In this document: piece after piece, positions 1 to 64,000 of the stretch
Position numbering within the stretch: position 1 is the first letter of the stretch
Layout of the letters: each line of letters begins with the position of its first letter
NCBI GenBank assembly: GCA_964019135.1
Contig: OZ025265.1
Coordinates: 21,427,143 to 21,491,142 of the forward strand
Reading direction: 5' to 3'
DNA length: 64,000 bases
Origin: Arenicola marina
Taxonomy: Eukaryota > Annelida > Polychaeta > Arenicolidae
Program-made: the position numbers and the translations under genes
The notes under the pieces: model-generated
Databases searched by the model: none
The model's input: only the letters and a program-made list of their open reading frames with translations
What the model was told of the DNA's origin: nothing

Positions 1-1095
1 ATGGCGCTAACACAGGGGTGCTATGAGCATGGCGCTAACACGGGGATGTCATGGTCATACCAAAACTCTATAACTGAGCACAATATGGATAACCCCACAT
101 GAAAATTATAGGCAAAGAATATACCTAAGCATCGTCTCCTCCAAATCTCATATGCACAAAGGAATCACTATACATGGTCCACTCACATCCATATGAATGA
201 CCAGGCTATACAGACCCTGACATCTATGAAGGCTTAATGATGGAATCGAGAAGAGGCCGCAGCGTGACAAACAAGCAAACGGTTGAGCAACCAGCAGAAC
301 TTGGGCCGACGGGGAACCCCGGCGTTACCCGGACGCCCTCTGCTCTTTCAGTGAAGCATTACCCTGCTATTTATGCGACAACACGGTTTCATTGGAAAGG
401 GAAAAGAACCGGGTTGAAGATACATCACTTATGTATATATGGCACGTATGCGACATCGATGAAATAATCATTAGTGTATTGCATCCGGCACACATTTCTT
501 TTGAATCGCCTCCAGGCGCATTGGTCACGGTCATCTCATAGGCGTACCCAGGGTGGGGGGAGGGGGGTGGCTCAGGGGGCACGTGCCCCCCTTCCAAACC
601 AAAAATGTATACCTGCGGCCCCCCCCCCCTTTTCCAATTCTGTGCCCCCCTGGCCCCCTCTCCTTATGAACCAAAGATTGTCCAGAACACCCCCTCCCCA
701 CCACCCCGTTCACGAAATTTCAGTCCCCCAACCCGGTCGTCAAAACATTGGAGGACCTCCTTTTCGCAATGCCCCCCCCCCCGGTCGCAAATTTCAATGG
801 ACCCCTCTCCTTTTCAAATTCCTGTATCCGCCCCTCATGTAGACCATTTTATTGTGCTCCCCATTTCAAGGATTCCTGCATCTCGTGTGAGAAGTTCAGA
901 TAAAGTGGTTGGAACGACGTTTACATTTCGTTTTACAGGCGTCTATATAGAGAAGTCTAAGGAAATTTCTTAACTGGGAAAACAAACTGGCTGAACTGCA
1001 GAGACTGTTTGATAACTGGAGAAGAAGACTAATAACGGTCTTAGTGAGGATTAATAATGTGAAGTTTACCAGTGATAACCTATCTAGCCAAGCCG
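1..1095. other. Gene-free stretch with a C-rich interspersed element
   Basis: No coding exon is recognisable. The first 60 bases hold a short imperfect direct repeat (atggcgctaacac appears twice). From about 536 to 840 there is an element that starts with ggcgtaccc, is very rich in C runs and ends with cgcccct. This looks like a degenerate C/G-run interspersed repeat; a related C-run segment occurs near 56,745-56,785. The ORFs here run through the low-complexity sequence and are not credible. Confidence 0.4.
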
Positions 1096-1305
1096 CCGGC
1101 CCGGTAGCTCAGTGGGTTAGAGCGCTCACCTTGAGTGCTCTGGCCACCTGAGAGCCTAACGGCACGTGGGTCGGTGATTCGAGCCCCGCTGCGGCCAGTG
1201 CTTTCAGAGGGTTGTTAAAAATAAAGAGGGACTCTAGCGTAAGCGGAATGCCATCTGCCAGGGAGATCGCGCCCTTCTTACGTAAAGGACACCATCCTCT
1301 CACTC
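1096..1305 (+). repeat. tRNA-derived SINE (tail type 1)
   Basis: The head has a Pol III A-box-like run (TAGCTCAGTGGGTTAGAGCG) and a B-box-like run (GATTCGAGCCC), as in a tRNA with an enlarged middle. A non-tRNA tail follows. The head matches copies at 4,316 and 56,886, but the tail (cagagggttgttaaaaataaagag onwards) differs from theirs, so two SINE subfamilies share one head. The long insertion between the boxes excludes a functional tRNA. Confidence 0.75.
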
Positions 1306-1399
1306 CCCTGCCCCATCTACGTCCCTACCCCACCCACCCACACCCCTCCCCTTCCCATCAACGCCTCATGGAGTCTGCAATCCAGGCAAGTCATGTGAC

Positions 1400-1690
1400 C
1401 GTGGGGTCCCCAAGGGTCTCCAAGGGTACCTAGGGGTCACCAAGGGTCCTCAGGGGTCACCAAGGGCCACCAAGATTCCCAAGGGTCACCAAGGGTATCC
1501 AAGGGTCACCAGAGGTCCCCAATGTTCACCAAGGGTATCCAAGGGTCACAAAGGTTCCCCAATGGTTTCCAAGGGTTCACAAGGGTCACCAATGGTCCCC
1601 AAGGGTTCCCAGTGGTTCCCAATGGTCACCAAGGGTCCACAAGGGTCCCCAAGGTTCCATAAGGGCCACCAAGAGTCACCGAGGGTGTGG
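1400..1690. repeat. Degenerate tandem repeat, unit near caagggtcac
   Basis: About 290 bases are built from imperfect repeats of a roughly 9-11 base unit (caagggtcac / caagggtccc) with many substitutions. No coding potential is seen. Confidence 0.7.
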
Positions 1691-1699
1691 TGTCAGCCT

Positions 1700-3480
1700 G
1701 GCGTGCTAGCCCATCGATAAGCCTTGTGGGCAACCCACCCCTGACGATTAATCCACAGACTTATCCTCTGTGCTAATTAAGTCACTTAGCGGCGGGGGGG
1801 TTATGCAAATAGTGGACCTCCCTGGTGCGAGTGACTCGCCGCAGAGGTAATATTTCTAACTGCTAGATCTCTGCTGGTCCCGGGCAACTCGCAGAGAACG
1901 CCTAACATCAGAGGGGCTGAAGGGAGAAGTGATCAAGCGGTGATCTGATTATGACACAGTGCTATCGTGTAATTGTGAGATGAGATATGTCGTATTTTTC
2001 TGGGGGGATTAGACAAGACTTATAGGACACCCTGTTATGTGGTAGCTTCTAGACGATCTGGTTCTAGACAGATAGTCTAATTCGGTACCGATCAATTATA
2101 ATTCTCATCTCATGGTAGACAATTCAGTCGTCTCACGCCAGACAAAATGCCATCAGGTCTCGGCAGAAACTCCATGACGATGCCATAAACATATATATGT
2201 CTAATCTGCGTCTAGATATGTCTAATCCTATGTTACTGAACGTGTGTCATACCTATAGTTGACCCATTCGTAATTGCTGGTAAAGTTGTGCTGTTTCAGC
2301 TTTTGAAAAATTTCAGGTTTTTTAGAGATCAAATAATACATGTTGGCTTGGCTGGATGGTTGGTTTATTTTAGTATGCTAAGCCATCTGGGTCATATTGC
2401 GACAATGGTAGGAATCCAACATCCTGCACAAAGATAGATCTTTTGCGCAGTTCGAGTTTTTCACTAACAGCGCCACTTGAAAGAATTTCAACCAATCAGA
2501 AACGTCGACACGGACATCCTCGTCGTGACGGTGTCAGAAAGCACTCCAGCCATATCAATCATTCCGCAGACTCCTATCGATTGCTTGTTGCTCAGACTTC
2601 TAGCTGACCTCATACAATTTGCATGGTCTACGGCTGCAACGGAAATCAATATGGCTGAAAACTGTAAACTCGTTCTCTGCGATTACAAACTTCAATTCCG
2701 AGCGTGTCAGCTTCATGGATTATCATGCTGGATGGTGTTAGACTATCAATGATAAAGCCACTAGCTGGTAGGGTGTGGAGCGGGGGGGGGGGGTCCTGGG
2801 GGATGGGGTGGGGGCGGTCACGGAGCAGGGGAAATGGGAAAAAAGTTATCGTTGCCCATTGTATCTTTACGGCGGAATATCTGTCTCTACAAGTGTACCC
2901 TAGTTGCTTTTCAATAAAAGTGCAATAGTACCCTCACAACTCACAATACGAGAATTTAGTGCCGCCCTTTAGTAAGGCCTTCCGAGGTTAACTGATGAAT
3001 TGTAGGCTACTTGCATCTATATTACAATGATGAAATGTTAGTATTATAGTTCACTCTTCCTTTTGGGCACAGGAGGACTAACAAACCTGTCCAACAAACC
3101 TCCCCTGACAATAAAATATGTTAGATGAAAGACGACCCAGATACGGGTGCCAACCAGGGTGCGAACCTGTTGATCCGCCACTCAGCCTGCTTACCAACAG
3201 CTTTCTCTGCCTACCACCATCAAACATATCAGGAGCTTCAATAACCAATTTTATGATCTCAAGAAATCAAGAACTTGGAGCGAAACTGTACCTTTCCTTA
3301 GAAGAGAACTGCACTATCGATCATTAATATATAAGAATATACTTAGTACAGAATCGAGACAGATATTACATAGAATGCAACAGCACTTAGCACTCAGGAG
3401 TTTCAGTGGCAGATCTAGGACACCGGAATAATATTGAGATACATGTAATAATAATAAAAATAGTAACAGTCCGGACATAA
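1700..3480. other. Gene-free stretch
   Basis: No convincing exon, RNA gene or mobile element was recognised. The stretch includes a G run near 2,781-2,790. Short ORFs at 2,477-2,928 and 3,118-3,327 show no domain or splice support. Confidence 0.35.
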
Positions 3481-3562
3481 TGAAATATTATAATATATTA
3501 TAATATATATATATAATGATTATTATTATTATATATAATAATTATTACATATTTCATAATAA
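3481..3562. repeat. AT microsatellite
   Basis: Simple TA/TTA-rich sequence just upstream of a LINE tail. Confidence 0.7.
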
Positions 3563-3570
3563 TTATATAC

Positions 3571-3876
3571 ATGTGTACAAGAATGTTCCGTTGCTCTAGC
3601 CATTCGCTACTTGTTGAGACAGGCCAGCACAACAGCATACCATATGACGCTAGGATCTGTACTCGCCGTAATTTAGAAAACGAAATTCACGTCCTGTTAG
3701 AATGCTCTCATTATTCAGTCTTGCGTTCAAAGTATTTACGTTTAAGTTTTCAAACAGTTAGAGCGTGCGATTTAAGTTTTTCCTTTGTTCGAATTATGTC
3801 GACGAGAGACGAAAATTTAATCAGTCAACTGGCTGCTTTTGTGTATAATATGTTTAAATTCAGAGAAGCTAACTGA
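3571..3876 (+). mobile_element. LINE C-terminal remnant
   Basis: The translation ends with a pattern typical of the C-terminal region of many non-LTR retrotransposons: ETGQHNSIPYDARICTRRN, then ENEIHVLLECSHYSVLRSKY, that is a Cys, then ENE-x-HxLxxC, then an Arg-rich helix. No reverse transcriptase lies upstream, so this is a 5'-truncated fragment. The clade is not determined. Confidence 0.5.
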
Positions 3877-4315
3877 ATTGTGTTTATATTATATTTGTCC
3901 TATAGCCTACGCACATTGAGCACACACAACAGAATATCACCATGTATGCACTTTGGCCGGTGGCCGTTTTCCGCAATAAACTCCGTGTACAAGAATGATA
4001 TATATTGATACCAAGTCACACCATGGTCTAAGATTTGAAGGTAGTAGGCCAAGTGCTGAAAAAGCGAAATTATCGGGTCATGACGGAGTCAGATAACATG
4101 AATTATGTGTCCAATTAAGAATCACCCCTCCCCCCTCTCTGTCTCCCCGGACCCCCAAGCTGGACTTCCACCCATGTCACCCTGGAACGAAAAAGCCACT
4201 CTCACTTCGCATTATACTTGGAACTCACACCTACGAAACCTGCGCAGTGCACAGTGCACCATCACAAAACTGATTCTAGGTCAACGATTCTGGATCCGGA
4301 TCCGGACTCGGGAGG

Positions 4316-4520
4316 GCCGTATCGATAGCCCAGTGAGTCACAGCGCTCGCATTCTGGCCACCTGAAAGCCTATAACGGCACGTGGATCGGTCGGTGGTTG
4401 GTGCCCCGCTGTGGCCATGTCGGTGTGGGCGCAGGATAAAGATCCCATGTCCTTCTTCGCAAAGAGTAGGGGGGTTACCCCCGGGGACGTGGCTTCCTTC
4501 TCCCATTGACGCGAGATTAT
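4316..4520 (+). repeat. tRNA-derived SINE (tail type 2)
   Basis: The tRNA-like head (TAGCCCAGTGAGTCACAGCG) and the tail gtgggcgcaggataaagatcccatgtccttcttcgcaaagagtagg... match the copy at 56,886. A shared 3' end (cccattgacgcga) is visible. The copy is diverged, with a damaged B box (GGTTGGTGCCCC). Confidence 0.75.
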
Positions 4521-4829
4521 CAGAATTGTTGAGCGGGTGGGGTGTGTGTGTTTGTGTGTGTGTGAGGGGGGGTGGGGGTTAAGGTCGTGCCTGCTTCGAT
4601 GGCCGGTCAGCACCCATTACCTGGTGATTATACTCTGGAATCGTATGTTGCTTACCTGCAAGTCCAGCTGGACCAATCTCTGTAGGTAGTGTAGTGGGAG
4701 GTAATCATGAACGCTGATCACTCTGGATGAAAGACGAGGAAATATCACACTTAATATCGATTCTGACCTGTATTGGCTGTCAAGGCAATTATTGTGAGCA
4801 AGTGCACTGCTCGCTAAAAAATCAACAAC

Positions 4830-5035
4830 AAAACGGCAAACATAGTGATATAAATACGCACAATGTTTAACGTTGTTTTCAGAACAGTTGGTAGCATTGT
4901 CAATCTGAAGGCCACTGTGGGCAAGTGCAGGTCTCTGCTTGAGCGAAAACCTTCAGATAAAGTGAAAATATAAATACGCAAAATGATTAATGTTGCTTTC
5001 AGAAGCAACAGTTGATATAACTTTCGCACTATAGT
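4830..5035. repeat. Two diverged copies of a ~115-base repeat
   Basis: Two segments share atataaatacgca(c/a)aatg(t/a)tta(a/a)(c/t)gttg(t/c)tttcagaa, at about 4,849 and 4,964. A related phrase (aaatataaatacgcaa) is at about 24,909 in a WD40-gene intron. The 77-codon minus-strand ORF across them is probably fortuitous. Confidence 0.45.
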
Positions 5036-5309
5036 TGTCGAATCCATTCAGGTTTGTCAACAGGGAAAAATAAACTGCCATCACTTACCAACTCTTGGGA
5101 AACTAAAAGTCAGCAGTAATTTCTTTTAGGGTAAACATGATATCCACGCAGTGTTACATAATGACACTCCCTTAATTCATTGTCCGGTTATATAACCAAT
5201 TAAGAGTCTATTCGCAATATCCGAGCCTCTGATTCTTCTGGTACCCAGGGGAGCAATGTCAGAGGGTAATGGTGTCGGGGCTGTGACGCTGTGCCCTGGG
5301 GTGGTGTAG

Positions 5310-7850
5310 AGTGGTGTGGTAGGACCTCATCACTCACGCCGGTGTAAGCTGACTGACTACACCCACCCTCCAAAGCCTCACCTGCCGCAGTCCTTACGGA
5401 CCGGTGAGCCGGGCGCTGTTGACTGCGTGTTGTGTTGTGAGGGGTTCCCGCCGTGCGTGTTACCCCCGGAACTATACCCTGCCGCCCCCCACTCTCCCCG
5501 GACGAAAGCCACCACTACCGGCCCCACACACTCCCCAAGAGCCGCTCTGACTCCCCCCCCCACCCCCCACCAACCAACCACACCACCACAGCATCACGCA
5601 GCCCACCCACCTCTTCCTCATCACACTCACACTCACCAACGCCACCCCCCCACCCACGCCCACACACACACCATTTCCCATCCCCCCACACACTCCCATC
5701 TACCACCACCTCCACCCCCATCCCCTCTACCCCCCCCCCCCCGCGTTCATACAATTCACGGATAGCTACGGCACATTAATACATTAAACATTTCCATGCA
5801 CCAAATCCTTCTCCTAAACATCCTCCCCCACCCCATACCTCCGCCATGTACCTACCCCTGCCCTTCCCCCACACCATCCCTCTCATCCCCCCACCCCTCT
5901 CACCTCATACCCTACCCCCCAGGACCCCCTACGTGGGTAAGGTACAGCACTGTCAAGCAGGTATCGGTTGACCGAGACGCGGTAAACGGGAGTGGAATTC
6001 AATAACGTTAAGGGCTGTCAGCCGAATAATGATATGGGTAAGGGCGGAAACGGGGTGTGTGGGTTGGGGGGGGGGGAGCTTCGGCTGGAGTGGTGGGGGT
6101 GATGGTGTTGTGGGAGTATGTTATGGCTTTAGGGAACGGGGTGGTGGGGGAGGTGTTGGAGCGTGAGGTTAAAGCGGGCAGGAGAGTGAGGGAAAGTGAC
6201 GGTGAGGATAACGACAGGAGTAAGGGTGAGGATGAGGGTGGGGGTGATGGTGATGGTGACGGTGACGGCGACGGTGATGGTGATGGTGATGGCCGTGTTG
6301 ATGGTGATGGTGCAGTGAGGATGGCAGTGGAGCGGGTCACGGTGAGTGCGACGTGGGACGCGTCGCCATGGTTACCGGTGTGGACTAGACACGGCAGCTG
6401 GCTATACCAACACTAACCCAGGGAGCGGCGCATGCGTGCTAAGACTTACAATACAAGACATTCATTGATTCCATCAATCGCCCTTTTTATACCTGACTGT
6501 CTAGTGCTATTGTGATCCAGGGTCGGTCTGCCACTGGTGATGAATAATTGGCCAACCATGGAAGGAATTAGGGGTAGAGGTTAGCGGGGGTTGGAGAGGG
6601 GGGGGGGGGGGAGGGTGTTGGCTGACATGCCAAACTGGGGGTAAATCGTCAATATCAAGTCTTTGTCACTGAAAATAGTTTTAGTCGGCTTCAGGGAGTC
6701 AATTGCACAAACATTTTCTCTTGCCAAGGTGTCTCTGTGTGTGATTTCTATTTTACATAAATAAGAAAAAAACATATACCCATTCGTTAAGCCTTCCCCC
6801 CCCCCCCCCCCCATCACTAACTCCGCCTCCGTATCCATCGTCTCCTCTATTCCCGTCAGGGCCTTCTCTATATTCTCTGGCTCAATCATTTTGCATCCCC
6901 CACCTCCGCCCCACATCCAACTTCCCTCCCAACAACCTCCCCCCCCCCTCCCTCCCCCACTCTCGCCCCATCCCCGTCTTCCTCCTCTCCCGACCTTCCA
7001 TCAGGTCAACGCGAGACAACGACAGATCCGTGAACCAGGATGCGTCATACAAGACAGAGTGCATTGCGGGTATGGGTTGGCGCGGTGGTGGGGTGGGGTG
7101 GGGGGGGGGGGCGGGGGGTGGGGGGTGAGGAGGTAAGGCGGCAGGGCCTAAGTCAGGGTCCCACCCTCCCTCACGTCCGTAGTGATGCAACATTTTCCGT
7201 CCGTCGATCAATCTCAGGAATCGATCTCACTGAGTGTGGATCCAAGCGCCGCCAGACGGCGTGACAACACAGGTGTGCCTGATGTCATGCCACGCTGACC
7301 CTCACCCCCCCCCCCACCTCCCCCCACCCCCGGTCCACATCTGTCACCTTCCCCCGCCTGTCCCCTCCCCCCACCCAGGCTACTTACCCTACCACCTCAC
7401 TGCCCTCCCCCATTTCTCCCGATTTTCTTCTCATACATCCATCCATCGCCCTCGTACTTGGAGCCGAGGCACGCGGATCCCCTCACCCTCACCCAGCGAC
7501 ACACTGCCCTCCCACCCCCACCCCCCACCCCCCCCCCTTCCCTGCCTGACTTTCATGCCCTAGCCCATGCCCCCACCCTTCCACCTGGAGGTGTGTGTGC
7601 TACACTCACCCATTCACCCTCCTCCCCCTCCCTCTACAGTCTCGTGGAGCCGAGCCTCATTCATCCCGAATGCTATCCATTTCCCCAGCGCCAATATCAG
7701 TAAAAGCCCCCCACCCCCCCACGCTCACTTCACTTGGCGAGGTGAGGGCGTATGGGTGACGGTGTCGGGGTGATGGCGTGCGGGTAACGGCGTAGGGGTA
7801 AGGGCGTGGGGGTGACGGTGTGGGGGTGAGGGCGTGGGGGTGCTGGCCTA
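5310..7850. repeat. C-rich / G-rich low-complexity region
   Basis: Long polypyrimidine stretches (5,355-5,755, 5,820-5,930, 6,780-7,000, 7,300-7,720) alternate with G-rich ones (6,040-6,330, 7,080-7,130), including a (GGTGAT)n-like run at about 6,238-6,315. Many overlapping ORFs on both strands are low-complexity Pro/His/Gly products and are not gene evidence. A short minus-strand stretch at 6,815-6,890 encodes an acidic peptide but has no clean splice sites. Confidence 0.6.
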
Positions 7851-8186
7851 GTAGAGCCGACTCGACAATAACGGACTTCCATCTAAAGCCTACTTCGAGG
7901 CCACATATCTGGTCGGATCAGTCTTGATATGATATGATGAGTTGGTGTTTTAGGCCGCTATTGCATACACAAGGGATAAACTGGGCCATATATTACATGA
8001 CAATGGCGTCATAACAGATGACTGGCGTTGGGTGCGGGAAAGGCGGTAACGTCCACTTTTTAAAACATTTAAGTTTATCATTGGTCAAATATCAATATAA
8101 TTGTAATATCTATTGCAGATAAGTGGACGAATATACCACCATATGAAAACTCGACTATGAAGTAAAGTGCAAGTTGATAAACGTAA

Positions 8187-8560
8187 ATGGCTTTATGTTT
8201 ATACAAGAGTATCAAAAGTTACTGTACACGTGAGAACTCGAAGCTCCCATTTCTTAGTATTGCAAAGAGCTTTTGTAACAAACCGGACCATAAACATCTT
8301 TCAATTGCTGCCAAAGGGTCTGGGTTTCCCCACATGACCAAAATAAATATTTCATTGTTCCCGTTTCAGTTTTGCACAACAGAGTCCGTCTCAGTTATAC
8401 CCCACAGATGGAGCTGGTGATTTGTGAGCAATATTATTTTCTATGTTGAAACGCATTACATTTCCTATCTGAAGTCGTTTTAAATATTCTAATATGAATT
8501 TCACCCCGGTTTATTTTCAGAATATCTACGTTTAATATGCTCTTCTATCTCATTTGTCTA
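8187..8560 (-). mobile_element. Degenerate LINE C-terminal remnant
   Basis: On the minus strand, about 8,287-8,385 translates to LCKTETGTMKYLFWSCGETQ followed by LWQQLKDVYGPV. This is the Cys-x2-3-E-T-x-HLFW-x-C-x-LW pattern of the zinc-binding tail of L1-type reverse transcriptases, here with Tyr where His is usual. Neighbouring frames contain stops, so this is an old fragment. Confidence 0.5.
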
Positions 8561-9168
8561 CTTTTTCCTTTTAGCGAGGCCTTTGCTGTCAGGATCGTAT
8601 ATACATAATTGCAATTTTTCTTCCAAAAACCATCTAATAAATTTATTTTTATCCCCCGGATATTAAAGTGTTTGCTAGTGCCCAATATTGTTTCATTACT
8701 TTTACTAAGTAGAGGTAGTCTAAATAGTCAATGTTGGAATTAATATTTTTCTTTAAAATCGCCATACGAGATAAATGTATCTCTTACATACGAGGAGATC
8801 ATGAATCAGTACACATTAGACATGACCATGAAGACCACTTCACACGGTAAAGTACGTGATACTATTGTGGATCGAAACTACAGAAACGGCATATTTCACA
8901 TGCATGATCGAGTAATATGTCGGTTATTTTGTTTAATCTAGAATTCTACCTCGCATAGAATTAACCTTAAACTAGTTTGCAACATTCATCGAAGTTACTT
9001 ATGCAGGTAATTCCCGCCAATTAACAGACGATGGTATTATATGCGGCAATCAAAAATTAACATTCACAATTAACAGAACTGTAAAATTTACTTTAAATGG
9101 AACAGTAAATGTTGCAGAGAAATAACATTTTGTGCTTGACAGTGAATCTTTTCAGTTGGAATCTAAGT

Positions 9169-9256
9169 GTAGTACGTCACAGATTGGTGTGTAGTACGTC
9201 ACAGATTGGTGTGTAGTACGTCACAGATTGGTGTGTAGTACGTCACAGATTGGTGT
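9169..9256. repeat. Four tandem copies of a 22-base unit with TACGTCA
   Basis: Four near-perfect copies of gtagtacgtcacagattggtgt run head to tail. Each has TACGTCAC, which resembles a CRE/ATF half-site. No gene starts next to it. Confidence 0.85.
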
Positions 9257-9427
9257 GTAGTATACTACTTTATTGCACATTTTTATGCTGTATATCTGTC
9301 AGACTGCAGTGACAACACTAAATCATTGTTCCACTATTCACGCCGTTAAATATAACAATTTTACGTTCTCACATAATTTTCCACTGTTTGAAAAGCTTTA
9401 AAATATAACTGCACATGTATATTACTT

Positions 9428-9690
9428 TTGCTCACATATGGCGTGACAATAAAGACATTTGGATGGAATGATTGGTGTTCTGGGCCACTTTTGTGCCCAT
9501 ATGTGCTAAAGCTCCGCCCCCTGAGCTCCTGGGATAATGAGAGGACAGCAGAAAAGCGGTGTTTTGCACAGACGGGGTTTGAACCCGCGACCACTTCGCT
9601 TCCAGTCAGTCGAGTATCTCCATCTCGATCACTGCGGGTCCCATACAACCACCAGGTAGAGGGAAAGCAGCATGTTATGATTAGTACAAA
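9428..9690 (-). repeat. tRNA-derived SINE, second family
   Basis: Read on the minus strand there is a B-box-like run (GTCGCGGGTTCAAACCCCG) preceded by a tRNA-like stretch, then a tail that ends near the palindromic catatg at about 9,437. The tail differs from the SINEs at 1,096, 4,316 and 56,886. ORFs on both strands across it are fortuitous. Confidence 0.55.
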
Positions 9691-9899
9691 CATGCCATCG
9701 CTATACTGCGGCAAAATCAATCTAGTCTTTTTTTCACCCTCTTTTTTGTTGTCCCTCTCGCCCTTCCTCTGGTGATGTTTTTTTTGTTCCACCATTCCCT
9801 CTGAGCCTACTCCACCCGCGGCCCATCCCTCCCATATCTCTCCCCTTACCCCGCCCTCCTCTCTCTCTCCGGAGTCGTCGCTCCTTGCCAAGTTTCAGA

Positions 9900-10330
9900 G
9901 CCCCCATTGTCCGCCATGCCTTTCCTCCCGTCATGCAGCATTGCATTATTGATGTATACAACAAAGACTTGTGCAAATTAGTGGCGGACCTAAAAATGAA
10001 CTCGAAGGAACAGATTTGGCGAACCTGTTCCCGGTGCAGTTACATACTTAGACGGATGTACCAACCACTGTATGGCTTTATTTCATGCGCGAACATTTGT
10101 CATCGAAATAGAATAGAAATGGTATTTAAAATTATATGCTTTCAAAGCAATGAATGGTGATATACGTTAAGTGACTCATTGTCTGAGACATCTTAACTGT
10201 TTCCGCTCTGTTTTAGCAATAATCGTGTTAAATAATGATATTATGTGCTCCAGTGCAATATTACTAAAATTGTTTTGTTTTATTTTCTGTGGGTTGCATT
10301 ACTTCTTTCGATCCGATATATGTGGGCATA
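9900..10330. other. Gene-free stretch
   Basis: No exon or repeat is recognised. It lies between a SINE and the relic WD40 exon. Confidence 0.3.
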
Positions 10331-10334
10331 GCAG

Positions 10335-10510
10335 CTGAAGATGTGGATGTGATTATATTCTACATTTTGACCAGGAAGTCGCTGCCACAAGTCACCAGAG
10401 TCTGCGTCTACACACATGGCGACGCGTCTTCTGTCGTCAATGGCAACGATGTCGCCAGCATAATCACGTGACCGGAAGTAGGACCGCCTAGCCACGATGT
10501 GTCCAGAAAG
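10335..10510 (-). pseudogene. Relic duplicate of WD40 exon 17
   Basis: The minus strand matches exon 17 of the WD40 gene (17,361-17,585) across most of its length: both contain IVARRSYFR-like and LVTCGSDFLVK-like coding. In this copy about 30 bases are missing after the first block. In the frame matching exon 17 there are two stop codons (in the positions of L/R after PC and of W in KIW). It sits 3' of the last placed exon, so it is a decayed duplicate of an internal exon and not part of the transcript. Confidence 0.75.
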
Positions 10511-10799
10511 GTGGGCCATATTCCTCACATCAATTATGCAAGCTACAATCCAAGATGACGTCACACATGAAATCCTACCCTGTCTATGGTTGATGTCTGT
10601 ACATCCAATACACCCACATTCACCCGCCAGACACATGGTCATCGGAGCGAGTGCCCCCCACACCCTACCTCGGCCCTCTCGCCCGTGAAATATTCCATCC
10701 GTGACGGCCAGGGAAAGCTCTTCCCCCGCCCCAGCGACCCCACCGACCTAACCGCCGTGACGTCAGTGGAGTCCGAAAACTGAGGCAGATACGGAACGA

Positions 10800-11720
10800 A
10801 TGCATGAGTGTGGGGCGTGGCGGAGTGGGGGGGGGTGGGGGAAGGAAGAAGGAAGAGGAAGGACGGAGCCGTCGTAGGCAGGAAGAACGGATAGGGTGTG
10901 CGATAAGCCGTGAATACAATAGTGGATGTGAATGCCCATTCGATTGTCGCGCACTTAGCGAATTTAAAGCCCATCAACCAGCAACTCCTGGCACATTCAC
11001 CCAATGGCATGACTTTTTGGCCCACCGTTGTGGGATAGAGCGAGGTAGGGTTGAACAGGAAGGAGGGGAGGTGGGTGGGTGCGTATGTGTGTGTTGTGGG
11101 GCGGGGGGGGGGGGGGCGTGGAGTGGCGGGGCGAATCCCGAGTTCACCGAGGACTCAAAACTGATGTTGCCAAGGAAACATTGATTTGTGCCACGAGACT
11201 GACAGCTTGAGTAGAATGTAGTGGGAGGGGAAGGGGGAGTTTTCTTGGGTGTTTTCGTCAGAAGAAATGCCAGGGCCTAACGCGGTTTCCAGGATGAATT
11301 TTGCGATGTGGGTGTGTAGTCGACCACTGGAGGTGGGGGAAATGAAGTGGTATTTTAGGCCCACAAGGGCCAAAAGTGAAGTCCCGGGACGATGAAGGCT
11401 TAATAGATCGATAATTTAGGACAGGAATGATTACAAGAATGTCGAATTGTATCGCATCGACCCATTTGCACGGCCTTGCTCGTCTATATTACACATCTCT
11501 ACGGCTAAACGTAGATAATTTTGCCTTGGACACGAACTTATATACAAATACTGAAAACTGCCTATTCTACGAGTAATACATAGATACTTCTTGCATAAGA
11601 TTAAACAAACAATTAGCGACGTCATGGAAACTGTACATCAATAACAAAAGAATAACATCGCGCAACAAAGTTGCCTAAAATCAACCTTATTAACTGTTGA
11701 CACTTTATTATGGATGCAGT
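10800..11720. other. Gene-free stretch downstream of WD40 exon 19
   Basis: The stretch includes G-rich runs (10,820-10,870, 11,040-11,135). I searched the minus strand for the missing 3' exon(s) of the WD40 gene and found none convincing. Confidence 0.3.
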
Positions 11721-11741
11721 TCTGACCGGATATGGCCTCAC

Positions 11742-11857
11742 CGGATATGGTTGCTGTAGCCAATGAGAATGTCTCCTCGCTCGTTGGCGAAGCAGGCCCC
11801 GCGGACTGGCGCGTCCAGCCCGATCTCCCGCACCAACACAGCGTCCATGTCCCATAC
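11742..11857 (-). CDS. WD40 gene exon 19 (last placed)
   Basis: 116 nt, phase 0 to 2. It encodes VWDMDAVLVREIGLDAPVRG and ends GYSNHIR before a GTGAGG donor, so transcription must continue to an unplaced exon. Confidence 0.88.
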
Positions 11858-14800
11858 CTGCCGGCGGAAAATGTGGATGTTTTAGACCGCTGTTGTGGAC
11901 ACGAAGGTAACATTGAGACCAGAAACCGTCCATGGTTTGGTTGCATATTCAGTACGCTTTAGCCGCTTTTGGTCATATCGCGTCGATGGGAGAAGGGAGA
12001 GTCAAGCCATGTCCCCGAGGTAACCCGCTACTTTTTGCGAAGGCGGATATACTGCGATCATATTCAGGACATTTTAACTAATTCTGGTCATATCGCGTCA
12101 ATGGGAGAAGGAAGGGAAGAGCGAAGCCGTGTCTCCAGGGGAAACCCCCTACTCTTTTCGAAGAAAGACAACCGCAATTATGGCTCGACCATATGTAAAC
12201 CATTAACGAAACTTTTTAATATGTGTCTGTTTGAATGTAGAATGCCAGTTTTATGGAAAAGAGCGAATGTAGTTCCCATTTACAAGAAAGGAAGTCGTAG
12301 TCATGTAAGCAATTACCGTCCTATATCTCTCTTAAGTTGCACCGGGACGTTACTCGAACGCATTATATTTAGACATACTTTCAACTACCTTCGCGACGAC
12401 GACATATTGTGTAGATTCCAATCAGGATTTATCCCCGGAGATAGTACAGTCAATCAACTAGCGGAATTGTATCATGTTTTTAGTGAAGCGTTGGATAAGA
12501 AGAAAGATGTTAAAGTTGTATTTTGTGATATATCCAAAGCTTTTGATAGGGTATGGCATAAAGGTCTCCTGAAGAAATTAAGCGGTATAGGTATATCTGG
12601 CAATTTACTTTGTTGGTGTGAGGACTATATGAGGGATCGATGTCAGAGGGTTACCATCAAGGCTGAGGCGTCCGAGTGGGGTCTTATAAATGCGGGGGTA
12701 CCACAGGGTTCAGTTCTCGGACCGCTATTATTTCTTATCTATATAAATGACATAACTGAAGGTCTGGAATCCAACATACGGCTGTTCGCAGATGACACCA
12801 CACTTTATATTATCTCAGGGGACAATATTGATAGCAATGATATTTTATCTGAAGATTTATTGAAATTAGAATGCTGGGCTGACAAATGGTTTGTTACATT
12901 TAATGCCTCGAAAACAAAGGCTATGGTAATATCCAATAAGTTATCTGACACTCAGATGGAGTTATGCATGGGTTCAGAGAGGCTGCAGGTCATCCATGAT
13001 CATAAACATCTCGGACTAACGCTAAACAGCAAATTATCTTGGTCTCCTCACATTAATGAAATATATCATAAAGTTATCAGAAGAGTGGACATGCTCTCGC
13101 GATTAAGGTATAAGTTGGGTCGTAGGTCCCTGGATATTATGTACAAAAGCTTCATTAGACCGTCAATGGACTAAGCTTGTGTGGTATGGGACGGCTGTTC
13201 GCAATCAGACTCGGATCGATTAGAATCGGTGCAGCTGAGGGCGGGTAGGTTGGTTTGTCGAGCTATTAAATATACAAGCCATCTCCATATTTACAATGAA
13301 CTGGGATGGGAGACACTGGCCACGCGAAGGGAGAGGTTTAAACTATTGCTTTTTCACAAACTATTGTATACTAGAGTTCCAGAATATCTGTTTAATTTAA
13401 TTCCGCCAACGGTCGATTCCAGAACTTCCTATGCTCTACGAAACTCTAATACAAACAGTGTCACACCTATCAGGGCAAGATTAACTACGTTTTACAATTC
13501 TTTTGTTCCCAGTACAATTAGAAGGTGGAACGAACTGCCCGCTCATATTCGAACAACTACCGATTTCAATGAGTTTAAAAGACAACTCTGTAAGAAAACA
13601 GACGTCCACAGTTTAAGGAAGCTTTATTATCTAGGAAGTCGGAAGACGAATGTCATTCACGCGCGTCTAAGGATGAATTGCAGTACTTTAAATGCTCATC
13701 TATTTCATATGCATATTGTCGACAGCCCGCGGTGCAACTGCGGTGCTGCTAGCGAAGATAGCGTTAATTTTTTCTATTCTTGTCCAACATACACAAATGA
13801 GCGCGAAATACTGATGGGAAAAATAGTTACTCATACCCCGATGTCACTAGGCACACTTCTTTTTGGTAACCCATCCTTGTCTTACGATACAAATGTAGAA
13901 CTCTCCACAGCTGTACATAAATATATCGAAAATAGTAAACGCTTTAAATAGACATCAAGTGTACCTATTGCTGCGTGGTTAAATTATCGAACTATTGGCC
14001 AACATAGTGTTAATTCTTTGAATCTGTATTTACTGGTATGTGTGTGTGTGTTATATTATATATTATTATTATGTGCAAGAGGAATTAATATAGGCCTTGC
14101 CTGTTTTCCGATTGTGAAATAAAAATATGTTTAAACCAATTATGTTTCATAATTGCATTTGTTGAGGGCGAGTGCAACATAGAAGGAAGGGAAGAGCGAA
14201 GCCATGTCTCCAGGGGGAACCCCCTACTCTTTTCGAAGAAAGACATGGGATCTTTATCCTGCGACCACACAGACATGGCCACAGCGGAGGGTGAACCACC
14301 GATCCACGTGCCGTTAGGCTCTAAGGTAGCCAGAATGAGAGCGCTCCAGGAAATGTTGGTGTATAGGCCGCTGTTGAATGCTACATTGATACCAGAAACC
14401 GCCCAGGACAACGAAATGGGATTGGAAGAAACGTTCCTCAGATGCAGGTGGCAGTGTTAGCCAGAAGTTAGAAGAAGTTCAATTGTACTCCAGGCGGATT
14501 GGGGGGAGGGGGGTCGGGTTATATTGTCTTTTGCAGAAACTGCTCTCCTAAAATATTAAATATCTTTGAAAATAGTTCCCGAACCTTGCGGAAATTTTGT
14601 TTCCTGCATGAAAATCCATGATTTTGGTATACTATTGTCATTTTGAGTTGAGATGGGGTTATTCCCAAACGCAGATACCTGTCCCAGGGCATATAATGAG
14701 TATGAGCATTAAGTAGTGGGGTATTTGGATGTAAGTTTGTATTCCCCTCATGGGTACTATAGGTCATAAAACCAAAAAATTCATTGAAGACATTAATATC

Positions 14801-17800
14801 AGGATTTTTCAAAATGATACCATCCACATCCACAACTTATGATATTACAAAGATATAACCGCACTGAGCGTTAGTTTTAGCAAAAAAAAGATAAAGTACT
14901 AGTTGTTAAACCCAGAAAATGTACGAGGTAATCAGCTATGAGGCACCAGTTTGACCTCCGTCTGACCTTGACACATTTGTCTTCTCCGGCCGTGGCCACC
15001 AGTCCCAGCGTCTGACAGCAAGACACGGCTGTCACCTCGAGACGGAAGTAAAGGAAAACATTTAATAGCAATGAATATACCAAATATGTTACAGATACAG
15101 GTGCTGTTTAACACGATATCCGCAAATATACTACGCTAATTACTTCATCTTGTTAGTGCTTATGGAGAAGACCAAGTGGCATTGAAATATGTTATGTGAT
15201 AATATTAATAAGCGGTTTTGTATATATAAGCAAAATATCGCAAATGCAACATAATAAAGTTTCCCTTTAAGGGGATGTCAAAAAGCATCGAGTATCTCTA
15301 GCAATAACTTATATGCACACACACATGAAAAAAGTGTATGACAAATTAAAGCCATTGATTATCGATTGTAGCCATACGGAAAATGACAAGTAAGCCGCTG
15401 TTACCATAGACAAACGAATTCTAACCCGATGGGATTATGCAATATAATCTTGAGCAGGATCGAAGAAAGTTTCGTCGTCAGCAACTTACAGATCAAGGGG
15501 CACTCAGCGTAGGATGCGTTCCAAAACAAATTTAATTCCTAATTAAGATATCTGACAAATTTAACATTTCCAGTTGGTAAAAATAACCATGAATATAAAT
15601 ATGAGTATATGTTGTATCATGGTCAGGTAGGTAGCGTTATACCTGGCCTTTGTGAGCCGACGCCCTGTTGACTGGTAGAGGAGTGGCTGTTAATTCGTTG
15701 TCAATACTGCATAAAAGCTTCGTAAAGCGTACGACACTGCTCCCAAGTGACAGTGACATTGGAATGATATGCAATAGAAATGGACAGTAGATAGCAAATT
15801 GAACATTTAATCAAGTGCGTTGCAATTAATATTAGCCATGGAATTGAACAAAATGAATGGAACTTAAATTAATGCAATTTGACAAAGGTGACATTAGATT
15901 TATACATACATTTGCGTACGAAACAATCGACTAACGATGTTGGACAAAAGTGCCACCAAGCGCGAATAAGTCAGGGTTTTTGATGTTGACAAATTTTGTT
16001 CCATTAAATGATGAATATGGATGCTAACACAAGTTATGGCAAAAAGAGACGCTTATTGATTTCGATAACAAGCTGATGAGGTGTAAAATGATGGGTATTG
16101 GCTTAAACAGATAATTTTTTGATAAAGGTGAAAAACAATTGACAATTTTGGAGTTCGTTTCCACTTTGAGAAGAAGAGATATGATGACCTTGTCCGTATC
16201 TTACCCGTCTTGGTAGGTTGTGTATCCCAGAAGGCGACCCGCGAGAAACAAGTGTCGAGGCGTCAGCAACTGTTCTACCTGTCAAATTGGACCAACTAGA
16301 GACGTGTGTTCATGTGGGGGGGGGGGAGGGATTAATACGCTGGATAAGACAGCTGTTGTTTACCTGAAGCTTGTATGATTATCGAGATCTGTTTTCAATA
16401 AAAGATCCCATTACCATTTGCCACAATGATTCACACTTCGCTCGATCGTACCGAGGGATGTCAAATATAGGGCAAAAATTGATAGCTTTGCAGGCCCAGA
16501 ACTTGGTTTCATGATTATTTCCGTGTATTTTATTTTAATATTTTTCCTTAATTGCGATAAAGTCATCTCAACTGTTTCACTAAGCAACATCCAACGTTCA
16601 TGTTTTACAATTTTGCTCACGCAGGTTAAGCACCAATTTGTCGCATCCCCATTACCATGTCAGGAAAACCCCCTTAGCTCTGGGTTCATGTTTGACCTTT
16701 TTTGGCTACAGCCTATAGTATGGCCGTCATTGATAATATGATTAACTTGATTAAGTACGTCCCTGATAAACTGGACAGGCCGTACATATAATGTGCCCAA
16801 ACAATATTACAAAAAAACCACAAACATATATACAACGAAAACCGCCGTTGCGTTGTAATGCGTAACGGTTTCCAGACCGAGGGAGACCGGCCGCCTGAGT
16901 ACCGTAGAACCGTCCGTGCGGGATAAGGTGTCTCTATAAATAGCCTTCTGAGACCTGCTCATGCACAGCGCATGAACACGCACTAACGGTTCTACGGTCA
17001 ATGGTAGGAGGAGGAGGAGCAAACATAGAACGGACCCACTTCCCGTGTTGGTTCCTCTTTTCGATAAGACCTTTCAGGAGGTCAGAACTTTATCCTGCCC
17101 TAACAGCCACACTTGCCGAGTTGGATTCGACCCCCCCCCCCCCACTCCGCCATCTGCTGCTCGATGGCACGATGGCCAGCCCGGCAGACTTCACCTGACA
17201 AAGTAGAGTAGGCCAGACACCAGCCGTGCTGATGAGCCCCATTGGGGCGCGAACTTTGCGGCGATGGCTGGCCTGGCAGAGAGAGCTCAACGGGCAAAAC
17301 CGAACGCGCTAACCAACAGACCTTTCAGGAGGTCAGACAGACAGAGACAGAACAGCTCACCGCGAGCAAAAGTTCCAGGCCTAACTCCCCGTCCTGGCCG
17401 AGTCGTGTGATTTTCCATATTTTGACCAGGAAGTCGGTGCCGCAAGACACGAGCGTCTCCATCCGCAAACATGGCGCCGCGTCCTCCGTCGTCAATGGCG
17501 ACGATGTCGTCAGCATAGTGACGTGGCCTTGATGGGCGCGGGAAGGCTCCCGGAAGTAGGAACGCCGAGCCACAATGAGGGATATCTGGGTAATATTACA
17601 AGCCAATACCTCATATCGATATCTTATATGTTAGAACGGTAGATTTAACCATTTGTTAAATTTTAATAAAAAAATATGATAGAAAACTGTGAACAAAATA
17701 CCAAGGCAATCCAGGTAGCATGAGGGAAATGTATGTAATAGACACGATAAATGTGAGTAGAATTTGCTGTTTACCACCAGTTAGTAAATAGTATGACACA

Positions 17801-20800
17801 TTGACAATATCCGTACACAACTATGCAAACCTACCACCGTCACATCTAAGTATCAGCGATTACATCATAGTATATATATATTAGTAAATCACGATAGGCC
17901 AAAAGACCTTATTGTCTCCATATTGGGCACCACTTTATCTGTCAACCTTACCGTTCCGTCTTTGTTCCCGGCAAATATGATATTTTCACGACCTGATGAT
18001 GAGGTTTCATCCGCCTGAAAAACAGACACACACGGTGACGTTATGCCTGTTGTGACTTCCTGGTAACGTGTTACTATCATATATAAGAGGGCATAGCATA
18101 CGTTAAAAACACATATATCGGGAAACACCGAAACATGTCTATTGGTAATATAGATAATATAAAGATATGTGTCTTTGTTATGAGATATATATGCTTGAAT
18201 CTTTCATCACGCTTATTAGCTTTATTGTTGTTAGTAAATAGTTAGTAAATGCTGATGTATCTCGCTGACTGTAGGCGTTTAACAAAGCTTAATCCTATAT
18301 ATATTTTAATTGTGATAATAATATTGCAATCATTTATTTATTCGCCAACAAATATCACACCATATGATTTCATTGTTGGATGGATCTTACGATTATTTAC
18401 GTCACATACGATAGAGAGCTATAAAGGCATCTTCGAATAGAATAATATATAATACCAGAAGGATCATCTAGGACTCGGCCGGTGTAGCCACCTACCAATG
18501 AGACTTGAGAGATAGCGAGGATCTGGTTGGGATCCAGCGAACAGCTCTTGGTGACCAGGCGGCAGACTGGGTGGCATGGGTTGCTATGGGCACTAGCCAC
18601 CAACACTCCAACCAACAAGACGGGAAATACAATGTAATGTAAAATGTAATGTTAAAAAATAAATGTAAGCAGATGGAATGTTAAGAAATTAATGTAAACA
18701 GATAGAATGTAAAACATGTATTGTAAACAGATGTAATGTAAAATGTAATGTAAAATGTAATGTAAAATGTAATGTAAAAAAAATGTAGTGCAAACTGAAA
18801 TGTAACAAATGTAGTGCAAATGTAGCGTAAAATGTAGCTTACACAATCACTAGAGTACAAACAAATCAGAATAACGAGTGTTTTCAGCGATAACACAACA
18901 CAACTAGATCGTTTGAGCAATATCCCCATACTGTTACTATGGTTCTTGCAGCTCATATGTTTGTCACTTCAGTGATGAAGCCAGGATATGGTGTCGTATT
19001 CGTCACTGAGCCGATATGCAATCATGTGATGACCAACATTTGTAATTTAAACCCACAATATTAATAACTTGACTTTTAAGTAGAGCGCTTTGTGACCCCC
19101 ATCCTAGCCTAGCTCATAGCATGACAATGCGGGGGTCAAGGCAAGGAAGGGTTCTGTTTCCAGGAGAAATCCCTACTGTACTTTGCAAGGAAATGCGTAG
19201 CATCTGTATCCTGCACAAAGGACAAAGACATTGAACCAAGTGGGGTTCGAATAACGCAGGAGCAAACCTATCACACTCGACCACAGCCTAACACACGACC
19301 TAGCCTACTAGGCCACGGGGAGACCCGTCATTTAGACAATAACACCGACCAAATTGAGCAGAAATAAAATCTGTCGCTATCTCTCACAGTCTCCTTCTAG
19401 CAGTATGTAGATCAGCTCCTCGTCTCTGTCGTACGCAATCCCGCTCGGCATCTGGCGAGACAATGGGGGACAGGTGACCTTGTGTCATATAACGCAGCAA
19501 TTATGACATCATCGAAGGCTATAATTATGCCTATTATGGCATATACCGCAGTAATGACCTAAATATTACGGCATAATAATATTATGGTATACTCTATAAT
19601 CATTAATAGCATAATTATATGCCATATTTATAAATTATATGAATTTTGGCCATTTATTTAGGACATTGTGTCCCTGGTGCATTTGTCAAAGAATTAGTGT
19701 GAAGGCATTAGGCATCCGGTCTAGCATATCACAGATTTAAAATATAACGATGGATAGCGGCAACATGGAAAACGTATGTGTGACGTGTGAAGGTGAAACA
19801 TGCAATCCTACCGGGGATGGGGTGGAGGGGGGGGGGGGGTGCCGGACCTTTTATCAAGGAATTCTTGGAGATTGGCGATTAGCTGTTGGCAATTTTGGGG
19901 GATCGTTATTCGTACAATTCCTGGTTCAACGCGAAGATCCTTTGCCTATTTACCGCGATCCGTTATAGCAGTCGGTGAATAGCGCGATACCCGCGATATC
20001 CCCATTAAGGCGTTTTTTTTCGCGCCCAGCTTTAAAATGTCCTAATCTTGGGGATTCGCCATTGCTCTTTCTAATTCTTGGGGATTTGCGATTCGGAGAG
20101 GGTCCTCCTCCCCCCCCCCCGCTTACCTGACGTATAAGTATATGTACGACGCTGAATATAATGCTAGACTCAGACTGTCATGGCAAAAAAAACCAGAGCA
20201 TTATATGTTTTTTTTTTTTTTTTTTTTTTTTTTTATTTCCATAATCGTACAGCAAGTTGTGACATCAGGCAGACAGAATATATGTTATATTGTTAAGAAT
20301 ATACAACTGTGCAAGAGAGGGATCATGCTAGAAGAGGGATGACCGGTTTCCATTTTCTTAGAAATATTGTCTCGCTACGGTATCGTTCTGTTATTCCAAA
20401 TTTTTCAACATCGTGATAATATTTAATACAATTTATCAAGCCACAGAGAACAGGGGTAACCTGAGCCCATTTACACTGATAGATATATTTTTTTCCAATG
20501 ATAATTATATGGTTAAGCAGGCGAGAAAACGGCGCGGTTGTCACTCCTAACATCACAGTCTGAGCCGAAATGAATGTGCCAATGTCTTCTTCAGTGAGAT
20601 TTCTAAACAAAGCTATAAATTCTGACCATAATGACTTCACTGGTTGACAATAATAAAATAGATGTTCTATCGTCTCACACTCGTTACCGCAAAAGCCACA
20701 CATATCAGAGTTAACTATTTTACTCATGTATAAGAACTTATTCGTTACGGTTGTTCTGTGTAAAATCATAAACTGAAAACTTCTCGTTCTCTCATCCGTA

Positions 20801-23800
20801 GTGGCGTTCACCGGTAATTTATATAATGTTTTCCATGTATCCCTTTCTATTTGTACACCTAAAATATCTGACCATTTACGCTCATTATTCCGCCCGTATG
20901 TCAGTGATTTAACTAATGTTTTATAAGTTTCGTTGCACACACGCTTCATCTGCTTTATATGATTCGTAAATTTACAAACAACTGATTTTAGCTTTATACC
21001 TCCTCTTAACATTTCATATTTCCATTATCTGGGAATAGAATGGATCAGCCCGTAGAAATCCGCAAAATTTATGCGGATATCAAACTTTATGCAAAAATCA
21101 TTCCAGCCCATGAACTCCCCTTGTTCGTTAATAACATCATTAGCAAAAACTATACCTTTCTTGATAAATTCGGTCTTTCTACATGTAACATTTTCATTAG
21201 TCATAAAATAAGTATTCCACAAAGGATACTCCAACACATTACGGGTAATCTCAATATCCTTGCTCACTTGCCGGTAGCAGTACCAGGAATTAAAAACATC
21301 AGCCCAAAATGGGTTTTCTACCTTAATAAAATTTCTTAATGAATGCAAATCTAATTCCCAACAATGTACTTTTTCACCACAAATAGTATCACAGAGCATT
21401 ATATGTGCTTAATCTGTTTGGCGAAGTCAGTAGTAACAAGTTGTACAAACCTTGTAGGATGGAAATGGATAGACTATAGTGACGGCAGCCCCCGTAACTG
21501 GCGATAGCAACCGCAAACTGCCGTCCTGTGGGACAAAACAAGAATAAATCCTACACATAGAAAAGAAAAAGAGTAGATACACAAAACAAACATTGGGAGC
21601 ATAACGCCATTGTCACAATACTAAGATTTTCGTAAAAATTACTTTGATTTTGACGGATGTTATAATGTAAAATTACCTGGTGAAGTGTAATCATTCATAC
21701 GGAGCAAAAGCATTTCAATTATTGATCCCTTAGAATAGCCGCAATAATTTTATGAGCCGGCCAGCATTAAATCATGTTATGAAGCGTCTTCAACAGTACC
21801 TCCACAGCTGCCACAATACGACTAGCGCCCTCTGTTGTTGGCCACCTGGTGAGAGAGTGAACTCCAGACTGGATGGTTGAAAACATCTTGGTGTACTGAG
21901 GAACAAAGAACATAAGTAAAGAAGATAGATTGACAGGTGACTCGACCTGTTCAGTCATAGAACAGCAATCTGGGCATCAGTCGCATGTACATGCAAAAGC
22001 GGTTCTACGGTAGTTTACCATACTGAACACAGCAACGTGGACACCAGTCGCTAGTTGGGAATCGCATGTACACGCAGTGGCGGTTCTACGGTAGCCTAGT
22101 ATCACTAACCATACTGAGAACAGCAATGTGGACACCAGTCGCTAGTTGGAAATCGCATGTACACGCAGTGGCGGTTCTACGGTAGCCTAGTATCACTAAC
22201 CATACTGAGAACAGCAATGTGGACACCAGTCGCTAGTTGGAAATCGCATGTACACGCAGTGGCGGTTCTACGGTAGCCTAGTATCACTAACCATATTGAG
22301 AACAGCAATGTGGACACCAGTCGCTAGTTGGAAATCGCATGTACACGCAGTGGCGGTTCTACGGTAGCCTAGTATCACTAACCATACTGAGAACAGCAAT
22401 GTGGACACCAGTCGCTAGTTGGAAATCGCATGTACACGCAGTGGCGGTTCTACGGTAGCCTAGTATCACTAACCATACTGAGAACAGCAATGTGGACACC
22501 AGTCGCTAGTTGGAAATCGCATGTACACGCAGTGGCGGTTCTACGGTAGCCTAGTATCACTAACCATACTGAGAACAGCAATGTGGACACCAGTCGCTAG
22601 TTGGAAATCGCATGTACACGCAGTGGCGGTTCTACGGTAGCCTAGTATCACTAACCATACTGAGAACAGCAATGTGGACACCAGTCGCTAGTTGGAAATC
22701 GCATGTACACGCAGTGGCGGTTCTACGGTAGCCTAGTATCACTAACCATACTGAGAACAGCAATGTGGACACCAGTCGCTAGTTGGAAATCGCATGTACA
22801 CGCAGTGGCGGTTCTACGGTAGCCTAGTATCACTAACCATACTGAGAACAGCAATGTGGACACCAGTCGCTAGTTGGAAATCGCATGTGCACACAGTGGC
22901 GGTTCTACGGTAGCCTAGTATCACTAACCATACTGAGAACAGCAATGTGGACACCAGTCGCTAGTTGGAAATCGCATGTACACGCAGTGGCGGTTCTACG
23001 GTAGCCTAGTATCACTAACCATACTGAGAACAGCAATGTGGACACCAGTCGCTAGTTGGAAATCGCATGTACACGCAGTGGCGGTTCTACGGTAGCCTAG
23101 TATCACTAACCATACTGAGAACAGCAATGTGGACACCAGTCGCTAGTTGGAAATCGCATGTACACGCAGTGGCGGTTCTACGGTAGCCTAGTATCACTAA
23201 CCATACTGAGAACAGCAATGTGGACACCAGTCGCTAGTTGGAAATCGCATGTACACGCAGTGGCGGTTCTACGGTAGCCTAGTATCACTAACCATACTGA
23301 GAACAGCAATGTGGACACCAGTCGCTAGTTGGAAATCGCATGTACACGCAGTGGCGGTTCTACGGTAGCCTAGTATCACTAACCATACTGAGAACAGCAA
23401 TGTGGACACCAGTCGCTAGTTGGAAATCGCATGTACACGCAGTGGCGGTTCTACGGTAGCCTAGTATCACTAACCATACTGAGAACAGCAATGTGGACAC
23501 CAGTCGCTAGTTGGAAATCGCATGTGCACGCAGTGGCGGTTCTACGGTAGCCTAGTATCACTAACCATACTGAGAACAGCAATGTGGACACCAGTCGCTA
23601 GTTGGAAATCGCATGTACACGCAGTGGCGGTTCTACGGTAGCCTAGTATCACTAACCATACTGAGAACAGCAATGTGGACACCAGTCGCTAGTTGGAAAT
23701 CGCATGTACACGCAGTGGCGGTTCTACGGTAGCCTAGTATCACTAACCATACTGAGAACAGCAATGTGGACACCAGTCGCTAGTTGGAAATCGCATGTGC

Positions 23801-26800
23801 ACGCAGTGGCGGTTCTACGGTAGCCTAGTATCACTAACCATACTGAGAACAGCAATGTGGACACCAGTCGCTAGTTGGAAATCGCATGTACACGCAGTGG
23901 CGGTTCTACGGTAGCCTAGTATCACTAACCATACTGAGAACAGCAATGTGGACACCAGTCGCTAGTTGGAAATCGCATGTACACGCAGTGGCGGTTCTAC
24001 GGTAGCCTAGTATCACTAACCATACTGAGAACAGCAATGTGGACACCAGTCGCTAGTTGGAAATCGCATGTACACGCAGTGGCGGTTCTACGGTAGCCTA
24101 GTATCACTAACCATACTGAGAACAGCAATGTGGACACCAGTCGCTAGTTGGAAATCGCATGTACACGCAGTGGCGGTTCTACGGTAGCCTAGTATCACTA
24201 ACCATACTGAGAACAGCAATGTGGACACCAGTCGCTAGTTGGAAATCGCATGTACACGCAGTGGCGGTTCTACGGTAGCCTAGTATCACTAACCATACTG
24301 AGAACAGCAATGTGGACACCAGTCGCTAGTTGGAAATCGCATGTACACTCAGTGGCGGTTCTACGGTAGCCTAGTATCACTAACCATACTGAGAACAGCA
24401 ATGTGGACACCAGTCGCTAGTTGGAAATCGCATGTACACGCAGTGGCGGTTCTACGGTAGCCTAGTATCACTAACCATACTGAGAACAGCAATGTGGACA
24501 CCAGTCGCTAGTTGGAAATCGCATGTACACGCAGTGGCGGTTCTACGGTAGCCTGGTATCAGTAACCATACTGAGAACAGCAATGTGGACGCCAATGGCT
24601 AGTTGTACATCGCATGTACACGCAGTGGCGGTTCTACGGTAGTTTATTATCACTAACCATATTGAGAACAGCAATGTGAACCTCAGTCGCTGTCCAGTAG
24701 GCGAGCTGGCCACCCGATATGAACTTCATCCCGTAGATCGGTTGACCAATGTCTATCCTTTGTTCCTGTCAAGGAGAGTGAATTTAACATTAATTAATAT
24801 GTGTGATGTGAACCGGCAGTCATCGAGACCTCATTGGTAACGAGGAATTGGTAGTGCGACTATTTGTGCCACGCTATTGCGATGTTCAAAATGAAAAGAT
24901 GTATGCAAATATAAATACGCAAGTTATAATCTTTTCGTAGGCAGGTTAATAATAACACCCTTCCACACTCCGAGCTAACGCCCGCTCACGCTTGAAAACT
25001 TTTTCGTTTTAAAATATTGAGCATGAGAATCATAGCTGATGGTAGGTAAATGTTTCATGCCTGAAACTGACAAGGAAAATGACATGCTTTGTGTTTCGGA
25101 GTTGTTTGTCGGACATAACGCACGTGAAAGACCGTTTTTCTCCACATGATTGGATAAAAGCAACAGTGACGTCAATGAATGATTGACAGCCTGGATTGGT
25201 CTATTATATTAGGCCTACCTAACATCACTGATTACGTGTTTATTGGAATGGAAACACTGACGGCCTTCCGGTTAGTGTCTGGCGTATCGCAAAGTCTTAA
25301 TCCATGGCTTCAAACTGTCGCATTGATTTTTTTTTTTTTTTTTTTTTTTAATATAAAAGTTTATTCACAAAGAGAAATATAGTACACGCAGATGGTATAG
25401 CACGTTGATGGTACATAAATTATAACTACTATTTTGTGTATGCTAGATTACTTTCTATATTCTATGGATAGTTGCTTTAGTAGCGTTATGGTATCTTGCT
25501 GTTTAATCGTGTTTGCATACAGTGATGCCCTTGATGCTAGTTCGTGAGTAAAAAACCTTATGGAATTCTCCCAAAGACGTGGTTTGTCATCATTGACAGA
25601 CACTAACCATTCTTTATATAATAAATATGCTACCAATGTTACTACCAGATCTTCAGTTTTATTGTCGCGGCCCATATATATATCTTGGAGCTGTATTGGC
25701 TTAACTGTCGCATTGATGTCACCACCTTTTTGATTGTATAGTAGAGCGCGCGTGATACATTTATGGTTGAATACTTCTCGTTGAGTACAAGCAAACGATC
25801 AATTAGACTATCGCGTCTCAGTGCGATAACACGTGCGTGTGTCTATACTCCCCATGGAATTCAAATTTCTCCCTTCCCACTTTACAGCTATTATAAGCTA
25901 TGAAACGCGCCCAAAAGTATTTTCTTTTATCGTGTGGCACGGGCTGCCAACTCGTAAAGTAACGCGGTCCGCGATCGCCAGAGGTGCCACTCTCACCGGC
26001 TCAAAGGTGTCCAGTCTCCAGATGCGGATGGCGCCATCTAGCGAGGCGGTGAGAAGCAGCGGTTTGACTCTGTGAACCAACATGGCGGTGACTGCCAGAC
26101 GATGTCCTGGGAACTCGTGCATCCCGCTGAAGACTCGCCGATGCCACACCTACAATAAAGACCATAGCAATAAGTTCAATAAATAAACTAATTTTTGTGA
26201 TATATTTATCATTATTTTTTGTGAAATTAATAAAATTACTTTTAAAAATAACTCATGCAACTGTTGTGAAATAATTTACATAATTGTTGTGAAAGAATTG
26301 ACATAATTGTTGTGAAATAATGTACATTATTTATTTGAATAAAATATTACAACATTTTGTGAAATGCAATTTTACATTATTGCTAAAAAAAATTGTTTTA
26401 TTTTTACCACTTTGGTACACATCATTCTATTAAATAGTTCATCTTATTTCTTATTTGACAAATGTGGTTACTTGCTGCATGGTGTATTGGGGAAAAAAAG
26501 TCTCATTGATAATACAATAGGACTACTTTGTGAGAATAAGGACTATGAACATGGCAAGAATACTTGTATTTGATCAATATGACTTTGCGTTATGCTAGCC
26601 ATTGCATTACAACTTAAAAGCTACGGATATAAAATACTGGACAAATATACATTTTGCGCTTTTGATTGGAATGATGTAATCAAGATACCCAGTATATGAG
26701 TCTATAGTGGTTGGTCTAACCTTCACAGCGCCATCTCGTGAGGCAGTTAGGAAGTAATCTCGTCTGTCGTGCAATGCCGTGCTGGAAGGATGTATCAACG

Positions 26801-29800
26801 GTTACAACAGTGGCAATCAAATGCCAACAGTAGGGGGGGGGGGGGGGTATTTATTTTCGCCGTGGAAGATTTTTCTCGTGATTCGAGAGTCCACGAGTCT
26901 CGTGATTGACAAATGTAATTGTTCGAGAGCATGGTGAAGTCGCACCGAGAACTACGGTAATTGGAAACGCGCAATCTCCATGATTCGGACAACGGTTTCA
27001 TTATCTTCGTGAACCGATACAGACGTTCGTGATTTGGGAACATGATGCTACCTGCCCCCCCCCCCCCCCCTCCCACTGACAGTGAACAGGGTATTAAATC
27101 TTCGCCCATCGGTAAGCTACATCACCTGCTATCACTACAGTGTAGGAGTGGCTCAATATGAAGCGAGTTTCAGTTTCTTCTATGTTGCTCAGATAAGTTG
27201 ATGATATATACAAGTATATTTATTCCGACAGAATTCCCTAACTTAGTAATTGACAAAGGAAATTGGCGGCCATCTTGGATTTTGTCCATTTCCGGAAAGC
27301 TGCACCAGTTCTGAGTTCCTAATATTACCCGTGCAACAATTACCTTACAAACTTTTTATGGTGTGGGTGTGTACACTTTACGGAGATTAACTACGAAAGT
27401 CGAAAAATAAGCCACTTTTGGGCTGCCACCCGCTAATGCGGATTTCGTCACATTTTAATATCGGCTGAAAATTATGCGGTTTATTCTGTCAGTGGTATAT
27501 GTGCATATATGGAAATAAACGAGAATAATGTCGGAGGTTTATATCGTGAAATAAATTAAACACCAGAATGTTTCTGCTACCAAAGGAACGATGTTCACCA
27601 TGTTAGGCCAGTCGCGTGGCGGTTGTTGAAGCAATGGCCCAGGACGCCTGTCTGAAAGATGATAAACCACGTTTACAGGGTTATGATGGACAGACTTACG
27701 TCCCATCTGTCCAACGCTGGAACGTATGCTGCAGCCATGAAGAGATTCACAACACCCCAACAACCAGTTGATGAAAAGTATTTTCTCATCTCAATTAAAC
27801 ATCGTAGCCCTATTCAAAATGATATTGATTGCGTTATCCAGTATCAAAATAAAAAAACCCACCTACGTTATACATTATACGTTTGTATTCCATTGCGTAA
27901 TATATGCGATTCTACCGACTTCCGGAATGGACAGTTGGACGATTAATCAGTAACTGTGACCCCAAAGCCACCCCCCGACGACCCTCCACCACCGCCCCGG
28001 CTACGACCTCCCCCGGCCCCCCCCCCCGGACGACCACGCCCCCACCACCAACCCCACCCCACACCGGCTACTACCGTCCCTCCGAAGACCCCGCCCCCCT
28101 CCCCTACCACACACCGGCGTACGTACCATATAGTTGACCGTGAAGATAGCGTGGTCAGCCTGAATCAGCAGCAGGCGTTCTTTGTCGTTGACTTTCATGT
28201 TCATCACCCGCTGACAAAGGTCAATTTAATAACTCCAACTTAGTTTTTTTAGTGAAAAAGACGGACCCTTTCATTGCAATAAAAAGCGCCCGATATAACT
28301 CGATTTGCTGGCACATTTTTTTCTGATCAGCAATTACAAATTGATATTATATATATATACATATTTGCCAGTTCTTTGGTAAATATATGGCCCTGCCAAA
28401 CAAGCACGTATCGACAGGGGTCCGGGGCCATCAGGGTAATGCCGACCACCCCTGTCATCTGGAGGTTTCTTGACTAAACAAAAAGCGAAATTTAATGTGC
28501 ATACGTTGGCACAAAATGGGGCTCAGAAATGACAGTCGTGTACAATAATGTGCCAGCAACATTATTGGACAGATATTGATCATTTGGCACACAACAATTG
28601 TTCTAGACTATAATCCCCAAAACGTGCATGTATAAACAAACCCAAATGTGGATTTGAAAAAGCTTTTCTCAGTTATCCAATATGTGCGTATTTATCCCTA
28701 TCCTTCTATAAGAGATAATACCACTATTGACCCTGGTGTCAATATATGACCATGATGGATGTGGTATTTATCCCTATCCTTCTATAAGAGATAATACCAC
28801 TATTGACTCTGGTGTCAATATATGACCATGATGGATGTGGTATTTATCCCTATCCTTCTATAAGAGATAATACCACTATTGATCCTGGTGTCAATATATG
28901 ACCATAGTGGCTGTGGTGCCTCACCATGTCCCACTCGAGGTGAACGCTGTCGAAGGTCCCCATAGATTCCAGTCCCTGGCGGTACTGCAGCAAATGATAG
29001 CATATGACAGGGTACAACAGCCACAGACAATTAATAACTATAATGAGCTGGGCTCTATTATATTCCGAGCGTTTACCTCTTGCGTCACGTGGATGATAAT
29101 CTAGGGAGTTTAATTGCCTGAATAATGTGTTGTATTATTAAAACCCCCTCTTGATGTAAAATATTAACCAGCATGCATAGCACATGCAGTGGATAGTCTC
29201 ATGGTAGAATAATACAACCTACGATTGGCGAAGTAGTCTGTACGCACACATTTTAACATGTTGATGTACATCACACACACTGTATATGCGAAAACAAATG
29301 CATGGAAGTTTCGTCCAAAATATATATGGACCCCGAATTAAGGACCAACGGTGTCGCCATCTGGTGACAAGGGTCGTGGGTGTGTGGAGACAACCATTGG
29401 GCATCCGACTCACATCAGCCAACTTCCAGCGGCCTAGTTGTCCAATGCCGCCCACCACCAGCTCGTCCGTCGCCGCCACGTGGCACATACTGGGCGATAA
29501 TAACAGAAATAATAACAACAGTAATTATAAAACAAGTAGTACTAATAGTAGTACTGATTGCGAATGACGTTAGTAGTGATGATAAAACTACTGGTAATAA
29601 TGAAATAAGGTATAATAGCGTTGTAAGTAGTAATAGTATCGTCATAACTAATATGAGAATAATAAGAATAAATTAATAATATAACAATTACCATAATAAT
29701 AAAATAAAGAATAATATCGCTGTGAGTAATAATATTATCCTCATAAATAATATGACAATGATAAGAATAACTATAAATATAACAATTACCATAAGAATGT

Positions 29801-32729
29801 TCACCACTGTCAAATCATCAGTATTCCGTTTCGACACCCATGGTAAAAGTTAAACATTATTAGTGGTTTTTGGGGGGGAGCCCAGGACCATACAGTAAAC
29901 ATATTCAGGTGGATTGACATAAAACAACATCGCATATAGACGTAACACTAGCGTCACCTGGTGGCTGTAAAGCGACATGGTGTGGTGGAGATTGGTTTGA
30001 AGACCCGGAACACCTCGGTGTAGACACGCAGGTTGAGATCGCCACAGAATGCCACTGCGACCTGGCGAATGATGCAAATAATGGATGCTGCTTGACAGCT
30101 AATCATTCAGTTATATTAGCGCAAATGTGGTTATCTGACTCTTCATTAAACTGCTGCTTCCAAGTTCCTAACCTAAATATTATCAGATAGAATATTCCTG
30201 TATGAGGAACTTTAAGTGGATGACAAACATTACCCGATAGCGCGCGATGTAGAGAAGTTCTCGGATGACAACTGGGAGTTCATATCTAGGAAGAGATAAT
30301 CCAACACACAATCAGTGAATCGTGGTTGGCATCCGTCCGTCTGCGAGAGAAAATGGATTTGCAGCTTTGTTTGGTTTAAGTTATACGATTCGTAACGCGG
30401 CATTTACGCTTATGACTAAATAAGCCTATCTGGGATCGACAGAGCTTACCACAGTCATCGCAACGGTAACCTGTCAATAGATCCAGGTTTTTGCTCGCTG
30501 GTGGGCGCCTAGATTGGCGTCTCAAGTCCAGTTTCACAAACCAAAGCCCGTCGTGGTGGGCCATTTCGTCACGCACGACACGTGCCCATCCCCTCTTTTG
30601 GGATACCAGATCCTCCCAAGAATCTGGATCAATGCCGAAAGCCTTCATGTCCCGCTTACAAACACCCTTAAACCTAAGCTTTGGCCGTCCAGTTGGCCTT
30701 TTGCCGTCGGCGAGTTCACCGTAAAGCACATCCTTAGGAATGCGTTCATCTAGACGTAGACGACTTTGCTTCACAAGAGTGAAGTAATATGCTATAATAT
30801 GGCGCTCTACTAATATTGTGTAATCAAGGTTATAAAAAAAGCTGCAGTCAACACGTGGCCGCGGAGGTCACCTTGGTTTGGCGTGAAGGTCATTGCCATA
30901 TCCCACGATAAAGAGATATTGATAACTATTGTAATACCATTATACGAATGCTTATATGTCTTTTATATTTAGACACTTTCAGTGAAGGCAGCTAAAGAAG
31001 TCTGCTTGTTTTTAAGATAAAGTTGGATATTTTCTCTATAATTCCTTATGACCCAATAGTCAAACATGGGTACCGATCTTTTTATATCATGGGGCTTGCA
31101 ATATGGGGTTTTCAATTACTTACCATAGGGATAGTATCTGCTGGGGTGTGATCTTAAACCCCACTCACCTGCTGAGGCTGGTGTCCTCGCCCTTGGTGGG
31201 AACTGTCCAAACGCGGAGGATGTGGGCGGTCCCGGTGCCGTACTGGGTGAAGAAGGCGCTGCCACCCCGGTACGAGAAGCTGGTGAGGCACGTCAGCTCG
31301 CTGGGGTGAGCCAGGGTGTGGGTGACCTCAATGGGTAATGGAGAGGTAGGCTAGGGTCACTCAGTGGGCGGTCATCCATCCCGAGGGACAGAGCCATCAG
31401 CCAGCATTCGTCGCCCACGTAATGTAGCCAACCAGCTGGCCCCTGGCTTGCTCAGCCCCAAACTGATCAAACGCATTCGAATAACTCATACTTCACACAC
31501 GCATAGCTTTCTGTAGCCTGGTTCCGCGGCCCCAACTTCGCTTGTGTTTCTGAGATTGGCCAACTGGGGTTCTCGATTAGTGAAGTGCTGCCACCTCGTG
31601 GGGTCTCCTGGCGACAGAGCTGGCCCCTTAGCGTGAGTATCAGTCCAAATATATGGGCGAATGCACCACCATTCACAAAACTGCATAGATTACTATAAAT
31701 GACAGGACTCACGACACGCGACAGAGGTGTATTTGAAAAATCGACATTTGAGATTGACCCCCAGATTCCGATATTGACGATCTGAACAAGCGACATCGGC
31801 GCAGATGGCATTTTGGAGAAAAAAAATGGCAACTAAATAAACATCGCGAAAAATCGACACTGGATACTGGACAATCCAAACTTTCAGACCACTGCTAATA
31901 GGGCCAGCAAGCTTAATAAAGACTTGATGGAACACGGTTCTTTTGGTTTTGAATATCAGTGCGGGTGCTAACTGAGCAAATGGGGCTCTTAATCATTCCG
32001 CCAAAAAACATGATAGAGATACAAAGGCTTTGCATCGGCCGGTAACATGCCACAGAAGGTGATCCGCCTAAAATGGACAAGCTGTGAAAATTCAATACGT
32101 TGACAAGCTATGTGCTGCAAGGTTCTACAGTTGTCGGTCGAGGTTGCTTGGAAAGGCGACGAACATTGATACCGATTTAATTAAGTGAATTTTGATAAAT
32201 TAAACAAAATGAGAACAGTTTCATCCCTTCGTGGTTCAGAAGAGAATGCCAATTATGTTTCTGCGCTCACTTGGCTGCGATCCAATGTTAAGGACCGTAA
32301 GTTCGAACGGCGGGGGCGAAATATTTTGCCCCGGCTCTTTCGAACTTAGGTTCGATTTGACACCTGATTTGACACCTATCAGGGTAAAATGTGACAACGG
32401 TTCGTGCCAGAAAAAACCCTGGTACGACACGGGTTTATCTCAGCATAAATCTCATCCTAGAATAAAAGCTCGCACGGAATATGGGAGACTTGGCTGAGAT
32501 AAAGCCATTCCACGCTCGAACTAATGCCATAAGCACATCTTCTCCCCATGTGAACATACCGAATTAAGCACCGGAGTTGACGTACCTTCAGACCGGTTTC
32601 TATGGCAACCTCTTCTGTTTCTTTCTCTCCGGTGCGGATGGCGTTGTGGATTTCCGATTGTACTTTGGCCCAGTCACCCAAGCGGTCATATTTGCTGACC
32701 GAAGTCGGGCGTTCTTTTCTTGACACCAT
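11742..32729 (-). CDS. WD40-repeat protein gene, 19 exons placed (3' end not found)
   Basis: On the minus strand 19 exons can be chained from a start codon at 32,729. All have GT donors and AG acceptors, all phases are compatible, and the 1,871 nt contain no stop. The conceptual product (about 623 residues so far) has repeated WD40 signatures: an LTAS-x-DG-x-(V/I)-(K/R)-(V/I)-W type motif in exons 9-10, DGSLRLLSP in exon 13, NKDGT at the exon 16 end, CGTDFLVKIW in exon 17, and TAGEDKCVK followed by VWD at the exon 18-19 junction. The order of segments recalls the large WD40 proteins of the WDR87/WDR97 group, but that assignment is from memory and tentative. WD40 propellers act as protein-interaction platforms; no specific role is visible. 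The last placed exon ends in phase 2, so at least one more exon must lie 3' (below 11,742). Introns carry LINEs, SINEs and a 91-bp satellite. Confidence 0.85.
11955..12035 (-). repeat. SINE tail fragment
   Basis: The 3' part only of the type-2 SINE (tggtcatatcgcgtcgatgg... ccatgtccccgaggtaaccc... tttttgcgaag), in reverse orientation. Confidence 0.7.
12083..12170 (-). repeat. SINE (type 2), 3' part, split by a LINE
   Basis: This is the 3' portion of a SINE in reverse orientation; the remainder resumes at 14,181. The last 65 bases (12,106-12,170) recur at 14,181-14,245 with two mismatches and share the derived tttcg variant, so both halves derive from one SINE and the LINE between them created the duplication. 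Confidence 0.75.
12171..14180 (+). mobile_element. 5'-truncated LINE of the CR1/Jockey-like type
   Basis: The reverse transcriptase domain is clear. Motifs in order are NYRPISLLS (about 12,317), DISKAFDRVWH (12,529), [20 protein letters not shown] (12,694) and the catalytic FADDTTLY (12,787), followed by a C-terminal region ending in CNCGAASEDSVNFFYSCPTY, a CCHC-like tail. The frame runs from about 12,178 to 13,951, broken by one in-frame stop at 13,172-13,174 where related proteins have Tyr. The endonuclease domain is missing, so it is 5'-truncated. There is no poly(A); the 3' end is AT-rich. It lies in the 3' region of the WD40 gene (intron 18), opposite to that gene. Confidence 0.88.
14181..14350 (-). 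repeat. SINE (type 2), 5' part, split by a LINE
   Basis: This continues the SINE of 12,083-12,170. It contains the reverse complement of the B box (gtgaaccaccgatc) and the cctgcgaccacacagacatggccac segment, as in the 56,886 copy. Confidence 0.75.
14967..15035 (-). CDS. WD40 gene exon 18
   Basis: 69 nt, phase 0. It encodes VTAVSCCQTLGLVATAGEDK followed by CVK, with VWD supplied by exon 19. Confidence 0.88.
16841..17005. repeat. MITE-like element with shared terminal motif and TATA-like centre
   Basis: The left end accgccgttgcgttgtaatgcg and the right end cgcatgaacacgcactaacggttctacggt are partial inverted repeats of each other. Inside is a tctctataaatagcc run. The same end motif is found at 54,002-54,275 and inside every unit of the 91-bp satellite. 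No transposase is present. Confidence 0.5.
17067..17337 (-). repeat. SINE-like insertion bounded by 20-base direct repeats
   Basis: The 20 bases agacctttcaggaggtcaga occur at 17,067-17,086 and again at 17,318-17,337. Between them, on the minus strand, is a tRNA-like A-box run (TTGGTTAGCGCGTTCGG) and a GTCGAATCC run near the far end. This fits a small tRNA-derived element with target duplication. The repeat core is itself palindromic. Confidence 0.5.
17361..17585 (-). CDS. WD40 gene exon 17
   Basis: 225 nt, phase 0, GTGAGC donor. It begins ISLIVARRSYFRE, contains a GHVTML start of blade and ETLVSCGTDFLVKIWKI. A decayed second copy lies at 10,335-10,510, and a SINE-like insertion ends 24 nt from its donor. 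Confidence 0.88.
17952..18014 (-). CDS. WD40 gene exon 16
   Basis: 63 nt, phase 0, with a GTGTCTGTTTTTCAG acceptor and GTAAGG donor. It encodes ADETSSSGRENIIFAGNKDG plus Thr. Confidence 0.88.
18496..18605 (-). CDS. WD40 gene exon 15
   Basis: 110 nt, phase 1 to 0. It encodes NPCHPVCRLVTKSCSLDPNQ. The acceptor (TTGGTTGGAG) was chosen for phase continuity and is the least certain part. Confidence 0.7.
18610..18845. repeat. Imperfect (AATGTAAA)n-type simple repeat
   Basis: Repeats of aatgtaatgtaaa and variants in WD40 intron 14 explain the long Phe/Tyr/Ile ORFs seen on the minus strand. Confidence 0.75.
19080..19330 (-). repeat. tRNA-derived SINE, third type
   Basis: Read on the minus strand it begins CCCCGTGGCCTAGTAGGC (A-box-like), has TTATTCGAACCCC (B-box-like) and then a tail with ttgtgcaggatacagatgctacgcatttcc. 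The body resembles the type-2 SINE tail loosely. It is located in WD40 intron 14. Confidence 0.55.
19388..19451 (-). CDS. WD40 gene exon 14
   Basis: 64 nt, phase 0 to 1. It encodes MPSGIAYDRDEELIYILLEG, GTGAGA donor. The phase-1 end matches the exon 15 start. Confidence 0.8.
20194..21406 (-). mobile_element. 5'-truncated L1-like LINE with 15-base target duplication
   Basis: Fifteen identical bases (cagagcattatatgt) flank the insertion at 20,194-20,208 and 21,392-21,406. On the minus strand the element ends in a 27-base poly(A) (plus-strand T run to 20,234). It encodes the C-terminal part of an L1/Tx1-type polymerase: IPR-stop-WK at about 21,025, then CGFCGNECETIEHLFYYCQP (about 20,640-20,700), the zinc-binding tail. 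One in-frame TAA interrupts at 21,025-21,027, where related proteins have an acidic residue. It lies in the intron between WD40 exons 13 and 14, in the same orientation as the gene. Confidence 0.9.
21451..21525 (-). CDS. WD40 gene exon 13
   Basis: 75 nt, phase 0, TTGTCCCACAG acceptor. It encodes DGSLRLLSPVTGAAVTIVYP. Confidence 0.9.
21800..21895 (-). CDS. WD40 gene exon 12
   Basis: 96 nt, phase 0, TTTGTTCCTCAG acceptor. It encodes YTKMFSTIQSGVHSLTRWPT and ends in RIVAAVE. Confidence 0.88.
21960..24657. repeat. 91-bp satellite, about 29-30 tandem units, in WD40 intron 11
   Basis: The unit is exactly 91 bases (for example cggttctacg at 22,081 recurs at 22,172) and most copies differ at only a few sites; edge copies are diverged. 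On the minus strand the unit reads GCGACTGGTGTCCACATTGC... CAGTATG|GTTAGTGATAC..., a copy of the last ~34 nt of exon 11 plus its 5' splice site and the start of the intron. It is followed by CTACCGTAGAACCGCC and CGTGTACATGCG, the end motif of the MITE-like elements. The array abuts exon 11. Confidence 0.93.
24658..24765 (-). CDS. WD40 gene exon 11
   Basis: 108 nt, phase 0. It encodes EQRIDIGQPIYGMKFISGGQ and ends VHIAVLNM before a GTTAGT donor. The last ~34 nt and the donor recur, with a few changes, in each unit of the 91-bp satellite in the next intron. An earlier alternative donor (GAG|GTTCAC) is possible but less consistent. Confidence 0.85.
24960..25175 (-). repeat. Interspersed repeat with CRE, E-box and GC-box-like motifs, copy 1
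   Basis: The reverse complement matches two tandem copies at 57,183-57,415 and 57,430-57,660: TGACGTCACTGTTGCTTTTATCCAAT at one end, a CACGTGCGTTATGTCCGAC block, and a GCGTGAGCGGGCG block at the other. Located in WD40 intron 10. Confidence 0.65.
25313..25717 (-). mobile_element. 5'-truncated LINE with 15-base target duplication
   Basis: aactgtcgcattgat flanks the insertion at 25,313-25,327 and 25,703-25,717. A 23-base T run on the plus strand is the poly(A) tail. The minus-strand ORF encodes WLVSVNDDKPRLWENSIRFF and ends YRK-stop, a plausible LINE C-terminus. It lies in WD40 intron 10, same orientation as the gene. Confidence 0.85.
25997..26149 (-). CDS. WD40 gene exon 10
   Basis: 153 nt, phase 0, GTGAGA donor. 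It begins VW, has a GH dipeptide in FPGHRLAVTAM, and ends with LLLTASLDGAIRIWRLDTFE plus Pro. This is a complete WD40 repeat. Confidence 0.92.
26255..26345. repeat. Short tandem repeat (ttgttgtgaaataa...)
   Basis: About three copies of a ~26-base unit (ataattgttgtgaaataatttac). Confidence 0.6.
26721..26781 (-). CDS. WD40 gene exon 9
   Basis: 61 nt, phase 2 to 0. It encodes TALHDRRDYFLTASRDGAVK, a canonical WD40 strand whose VW is supplied by exon 10. Confidence 0.9.
27599..27651 (-). CDS. WD40 gene exon 8
   Basis: 53 nt, phase 0 to 2. It encodes TGVLGHCFNNRHATGLT, and the split Cys codon is completed by exon 9. Confidence 0.8.
28127..28210 (-). CDS. WD40 gene exon 7
   Basis: 84 nt, phase 0, GTACGT donor. 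It encodes MKVNDKERLLLIQADHAIFT within a 28-residue segment. Confidence 0.85.
28689..28910. repeat. 76-bp unit tandemly repeated three times beside exon 6
   Basis: tatttatccctatccttc begins at 28,689, 28,765 and 28,841, with only a few differences between units. It lies in intron 6 and ends about 15 bases from the donor of exon 6. Confidence 0.9.
28925..28984 (-). CDS. WD40 gene exon 6
   Basis: 60 nt, phase 0, with a good TTTGCTGCAG acceptor and GTGAGG donor. It encodes YRQGLESMGTFDSVHLEWDM. A 76-bp triplicate lies just beyond its donor. Confidence 0.75.
29414..29489 (-). CDS. WD40 gene exon 5
   Basis: 76 nt, phase 2 to 0, GTGAGT donor. It encodes MCHVAATDELVVGGIGQLGR followed by W. Confidence 0.85.
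29500..29800. repeat. AT-rich trinucleotide-like repeat
   Basis: aataataacaac and (ta)-rich simple sequence just upstream (gene sense) of WD40 exon 5. Confidence 0.6.
29958..30061 (-). CDS. WD40 gene exon 4
   Basis: 104 nt, phase 0 to 2. It encodes VAVAFCGDLNLRVYTEVFRV, a typical blade edge (D-L-x-LRVY). Confidence 0.85.
30234..30285 (-). CDS. WD40 gene exon 3
   Basis: 52 nt with a TCTTCCTAG acceptor and GTAATG donor. It encodes YELPVVIRELLYIARYR, phase 2 to 0. Confidence 0.75.
30376..30840 (-). mobile_element. LINE C-terminal remnant
   Basis: The minus-strand ORF reads RIPKDVLYGELADGKRPTGR, then PKLRFKGVCKRDMKAFGID, and ends with a CDDCGKLCRSQIGLFSHKRKC zinc-finger-like tail. This is the familiar C-terminus of a widespread LINE polymerase. 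The reverse transcriptase core is missing, so it is a truncated copy. It lies in WD40 intron 2. Confidence 0.8.
31169..31326 (-). CDS. WD40 gene exon 2
   Basis: 158 nt, phase 0 to 2, GTGAGT donor. It encodes LTCLTSFSYRGGSAFFTQYG and then an RVW WD-type strand ending. Confidence 0.85.
32586..32729 (-). CDS. WD40 gene exon 1 (start codon)
   Basis: It begins with MVSRKERPTSVSKYDRLGDW and ends in a GTACGT donor, phase 0, 48 residues. The Met is the first in the frame and the charged N-terminus joins in phase to exon 2. No signal peptide is seen. Confidence 0.75.
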
Positions 32730-35619
32730 GGTTCATACAATATCGGGAACCACGAATCTGTGAGATGCAGAGAAATCGTCTAATTAAGTCAATACATCTG
32801 CAGAGCCCAAATATTACCGAAAAGCTACTATTTCGGTACATGACGCTCTCCGCACCATTTGAGCTGGCATCGGTGGATACTCATTTTTTGAAAACATTTT
32901 TAATAAAAATGGCACGAATGCGAATATTACCTGCACGTTTATGTGTTTTCGTTTCAACATTTAATAATGAATTATATGCGTACAAACATTGTGCATATGC
33001 CTTAGCTTACATGAAGTCCCAAGTGTTAAGCCTAAAGACGCGATGTGAATATTCCGTAATTTTTCTATGTATTAGATCTGCGTTTTAATTTGTGATTCAC
33101 TATCGATCCTAACAACGACAACGGAATAATTATTATTACTATTAATAGTAGTAATATTATTATTATCATTGGGTTTCTATAGCGCCAACAAATCTGTGAT
33201 TCCGTTTAAAGACGCAGTTAAAAACTGATTTTCTTTAAACATGTGATATATAGTTCACTGAAATAAGACATATATGCACAACACTAATAATCTTCAGCAA
33301 TAAATTTCTAAATATTCTCATTATCATTTTACAGATGTGTTCAGGTGTCATATCATGTGTCAAAACTATCAACAATACTTCAATCAATTCGAAACTGCAC
33401 TGGAAGCCAGTGAAGCTGTCTCAGAGCTTGCATTATGGGGTCGAACTTCTTAAGATTTAGTAGCAGCCATGGCTGCCGCATTCTGAACGCACTGAAGTAA
33501 TGTAAAATCTTATGGTTGAAACTTAGGGTTGTAAAATATAAAATTGCTCATGTTGTCCTATCGCTGCTTACCTACAGATGGAATAGAAGGATGGTCACAT
33601 ATTTTGGTGCCGTCATTTTGCTGGGGTGTTAGCCGCAGCTGTTTCTGCTCGTCATCAATTCTAAATGGCTTAAAACATGACCATGATTGTTTATACGACA
33701 CAATACGTCACGTAGCAACGACAAACGATAGTGTAACCATGGTTACAACTATTGCGTCATAAGCACTATTTATTCATAGCAGTGCATTTTGGCTCTTATA
33801 AATCAAGTTACCTACCTGCAGATCGGCCTATTGATATATAGGGCTATACGGTTCTCGCGATCGGGCTGCAAGACTTTAGTTTGGGGACAAACAGACACAC
33901 GTGCTTCATTTTGCAGTATAGGCAGCTACAAGTCATTTTTTTCCAGGTTTATACTAAAGCCTATGAGTACCATTAAAACCGTCTTCAAAACACTCGAAAG
34001 CTAAAAATAGCGTTCTAAATTTAGCCCTGTACCCGTGCTTTCGCGAGTTCCCGAAAACAGTGTGTGACGTCACAGTTTCACGTGCCTCCGCGGTAATTAA
34101 AAATGGCGAGAGCAAGTGATCGACTTAGCCATTCCCCTGTCAAAATGTAAACCAGGTCAAATGTAGTTGTGAAGTGTATTATCCGCTACCTAAAACAACG
34201 TTTAGACAAAATGTAAACAAACAAACTGGCGGAGTCGCTTGAACAGTTATAGTTCCGACATCAAAACCACGAACAAAGTGGTTGCCTTTGATGTCTGAAC
34301 TTGGAAGGGGAGGGGGGGGGGGGGGGTTCCAAAGAACGAAGAATAAATGTCTTTATTCCCAGGTCAAGATGAATTAAATGGAGAACTCACCGCATACAGA
34401 GGAAGGGCGGATACATGATACACATTTGCGCTTTCCCAATTCATGGTTATTAGTATTGAAATTCTCAGTTTACTATTAATGAAAATCATCGATCACGACG
34501 GTCGGCGGCTAATATCTCATTCGCAGTTAACGAAAAATTAGTTTGCTCATTCCTAATTCACGGTAAAATGCAAAGCCTGTTCCCGACCAACAGAAATACC
34601 CCCTTGCCCCGCCCCCCCCCCCCCCTCGAACTCCCCTTGAAAGTGTCCCATAAGAAAAAAAGTAGGCCCTATAGGAGCTTTTAACTGCAAGAAAGAGTAT
34701 TATAAATACAAATCTGGTGGAGGGGTTCCGCAGGTGCCTTGATGCCTAAGAGGCGGATAATTGTGATGAAAAAGATACTTATGATGAACAAGATGCCCCT
34801 ATAGAGAGGATATTTAAAAACTCGCGACCCGGGGAAGGAGGAGGGGGGTGGGGTGGTGCTCCGAAAGTGTGCATTTATAGGGCGGGTTGAGAAAGGGTTG
34901 CCCCGACCGAGCGGATTTGGGCGGTAAAACGCCATGAGCAAGCGGATTTGGGCGATGAGAAGGGGGGGGGGGCGTTACTGCAGAACCCCCACCCCAAACC
35001 CAACAATGTATTAAGTACAACATACATGTCGACCTTGACCCTCATACGCAGATATTCTGGTTCCTTGTCTCGTGCAACGATTATGTACAAAAGAAAACAT
35101 CCCCCGTTCTGTTGCTTGAGAAGCTTTTTTAATCGCTACGTGATCCATCCGTCCGTATTAAAAGAGACGCAGGAAATGTTGTTAATAGCATGATAGTCAC
35201 GATGCCTGGACTGTCCTCACTGTGGCTAAATCTATAACCCAGGTCAACACATTTTTGCATAGGATGGACCGATATCATGGAATCTACATGAAGATGCATC
35301 AGGTGACAAATTAATCCTTTGGTTGGTTATTAATTGGATTTCCTTCCAAGCGGTCACGTTGATATATGGCTCTTTTGTATCATTGAAGATACATGATTGG
35401 ACTGTCTCGTAAGGTTTAGACATCATATGCAGATACGAGTGCATGATTGGGAGTGTGCAATCTGGGAGGCCGCTGCGGTTCGAGAGATGTTCGACTGCGA
35501 AATAATATGCCACAAGTGTCTAGGGCCGTTTTTTCCTCATTAACGCAGATCGGGAATTGCATATATGAGCCCAAAGATGGCATAAAGCACATCATCCGTC
35601 CACATCCTGGATTGCCCGC
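32730..35619. other. Intergenic region between divergent genes
   Basis: The WD40 gene (minus) and receptor locus (plus) diverge from here, so promoters for both should lie within. A degenerate interspersed repeat with AT-rich triplets and tctatagcgcc occurs at about 33,120-33,490. G/C runs lie near 34,310-34,326, 34,608-34,626 and 34,963-34,972. No TATA box or clear start site was singled out. Confidence 0.35.
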
Positions 35620-35649
35620 GTGATATTTACCATCCTGCGCAGCGCCAAC

Positions 35650-37584
35650 ATGGGATATTTGGCGCTCGGTATCAAGCCATTTATATTGGTGACAATAATA
35701 ATGCTTCAGGGGGTAATCCGACCTACTACAGGACGACCTTGGATCGGAGACGTGACCTTGGAATGGTACTATCTCGACCTACACGTGTACACGTCATTTA
35801 ACCGATGTGACCTTGAGCACAGCTGCGATACCATGACAACGGTGATGCGGGACGCCCTCTCCCGCACTAGGATGTGGGTGGCATCTTGCCAGCCGGCTCA
35901 GATCTGTTCCAGGATCCGCCCCGAAGACAATTCGCACTTCTCTGGGCCGGCCACGACTCTTTTCTCACCCTGCGGAGCGGTGAAGGCTGTAACTAATAAG
36001 AGAACGTATCTCTCATGGCGCATCCAGATTCCCCCCAGCTTACATCTAAATGTAACCGTCTTTGCTCTAAAGACTCTGGATGGGTTTCCCTTTTGCGACG
36101 ACAACCTGGTTGAAAAATTAGGGTTGGCAAGAACTGTTGTTGTCCCAGAATCTGGTGATTTCGTCATACAAGCGCGACATTTCTCTACAGTTTGTGGCGC
36201 TTGGGGGCCTCATAGCTATTATCCCAAAACGCATGCCGTCAGCATCTTCTGGAAAGCCGAATACACGGGCATTGAGGACGCCCAGTTTTGCTTGGCGTAC
36301 CAGCCGATTTTTTATCCACGGAACAACGCTGAGGACGTCAGAAGAAATACTTTACTACGACTCGCGCCTAGCTCCCCGCTGTACGACCTGCTCGACGGTT
36401 GGTTGGGTGATGCCACATTCACGTGGCGTGTAGAAGGCCCACCGCGGACGGTGTCAGGGGTAGCTATTTCAGCATTTGTATGTCGCAAGGATTCATCAGG
36501 CTCAGGGGGAGAAGTCTGGGTAAGAGATGGGCCATTTACACCATTCGATTCCGCATTTCAAGGGGTTAACTTCGCTGTAATATTCACGATGGTTTGTGGT
36601 ATTGAATATCCCACAGAAGCAGACGAGCAATATGGAACCATAGGTGCAGTCACGATGCAAGCAATTCTCCGCAACGGGCAAACAGCTCGATTAACATTTC
36701 GGTATTTATTTAAAATTATCCGCTGCGCGTCCCATCCAGACAGTTGTGATCCGATGATAAAGCTTCGGGATCACTCTCCACCGGCGTCGCTCAGCTTGAC
36801 GACAGGTGGAGCCACCGTTCAGAACGGCGTTTGGATCAGCGTCCCACTCATGAATTCCCGATTTCTTCGTCTGGATAACGTGACAGCAGATTACACCGGA
36901 TTGACTCAATTCGGTTGCCATGGAGGCGGGATCTTCATCATTGAATCTCTGGATAATGCGAAGAATCATACGCCGAGGTTTCGTCTGCTAGCGGCCATTT
37001 GTTCCCGCCGGACGTCCGATATCTGGAAGGCCAATTTCCGCCGGAAGGGTTTGCACTTCAGCCACCATCCCGTGTGGCTCCTAGTAAAAGCGTACGCCGA
37101 GGTGAACATAGTGTCTGTAACAGCCATGGCGACTCTCTCCGGATGCGAAGGTTTCATGAACTTACGCCACTATACAGAGCCATTAGGGTATCAAACCGCT
37201 GATATCTACGCCCGGGCTGACTTAATCATCATCAACATGACTACGTCCGATTACTGCATCGTTGAACAGTCCATCTGGTCGGACGATATGGGCGATCTTT
37301 CTTCATATCCAGGTAGAGTCAGCGGGTTCCATTTCCTCGGACAACCTCTAGGCGACTCGAAAATCCCGGCGAAATACTCCCTGACTTGGTTAACGACCTT
37401 CCCACGATACGACGCCCTGGGTTTTGATGCCTTAGCCGGTAGGGCCAACCTGTGCCGCTACTTTGCCATCTACCCCGAGGCCTTCTATCGGCTAGATCCC
37501 GATCTCACCTTCAATATGAATGGTTACAGTAGGGAGTTGATCAACAGGGCTACGTGTACAACCACTGTACGCGGCTCGGAGTAA
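35650..37584 (+). CDS. Receptor ectodomain, part 1 (signal peptide and Cys-rich/CUB-like region)
   Basis: An uninterrupted frame of about 645 residues. The Met at 35,650 is preferred over the in-frame one at 35,620 because it leaves a compact signal peptide (MGYLALGIKPFILVTIIMLQ). Paired Cys residues are scattered (for example CDLEHSC, CGAVKAV, CDDN, CRKD, CASHPDSC, CHGGG, CSRR) with N-linked glycosylation sites such as NVT and NMT. CUB-like folds are common in this receptor type, but I cannot assign them firmly. The frame ends in TAA at 37,582-37,584, while the preceding base frame continues for another 320 codons. Confidence 0.7.
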   Translation: MGYLALGIKPFILVTIIMLQGVIRPTTGRPWIGDVTLEWYYLDLHVYTSFNRCDLEHSCDTMTTVMRDALSRTRMWVASCQPAQICSRIRPEDNSHFSGPATTLFSPCGAVKAVTNKRTYLSWRIQIPPSLHLNVTVFALKTLDGFPFCDDNLVEKLGLARTVVVPESGDFVIQARHFSTVCGAWGPHSYYPKTHAVSIFWKAEYTGIEDAQFCLAYQPIFYPRNNAEDVRRNTLLRLAPSSPLYDLLDGWLGDATFTWRVEGPPRTVSGVAISAFVCRKDSSGSGGEVWVRDGPFTPFDSAFQGVNFAVIFTMVCGIEYPTEADEQYGTIGAVTMQAILRNGQTARLTFRYLFKIIRCASHPDSCDPMIKLRDHSPPASLSLTTGGATVQNGVWISVPLMNSRFLRLDNVTADYTGLTQFGCHGGGIFIIESLDNAKNHTPRFRLLAAICSRRTSDIWKANFRRKGLHFSHHPVWLLVKAYAEVNIVSVTAMATLSGCEGFMNLRHYTEPLGYQTADIYARADLIIINMTTSDYCIVEQSIWSDDMGDLSSYPGRVSGFHFLGQPLGDSKIPAKYSLTWLTTFPRYDALGFDALAGRANLCRYFAIYPEAFYRLDPDLTFNMNGYSRELINRATCTTTVRGSE

Positions 37585-38540
37585 GCACCCAGGTCGTGAT
37601 ACAACCCTTGTCGCTCGGCCGGGCGCAGTGTATCCCAGCCGCCATGACAGAGCAGATGAAGGCCTCGTTGTGGGCACTGGGGAGCATGGAGCTGGCTCTC
37701 CCTCACTGGGCGTGTGGGGAGGTCGTTCTGCGACCCGTCTCTGGACTGGACGGAAGTGACGTCAGTTTCGGGATTCTCCCCAAGCGATGGTCGTTACGTC
37801 ATGGGACATGCTGCGTGGCGCGCATGACGCTGGAGCGCGTCTGCGGGTTACAACAGCAGGATTCGGTGGCCATCAGGAGGACCGGGGTGGGAGGGTTATC
37901 CGCCTTAAACTGGCGGGGGGAGCACCTGGCACAGGCAGCGGTTCCGGTAGCTGATCGGTACTTTGGGGTACGATGGCAAACTGATGTGATCGGGGACGAT
38001 TTAAACCTGTACACCATCATTAAAGGTGGTACGTGCAATACAACCGTTGAATATCAATTCAGCCGGGTGATGACGTCGTCATGGTTGGTTGATGCAGTTT
38101 CGAGAGGTCCAGAGATGATGATGGCGTCCAACACGACGCCTCGTTACAGCCGTTGCCACGCTTCTGGTGCAGCTGGCGTGCCTACGACGCCGCTAGATGG
38201 CGACACAAATACAACACTCTCGGACGACCAAGATGATGACATGGTGACGCCACAAAAAGACTTGGCACTTGATGATGACTGCTCGCTGATCTCCTTCATC
38301 GCTGGAACTCGTGATTTTTGTCATCCACGAATGGGACTCTGTTTTCACAGTCTGGGAGTGGGACACACATCCTGGATCGAGGCCAAAGCGTCCTGTCGAC
38401 AGACAGGTGCCCGGATGTTGGAGGTCAACAACGAGTTGGAATGGAGGTGGTGGAGGCAGATATTCGCACGACAGACGGCGGATTCCCACACCCTTCTAGG
38501 CGTCCAGATGTTTTACATTGACTTGCAGCGGGAAGCGCAG
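37554..38540 (+). CDS. Receptor ectodomain, part 2, ending in first half of a C-type lectin-like domain
   Basis: The -1 frame continues the ectodomain after the overlap at 37,554-37,584. From about 38,277 it reads DCSLISFIAGTRDFCHPRMG, then CF, W-x-EAKASCRQTGARMLEVNN, the start of a CTLD (the first Cys, then W-x-EA-x-x-C). The exon ends in phase 0 at a weak GCAG|GTTTGA donor. An Asp-rich linker precedes the CTLD. Confidence 0.65.
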
Positions 38541-39889
38541 GTTTGACCTTCGTATTCTATGTTTTTCAGGTTATATCAGACACGTGGGGAATTTCTATGC
38601 CGAGTATAAGTATCCATTAAGGAGGTAAAATGCGGCCATTTGGGCTGGAAACTCCCCCTATTAATTAAATTGTTTTGCTTATATCTGCGTCATTCAACTT
38701 TCCCCCGCTTTTCATAGTTTATGGCATGTTGATGTATTTAGGTCACGAATACACAATCTTCGGGCTTTATGAGGGAATCCTGCCTAGAATGCGGTGGGGA
38801 GTGGTTGCGGTGTTCTACACCACGGGTCGTTCTGCAATATCAGGGCGAACTATTGTTTCTCAGTGAACCTCACGTATTACCATTTGCCACAATAGTTTAT
38901 TTCCGTGAGCTCTAACATAGAAAGTGGACATTACAACAGTGGCCCAATTTGTATATTGCTACTGTGCTTTGGCATGTAACAAGAATAATAATGCGTAGTA
39001 AGTCATGCATTCCTAAACCACTTACACACTAACAACATGAGACAATATGTTCTCTACGTTGCTTCTCTAGAGAGTTCTTGCACAACGTTTCCGCGCCACT
39101 GATACACATCCCGATCCGTTAGCGCCGAAACGTTTACGTTTCGGGTTTTTCACTCTCGTGCGGCGCACAAATGAGTTACTGCAGTCGGTGTTCAGTCGAC
39201 AGCCGTAAAGGTGGAAGTGACGGCGCTCTTCACAATTTAAGAAGGCGATCCCGCAATAGAAGCAGAAAATAATACAACTAGAACAAATAGTTTAAACATT
39301 TTGGTTTTAAAATGTTAATACTTGGTTTAATGTTATGTGTATTTATATTACTTCTTTCGCTGTTACCTAAAACAAACAAACAAAAGCACAAGCAAAATGT
39401 GACAGAGCAGTTTCTTCAGGACTAACTTTCTGATGGATTGGATTACATGATGAAATAACCAATTTTAGAATGACGCATCTGGAAATGGTTATTTTTTTTT
39501 CTATTTCATTTACATTTATATACAAACTGAAAAGTTGTTCCACAAGGAATAAGTTTAAAATTTAATTGAAACAACACTTACATAATAAATGTGAACCAAT
39601 AGTAACATGTTCATGGAACAATTACTTTTCTTATAGAATCTAACCACCAATCAGGATCTGGCCTGGCCAATAATATTTCTACTTGTAATAATGAACTCCG
39701 GTTACACGTCAATAAATGAAAGTAATAAATATATATACACATCAAGGCTAGTCATGTAACCTTCTTTTAACAAATGTTTCACCTACCAAAGGCCTTTTGG
39801 TATTTTATTTCGGATTTGGATGGGTCGGGGTGGGGGGGGGGGCTGGTCTTAAACATGCAGTTTCTACGCGGCCATCTAATTAGATGGAC

Positions 39890-40270
39890 CTAGGTATTGT
39901 TATCATGTTTTAGTTTTTTGTACAGAAATCGCAACGCAACCGTGCCTCGACGTTGGCAGTAGTTAGTGCAGTCTGGTAGTGCTTCTTTGTGAGTAAAATG
40001 TTCATATGAAACTTGAGTTGCCGATATGATAAACAACCCACCATCGTCCATTGTCTCTCCTTCTAAAGTACAGTTAATCTTAGTCGCATATATAAACACA
40101 CATGTATGTTTCAAACAACGCTGGTCGTAGAGTGATACTGGTCTGTGCGGCATTGTGCACTGGGTGACTGGCCACTGCGCTGGCCACTGCCACTGCAGAC
40201 GACCGAAAAATGTTTCACTTACATTCGACAAATTCATTTGCTTTTCCCCGTCTAAAGACAGCCAATACAA
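39890..40270 (-). CDS. Unassigned cysteine-bearing ORF inside the receptor intron
   Basis: A 126-codon open frame on the minus strand between the two CTLD halves. It contains LQWQWPAQWPVTQC, several Cys (QRC, HTC, INC, DCTNYC), and NVS and NCT glycosylation sequons, so it looks like extracellular protein. No fold or family was recognised. A TTGGCTGTCTTTAG acceptor precedes it. It may be an exon of another gene, an inverted receptor segment, or chance. Confidence 0.25.
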   Translation of the reverse strand: MYWLSLDGEKQMNLSNVSETFFGRLQWQWPAQWPVTQCTMPHRPVSLYDQRCLKHTCVFIYATKINCTLEGETMDDGGLFIISATQVSYEHFTHKEALPDCTNYCQRRGTVALRFLYKKLKHDNNT

Positions 40271-40514
40271 TATATAAGCATTTGTGAAGTATCCTCCTAA
40301 TTACGTTTCTTGATTAAGACACCCTTGATAAGTGATCTTTAAGACAGGCACAACTTATACAGACACAATTTAATATACGCTGTTGATTCCTTTCAGTCTG
40401 CTACATTACGTAGAGAAGATGGTTCATCACAAGCATTTCAGAGTTGGACGATGCCGAACAAGGGAACATTCTTACCCTTAAAATCTGGTTGATCAGCAAG
40501 CTCAACTGCTTCAG

Positions 40515-41151
40515 CCGACATGGAGCGCCTTGGAAACGTGCACGGCGTCTGTCATCTACTCCACAACCGACATGGCTTGGATGTCTCTTCCCTGTGACGT
40601 GCCTTTCTCGGCCGCCATGACAGTTTGCCAGTACCCTTACCATGGCAATCAGGAGAGTTCCGTCTCTGGTGAGTCTGCTGGAAGTGTATTAATAGAGCAA
40701 CAGCGATGCCCAACCTTTGATCCATGGACATTACACGGCATGGAGTGCGTGTACTTATCCCCGATAAACGGGAATCTCGTCCGGCTCGGCGGGAAAGTGC
40801 GAGATCTGTGCGCCAGATATAGGGGAAGTCACGTGATGGCTGGAGGAGGGGATGCGGGTCCGACTATAGCGCAGTATATCAGGCAGATGATGCGAGAACC
40901 GGATGTCGATACCTTCTATTCACGGGTAGGTGTTGGTGGCGATGGTGATGAGTGCGCGGTGACCATGGTAACCGAGAAGGACGTCAATTTGACCTGGCGA
41001 ATTGTTACCGAGGAGGAGCACCTTTCATGCGACTCGCCAGGTGGCGTTGCCGTTCGCTACGTGGCGTGCGCGGCGCCCTCCGTCTTACCGGAAGCCACCG
41101 ACCGGATATGTCAATCCGGAACCTACCAATGTGAGGACATATCCTGGCGCA
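40515..41151 (+). CDS. Receptor exon: end of CTLD and following linker
   Basis: After a CTGCTTCAG acceptor, phase 0, it encodes PTWSALETCTASVIYSTTDM, then AWMSLPC and FSAAMTVCQ. This matches the C-terminal half of a C-type lectin fold (ETC... W...PC...C). A second Cys-containing region follows and then the first LDLa (GTYQCEDIS). The frame is lost near 41,150, inside that LDLa. Confidence 0.65.
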
Positions 41152-42478
41152 TTACCAATGCGACGGTCACCAGGATTGCCCGGATGTGTCGGACGAAGAC
41201 GACTGCGCGCATGTCTGTGAGTCTCTGGTAGCCATGACGACCGGGGACGAGCGTCCGGGTTATCCCGACGTCGATTGCTTTGCCTCGTGTTTCCCGAGTA
41301 ATTGCTCCTGCGGGTCGCTATACTACCAGTGCCCCCTGTCGGGAAAATGCGTCCCGGGTCTCGGCTGTGTGATGGACGACCGGACTGCCATCTGGCGGAG
41401 GATGAGTCCCAGTGTCACTCGCTCGTGGCTCCAGAATCCGGCGATCATCGGGATTCCATCGATGGTAAAGGAGTATCGTTCGAAAACGAACCTCAAGGAG
41501 GAGAAGCCAGCTTCCTGTGCTCTGACGCCAGGAAGATACCGTTATCACGTGTCGGAGACCGATCTGTTGACGTTCCTGGCCCCTGGAAGAAGCCGTGAGA
41601 TTGGCTACACCAGGGACCCCAAGTGTCGCCAGGATGGTTTCACCACCTGCGTCAAGGGCTTCATGGGTAAATGTTTCCCGTCGGAGAACCTATGCGTTCA
41701 CGACAAGCTTGCTGTAATGAAGGCCTGTCGGAATGGCGCTCATCTGACTGATTGTATCGACTTCCCGTGTCTCACCATGTTCAAGTGTCCCTTCGGCTAC
41801 TGTATCCCCACCCACCATGTCTGTGACGGGGAGGCCGACTGCCCCCGCGGGGAGGACGAGGCCGCATGCCAGTCGCTGTCCTGTCCCGGGATGCTCAAAT
41901 GTCGCCATGACAACGTGTGCGTCCACCCCAAGGTGTGCGACCACGTGAGCGAGTGTCGACAATCCGGCGATGACGAAATGATAAAGGTGTCTCAAGAGTG
42001 CGATGTCCGCTGTAAATGTATGGGATTGGCCGCGTCTTGCGAAGGTCAAGGCCTAACCCACGTCCCATCGCTACCAGCTAGGCTTAAACTGCTCGATTTT
42101 AAGAATAACAAACTGGCGCTGAATGAAGCTACTTTTGCAGGATATAAGCTGATTCTGGTCTTGGATCTTAGTAATAACTCCATCCTTCGCATCAGTCAGG
42201 AACCATTCACTAATTTTAATGTGTTATTCCGCTTATCACTAAGAGCCAACTACTTGAGGATAATTATGAAAGGCAACTTCGCTGGTCTAAAGCGGTTGGC
42301 AACACTTGATCTCACTGGAAACGAGATTCAGACTATAAGCAGGGCTGGATTTACCGGACTGTTATCCATGACAGCGTTAGATCTGAGTAACCAAGCGTTA
42401 ATCTCGATTGTCACTTGCGCGTTTATGGGCATGGATTCCTTATCGGGGCTAAATCTCTCAACAAATATGATTGTGGCA
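41152..42478 (+). CDS. Receptor exon: LDLa modules and leucine-rich repeats
   Basis: LDLa modules are recognised by the C-D-G-x-x-D-C-x-x-x-x-D-E-x-x-C signature: DGHQDCPDVSDEDDC (41,162), LCDGRPDCHLAEDESQC (about 41,366, in a different frame), VCDGEADCPRGEDEAAC (41,819) and a weak KVCDHVSECRQSGDDE (41,931). LRRs follow: LKLLDFKNNKLALNEATF, ILVLDLSNNSILRISQEPF, FRLSLRANYLRIIMKGNF, LATLDLTGNEIQTISRAGF and MTALDLSNQALISIVTCAF, each about 24 residues. Two frame changes occur between 41,330 and 41,600, and another near 42,470. Confidence 0.7.
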
Positions 42479-43539
42479 CATTCTGCGGCGTAGAGTCATT
42501 GCTACACTGGTTGGACATCACAGACAATCCCATAGCCCAGCTCGATCAAGATACTTTTTCCGGTCTGTCCAGGCTGGGGACCATTACGCTGGGGAGAAGC
42601 GAGTGGTGTTGCTTCGTGTCGCGTACCGTGCGATGCGATGGAAACCGTGCGGAATGCCAGGGCATTGTGGGTAATCCCACGCTGAGGACACTGCTGTGGC
42701 TGGTCACCCTGCATAACATGGCGGCCAACACGGCTTCCTTGGTCATCCGGACGTTCATCGCTGACCATAGCGCGTCAACCTTCATTATCGCCTCTCTGAA
42801 TGTCGTTAGCGATATTAACGCTTGCGTGTTAATGACTCCTGGATTTGTCCCTCGGGGATGGATACCCGTATTACGTTAGGGACTGGACGTCCAGTGTGTA
42901 CTGTTCACTTTTAGGTGCAATTCTCTTCGTAGCATTCCAGCTTCATGTCTTAATCCAGCTGCAATATGCCGCGATGTGATTACGAGCCGTGTTATTCCCC
43001 TTGAATATATCAAAGATGTCCACTGTCGGTAAATTTGTCTTGATCAGCATCGGCGTCTTGGTGTTAAGCATGGTGGCTGCTGGCACCGCCTGGCTTGTTG
43101 ATGAATTACCCGACAAAAGCAACCCCATATGTCTCAAGTTTCCAGCGGTAGATGGCACCGTTGAGGATGCGTGGGTCATGGCAGGCATCTTCCTTTTCAC
43201 CAATAGCATTTCCTACGATGGTCTAATCGGGTCTTACGCAGTTATTCTGTGGTCACTCAATAGGTCCAACGTCATGATGAAAAGTGTTTCGCACTCGCGG
43301 CGGAAGCAGTCTAAATCTAGAGTCATAACCGTTGTTAATTTGCTCTTTTGTTGCGTCTCCCTGGTGACTTTAATTACCTTCCAGTTAGTCGTTATGTTGA
43401 CGGGACAGCAAAGCCCGAAGAACACGAGGTGGTATTTCATGTTTTACACTCAGCTATCGGAGTCGTTGTGCCGTATACGCACACATTCATCACCACACAG
43501 TCGAAAAGACCAATGAAGGGCGTAAGGAGGAAGACATAG
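42479..43539 (+). CDS. Receptor 3' part: last LRR, cap and 7TM domain
   Basis: It begins with the last LRR (LLHWLDITDNPIAQLDQDTF) and an SEWCCF...C...C cap, as in LRR receptors. Hydrophobic segments follow: LRTLLWLVTLHNMAANTASL (TM1), IASLNVVSDINACVLM (TM2), CSLLGAILFVAFQLHVLIQL (TM3), VGKFVLISIGVLVLSMVAAG (TM4), SISYDGLIGSYAVILWSL (TM5), SRVITVVNLLFCCVSLVTL (TM6), and AIGVVVPYTHTFITTQ (TM7, other frame). This is a class A GPCR layout. Frame breaks near 42,855 and 43,460 and the TGA at 42,976 interrupt it. The last stop is at 43,537-43,539. Confidence 0.65.
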
Positions 43540-43569
43540 GACATGACAAAATTGGCACCAAACTTAGTC

Positions 43570-43645
43570 CATGTAATAAAATGGATAATATATATAAATA
43601 TATATATATATATATATTTTTGTTTATATGTATATATATATATCC
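43570..43645. repeat. TA microsatellite
   Basis: (TA)n-like run about 75 bases long, just after the receptor 3' end. Confidence 0.85.
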
Positions 43646-45297
43646 TGTAATATACTGTATTGAATATAACATCATAAGCTATGTAATGGATGATAATTAT
43701 TATTATATGTAGACGAATTCCGTACGCATACATAAGGCTCGTGGTGATTTTCCTTTTTTCGCTTTAGATGTGTGCATTTGACGTTGTGCAATGACTATAA
43801 GAAATAAATCGCTTATTTGGTATGGCTTGCTAACCAGCATTCGTCCTCATCTTCGTTCCGTACAGTATTCAGCCATTAGATAAATAATTTACTATATGTC
43901 ATAGCCTGAAGACGCTTTTTTTCTATCTTACCACCTACTGCAGCACATAATGGACATCATCCGTCAAAATATATCGAGGAATGACACATTTGTTAACAAG
44001 TCTCGCATCCCGCCCCCTCTGAAATTTACGATTCGCGAAAGTCAAGTATATACTCTCGCCCGAAGAAAAACACAATATAAAAAGGAAATGCTCGCAAACG
44101 GTGACGTTATGCGTGATACGCATAACGTCACGTAAAATATAGGAGCCCAATGTACGCACTAAGTAAGTAAAAGTTTAAAAAACCAATCGCCCGAAGAGGC
44201 ATAAATCACGCACTCGTTTCGAAAATAAAATAAAATCTGTAGACTTATGTTTCGGACCTCTGTTATACACGCAGATGCAGGCCGAACAGAGCCTAGGCAC
44301 CCGGGAAGGTACTCAATAGATTAGTGGGTTTGAGGGTGGGGGCGGGGCAGTAAAACTCCCCCCTTTTCAAAGCCAAAATCCACTCGGTAGGGGCGTTTTA
44401 CAGCAAAAACACGATCGGTCGAAGCGGTTCAGCGGTAACCCGCTCTATGAACGCACGTTCTCAGACCCCCTCCCCCCCCCCCCCCCCGTCGCAAGTTTGT
44501 AAAATATCCGCCAGGCATCAGACTGTGTAATAGTGCCTCCCCCGGGCCTTGGCAACTCCCTGGGCAAAGAAATGAGGCTGAAAGAAGTATGCCCCAGAAG
44601 CGGATGCCCATGCGAGCACTGGCTTTTAACCGTAAGACCTCTATAAACGTGGAATTCGTAAAGTACCTCAGGCAGTTGCCCATGTGTGACTAACCAGAGT
44701 AAACTGTACATCATCTTTTATTAGCATTTGTATAACTAAAGCATATACATCTCTTGAGCCAAACGCCAAACGAACGAAGTCTTATCAATCTTGACATCGA
44801 CATTGAAATCATCGAATGATCACCATACAGGGGTAACCCAAAACGCGTCACAAAATGAAAATAATAGGCGAACAATTACATAAAAATTGGTCAATATCTG
44901 TAGATTTACCGTAACCATATGATGCAATATAAGTAGTGGCAATGAAATCCGGTTTTGGCGTGTTCTCTGATGGTTTTTTGAAGATCTGAGCAGTATCCCG
45001 GACGAGTGAGATATCAACAGTCAGGTTGGCGTGGGTTCGCACATGTAGCCTTACTAAAATCGACGTATCGCAAACTGAAAAGAAACACCAGACAAAATAA
45101 GTAAAAAAACTGACAATAATATTCATTTCTTTCACATATAATTTGCAAAAAACTTGTTTCCTGTAAATCCTGTTTCAGTAAATTGCAACGACAATATCGA
45201 AAGTCTTCAATAGTTTCAAGTTAGGGTTTTCAAGTAATCCTGTTTCATTTATTTGATTCGTACAACATCAACTATGGTGACATAAGCAGATATGTTG
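43646..45297. other. Gene-free stretch between receptor locus and repeat-protein gene
   Basis: The two genes converge on this interval, so it should hold both 3' ends. It contains a 13-base-arm hairpin at 44,101-44,131, a C run at about 44,467-44,487 and a G/C-rich repeat (44,330-44,490) with a relative near 34,840-35,000. No coding exon was identified. Confidence 0.4.
44101..44131. promoter_or_regulatory. Perfect 13-base-arm inverted repeat with two GTGACGTTA motifs
   Basis: gtgacgttatgcg and cgcataacgtcac are exact reverse complements separated by tgata. Each arm has a TGACGT core as in CRE-type sites. It may be a regulatory palindrome or a chance hairpin; no gene start is adjacent. Confidence 0.35.
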
Positions 45298-48200
45298 TCA
45301 TCTGTCCGTTTGCAATGTGTGACATTTTATCGCCTGAAAAATGATTTCTTTGACGTCAAAATACTGACATATGCTATAAGTAAAGGCACTTGTCCGGTTT
45401 AAGACTTTAGACTTTGAACAGGGCTTCCGTAAACTGACAGTATTTACCTTGGTGATGGTGTCGGGCTCCAGTACATTGACTGTAGTAACCTTGGTGCTGG
45501 TGTCTTGCGCCCGCACACCGACTGTATTTACCTTGGTGCTGGTGTCGGGCTCCCGTACGCTGACTGTATTTACCTTGATGTTGGTGTCGGGCTCCCGTAC
45601 ACTGACTGTATTTACCTTGGTGTTGGTGTCGGGCTCGCGTACGTTGACTGTATTTACCTTGGTGTTGGCGTCGGGCTCGCGTACGTTGACTGTATTTACC
45701 TTGGTGTTGGCGTCGGGCTCCCGTACACTGACTGTATTTACCTTGGTGTTGGTGTCGGGTTCCCGTACACTGACTGTATTTACCTTGGTGCTGGTGTCGG
45801 GCTCCCGTACACTGACTGCATTTACCTTGGTGCTGGTGTCGAGCTCCCGTACACTGACTGTATTTACCTTGGTGTTGGCGTCGGGCTCCCGTACACTGAC
45901 TGTATTTACCTTGGTGCTGGTGTCGGGCTCCCGTACACTGACTGCATTTACCTTGGTGTTGGTGTCGGGCTCCCGTACACTGACTGCATTTACCTTGGTG
46001 CTGGTGTCGGGCTCCCGTACACCGACTGTATTTACCTTGGTGTTGGCGTCGGGCTCCCGTACACTGACTGTATTTACCTTGGTGCTGGTGTCGGGCTCCC
46101 GTACACTGACTGCATTTACCTTGGTGCTGGTGTCGAGCTCCCGTACACTGACTGTATTTACCTTGGTGTTGGCGTCGGGCTCCCATACACTGACTGTATT
46201 TACCTTGGTGCTGGTGTCGGGCTCCCGTACACTGACTGCATTTACCTTGGTGCTGGTGTCGGGCACCCGTACACTGACTGTATTTACCTGTGTACTGGTG
46301 TCTTGATCCAGTGCACTGACTGTATTTACCTTGGTGCTGGTGTCGGGCTCCCGTACACTGACTGCATTTACCTTGGTGTTGGCGTCGGGCTCCCGTACAC
46401 TGACTGTATTTACCTTGGTGCTGGTGTCGGGCTCCCGTACACTGACTGCATTTACCTTGGTGCTGGTGTCGGGCTCCCGTACACTGACTGTATTTACCTT
46501 GGTGCTGGTGTCGGGCTCCCGTACACGGATTGTATTTACCTTGGTGCTTGTGTCGAGCTCCCGTACACTGACTGTATTTACCTTGGTGCTGGTGTCGAGC
46601 TCCCGTACACTGACTGTATTTACCTTGGTGTTGGTGTCGGGCTCCCGTACACTGACTGTATTTACCTTGGTGTTGGCGTCGGGCTCCCGTACACTGACTG
46701 TATTTACCTTGGTGTTGGTGTCGGGCTCCCGTACGCTGACTGTATTTACCTTGATGTTGGTGTCGAGCTCCCGTACACTGACTGTATTTACCTTGGTGCT
46801 GGTGTCGAGCTCCCGTACACTGACTGTATTTACCTTGGTGCTGGTGTCGAGCTCCCGTACACTGACTGTATTTACCTTGGTGTTGGTGTCGGGCTCCCGT
46901 ACACTGACTGTATTTACCTTGGTGCTGGTGTCGGGCTTCCGTACACTGACTGCATTTACCTTGGTGTTGGCGTCGGGCTCCCGTACACTGACTGTATTTA
47001 CCTTGGTGCTGGTGTCGGGCTCCCGTACACTGACTGCATTTACCTTGGTGCTGGTGTCGGGCTCCCGTACACTGACTGTATTTACCTTGGTGCTGGTGTC
47101 GGGCTCCCGTACACGGATTGTATTTACCTTGGTGCTGGTGTCGAGCTCCCGTACACTGACTGTATTTACCTTGGTGCTGGTGTCGGGCTCCCGTACACTG
47201 ACTGTATTTACCTTGGTGTTGGCGTCGGGCTCCTGTACGCTGACTGTATTTACCTTGGTGCTGGTGTCGGGCTCCCGTACACTGACTGCATTTACCTTGG
47301 TGCTGGTGTCGGGCTCCCGTACACTGACTGTATTTACCTTGGTGCTGGTGTCGGGCTCCCGTACACTGACTGTATTTACCTTGGTGTTGGTGTCGGGCTC
47401 CCGTACACTGACTGTATTTACCCTGGTGTTGGTGTCGGGCTCCCGTACACTGACTGCATTTACCTTGGTGCTGGTGTCGAGCTCCCGTACACTGACTGTA
47501 TTTACCTTGGTGTTGGCGTCGGGCTCCCGTACACTGACTGCATTTACCTTGGTGTTGGTGTCGGGCTCCCGTACACTGACTGCATTTACCTTGGTGCTGG
47601 TGTCGGGCTCCCGTACACTGACTGTATTTACCTTGGTGCTGGTGTCGGGCTCCCGTACACGGATTGTATTTACCTTGGTGCTGGTGTCGGACTCCCGTAC
47701 ACTGACTGCATTTACCTTGGTGCTGGTGTCGGGCTCCCGTACACTGACTGTATTTACCTTGGTGTTGGCGTCGGGCTCCTGTACGCTGACTGTATTTACC
47801 TTGGTGCTGGTGTCGGGCTCCCGTACACTGACTGCATTTACCTTGGTGTTGGTGTCGGGCTCCCGTACACTGACTGTATTTACCTTGGTGTTGGCGTCGG
47901 GCTCCTGTACGCTGACTGTATTTACCTTGGTGCTGGTGTCGGGCTCCCGTACACTGACTGCATTTACCTTGGTGCTGGTGTCGGGCTCCCGTACACTGAC
48001 TGTATTTACCTTGGTGTTGGTGTCGGGCTCCCGTACACTGACTGCATTTACCCTGGTGTTGGTGTCGGGCTCCCGTACACTGACTGTATTTACCTTGGTG
48101 TTGGTGTCGGGCTCCCGTACACTGACTGTATTTACCCTGGTGTTGGTGTCGAGCTCCCGTACACTGACTGCATTTACCTTGGTGCTGGTGTCGAGCTCCC

Positions 48201-51108
48201 GTACACTGACTGTATTTACCTTAGTGTTGGCGTCGGGCTCCCGTACACTGACTGCATTTACCTTGGTGCTGGTGTCGGGCTCCCGTACACTGACTGCATT
48301 TACCTTGGTGCTGGTGTCGGGCTCCCGTACACTGACTGCATTTACCTTGGTGCTGGTGTCGGGCTCCCGTACACGGATTGTATTTACCTTGGTGCTGGTG
48401 TCGAGCTCCCGTACACTGACTGTATTTACCTTGGTGCTGGTGTCGGGCTCCCGTACACTGACTGTATTTACCTTGGTGTTGGCGTCGGGCTCCTGTACGC
48501 TGACTGTATTTACCTTGGTGCTGGTGTCGAGCTCCCGTACACTGACTGTATTTACCTTGGTGCTGGTGTCGGGCTCCCGTACACTGGCTGCATTTACCTT
48601 GGTGTTGGCGTCGGGCTCCCGTACACTGACTGTATTTACCTTGGTGCTGGTGTCGGGCTCCCGTACACTGACTGCATTTACCTTGGTGCTGGTGTCGAGC
48701 TCCCGTACACTGACTGTATTTACCTTGGTGTTGGCGTCGGGCTCCCGTACACTGACTGTATTTACCTTGGTGTTGGTGTCGGGTTCCCGTACGCTGACTG
48801 CATTTACCTTGGTGCTGGCGTCGAGCTCCCGTACACTGACTGTATTTACCTTGGTGCTGGTGTCGGGCTCCCGTACACGGATTGTATTTACCTTGGTGCT
48901 GGTGTCGGGCTCCCGTACGCTGACTGTATTTACCTTGGTGTTGGTGTCGAGCTCCCGTACACGGATTGTATTTACCTTGGTGCTGGTGTCGGGCTCCCGT
49001 ACGCTGACTGTATTTACCTTGGTGTTGGCGTCGGGCTCCCGTACACTGACTGTATTTACCTTGGTGTTGGTGTCGGGTTCCCGTACGCTGACTGTATTTA
49101 CCTTGGTGCTGGCGTCGAGCTCCCGTACACTGACTGTATTTACCTTGGTGCTGGTGTCGGGCTCCCGTACACGGATTGTATTTACCTTGGTGCTGGTGTC
49201 GGGCTCCCGTACGCTGACTGTATTTACCTTGGTGTTGGTGTCGGGCTCCTGTACACTGACTGTATTTACCTTGGTGCTGGTGTCGGGCTCCCGTACGTTG
49301 ACTGTATTTACCTTGGTGCTGGTGTCGGGCTCCCGTACGCTGACTGTATTTACCTTGGTGTTGGTGTCGAGCTCCCGTACACGGATTGTATTTACCTTGG
49401 TGCTGGTGTCGGGCTCCCGTACACTGACTGTATTTACCTTGGTGTTGGTGTCGGGTTCCCGTACGCTGACTGCATTTACCTTGGTGCTGGCGTCGAGCTC
49501 CCGTACACTGACTGTATTTACCTTGGTGTTGGTGTCGGGTTCCCGTACGCTGACTGCATTTACCTTGGTGCTGGCGTCGAGCTCCCGTACACTGACTGTA
49601 TTTACCTTGGTGCTGGTGTCGGGCTCCCGTACACTGACTGTATTTACCTTGGTGCTGGTGTCGGGCTCCCGTACACTGACTGCATTTACCTTGGTGCTGG
49701 TGTCGAGCTCCCGTACACTGACTGCATTTACCTTGGTGCTGGTGTCGGGCTCCCGTACACTGACTGCATTTACCTTGGTGCTGGTGTCGAGCTCCCGTAC
49801 ACTGACTGTATTTACCTTGGTGCTGGTGTCGGGCTCCCGTACACTGACTGCATTTACCTTGGTGCTGGTGTCGAGCTCCCGTACACTGACTGCATTTACC
49901 TTGGTGTTGGCGTCGGGCTCCCGTACACTGACTGTATTTACCTTGGTGTTGGCGTCGGCCTCCCGTACACTGACTGCATTTACCTTGGTGCTGGTGTCGG
50001 GCTCCCGTACGTTGACTGTATTTACCTTTGTACTGGTGTCTTGCTCCTGTACACTGACTGTATTTACCTTGGTGCTGGTGTCTTGCTCCCGTACACTGAC
50101 TGTATTTACCTTGGTGCTGGTGTCGGGCTCCCGTATACTGACTGTAATTACGTTGGTGCTGGTGTCGGGCTCCCGTACACTGACTGTAATTACGTTGGTG
50201 CTGGTGTCGGGCTCCCGTACACTGACTGTAATTACGTTGGTGCTGGCGTTGGGCTCCCGTACACTGACTGTATTTACCTTGGTGTTGGTGTCGGGTTCCC
50301 GTACGCTGACTGTATTTACCTTGGTGCTGGTGTCGGGCTCCCGTACACTGACTGTATATACCTTGGTGCTGGTGTCGGGCTCCTGTACACTGACTGTATT
50401 TACCTTAGTGCTGATGTCGGGCTCCCGTACACTGACTGTAATTACGTTGGTGCTGGCGTCGGGCTCCCGTACACGGATTGTATTTACCTTGGTGTTGGTG
50501 TCGGGTTCCCGTACGCTGACTGTATTTACCTTGGTGCTGGTGTCGGGCTCCCGTACACTGACTGTATATACCTTGGTGCTGGTGTCGGGCTCCTGTACAC
50601 TGACTGTATTTACCTTGGTGCTGGTGTCGGACTCCCGTACACTGACTGTATATACCTTGGTGCTGGTGTCGGGCTCCTGTACACTGACTGTATTTACCTT
50701 AGTGCTGATGTCGGGCTCCCGTACACTGACTGTATTTACCTTGGTGCTGGTGTCGATCTTGCCGAGGTTGTGCATCAGTTCATCCTCCTTAAAGCCAGAG
50801 TCTCGGGGATCGTAATTCTGGTAGAGCTGCCCGCCGCTCTTGTCCGGGTACTGCCCGTGGGGGGCCCTGCCTTTAGGGTAATCCTCTCTGGGGTCAGGAC
50901 CCCCACTGAGACGGTAGTCCACTTTGGGATCAACGCCTCCATGGTACCCGCTGGGAGGGTCTGACACCCTAGGGGTAGGGTCCCCATGGTAATACATGGC
51001 GTCCATGGATGTGGGGTTGGCATCGCGGGGAGCGCGTCCGGAACTGTGGTTGGGGTACTGCGGCCCCCCGCGGTAACCTTTGTAGGGGTCATGGTCTCCT
51101 TGGAAACC
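45298..51108 (-). CDS. Repeat-protein gene exon 4 (14-residue repeats)
   Basis: It begins with GFQGDHDPYKGYRGGPQYPN, then a Pro/Asp/Gly-rich linker, then the repeat S-V-R-E-P-D-T-S-T-K-V-N-T-V from about 50,755 down to about 45,440, and a unique tail ending CHTLQTDR before TGA at 45,298-45,300. Substitutions are confined to a few repeat positions (P/L, T/A, S/N, T/A), and no unit shifts frame. The coding frame is fixed by the unique N-terminal part, which excludes the other open frames of the array. Confidence 0.8.
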   Translation of the reverse strand, partial: GFQGDHDPYKGYRGGPQYPNHSSGRAPRDANPTSMDAMYYHGDPTPRVSDPPSGYHGGVDPKVDYRLSGGPDPREDYPKGRAPHGQYPDKSGGQLYQNYDPRDSGFKEDELMHNLGKIDTSTKVNTVSVREPDISTKVNTVSVQEPDTSTKVYTVSVRESDTSTKVNTVSVQEPDTSTKVYTVSVREPDTSTKVNTVSVREPDTNTKVNTIRVREPDASTNVITVSVREPDISTKVNTVSVQEPDTSTKVYTVSVREPDTSTKVNTVSVREPDTNTKVNTVSVREPNASTNVITVSVREPDTSTNVITVSVREPDTSTNVITVSIREPDTSTKVNTVSVREQDTSTKVNTVSVQEQDTSTKVNTVNVREPDTSTKVNAVSVREADANTKVNTVSVREPDANTKVNAVSVRELDTSTKVNAVSVREPDTSTKVNTVSVRELDTSTKVNAVSVREPDTSTKVNAVSVRELDTSTKVNAVSVREPDTSTKVNTVSVREPDTSTKVNTVSVRELDASTKVNAVSVREPDTNTKVNTVSVRELDASTKVNAVSVREPDTNTKVNTVSVREPDTSTKVNTIRVRELDTNTKVNTVSVREPDTSTKVNTVNVREPDTSTKVNTVSVQEPDTNTKVNTVSVREPDTSTKVNTIRVREPDTSTKVNTVSVRELDASTKVNTVSVREPDTNTKVNTVSVREPDANTKVNTVSVREPDTSTKVNTIRVRELDTNTKVNTVSVREPDTSTKVNTIRVREPDTSTKVNTVSVRELDASTKVNAVSVREPDTNTKVNTVSVREPDANTKVNTVSVRELDTSTKVNAVSVREPDTSTKVNTVSVREPDANTKVNAASVREPDTSTKVNTVSVRELDTSTKVNTVSVQEPDANTKVNTVSVREPDTSTKVNTVSVRELDTSTKVNTIRVREPDTSTKVNAVSVREPDTSTKVNAVSVREPDTSTKVNAVSVREPDANTKVNTVSVRELDTSTKVNAVSVRELDTNTRVNTVSVREPDTNTKVNTVSVREPDTNTRVNAVSVREPDTNTKVNTVSVREPDTSTKVNAVSVREPDTSTKVNTVSVQEPDANTKVNTVSVREPDTNTKVNAVSVREPDTSTKVNTVSVQEPDANTKVNTVSVREPDTSTKVNAVSVRESDTSTKVNTIRVREPDTSTKVNTVSVREPDTSTKVNAVSVREPDTNTKVNAVSVREPDANTKVNTVSVRELDTSTKVNAVSVREPDTNTRVNTVSVREPDTNTKVNTVSVREPDTSTKVNTVSVREPDTSTKVNAVSVREPDTSTKVNTVSVQEPDANTKVNTVSVREPDTSTKVNTVSVRELDTSTKVNTIRVREPDTSTKVNTVSVREPDTSTKVNAVSVREPDTSTKVNTVSVREPDANTKVNAVSVRKPDTSTKVNTVSVREPDTNTKVNTVSVRELDTSTKVNTVSVRELDTSTKVNTVSVRELDTNIKVNTVSVREPDTNTKVNTVSVREPDANTKVNTVSVREPDTNTKVNTVSVRELDTSTKVNTVSVRELDTSTKVNTIRVREPDTSTKVNTVSVREPDTSTKVNAVSVREPDTSTKVNTVSVREPDANTKVNAVSVREPDTSTKVNTVSALDQDTSTQVNTVSVRVPDTSTKVNAVSVREPDTSTKVNTVSVWEPDANTKVNTVSVRELDTSTKVNAVSVREPDTSTKVNTVSVREPDANTKVNTVGVREPDTSTKVNAVSVREPDTNTKVNAVSVREPDTSTKVNTVSVREPDANTKVNTVSVRELDTSTKVNAVSVREPDTSTKVNTVSVREPDTNTKVNTVSVREPDANTKVNTVNVREPDANTKVNTVNVREPDTNTKVNTVSVREPDTNIKVNTVSVREPDTSTKVNTVGVRAQDTSTKVTTVNVLEPDTITKVNTVSLRKPCSKSKVLNRTSAFTYSICQYFDVKEIIFQAIKCHTLQTDR

Positions 51109-54100
51109 CTACGGAGAGTATTTGATATTTGAGTATCAGCATATTAAGGTAGGTCAGCATGAGAATAAAATGGGCAGATCTGAATACATTTGTAATACTT
51201 TCTCCACAACACACAGGCACCAAATACAAAGTGCAACATTTCTTCTACGAAAAACTTTGAACTGGACGATATTATCCCCTGGTATAGCATGAGACACGCG
51301 TAAATTCCTAATCGTGCAAATTAGCCGCAGATTAGATAAACATAGCAGAGTTTATTATATCTTTTACATTTTTAGTTCTTTCAAATCACTCTAACTGGTA
51401 TCTATATAAATATGTTTCCTAGTGAAATACCCCTCTCCAATATTAAGACACAATGGCTGCATAAGTAAGAAGCAATTGCTGTAACAAGTGTTACTATTGC
51501 AATATACATGAAACAATGCTTAAATATTCAGTGCATCTTTACACCTAAAAACCACTAAACATTTAATCAAAATTAATGCGAATTAACATGTGTTACTTAT
51601 TTAATTAAAATCAATGAGAAATTAACATGTGTTGCTTATAAAATTAATGCGAATGTTAATCTTATATAATATTGAACTCATTAATCTAATGAGGTCAGCT
51701 TACTTGCCTTACCGACGGAGCACTTGACGACTGTTGTTCATTCACAAATGCCAAGAGTTACTCACGTCGTTGTCGTAGTCAGCACTCGGGATGTTCCGCT
51801 CGGGAAGCTTCGTCTGGTAGCCGAACATGGCAGAGACATCCCGAGGTCGCCCGGACGACGTCCGCAGGATTGGTGCGGTATCCCCAGCCACACCCGCCAG
51901 GGAGGTTGACAGCGGCCCGGCGTGCATGTCTACGTCTCCATGGTAACGGGCCTGTGGGTCGGCGGGGTAAAGATTGCCCTGGTAGGTGTGATGTAAGTCA
52001 TCTCTGGGGTCACCATGGTGAAGGTCCCTGGGGTCACCATGCTGGTTTCTGGGGTCACTATGGCGGAGGTCTTTCGGATCAACAATTTGGCCAATAGGGT
52101 CGCCGTGGTGGTCCTTAGGATCAACATGGTTACCCCTAGGGTCACCATGGTGGATGTCTTTGGGATCAACAATGTGGCTCATGTATTCGCCATGGTGTTC
52201 CTTAGGGTCAACATGGTTGCCCCTAGGGTCACCAGGGTGAGGGTCTGTCGGGGCAGTCGCCTTGGCAGTGACAGCCGTAGGGTCGTGACTACCATCTGAT
52301 GCCATCACCGCCAGCGCCCCTAGTGGCAAGTCTCCGGCAGCATGTATTCTTAAACCAAATAAAGACCAAAATCAGTTTCACGAGAATCGGTTCAGCGAGC
52401 GGATTTGGTGATTATAGCAAGCTGTAGGGACTCCAAGCTCAGCGCACGGTGGCGTTACGCAAGCTCCGCTTTTACCGCTGCTGTCGGCCTGGGCAAATAT
52501 TCTGATTCCTAAAAAACTGTCAAATTACCTGTAATTATTTACAATATTATATTTTCCAAGAATCAATCATAAAAATAACGAAAAATCTCGAAAAAGTTAT
52601 AATTGTGACTGAACTCTTTTTTATCAACCCCTAATACCGCGTGTTATCAGGCTTAGGCTTGGTTCGGGCACTAATTTGTAGAAATACGCTATCAATTTGC
52701 GCAGCGCCGCCCTGGCGAGCGAGTGTAAAAATGCATTGAGGAAGTAGGCGACAACAGAGATCTAATGGAGCTTTAGCGGAGCGTCAAAGGCATATAATGG
52801 ACCCAGATGGAGTTAGTCGAAGGCAGAGAGTGTAAGATCTCCAGATGACTTCTAGGCGTCCATGGGAGACTGATTGTCAGCTCCACTAGTTGCCAGTACC
52901 GGTGATATTGAGACAGATATTTCAAGCCGAATCATGAACAATCTTGTTCACTAATAGAGCCAGATCGTAGAGAGGCAATTTAATTAATGTGGAAGGCGTG
53001 TGAGTGTCTTATGATTGTGAATGATGAAAAAAATCGCATGTCGATCTGGGCAAAGAGTAGCACATCCGGTTACGTCGATCCTCTCTACATTGACCCTGTC
53101 CATTATCGCTTATATGACTCAAATAGGTTGAAGTGTCCTACGTAAGCCAACCAATTAGCACTGTATATCAGTAGTGATCTACATAATTGGCTCCCATCGG
53201 CGACAATTATTAGTATTCCTCGTTGTGCAATTTGCTTCCAGCCAATATCATTCTAATTAATACTTGTAATACATTACCATCATCCCCTGATAAAGTGGCC
53301 CACTTGGCTTCCCGTGGTTAATCGATAGCTGTCAGTGGTGACCTACTTGGCTTTCCATTGATAAGCAATAACTGCCATTGGTGACCTACTTGGCTTTCTA
53401 TTGAAAAGCAATAGCTGTCAGTGGTCACCTACCTGGCTTCCCCTGGTTAAGCAATAGCTGTCAGTGGCGACCTACTTGGCTTCCCTTAATTAGGCAATAG
53501 CTGTCAGTGGTGACCTACTTGGCTTTCCCTAGTTAATGCATAGTAGTCAGTGGCGACCTAATTGGCTTCCCTGGTTAAGCAATAGATGTCAGTGGTGACC
53601 TACTGGGCTTTAAAAGTAATATGTGGTGACCTACTTGGCTTTAAAAGTAATATGTGGTGACCTACTTGGCTTCCCCTAATTAAGCAATAGCTGTCAGTGG
53701 TGACCTACTTGGCTTCCGCCACCACGTCGTCATACACTCCTGACAGCCTATCGCCTGGAGTGGCTTCATAGCGGTCCATGGCGGCTCTGGAAGCAGTCAA
53801 GGTCACGTGCAAGGTCAAGTCATTCATATCCACTTACTCGAGATATATTACTGATTAATGAATAGGCTTTAATGAGTGACTTTAATTTATTTACTTATTT
53901 GATTAATTATGAATAAATATTCCTTATACATGTCTTTTCACGGCCCCCTCTTTATTTGCGCATGTTCAATTATGATTGATACACGTAATATATATCCAAT
54001 GAACCGCCAGGCCTAGAGAACCGTAGGACCACCGTTGCGTGTTCATGCGGTGTGCAGCTGCATTGCAAGCCCCGAGCGGCCGGCCGGCTCACTGTTGTAG

Positions 54101-56095
54101 GACGGCCAGTGCGTGCCTAATCGTTTATATGTATATAAAAGCCAAAAGGTAGGATTCTGCAGTCCTGCACTTGCGCACCACATGAACACGCAACGGCGGT
54201 TCAAGGGCACTCAGGCGGCCGGCGTCTCGCGGCCTGCACACCCGATACGCATTACAACGGCGGTTTATGGGCGATATATATATTTATACGCTGCGCCCCC
54301 TTGCAGCAGTAAACAAGATCAGGGCGAGTCGATTACTGAAGACAGATATATAGTGGCTGACTGAAGATCTCCTTACACAGACATGGAACCGCTACAACTG
54401 ACGGGAGACATAAAGACATATTTACTGTATGAATGTAGCCTCATTTCCGGCGGCACTCATGTTTGAAAGACTACAGCGCTATTTACTTAACTTCAGACTA
54501 AAGTTCTGGCCACACTTTCACACACTTCCTAAGAGACTGATTTATAGAGCCACTCATACTTAACGTCCAGTCTGTTCAGTATTGTAATTTACGTTTTAGA
54601 TAATGTAATGTGTTTGTTCTTGTTTTTTGTTCTCTTTTTCTACTTTTGATGTGTGAATGTGTGTTTTCCACGTGCAGATATTTTTTACTTTGCTTTCTTC
54701 TGCATGCATAATTTGCTTTAGGGAACTCATTACACAAAAACGTTGCAACTACATTCAAACATAAAATATAGACAAATCTAATTGTTATTAACAATAGCAT
54801 CTGTTATATTGATTGAACCATGATTGATAACCCTTCGTATATCTTCTTATATGTCTCTTTATTCAGCAGACCTGTAGTTGTGTAAATTGCTTTACTTGAA
54901 TTCTATATCTAATTCAGTTGTGAAGAAATGTTCACTCAATTTCAAATTGCTAACGTGAATCTGCTCATTTTGTGTATAAGCCACATTTTTTTAGATCAGT
55001 TGCATCAGAATTGCCATGCATCATGTAATAATGATCAACAAATGAAAGCACTAAAGCACGAGGCAGTGACGTACTTGCTGACTGAGGCTCCGCCTGGTAG
55101 GATCGTCAAGTTCTTGCCGCTCCCATCGCCGGTATGTGGCGCCACCGTCTGCGTGGGGTATGACACCGACCCAGAGTAGACGCTTCCGCTTCCGGCCTTG
55201 CTGACTTTCTTCTGCAGGTTACACCTCTCGACGCCCAGCCAAATAGTGAGGGCAAGGAGTAGGAGAATCAGGGCTCCTCCACAGCTGGCGGCCAGTCCGA
55301 TTACCCAGTTCAGATTGATGCAGCACGACCCGTTGTAGAAGAAGTATTCCGCGCACTGACTGGGGCAAGACCCATCGTCGTGGAAGCTATCCGATAGCCC
55401 CTCACACTCGTAGAAACAGGGACCGTCACTGAACAAAACACCAGGCAATGAAGATATATATAGATCACGCTCTCACAGTAATTGTCCACCTGTGTGGTAT
55501 AATTGATTACTGATGTGTTAATGGCTTGCTGTTAAAGGAATGTATTAGTGATTTATATATATATATATATATATATCTTTATGTTAAAAGGCTTTAAAAA
55601 CCGCAGCGATGTTCGAATAAGTGTCTTAAAATATGACACTGTTCCCACACGAAATGAATTCTCACACGCGCGAGTCTGACACAAAAAGTTTCCAAGCAAC
55701 AGAGTGTCTTAAAAAACGCCAGAAATTGTATGCCGTACATTAACACATAACTTCAGGTTAACAGGCCCAAAATGTATTAGTGGCCCCAACGATCATAATA
55801 CAGTCATAACGAAAAGTCATAATGAACCGGAAATAGGGAACTTTGTCCCATTTTGAGATTTTTCATTTTCTGGAAAGAAAAGAAATTTACACAAATAATA
55901 TCGTAGAAGAAAAACTCACATGTCAGTGACGTTTGGCGGTTGTGGAGTCGAATCCGTGTACATCTGTTGAGTCGAGGCCTCAGACATCTGTGTGGTCGAG
56001 GCCTCAGACGTATGTGTGGTCAAGGCCGCCGACATCTGTATGAGGCTCAACAGGGTCCACAGTGCCGTGAAAGTCAAGGTCACTGATAGCTTCAT
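45298..56095 (-). CDS. Membrane-anchored giant 14-residue-repeat protein (four exons)
   Basis: Four phase-compatible exons give about 2,307 residues with no interruption. Exon 1 encodes a signal peptide (MKLSVTLTFTALWTLLSLIQ) and a Thr/Ser-rich segment. Exon 2 encodes a short Cys-rich ectodomain, one transmembrane segment and a basic juxtamembrane stretch. Exon 3 encodes a His/Asp/Pro-rich HGDPRGNHVDPKDH-type tail. Exon 4 encodes about 125 copies of SVREPDTSTKVNTV. The predicted topology is type I with the giant repeat in the cytoplasm (inference from the positive charges after the TM). I recognise no family. The repeat part is supported as coding because it is in frame with unique upstream exons joined by consensus splice sites. 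Exact copy number may be affected by assembly. Confidence 0.75.
45440..50757. repeat. 42-bp minisatellite, about 125 units
   Basis: The unit is 42 bases (plus strand cgtacactgactgtatttaccttggtg...). A rare variant with acacggattg in place of acactgactg occurs at 46,523, 47,111, 47,657, 48,371, 48,875, 48,959, 49,169, 49,379 and 50,471; all spacings are multiples of 42. It forms most of exon 4 of the repeat-protein gene. Confidence 0.95.
51766..52348 (-). CDS. Repeat-protein gene exon 3 (His/Asp/Pro-rich)
   Basis: 583 nt, phase 2 to 0, TTATTTGGTTTAAG acceptor and AACGAC|GTGAGT donor. It encodes imperfect repeats around HHGDPRGNHVDPKDHHGDP. His-rich Asp/Pro sequence could bind metal (inference only). 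Confidence 0.8.
53300..53725. repeat. Degenerate ~43-bp tandem repeat
   Basis: About nine copies of tggcttcccctggttaagcaatagctgtcagtggtgacctact, with two shortened units (tggctttaaaagtaatatgtggtgacctact). It lies in intron 2 of the repeat-protein gene. Confidence 0.85.
54002..54275. repeat. MITE-like element related to 16,841-17,005
   Basis: It contains accgttgcgtgttcatgcg and, facing it, catgaacacgcaacggcggttc, plus a right end cgcattacaacggcggttt, all shared with the 16,841 element. A tatataaaagcc run lies in the middle. It is in intron 2 of the repeat-protein gene. Confidence 0.5.
55075..55428 (-). CDS. Repeat-protein gene exon 2 (Cys-rich ectodomain and TM)
   Basis: 354 nt, phase 2 to 2, TTTTGTTCAG acceptor. 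The ectodomain has eight Cys residues (CFYEC, DDGSCPSQC, NGSCC) with an NGS sequon. The membrane segment is WVIGLAASCGGALILLLLAL, followed by ERCNLQKKVSK, a basic stop-transfer flank. Confidence 0.85.
55555..55577. repeat. TA microsatellite
   Basis: (TA)n of about 22 bases in intron 1 of the repeat-protein gene. Confidence 0.85.
55920..56095 (-). CDS. Repeat-protein gene exon 1 (signal peptide)
   Basis: The Met at 56,095 is preferred to the upstream in-frame Met (56,125) because MKLSVTLTFTALWTLLSLIQ is a clean signal peptide start. Thr/Ser/Met-rich sequence with three ST(T/Q)QM-like repeats follows, ending NVT and a GTGAGT donor in phase 2. Confidence 0.75.
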
Positions 56096-56885
56096 GGTCC
56101 TAATAGTTGCGTTCACTGGCCTCAACGAAAAGTGTCTGTTCTCGTCGGTTTTTTTAATGACTAAAACACGTCCCCTGTAATAGATTGGAAAAGGGCCTTC
56201 TGACGTTTATGCTTTTATGCTTTTGAGGGGAAAATAATTGCATCTTAACGTGCCTGTTGTGTATCCATGGGCGCTCTATAGTAGAACAGTTCACGTAATG
56301 AAATAGCACGTGCGGGCAAACTGTTTATCCTGACAATTTGCGTTGTACAACTAGACCGGACTATCTCATATACACACGGGCTTGCACCAACCATTAGTCA
56401 GGCATTAGGTATGCATGGTGGAGGGTGGAGGGGAGATAGCATAGGGGGGTGGTGGGGGGGCGTCCATATCATTAACCCGGTATTTAGGTTGCTCCTTCTA
56501 CCATTTGGATTGCAACAAGATCCCCTTTAGCATAGACGTGTTCAGGTGGGTGGGGAGCTCCGACCGGCCTCAGACGTCGCCTTTTAAAATGTTGCTGGTC
56601 TCTCCTTATATAATCTTACAATGCATCAAGGTCGGTAGTTTATATGTAGTACCAACGATATTAAAGTGTGTAGTGCGTAACGTGCACCAGGTAACCTATG
56701 TCTCAGGCTTTACACACATTTTGTTCGTGTTTTTGTGGAATAATTGTGCCCCCCCCCCTTTCAAGACTTCCTGCACACGCCCCTAGTTAGGGATCCCTGC
56801 CGAGTATGAAATGCATGACAGTTATTCAGCCAGGGTTTATTTAGATACAAAGAATTATCACCGGGGTACCCCCCATGGCTGGCGG

Positions 56886-57125
56886 CCACCCCGATAGCTC
56901 AGTGGGTTAGAGCGCTCGCCTTGAGTGCTCTGGCCACTTGAGAGCCAAACTGCACGTGGATCGGTGGTTCGAGCCCCGCTGTGGCCATGTCTGTGTGGTC
57001 GCAGAATAAAAATCACATGTCTTTCTTCGCAAAGAGTAGGGGGTTACCCCAGGGAAATGGCTCATCTCTCCATTTCTTTCCCCATTGACGCGATATGACC
57101 AAAAGTGGTTCAAAGGTCCTGAACA
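56886..57125 (+). repeat. tRNA-derived SINE (type 2, best copy)
   Basis: The cleanest copy in the window: head CCCCGATAGCTCAGTGGGTT, B box GGTTCGAGCCCC, then gtcgcagaataaaaatcacatgtctttcttcgcaaagagtagg..., and the end cccattgacgcgatatgacc. It defines the family for the copies at 4,316, 11,955, 12,083 and 14,181. Confidence 0.85.
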
Positions 57126-57182
57126 TACAATCAGCCATTGACTGACAACGTTGGACAATAGAGCGATCCAGGGTGGCAATCA

Positions 57183-57660
57183 TTCACTGACTTCACTGTT
57201 GCTTTTATCCAATCATGTCGTGAAAAAGGGTCTTCCACGTGCGTTATGTCGGACAAACAAGTCGGAAAAACAAAGCAGCATGTGACTTACTTGTCAGTTT
57301 CAGAGATGAGTAATTTTTACTTGTACCTACCACCAGCTATGATTGTCAATTTCATACTCACGACTAAAGACAAAGGACTCAAGCGTGGGCGGGGCCTAGT
57401 GTCGGAATGTGGATAGGTCTATTGATCTCGAAGGCTTTTACTGACGTCACTGTTGCCTTTATCCATTGATTTGGCGAAAAACGTCTTCCACGTGCGGTAT
57501 GTCGGACAAACAAGTCCAACACACAAAGCAGCACGTCGCTTTCTTGTCAGCTTCAGAGATGAGTACTCATTTGAGCCTACCGTAAGTTACGATTGTCAAT
57601 TTCCTACTCACGAATAACGAAAAACGTCTCGAGCGTGGGCGGGGCTTAGTTCGGAGCGTG
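57183..57660 (+). repeat. Two tandem copies of the CRE/E-box/GC-box repeat
   Basis: Copies at about 57,183-57,415 and 57,430-57,660 match each other and the inverted copy at 24,960-25,175. Shared blocks in order are tgacgtcactgttgccttt, ccacgtgcg-tatgtcggacaaac, ttgtcag-ttcagagatgagta, cgattgtcaattt and gcgtgggcggggc. Confidence 0.75.
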
Positions 57661-58560
57661 GAGCGGTGTTTTAACGTGGAACCAGCCTCCAGATCAGTGA
57701 GCTGGCAAACCATATAACTGGGTCCCTGTCTACGAGCGTAGCAGACACCATAGATACGCCATACATAGATTATATTAATCGTGACGGTAATGCCGTTACC
57801 TCAATTTGATTAATAGCGCGGATATTTATAATGACTTAATTAAGACTGCACGAGACTCCACCTGGCGGGCATGTGCCTCGCAAGCGATTCGATAACGACG
57901 TAAAGACGTTTCGATGAATGCTGAACTGCTATCGTAATAACGTTGAACACAAACCACATACAATAATGATTGCAATAATAAAAAGATAGAATGTGCGAAT
58001 TAAAGTAATAATAACAAGGTGATTGCAATACGACAAATAATGTCAATTTTAGTCAAAAATGTTATTAATAATGAGGTGGAGCTGTCGATTTAGGTAGAAT
58101 TGAGCTCCTTACCTTGGTGTGTTATATAGCCGGGCTTGCAACAGTCATGGCTAACTGCCGCTCCAACATACATGGCATCCAATGAGTGCTTTCCGCTGAT
58201 GAGAGATATCGACGGAAGGCACAGCATTACGCCACACCGAGCGGAGTTTGAGCCCTAGAGCGGCCACTCCAATCCACTTCAACGGTGAAAAACCCGAATT
58301 CCAGGTGCACCTAACCCGCCTCCCCAACCCCAACCCCTACACTCAACACCAACACCCTCAACCCTTACACTCATCAACATGACCCACCCCCAATCCGTAC
58401 ACTCACCAACATAACCCACCCCCAATCCCTAAGCTCACCAACATAACCCACCCTCAACCCGTACGGTCGCCATCTCCAACACCAACCCCCTACGATTACC
58501 ATCTGTACCCTGCATTAAATCACCACCATCACCACCCGAACCCTACACGCGCTTTATCTC
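57661..58560. other. Gene-free stretch before the minisatellite
   Basis: No exon is recognised. A possible tRNA-like B box on the minus strand (gggctcaaactcc near 58,250) is too weak to call. C-rich tracts of ccctaca/ccaacat type begin near 58,310. Confidence 0.35.
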
Positions 58561-58599
58561 TACCCTGCCTTGCATCGCTACTATCAGCTCAACCGCCCC

Positions 58600-61500
58600 C
58601 CCACCCCCCCCCCCCCGTGTGCCTGTGCTCTGACAACTGCCACCACTCCGCAACGGACACCTCATCCACAACCTGCACCACCACCTCTATCACCATTACC
58701 ACCGTCACCACCTCCACCTCTACCACAATTACATCCATCACCACCTCCACCTCTACCACCATCACCTCTACCACCATCACCTCTGCCACCATCACCTCTA
58801 CCACCATCACCTCTACCACCATCACTTCTAACACCACTACCTCCACCTCCACCTCCACCACCATCACCCCTAACACCACCTCTACCACCATCACCTCTAC
58901 CACCATCACCTCTACCACCATCACCTCTACCACCATCACCTCTACCACCATCGCCTCTACCACCATTACCTCTACCACCATCACCTCTAACACCACTACC
59001 TTCACCTCCACCTCCACCACCATCACCTCTAACACCACCTCTACCACCATCACCTCTACCACCATCACCTCTACCACCATCACCTCTACCACCATCACCT
59101 CTACCACCATCGCCTCTACCACCATCACCTCTACCACCATCACCTCTACCCCCATCACCTCCACCACCATCACCTCTACCACCATCACCTCTACCACCAT
59201 CACCTCTAACACCATTACCTCCACCTCCACCTCTAACACCATCACCTCTACCACCACCTCTACCACCATCACCTCTACCACTATCACCTCTACCACCATC
59301 ACCTATACCACCATCACCTCTACCACCATCACCTCTACCACCATCACCTCTACCACCATCGCCTCTACCATCATCACCTCTAACACCATTACCTCCACCT
59401 CCACCTCTACCACCATCACCTCTACCACCATCACCTCTACCACCATTAAATCTACCACCACCACCTCTACCACCACCTCTACCACCATTACCTCTACCAC
59501 CATTACCTCTACCACCATTGCCTCCACCACCACCTCTACCACCATCACCTCTACCACCATTACCTCCATCACCACCTCCACCTCTACCACCATCACCTCT
59601 ATAACCATCACCTCGACCACCATCACCTCTACCACCATTAAATCTACCACCACCACCTCTACCACCACCTCTACCACCATCACCTCTACCACTATCACGT
59701 TAACCACCATCACCTCCACCACCATCACCTCTACAACCATCACCTCCACCACCACCTCTACCACCACCTCTACCACCATCACCTCTACCACTATCACGTT
59801 AACCACCATCACCTCCACCACCATCACCTCTACAACCATCACCTCTACCACCATCGCCTCCACCACCATTACCTCTACCACCATCACCTCTACCACCATC
59901 ACCTCCACCACCATCACCTCTACCACCATTGCCTCCACCACCACCTCTGCCACCATTAAATATACCATTACTTCCACCACCACCTCCACTTCTACCACAA
60001 TTACATCCATCATCACCTCCACCTCCACCTCTACCACCATCGCCTCTACCACCATCACCTCTACCACCATCACCTCTACCCCCATCACCTCCACCACCAT
60101 CACCTCTACCACCATCACCTCTACCACCATCACCTCTAACACCATTACCTCCACCTCCACCTCTAACACCATCACCTCTAACACCACCTCTACCACCATC
60201 ACCTCTACCACTATTACCTCTACCACCATCACCTATACCACCATCACCTCTACCATCATCACCTCTACCACCATCACCTCTACCACCATCACCTCTACCA
60301 CCATCGCCTCTACCATCATCACCTCTAACACCATTACCTCCACCTCCACCTCTACCACCATCACCTCTACCACCATCACCTCTACCACCATCACCTCTAC
60401 CACCATTAAATCTACCACCACCACCTCTACCACCACCTCTACCACCATTACCTCTACCACCATTACCTCTACCACCATTGCCTCCACCACCACCTCTACC
60501 ACCATCACCTCTACCACCATTACCTCCATCACCACCTCCACCTTTACCACCATCACCTCTATCACCATCACCTCTACCACCATCACCTCTACCACCATTA
60601 AATCTACCACCACCACCTCTACCACCACCTCTACCACCATTACCTCTACCACCATTACCTCTACCACCATTGCCTCCACCACCACCTCTACCACCATCAC
60701 CTCTACCACCATTACCTCCATCACCACCTCCACCTCTACCACCATCACCTCTACCACCATCACCTCGACCACCATCACCTCCACCACCATCACCTCTACC
60801 ACCATTGCCTCCACCACCACCTCTACCACCATTAAATATACCATTACTTCCACCACCACCTCCACTTCTACCACAATTACATCCATCATCACCTCCACCT
60901 CTACCACCATCACCTCTACTCCATCACCTCTACCACTATCACGTCTACCACCATCACCTCCACCACCATCACCTCTACCACCATCACCTCTACCACCATC
61001 ACCTCCACCACCATTACCTCTACCCCCATCACCTCTGCCACCATTACCTCCACCACCATTACCTCCACCACCACCTCTACCACTATCATCTATGCCAACA
61101 TTACCTCCACCACCACCTCTACCACCATCACCTCTACCACCATCACCTCTACCACCATCACCTCCACCACCATTACCTCTACCACCATCACCTCTACCAC
61201 CATTACCTCTACCACCATCACCTCTACCACCATTACCTCTACCACCATTACCTCCACCATCACCTCTACCACCATCACTTCTACCACCATCACCTCTACC
61301 ACCATCACCTCTACCACCATCACCTCCACCGCCATCACCTCTACCACCATCACCTCTACCACCATCACCTCCACCACCATTACCTCCACCACCACCTCTA
61401 CCACTATCACCTATACCAACATTACCTCCACGACCACCTCTACCACCATCACCTCTACCACCATCACCTCCACCACCACCTCTACCACCATCACCTCTAC

Positions 61501-61830
61501 CACCATCACCTCTACCACTAATACCTCCACCACCACCTCTACCACCATCACCTCTACCACTATTACCTCCACCACCACCTCTACCACCATTACTTTTACC
61601 ACCACCTCTACCACCACCACCTCTACCACCATCACCTCTACCACCATCACCACCTCTACCACTATTACCGTCCCCCATCCACCTCTACCACTAATACCGT
61701 CCCCAACCCACCTCTATCACAATTACTTACCCCATCCATCACCACCACCTGAACACAATCTTCACCACCACCTCTACCACCGTTACCTCCACCACCACCT
61801 CCACCACCACCTCCGACCATTCTTCACCAC
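58600..61830. repeat. 3.2-kb 15-bp minisatellite (accaccatcacctct)n, almost G-free
   Basis: Imperfect 15-base units, with 6-, 9- and 12-base spacing changes, run without a break. The plus strand has hardly any G. Several frames on both strands are open for hundreds of codons, simply because the unit length is a multiple of three and lacks stops; no start, splice or domain evidence supports coding. Confidence 0.95.
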
Positions 61831-61839
61831 AAATACCTG

Positions 61840-63990
61840 CACAGCATGCGCCAACACAACCACGTCAGCTTGAATAGGAAAGCTATCTTGAGGGTACCCC
61901 TTGTGTTTAGTCACGGCGCTGGTAGATAACAAAGAATGAACACAAATATGACAGCGCCGGATTGATAATTTCGATAAAAATGGAGAGGGTTACTTTGATT
62001 TGAGGTTCGAAAAGCTTACAACCGGCGGGCTGGTCTAGGTTCGCTTAACCTGAGCAAAGTGCACTCGCCGCTGCATGGTTGGATCAGATTAAGCAGGACT
62101 TTCCCATGTCAGAGATAAATGTCAAATATGGCTATCAAGCTGACTAATAGCTGATGGAAAGTGATGGAATGTAATGTGTATTACGTCACCTATTTGTGTG
62201 GGTGGATATATTGCATGAATTTAGAGATGATAAACGGAAGAAACCTTTGTAATGTAATGCTGTAAGGTTTCGGGCCATAAAATGTTGCACAATTTAGACG
62301 ATGCCAGGATATTGGCGGAAAGGGGCCGGTCGATAAATTTAAAGTTGGTAGTGAACGGTGTGTTTTGGACTGGGTCCAATATCCTTGTGTGCAGTATTAA
62401 TTTGCATCAACTGATAGCAACATCGCTAGACAACCATTATAGCTACAGGTGGCCGCCGTGATCGAGGGTTGCTAGTATGACCCCCCCCCCCCCACCCCCC
62501 ACGTGTGTCTGAGACGGTTTAATCCTTGCATATTTTTTAACCCGGAGGGTTCTTTGGGCCTGTTCACCGATGCCCATGTTGTAAAAGGTTCGCTTATACA
62601 TCGTGCAAGTACAAGGATTTCTACATGTTCATGCAATAATACTGTATCCGAGACTTTTTTTAGATAAAAATCGCAGCATGTTACTTTGTATTTATGAGCG
62701 AGTTATTTCTCAAAGTAAAAAACAAGGTTTGAAAGCTTTTAACAAGACGAAAAGCTGTTAACAGGACAAAACACTTTTAAGAAGACAAAACACTTTTAAG
62801 AAGACAAAAAGCTCTTAAAAAACAAATAAGTCTACTGCAAATTCACGCACCGTCGTGTGCTCCGCCCCAAGGTAACGGGGCCTAAGGGGGGTCAATAAAC
62901 CCACCAGTTATCGGCAACAAGGAAGCCAAAAGCAGGAGCCAATCACAGGCCAATAGGTAGCTTGGATAGAACGCTCTTGAGCGAACCCTGGGGGTGGCGT
63001 TCGTGTCTAGCACCTGTTGTCATACCACAACGGTCAAGAAATGCGTAGGCGTAAAAATTATGATACTACACATACAGGACTTAAGCTTTATGTGGACATC
63101 AGATTGTAATCGTTTCTTCAGGTGCGAAGCGGCATGTTTGGCGGGGTTTCTAAGGCGAAAGTTTAGGCCTAAGCAAGGGTACTTCTCGTGCGCGTTTATT
63201 GCTGTAGTCTCTCTTAATTTTTTGGCGGTGCGATATCGGATCAGTTCATGGGGTACATCAGTGGTAGATCCAGCCCCTACACACGGCAGGGGGTGGTGGT
63301 TACGTCCCATCCTGCGTCCCATCCTCGGTATTTACGTCAAGAAATTACTGCGGGGGTAGGTGTTGTCAAATGGTATTATTATGAGAATCGTGACCCCCCC
63401 CCCTTCCCTCACTTCATATCTCCCCCGAGAAGGGGTGGGGGGGGGGGGGGTGCCTGTGTATGTCAGTTCTTTTCTTTTTTTTGTCAGTTCAGTTTAGACC
63501 GTCGATTGAAAAGAATTGATGTCGAATCGAAAGTACCACGCTATATAATATATACAATGCATGTCTATTATAATGTGTTTCCTTAGCACATATGAAATGA
63601 TTTCCGATGTAATATAGACGCCTTTTAGCTCTAATATGCGGATGTTTCCATCCGATCATTGCATTAAGGGTCGTCATGTATTGTGTAATAAATCGCCCAA
63701 AACCTGGGACAGTGACAGACCAAATCTCTAATTATTGCTTACAAGTATAAATGTCTTTTCTCGTTCTAATAACATTAAATTTGTTCTTGAGAAGGTAGAA
63801 GCGATACAATAATCCATCCATGTTCTTGATACGATGAGCTTTAAGTCACCCAACGAGATTAGGTGACGATATTCGTGAAATCTTATGCCAACATCAATGT
63901 CATTTTTCGCTATAATGACAATATAGTCAGTTGTTCTGGTTCTCCACGGGTAGAATAGAGAGCAATAATCCAAGCCTCCCGGTCGTGTCA
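61840..63990. other. Gene-poor window end
   Basis: Short tandem repeats (acaaaacacttttaagaag, about 62,745-62,815) and C/G runs (62,480-62,492, 63,395-63,405, 63,436-63,451) are seen. Minus-strand ORFs at 63,489-63,677 and 63,728-63,991 are plausible remnants of mobile-element protein but match no family I can name. Confidence 0.3.
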
Positions 63991-64000
63991 TACCAAAGCC

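Follow-up and report, generated by a model that had tools for sequence, protein, structure and literature searches.

A minisatellite, probably of the amphioxus mirage kind, built on an exon end and its 5' splice site, in a WD40 gene of Arenicola marina

Tandem repeats extending across exon-intron boundaries, known as mirages, have been described in amphioxus, where they occur in the Adh3, troponin C, globin and PGBD5 genes; the hosts named in the pertinent parts of the two reports are cephalochordates, and regular splicing is there reported or suggested (PMC3087553, PMC3902484). For the amphioxus globins, ongoing growth and gain of introns has been proposed (PMC3087553). Intron gain by tandem duplication across an intron-exon boundary is also known and, in the part of the description used here, one duplication yields a new intron. 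The minisatellite of human IFI6 (6-16) was reportedly found by Turri et al. in 1995 to yield multiple splice donors. Two downstream repeat units of this gene serve as donors in the account of PMC4526556. Tetris (PMC4079207) and Cg_HINE (PMC7492417) exemplify satellites derived from tandem repeats within foldback or Helentron elements.

The array described here was found in the annelid Arenicola marina, in a window of 64,000 nt (contig OZ025265.1; all coordinates are those of the window), within a WD40 gene on the minus strand. It adjoins a 108-nt WD40 exon (EQRIDIGQPIYGMKFISGGQLAYWTATEVHIAVLNM, 24658..24765; exon 11 in the numbering of an earlier, sequence-only reading), which is preceded by a 153-nt exon containing a WD40 Pfam match (25997..26149). 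The next exon (96 nt, YTKMFSTIQSGVHSLTRWPTTEGASRIVAAVE, 21800..21895, its end site placed by the reading frame) has the acceptor TTTGTTCCTCAG, and a further exon of 75 nt (DGSLRLLSPVTGAAVTIVYPFPSYK) occupies 21451..21525. The 108-nt exon is of phase 0-0 and its junction with the 96-nt exon is in frame, from which we infer splicing at 24658, with the true 5' splice site and the beginning of the intron at 24648..24657 (GTTAGTGATA) and an intron of 2762 nt (21896..24657). The best stretches of several solved WD40 chains cross this exon (residues 5-126 of the 136-aa query for a Lis1-type chain and 4-112 for Utp12); a coatomer alignment over residues 14-80 is weak alone (7.4 bits). Since the exon is in frame with both neighbours and its tail falls at the expected WD40 blade strand, the direction of copying appears to be from exon to array.

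A tandem-repeat scan of the window placed the array at 22017-24691 (period 91, matches 98%). Cut from the donor onwards, it comprises 29 full 91-bp units running on the minus strand from 24657 to 22019, each consisting of a donor with intron start, a piece resembling a dispersed repeat and the copied exon tail (the unit count is that of one assembly). As many as 21 of the 29 match the consensus exactly, four carry one change and two carry two, and the most diverged are unit 29 (four changes) and unit 1 (eight). A thirtieth slice (21956..22018) is a decayed unit, with the donor-like GTAAAC, which retains TAAACTACC and GACTGA as in the exon-side copy. Together these make up about 98% of the intron, and the acceptor lies about 60 nt beyond them. 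The intron thus consists almost entirely of the array, a feature that the sequence-only reading did not mention. The homogeneity of the array, seen in one assembly, would fit a possible mirage-type length instability between alleles.

The earlier reading held that about 34 nt of the exon end are copied in each unit with about 30 matches, and alignment gave exactly 30 of the last 34 nt. Aligned alone against a dimer of the unit, the exon scored 48, a value reached by none of 5000 dinucleotide shuffles (best 27), so the likeness is not at the level of chance. Among 1129 further 108-nt segments taken from the window, the highest scores were 40 and 35; both segments contain the dispersed repeat to which the other half of the unit is ascribed. 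It was also borne out that every unit brings a donor and intron start: the array begins precisely where the exon's 5' splice site lies, and unit 1 abuts the exon in the orientation of the gene.

The dispersed-repeat piece, which recurs along the array and occupies 24604..24646 (minus strand) in unit 1 (TAAACTACCGTAGAACCGCCACTGCGTGTACATGCGATGTACA), is identical at 38 of 43 positions to a composite sequence for the start of the element and at 33 of 38 to the consensus, built here, of its 69-bp monomer; the sequence-only reading made no mention of this likeness. The core of the family has 1449 matches in the genome, about 30 of them in the array (reversed control, 0). Within the window, further core copies are found at 16969..16998 (minus strand), in an inverted-repeat element at about 16850-17000, and at 54020..54049 (plus strand, two mismatches). 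Homology of the unit to the monomer of this element is not full-length, as only about 43 of 91 nt match. Because its other half resembles this family, the 91-bp unit is, judged by composition, a host/mobile-repeat chimera.

In its organization the locus agrees with the amphioxus mirages, as far as these are covered by the parts of the reports compared: the unit crosses the exon-intron boundary (34 nt of exon, donor, intron start), an exon that the frame continuing to 21895 marks as authentic adjoins the array in the same orientation, the copies retain their splice signals, the middle is homogenised and the edges are excluded. As in amphioxus BflGb9, it is the 3' boundary of the exon that is duplicated. 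By these features of sequence, the array is another minisatellite of the mirage kind and no unique oddity. Unit number and size differ: here there are 29 units of 91 bp, whereas two published BflGb6 haplotypes have 6 and 3 units, each of 150-160 bp, and the units of Adh3 measure 10-72 bp. Unlike the mirages as there described, the present unit is about half similar to a dispersed repeat and the array fills nearly the whole intron. As regards a cephalochordate host, a search for GFP-family proteins gave no match, but neither did any of its controls; mitochondrial COX1 was located on contig C762 (7161-8501). Duplication of the boundary is shared with the known case of intron gain, whereas here an existing intron would grow by repeated copies. 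With Tetris and Cg_HINE, in the portions of the descriptions compared, the array has in common that part of it goes back to a dispersed element which itself contains tandem repeats, and with Tetris the inverted-repeat layout of that element. However, in both of these the unit is all element, whereas here half of it is host exon and splice site.

The expectation of about 30 candidate donors ahead of the next acceptor held, since 29 copies follow the true donor. In 27 of these 29 the sequence from -3 to +6 is identical (ATG/GTTAGT), the two deviating copies being those of unit 2 (GTTACT) and unit 30 (GTAAAC). The true donor does not differ from the decoys in 9-mer, in PWM score (2.23, by our own matrix) or in U1 pairing (-6.0 kcal/mol), so the site itself gives the first donor no advantage. 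Predicted accessibility of true versus decoy donors was 0.0119 versus about 0.0014 in one folding window and 0.0004 versus about 0.0002 in another, i.e. no robust difference across the two. A special RNA structure was rejected, as the RNA of three units folds no better than shuffles (z -0.02), and the 64,000-nt window contains no Rfam family at gathering score and no tRNA. Cassette micro-exons were rejected as well: the best acceptor within a unit scores 1.3, versus 6.8 for the exon's own, and without a good acceptor the units are unlikely to act as cassette exons. A coding repeat was dismissed because the unit length of 91 is not divisible by 3; open stretches span 48-54 aa in the array and 60 aa at the exon edge.

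Use of any decoy would lead into an in-frame TAG at intron nt 22-24 (24634..24636, minus strand), the eighth codon beyond the exon and at least 67 nt ahead of the next junction. The protein would thus be cut short and, by the rule on stop-to-junction distance, the RNA probably destroyed by nonsense-mediated decay. This differs from human IFI6, where the extra donors likewise come from a minisatellite but, in the account compared, the downstream donors are used and three mRNAs result. The first donor is probably still used, giving the 108-nt exon, with the array removed as intron. The suggestion of the earlier reading that the satellite could affect splicing or lead to use of cryptic donors is weakened by the amphioxus mirages, which are reported to leave regular splicing undisturbed.

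At least three more exon-end arrays were found in a small sample of the genome, at exons resembling those of tyrosine hydroxylase, tubulin-tyrosine ligase (TTL) and ALDH1L. The 43-nt dispersed piece is absent from the stretches of these arrays that were read; the tyrosine-hydroxylase array does hold a 12-nt box of it, which its own exon accounts for. The donor word AGGTAAGT, required three times with gaps of 22-52, gave 7690 genome matches versus 3073 for the reversed word. Counted by separate array among the 100 matches listed, the donor word gave 8 arrays up to C1:19.6 Mb and the reversed word 6 up to C1:19.0 Mb, which is no clear excess at the array level. The flanks of three of the eight were read, chosen by hand (one for its coding-looking unit, the other five being left out), and two of the three abut recognisable exons (TTL-like and ALDH1L-like); the array at C1:19.63 Mb has no recognisable protein in its flank.

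We consider the array, with a probability of about 0.8 on the sequence evidence, to be a mirage-type minisatellite, which originated when a stretch spanning the boundary was duplicated in tandem and which then expanded through unequal exchange. A short intron would have held a dispersed-repeat piece from about 11 nt behind the 5' splice site, and a tandem duplication would have taken in this piece together with the donor and the final 34 nt of the exon. Unequal exchange or slippage may then have multiplied the units and made those in the middle uniform, while older ones persisted at either edge. The pre-mRNA would now offer one true donor followed by 29 decoys, the first most likely being used, and occasional use of a decoy would result in the truncated protein and probable decay described above. 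Such an array is probably neutral, and its length probably varies. An origin of the satellite elsewhere was rejected: in a genome-wide search with the 91-bp unit (867 Mb, E <= 0.001, very common words being passed over) all 30 of 30 matches lay inside the array, so the unit did not arrive ready-made.

Could the array instead be functional, its 29 decoys tuning splicing or holding U1 along the intron, with copy number setting gene output? The intact donors in 27 of 29 decoys and the use of two downstream repeat donors in IFI6 (PMC4526556) speak for this; homogenisation alone, however, accounts for the intact copies, any decoy use ends in a stop, and the sections compared of the mirage papers report or suggest regular splicing (PMC3087553, PMC3902484), which leaves a function unlikely. 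Somewhat less likely still is that the array belongs to the dispersed family, with the likeness to the exon end being secondary. That family does form its own arrays (periods 39 to 82) and matches about 43 nt per unit, but fitting exon plus intron start to the 69-bp monomer takes many gaps (score 26, uncalibrated by shuffles), all genome matches of the 91-bp unit in the above search lie in this array, and the piece is missing from the other three exon-end arrays where these were read. Long arrays are hard to assemble and the copy number comes from the assembly alone; a collapsed or inflated repeat is nevertheless very improbable, given that definite units carry private variants, that the edges are divergent and that similar arrays exist at three other genes.

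The mirage-type reading can tentatively be extended, at rather less than even odds, to 5' splice sites as recurrent birthplaces of minisatellites in this genome. There may be a genome-wide class, perhaps of hundreds of genes, whose introns lengthen as their own exon end and donor are copied in tandem. The splicing machinery would then have to select the first among dozens of equivalent donors in one gene after another; at least at the present locus, a dispersed repeat beside the donor would have been drawn into the unit. Against such a class speaks the array count given above, in which the donor word has no clear excess over its reverse. Each such intron amounts to a natural experiment on how a 5' splice site is chosen: behind the one true donor stand dozens of copies, the majority of which are identical across the stretch bound by U1; if the first donor is always used, the sequence of the site cannot be the deciding factor. 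As four arrays came to light in one genome after little searching, this question could be addressed at scale by routine RNA-seq. In addition, the arrays are candidate cases of ongoing intron growth and gain, a proposal made in the relevant part of the amphioxus globin report (PMC3087553).

The 12-nt box, ACCGTAGAACCG, was also considered as a seed of unrelated arrays genome-wide, an idea that was mostly dropped. Beyond it, the likeness among the 41-, 51- and 69-bp units was no greater than among shuffles, and its presence in the 41-bp array is a coincidence, because there it is tyrosine-hydroxylase exon sequence with one change. The box is also common to the 51-bp array, which lies on C3.

The exon whose tail is copied (24765-24658, minus strand, 108 nt, phase 0-0) reads EQRIDIGQPIYGMKFISGGQLAYWTATEVHIAVLNM. 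It is preceded on the same strand by an exon joining it in phase 0 (26149-25997) and followed by exons of 96 nt (21895-21800, YTKMFSTIQSGVHSLTRWPTTEGASRIVAAVE) and 75 nt (21525-21451, DGSLRLLSPVTGAAVTIVYPFPSYK), with phase 0 at every junction of the four; the acceptor behind the array, directly before 21895, is TTTGTTCCTCAG. The WD40 Pfam match in the joined 136-aa peptide (E 2.4e-6, residues 3-36) lies within the part contributed by the preceding exon. For several solved WD40 chains the best stretch crosses the 108-nt exon (Lis1-type, 5-126; Utp12, 4-112), and a coatomer alignment (14-80), weak on its own at 7.4 bits, stops at the last residues of the exon. The copied tail appears to encode an ordinary propeller strand, for which reason we regard the array as derived from the exon.

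Tandem Repeats Finder placed the array at 22017-24691 (period 91, 98% matches). Cutting from the donor gave 29 full units (24657 to 22019, minus strand), while slice 30 is a decayed unit; together these (2639 nt and ~62 nt) make up ~98% of the 2762-nt intron. The sequence-only reading, which had counted about 30 tandem copies of a possible donor ahead of the next acceptor, is borne out on this point, as is its estimate that the unit copies the last ~34 nt of the exon at ~30 positions: the alignment gave 30/34 identical nt, and a unit dimer aligned with the exon alone scored 48, above all 5000 shuffles (top score 27).

The donor ATG/GTTAGT is unchanged in 27 of the 29 downstream copies, the exceptions being unit 2, which lacks the +5 G, and unit 30 (GTAAAC). 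With a donor scoring matrix, all 27 intact copies score 2.23, the same as the true site. Pairing with the U1 5' end, which is present in the genome's own U1 genes, gave -6.0 kcal/mol for the true donor and for the intact copies computed (units 3, 15 and 29), and only -2.6 kcal/mol for unit 2; since edge units are divergent in general, the change in unit 2 supports no conclusion. The U1 snRNA genes form a tandem array (C12:556678-593202; 41 equal-scoring copies, spacing mostly 616 bp).

The middle of the array is uniform and its edges are divergent: 21 of the 29 units are identical to the consensus, four carry one change and two carry two, with four changes in unit 29 and eight in unit 1. Units 10, 13 and 20 share one change, at unit position 40, a pattern that copying of multi-unit blocks would produce. 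TAAACTACC and GACTGA are common to unit 1 (or the exon) and the decayed unit 30, whereas the inner units differ there: the edges are the older part of the array. At E <= 0.001, a search of the 867-Mb genome that skips very common words found 30 matches to the unit, all within the array.

The remainder of the unit is more than old intron of the WD40 gene. The core of a dispersed repeat, ACCGTAGAACCGNNNNTGCGTGTNCATGCG, has 1449 genome matches with <=2 mismatches (reversed pattern, 0), of which ~30 lie within the array and two elsewhere in the window. Among the first 20 loci, 11 of 17 distinct sites have at least two tandem cores, although a single duplicated region accounts for four of the 11; the monomer is usually 68-69 bp, and the loci examined also showed periods of 39, 50, 55, 59, 62, 72, 73 and 82. 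A module containing GGCTATTTATAG or a close variant recurs in several of the locus flanks, as do inverted cores, and we therefore read the repeat as a putative non-autonomous element that combines inverted repeats with tandem repeats in its interior, resembling in this respect the Tetris (PMC4079207) and HINE (PMC7492417) elements. This inverted-repeat element, whose internal tandem repeats are of 69 bp and whose module contains TATTTATAG, is represented in the window at 16850-17000 and 53990-54300. From intron position 12, 43 nt of unit 1 are identical at 38/43 to a composite of the element's start, and 38 nt at 33/38 to the monomer consensus; alignment of the exon and first intron bases with the monomer needed many gaps (score 26, without shuffle control). 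Exon tail, donor and dispersed-repeat piece are united in one tandem unit. A 51-bp satellite (C3:4580117-4581201 and at least 4857668-4865890) resembles the 69-bp element solely in ~15 nt, CTACCGTAGAACCGC.

The array probably originated through one tandem duplication of exon tail, donor and repeat piece, followed by unequal exchange. Use of any decoy (a donor copy downstream of the true site) would bring in a TAG at intron nt 22-24, at least 67 nt before the new junction. Such RNA would presumably decay, which would render the decoys nearly harmless and leave the array free to grow. The first donor probably wins because a normal-sized exon results; no feature of the site itself favours it over the decoys.

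In those sequence features that could be compared, the array matches the amphioxus mirages, i.e. minisatellites spanning an exon-intron boundary. According to two papers (PMC3087553, PMC3902484), mirages carry splice signals in many units and vary in cluster length, Adh3 data and globin RT-PCR suggest that they leave regular splicing undisturbed, and the mechanism of their origin is called unclear. Signal-bearing units are likewise found in the WD40-gene array, where 27 of 29 downstream donors are intact. As to a cephalochordate host, a GFP-family search gave no match, but its controls gave none either; mitochondrial COX1 was located. A literature search without the species name, which cannot show absence, returned no paper on this array or on the three others described below. 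A minisatellite with multiple splice donors was reportedly described in human IFI6 (6-16) by Turri et al. in 1995. Further literature covered comprises PMC4526556, PMC2572611, PMC3618361, PMC2915984, PMC4974935 and PMC3694981.

A search for consensus donors occurring three times in tandem yielded eight arrays up to 19.6 Mb of contig C1 among the matches listed, and the reversed-word control six up to 19.0 Mb among the matches listed; an excess of donor-bearing arrays over those bearing another 8-mer is therefore not clear. The notable point is the exon-end position of two of the three arrays whose borders were read (chosen not at random, one of them for its coding-looking unit). The 52-bp units at C1:4592266-4594349 (ends as listed) copy the end and donor (45/46 exonic nt) of an adjoining exon that resembles tubulin-tyrosine ligase, with E 6.2e-15 for the Pfam family TTL and E 6.2e-9 for the best solved chain. 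The 39-bp units at C1:605720-612276 (ends as listed) copy 16/16 exonic and 37/38 intronic nt of the end and donor of an ALDH1L-like exon; the 21 residues at the end of this exon are similar to 10-formyltetrahydrofolate dehydrogenase (E 6e-9), with no Pfam match at E <= 0.01. Beside the third, a 52-bp array at C1:19632280-19632555 (unit ending GAGAAAG/GTAAGTC), no recognisable protein was found, and the neighbouring stretch may be a non-coding exon or a chance likeness. If the share of 2/3 held, a rough guess from these three non-randomly picked cases would be ~240 consensus-donor exon-end arrays with periods of 30-60 genome-wide (8 x 2/3 x 867/19.6).

A pattern search for a 12-nt box from the intronic half of the 91-bp unit detected a further array on C1, at 65.54 Mb. 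Here, an exon (C1:65539040-65539175) encodes a 43-letter peptide (Pfam Biopterin_H, E 9.7e-24; tyrosine hydroxylase is the top-matching solved chain, E 3.9e-20) and ends in CCAAGCCTGACCATACCGTTGAACC, with the donor GTAAGTACCCCCC. Together with its array (~6 kb, mostly 41-bp units copying exon end and donor) it spans C1:65539040-65545430. A typical 41-bp unit, CTCCAAGCCAGACCATACCGTAGAACC/GTAAGTACACCCC, matches this exon end and donor at 37/40, while a shorter unit type carrying GTAATACC lies closest to the exon. A count over all but 1.6 kb of the array gave 104 GTAAGTAC sites, including the true donor, and 10 of GTAATACC.

Elsewhere in the window, a 76-bp repeat in three copies (28682-28917) begins ~10 nt past a candidate donor at 28927. 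Inspection by eye suggests that the unit copies a few bases at most of the sequence before that donor. Large arrays lie at 45421-50755 (42 bp, 127 copies) and 58676-61691 (15 bp, 206 copies). By eye only, 11963-13951 (+) and 35569-43516 (+) contain reverse-transcriptase-like ORFs and long ORFs resembling LDL-receptor-type and leucine-rich repeats with a receptor-like tail.
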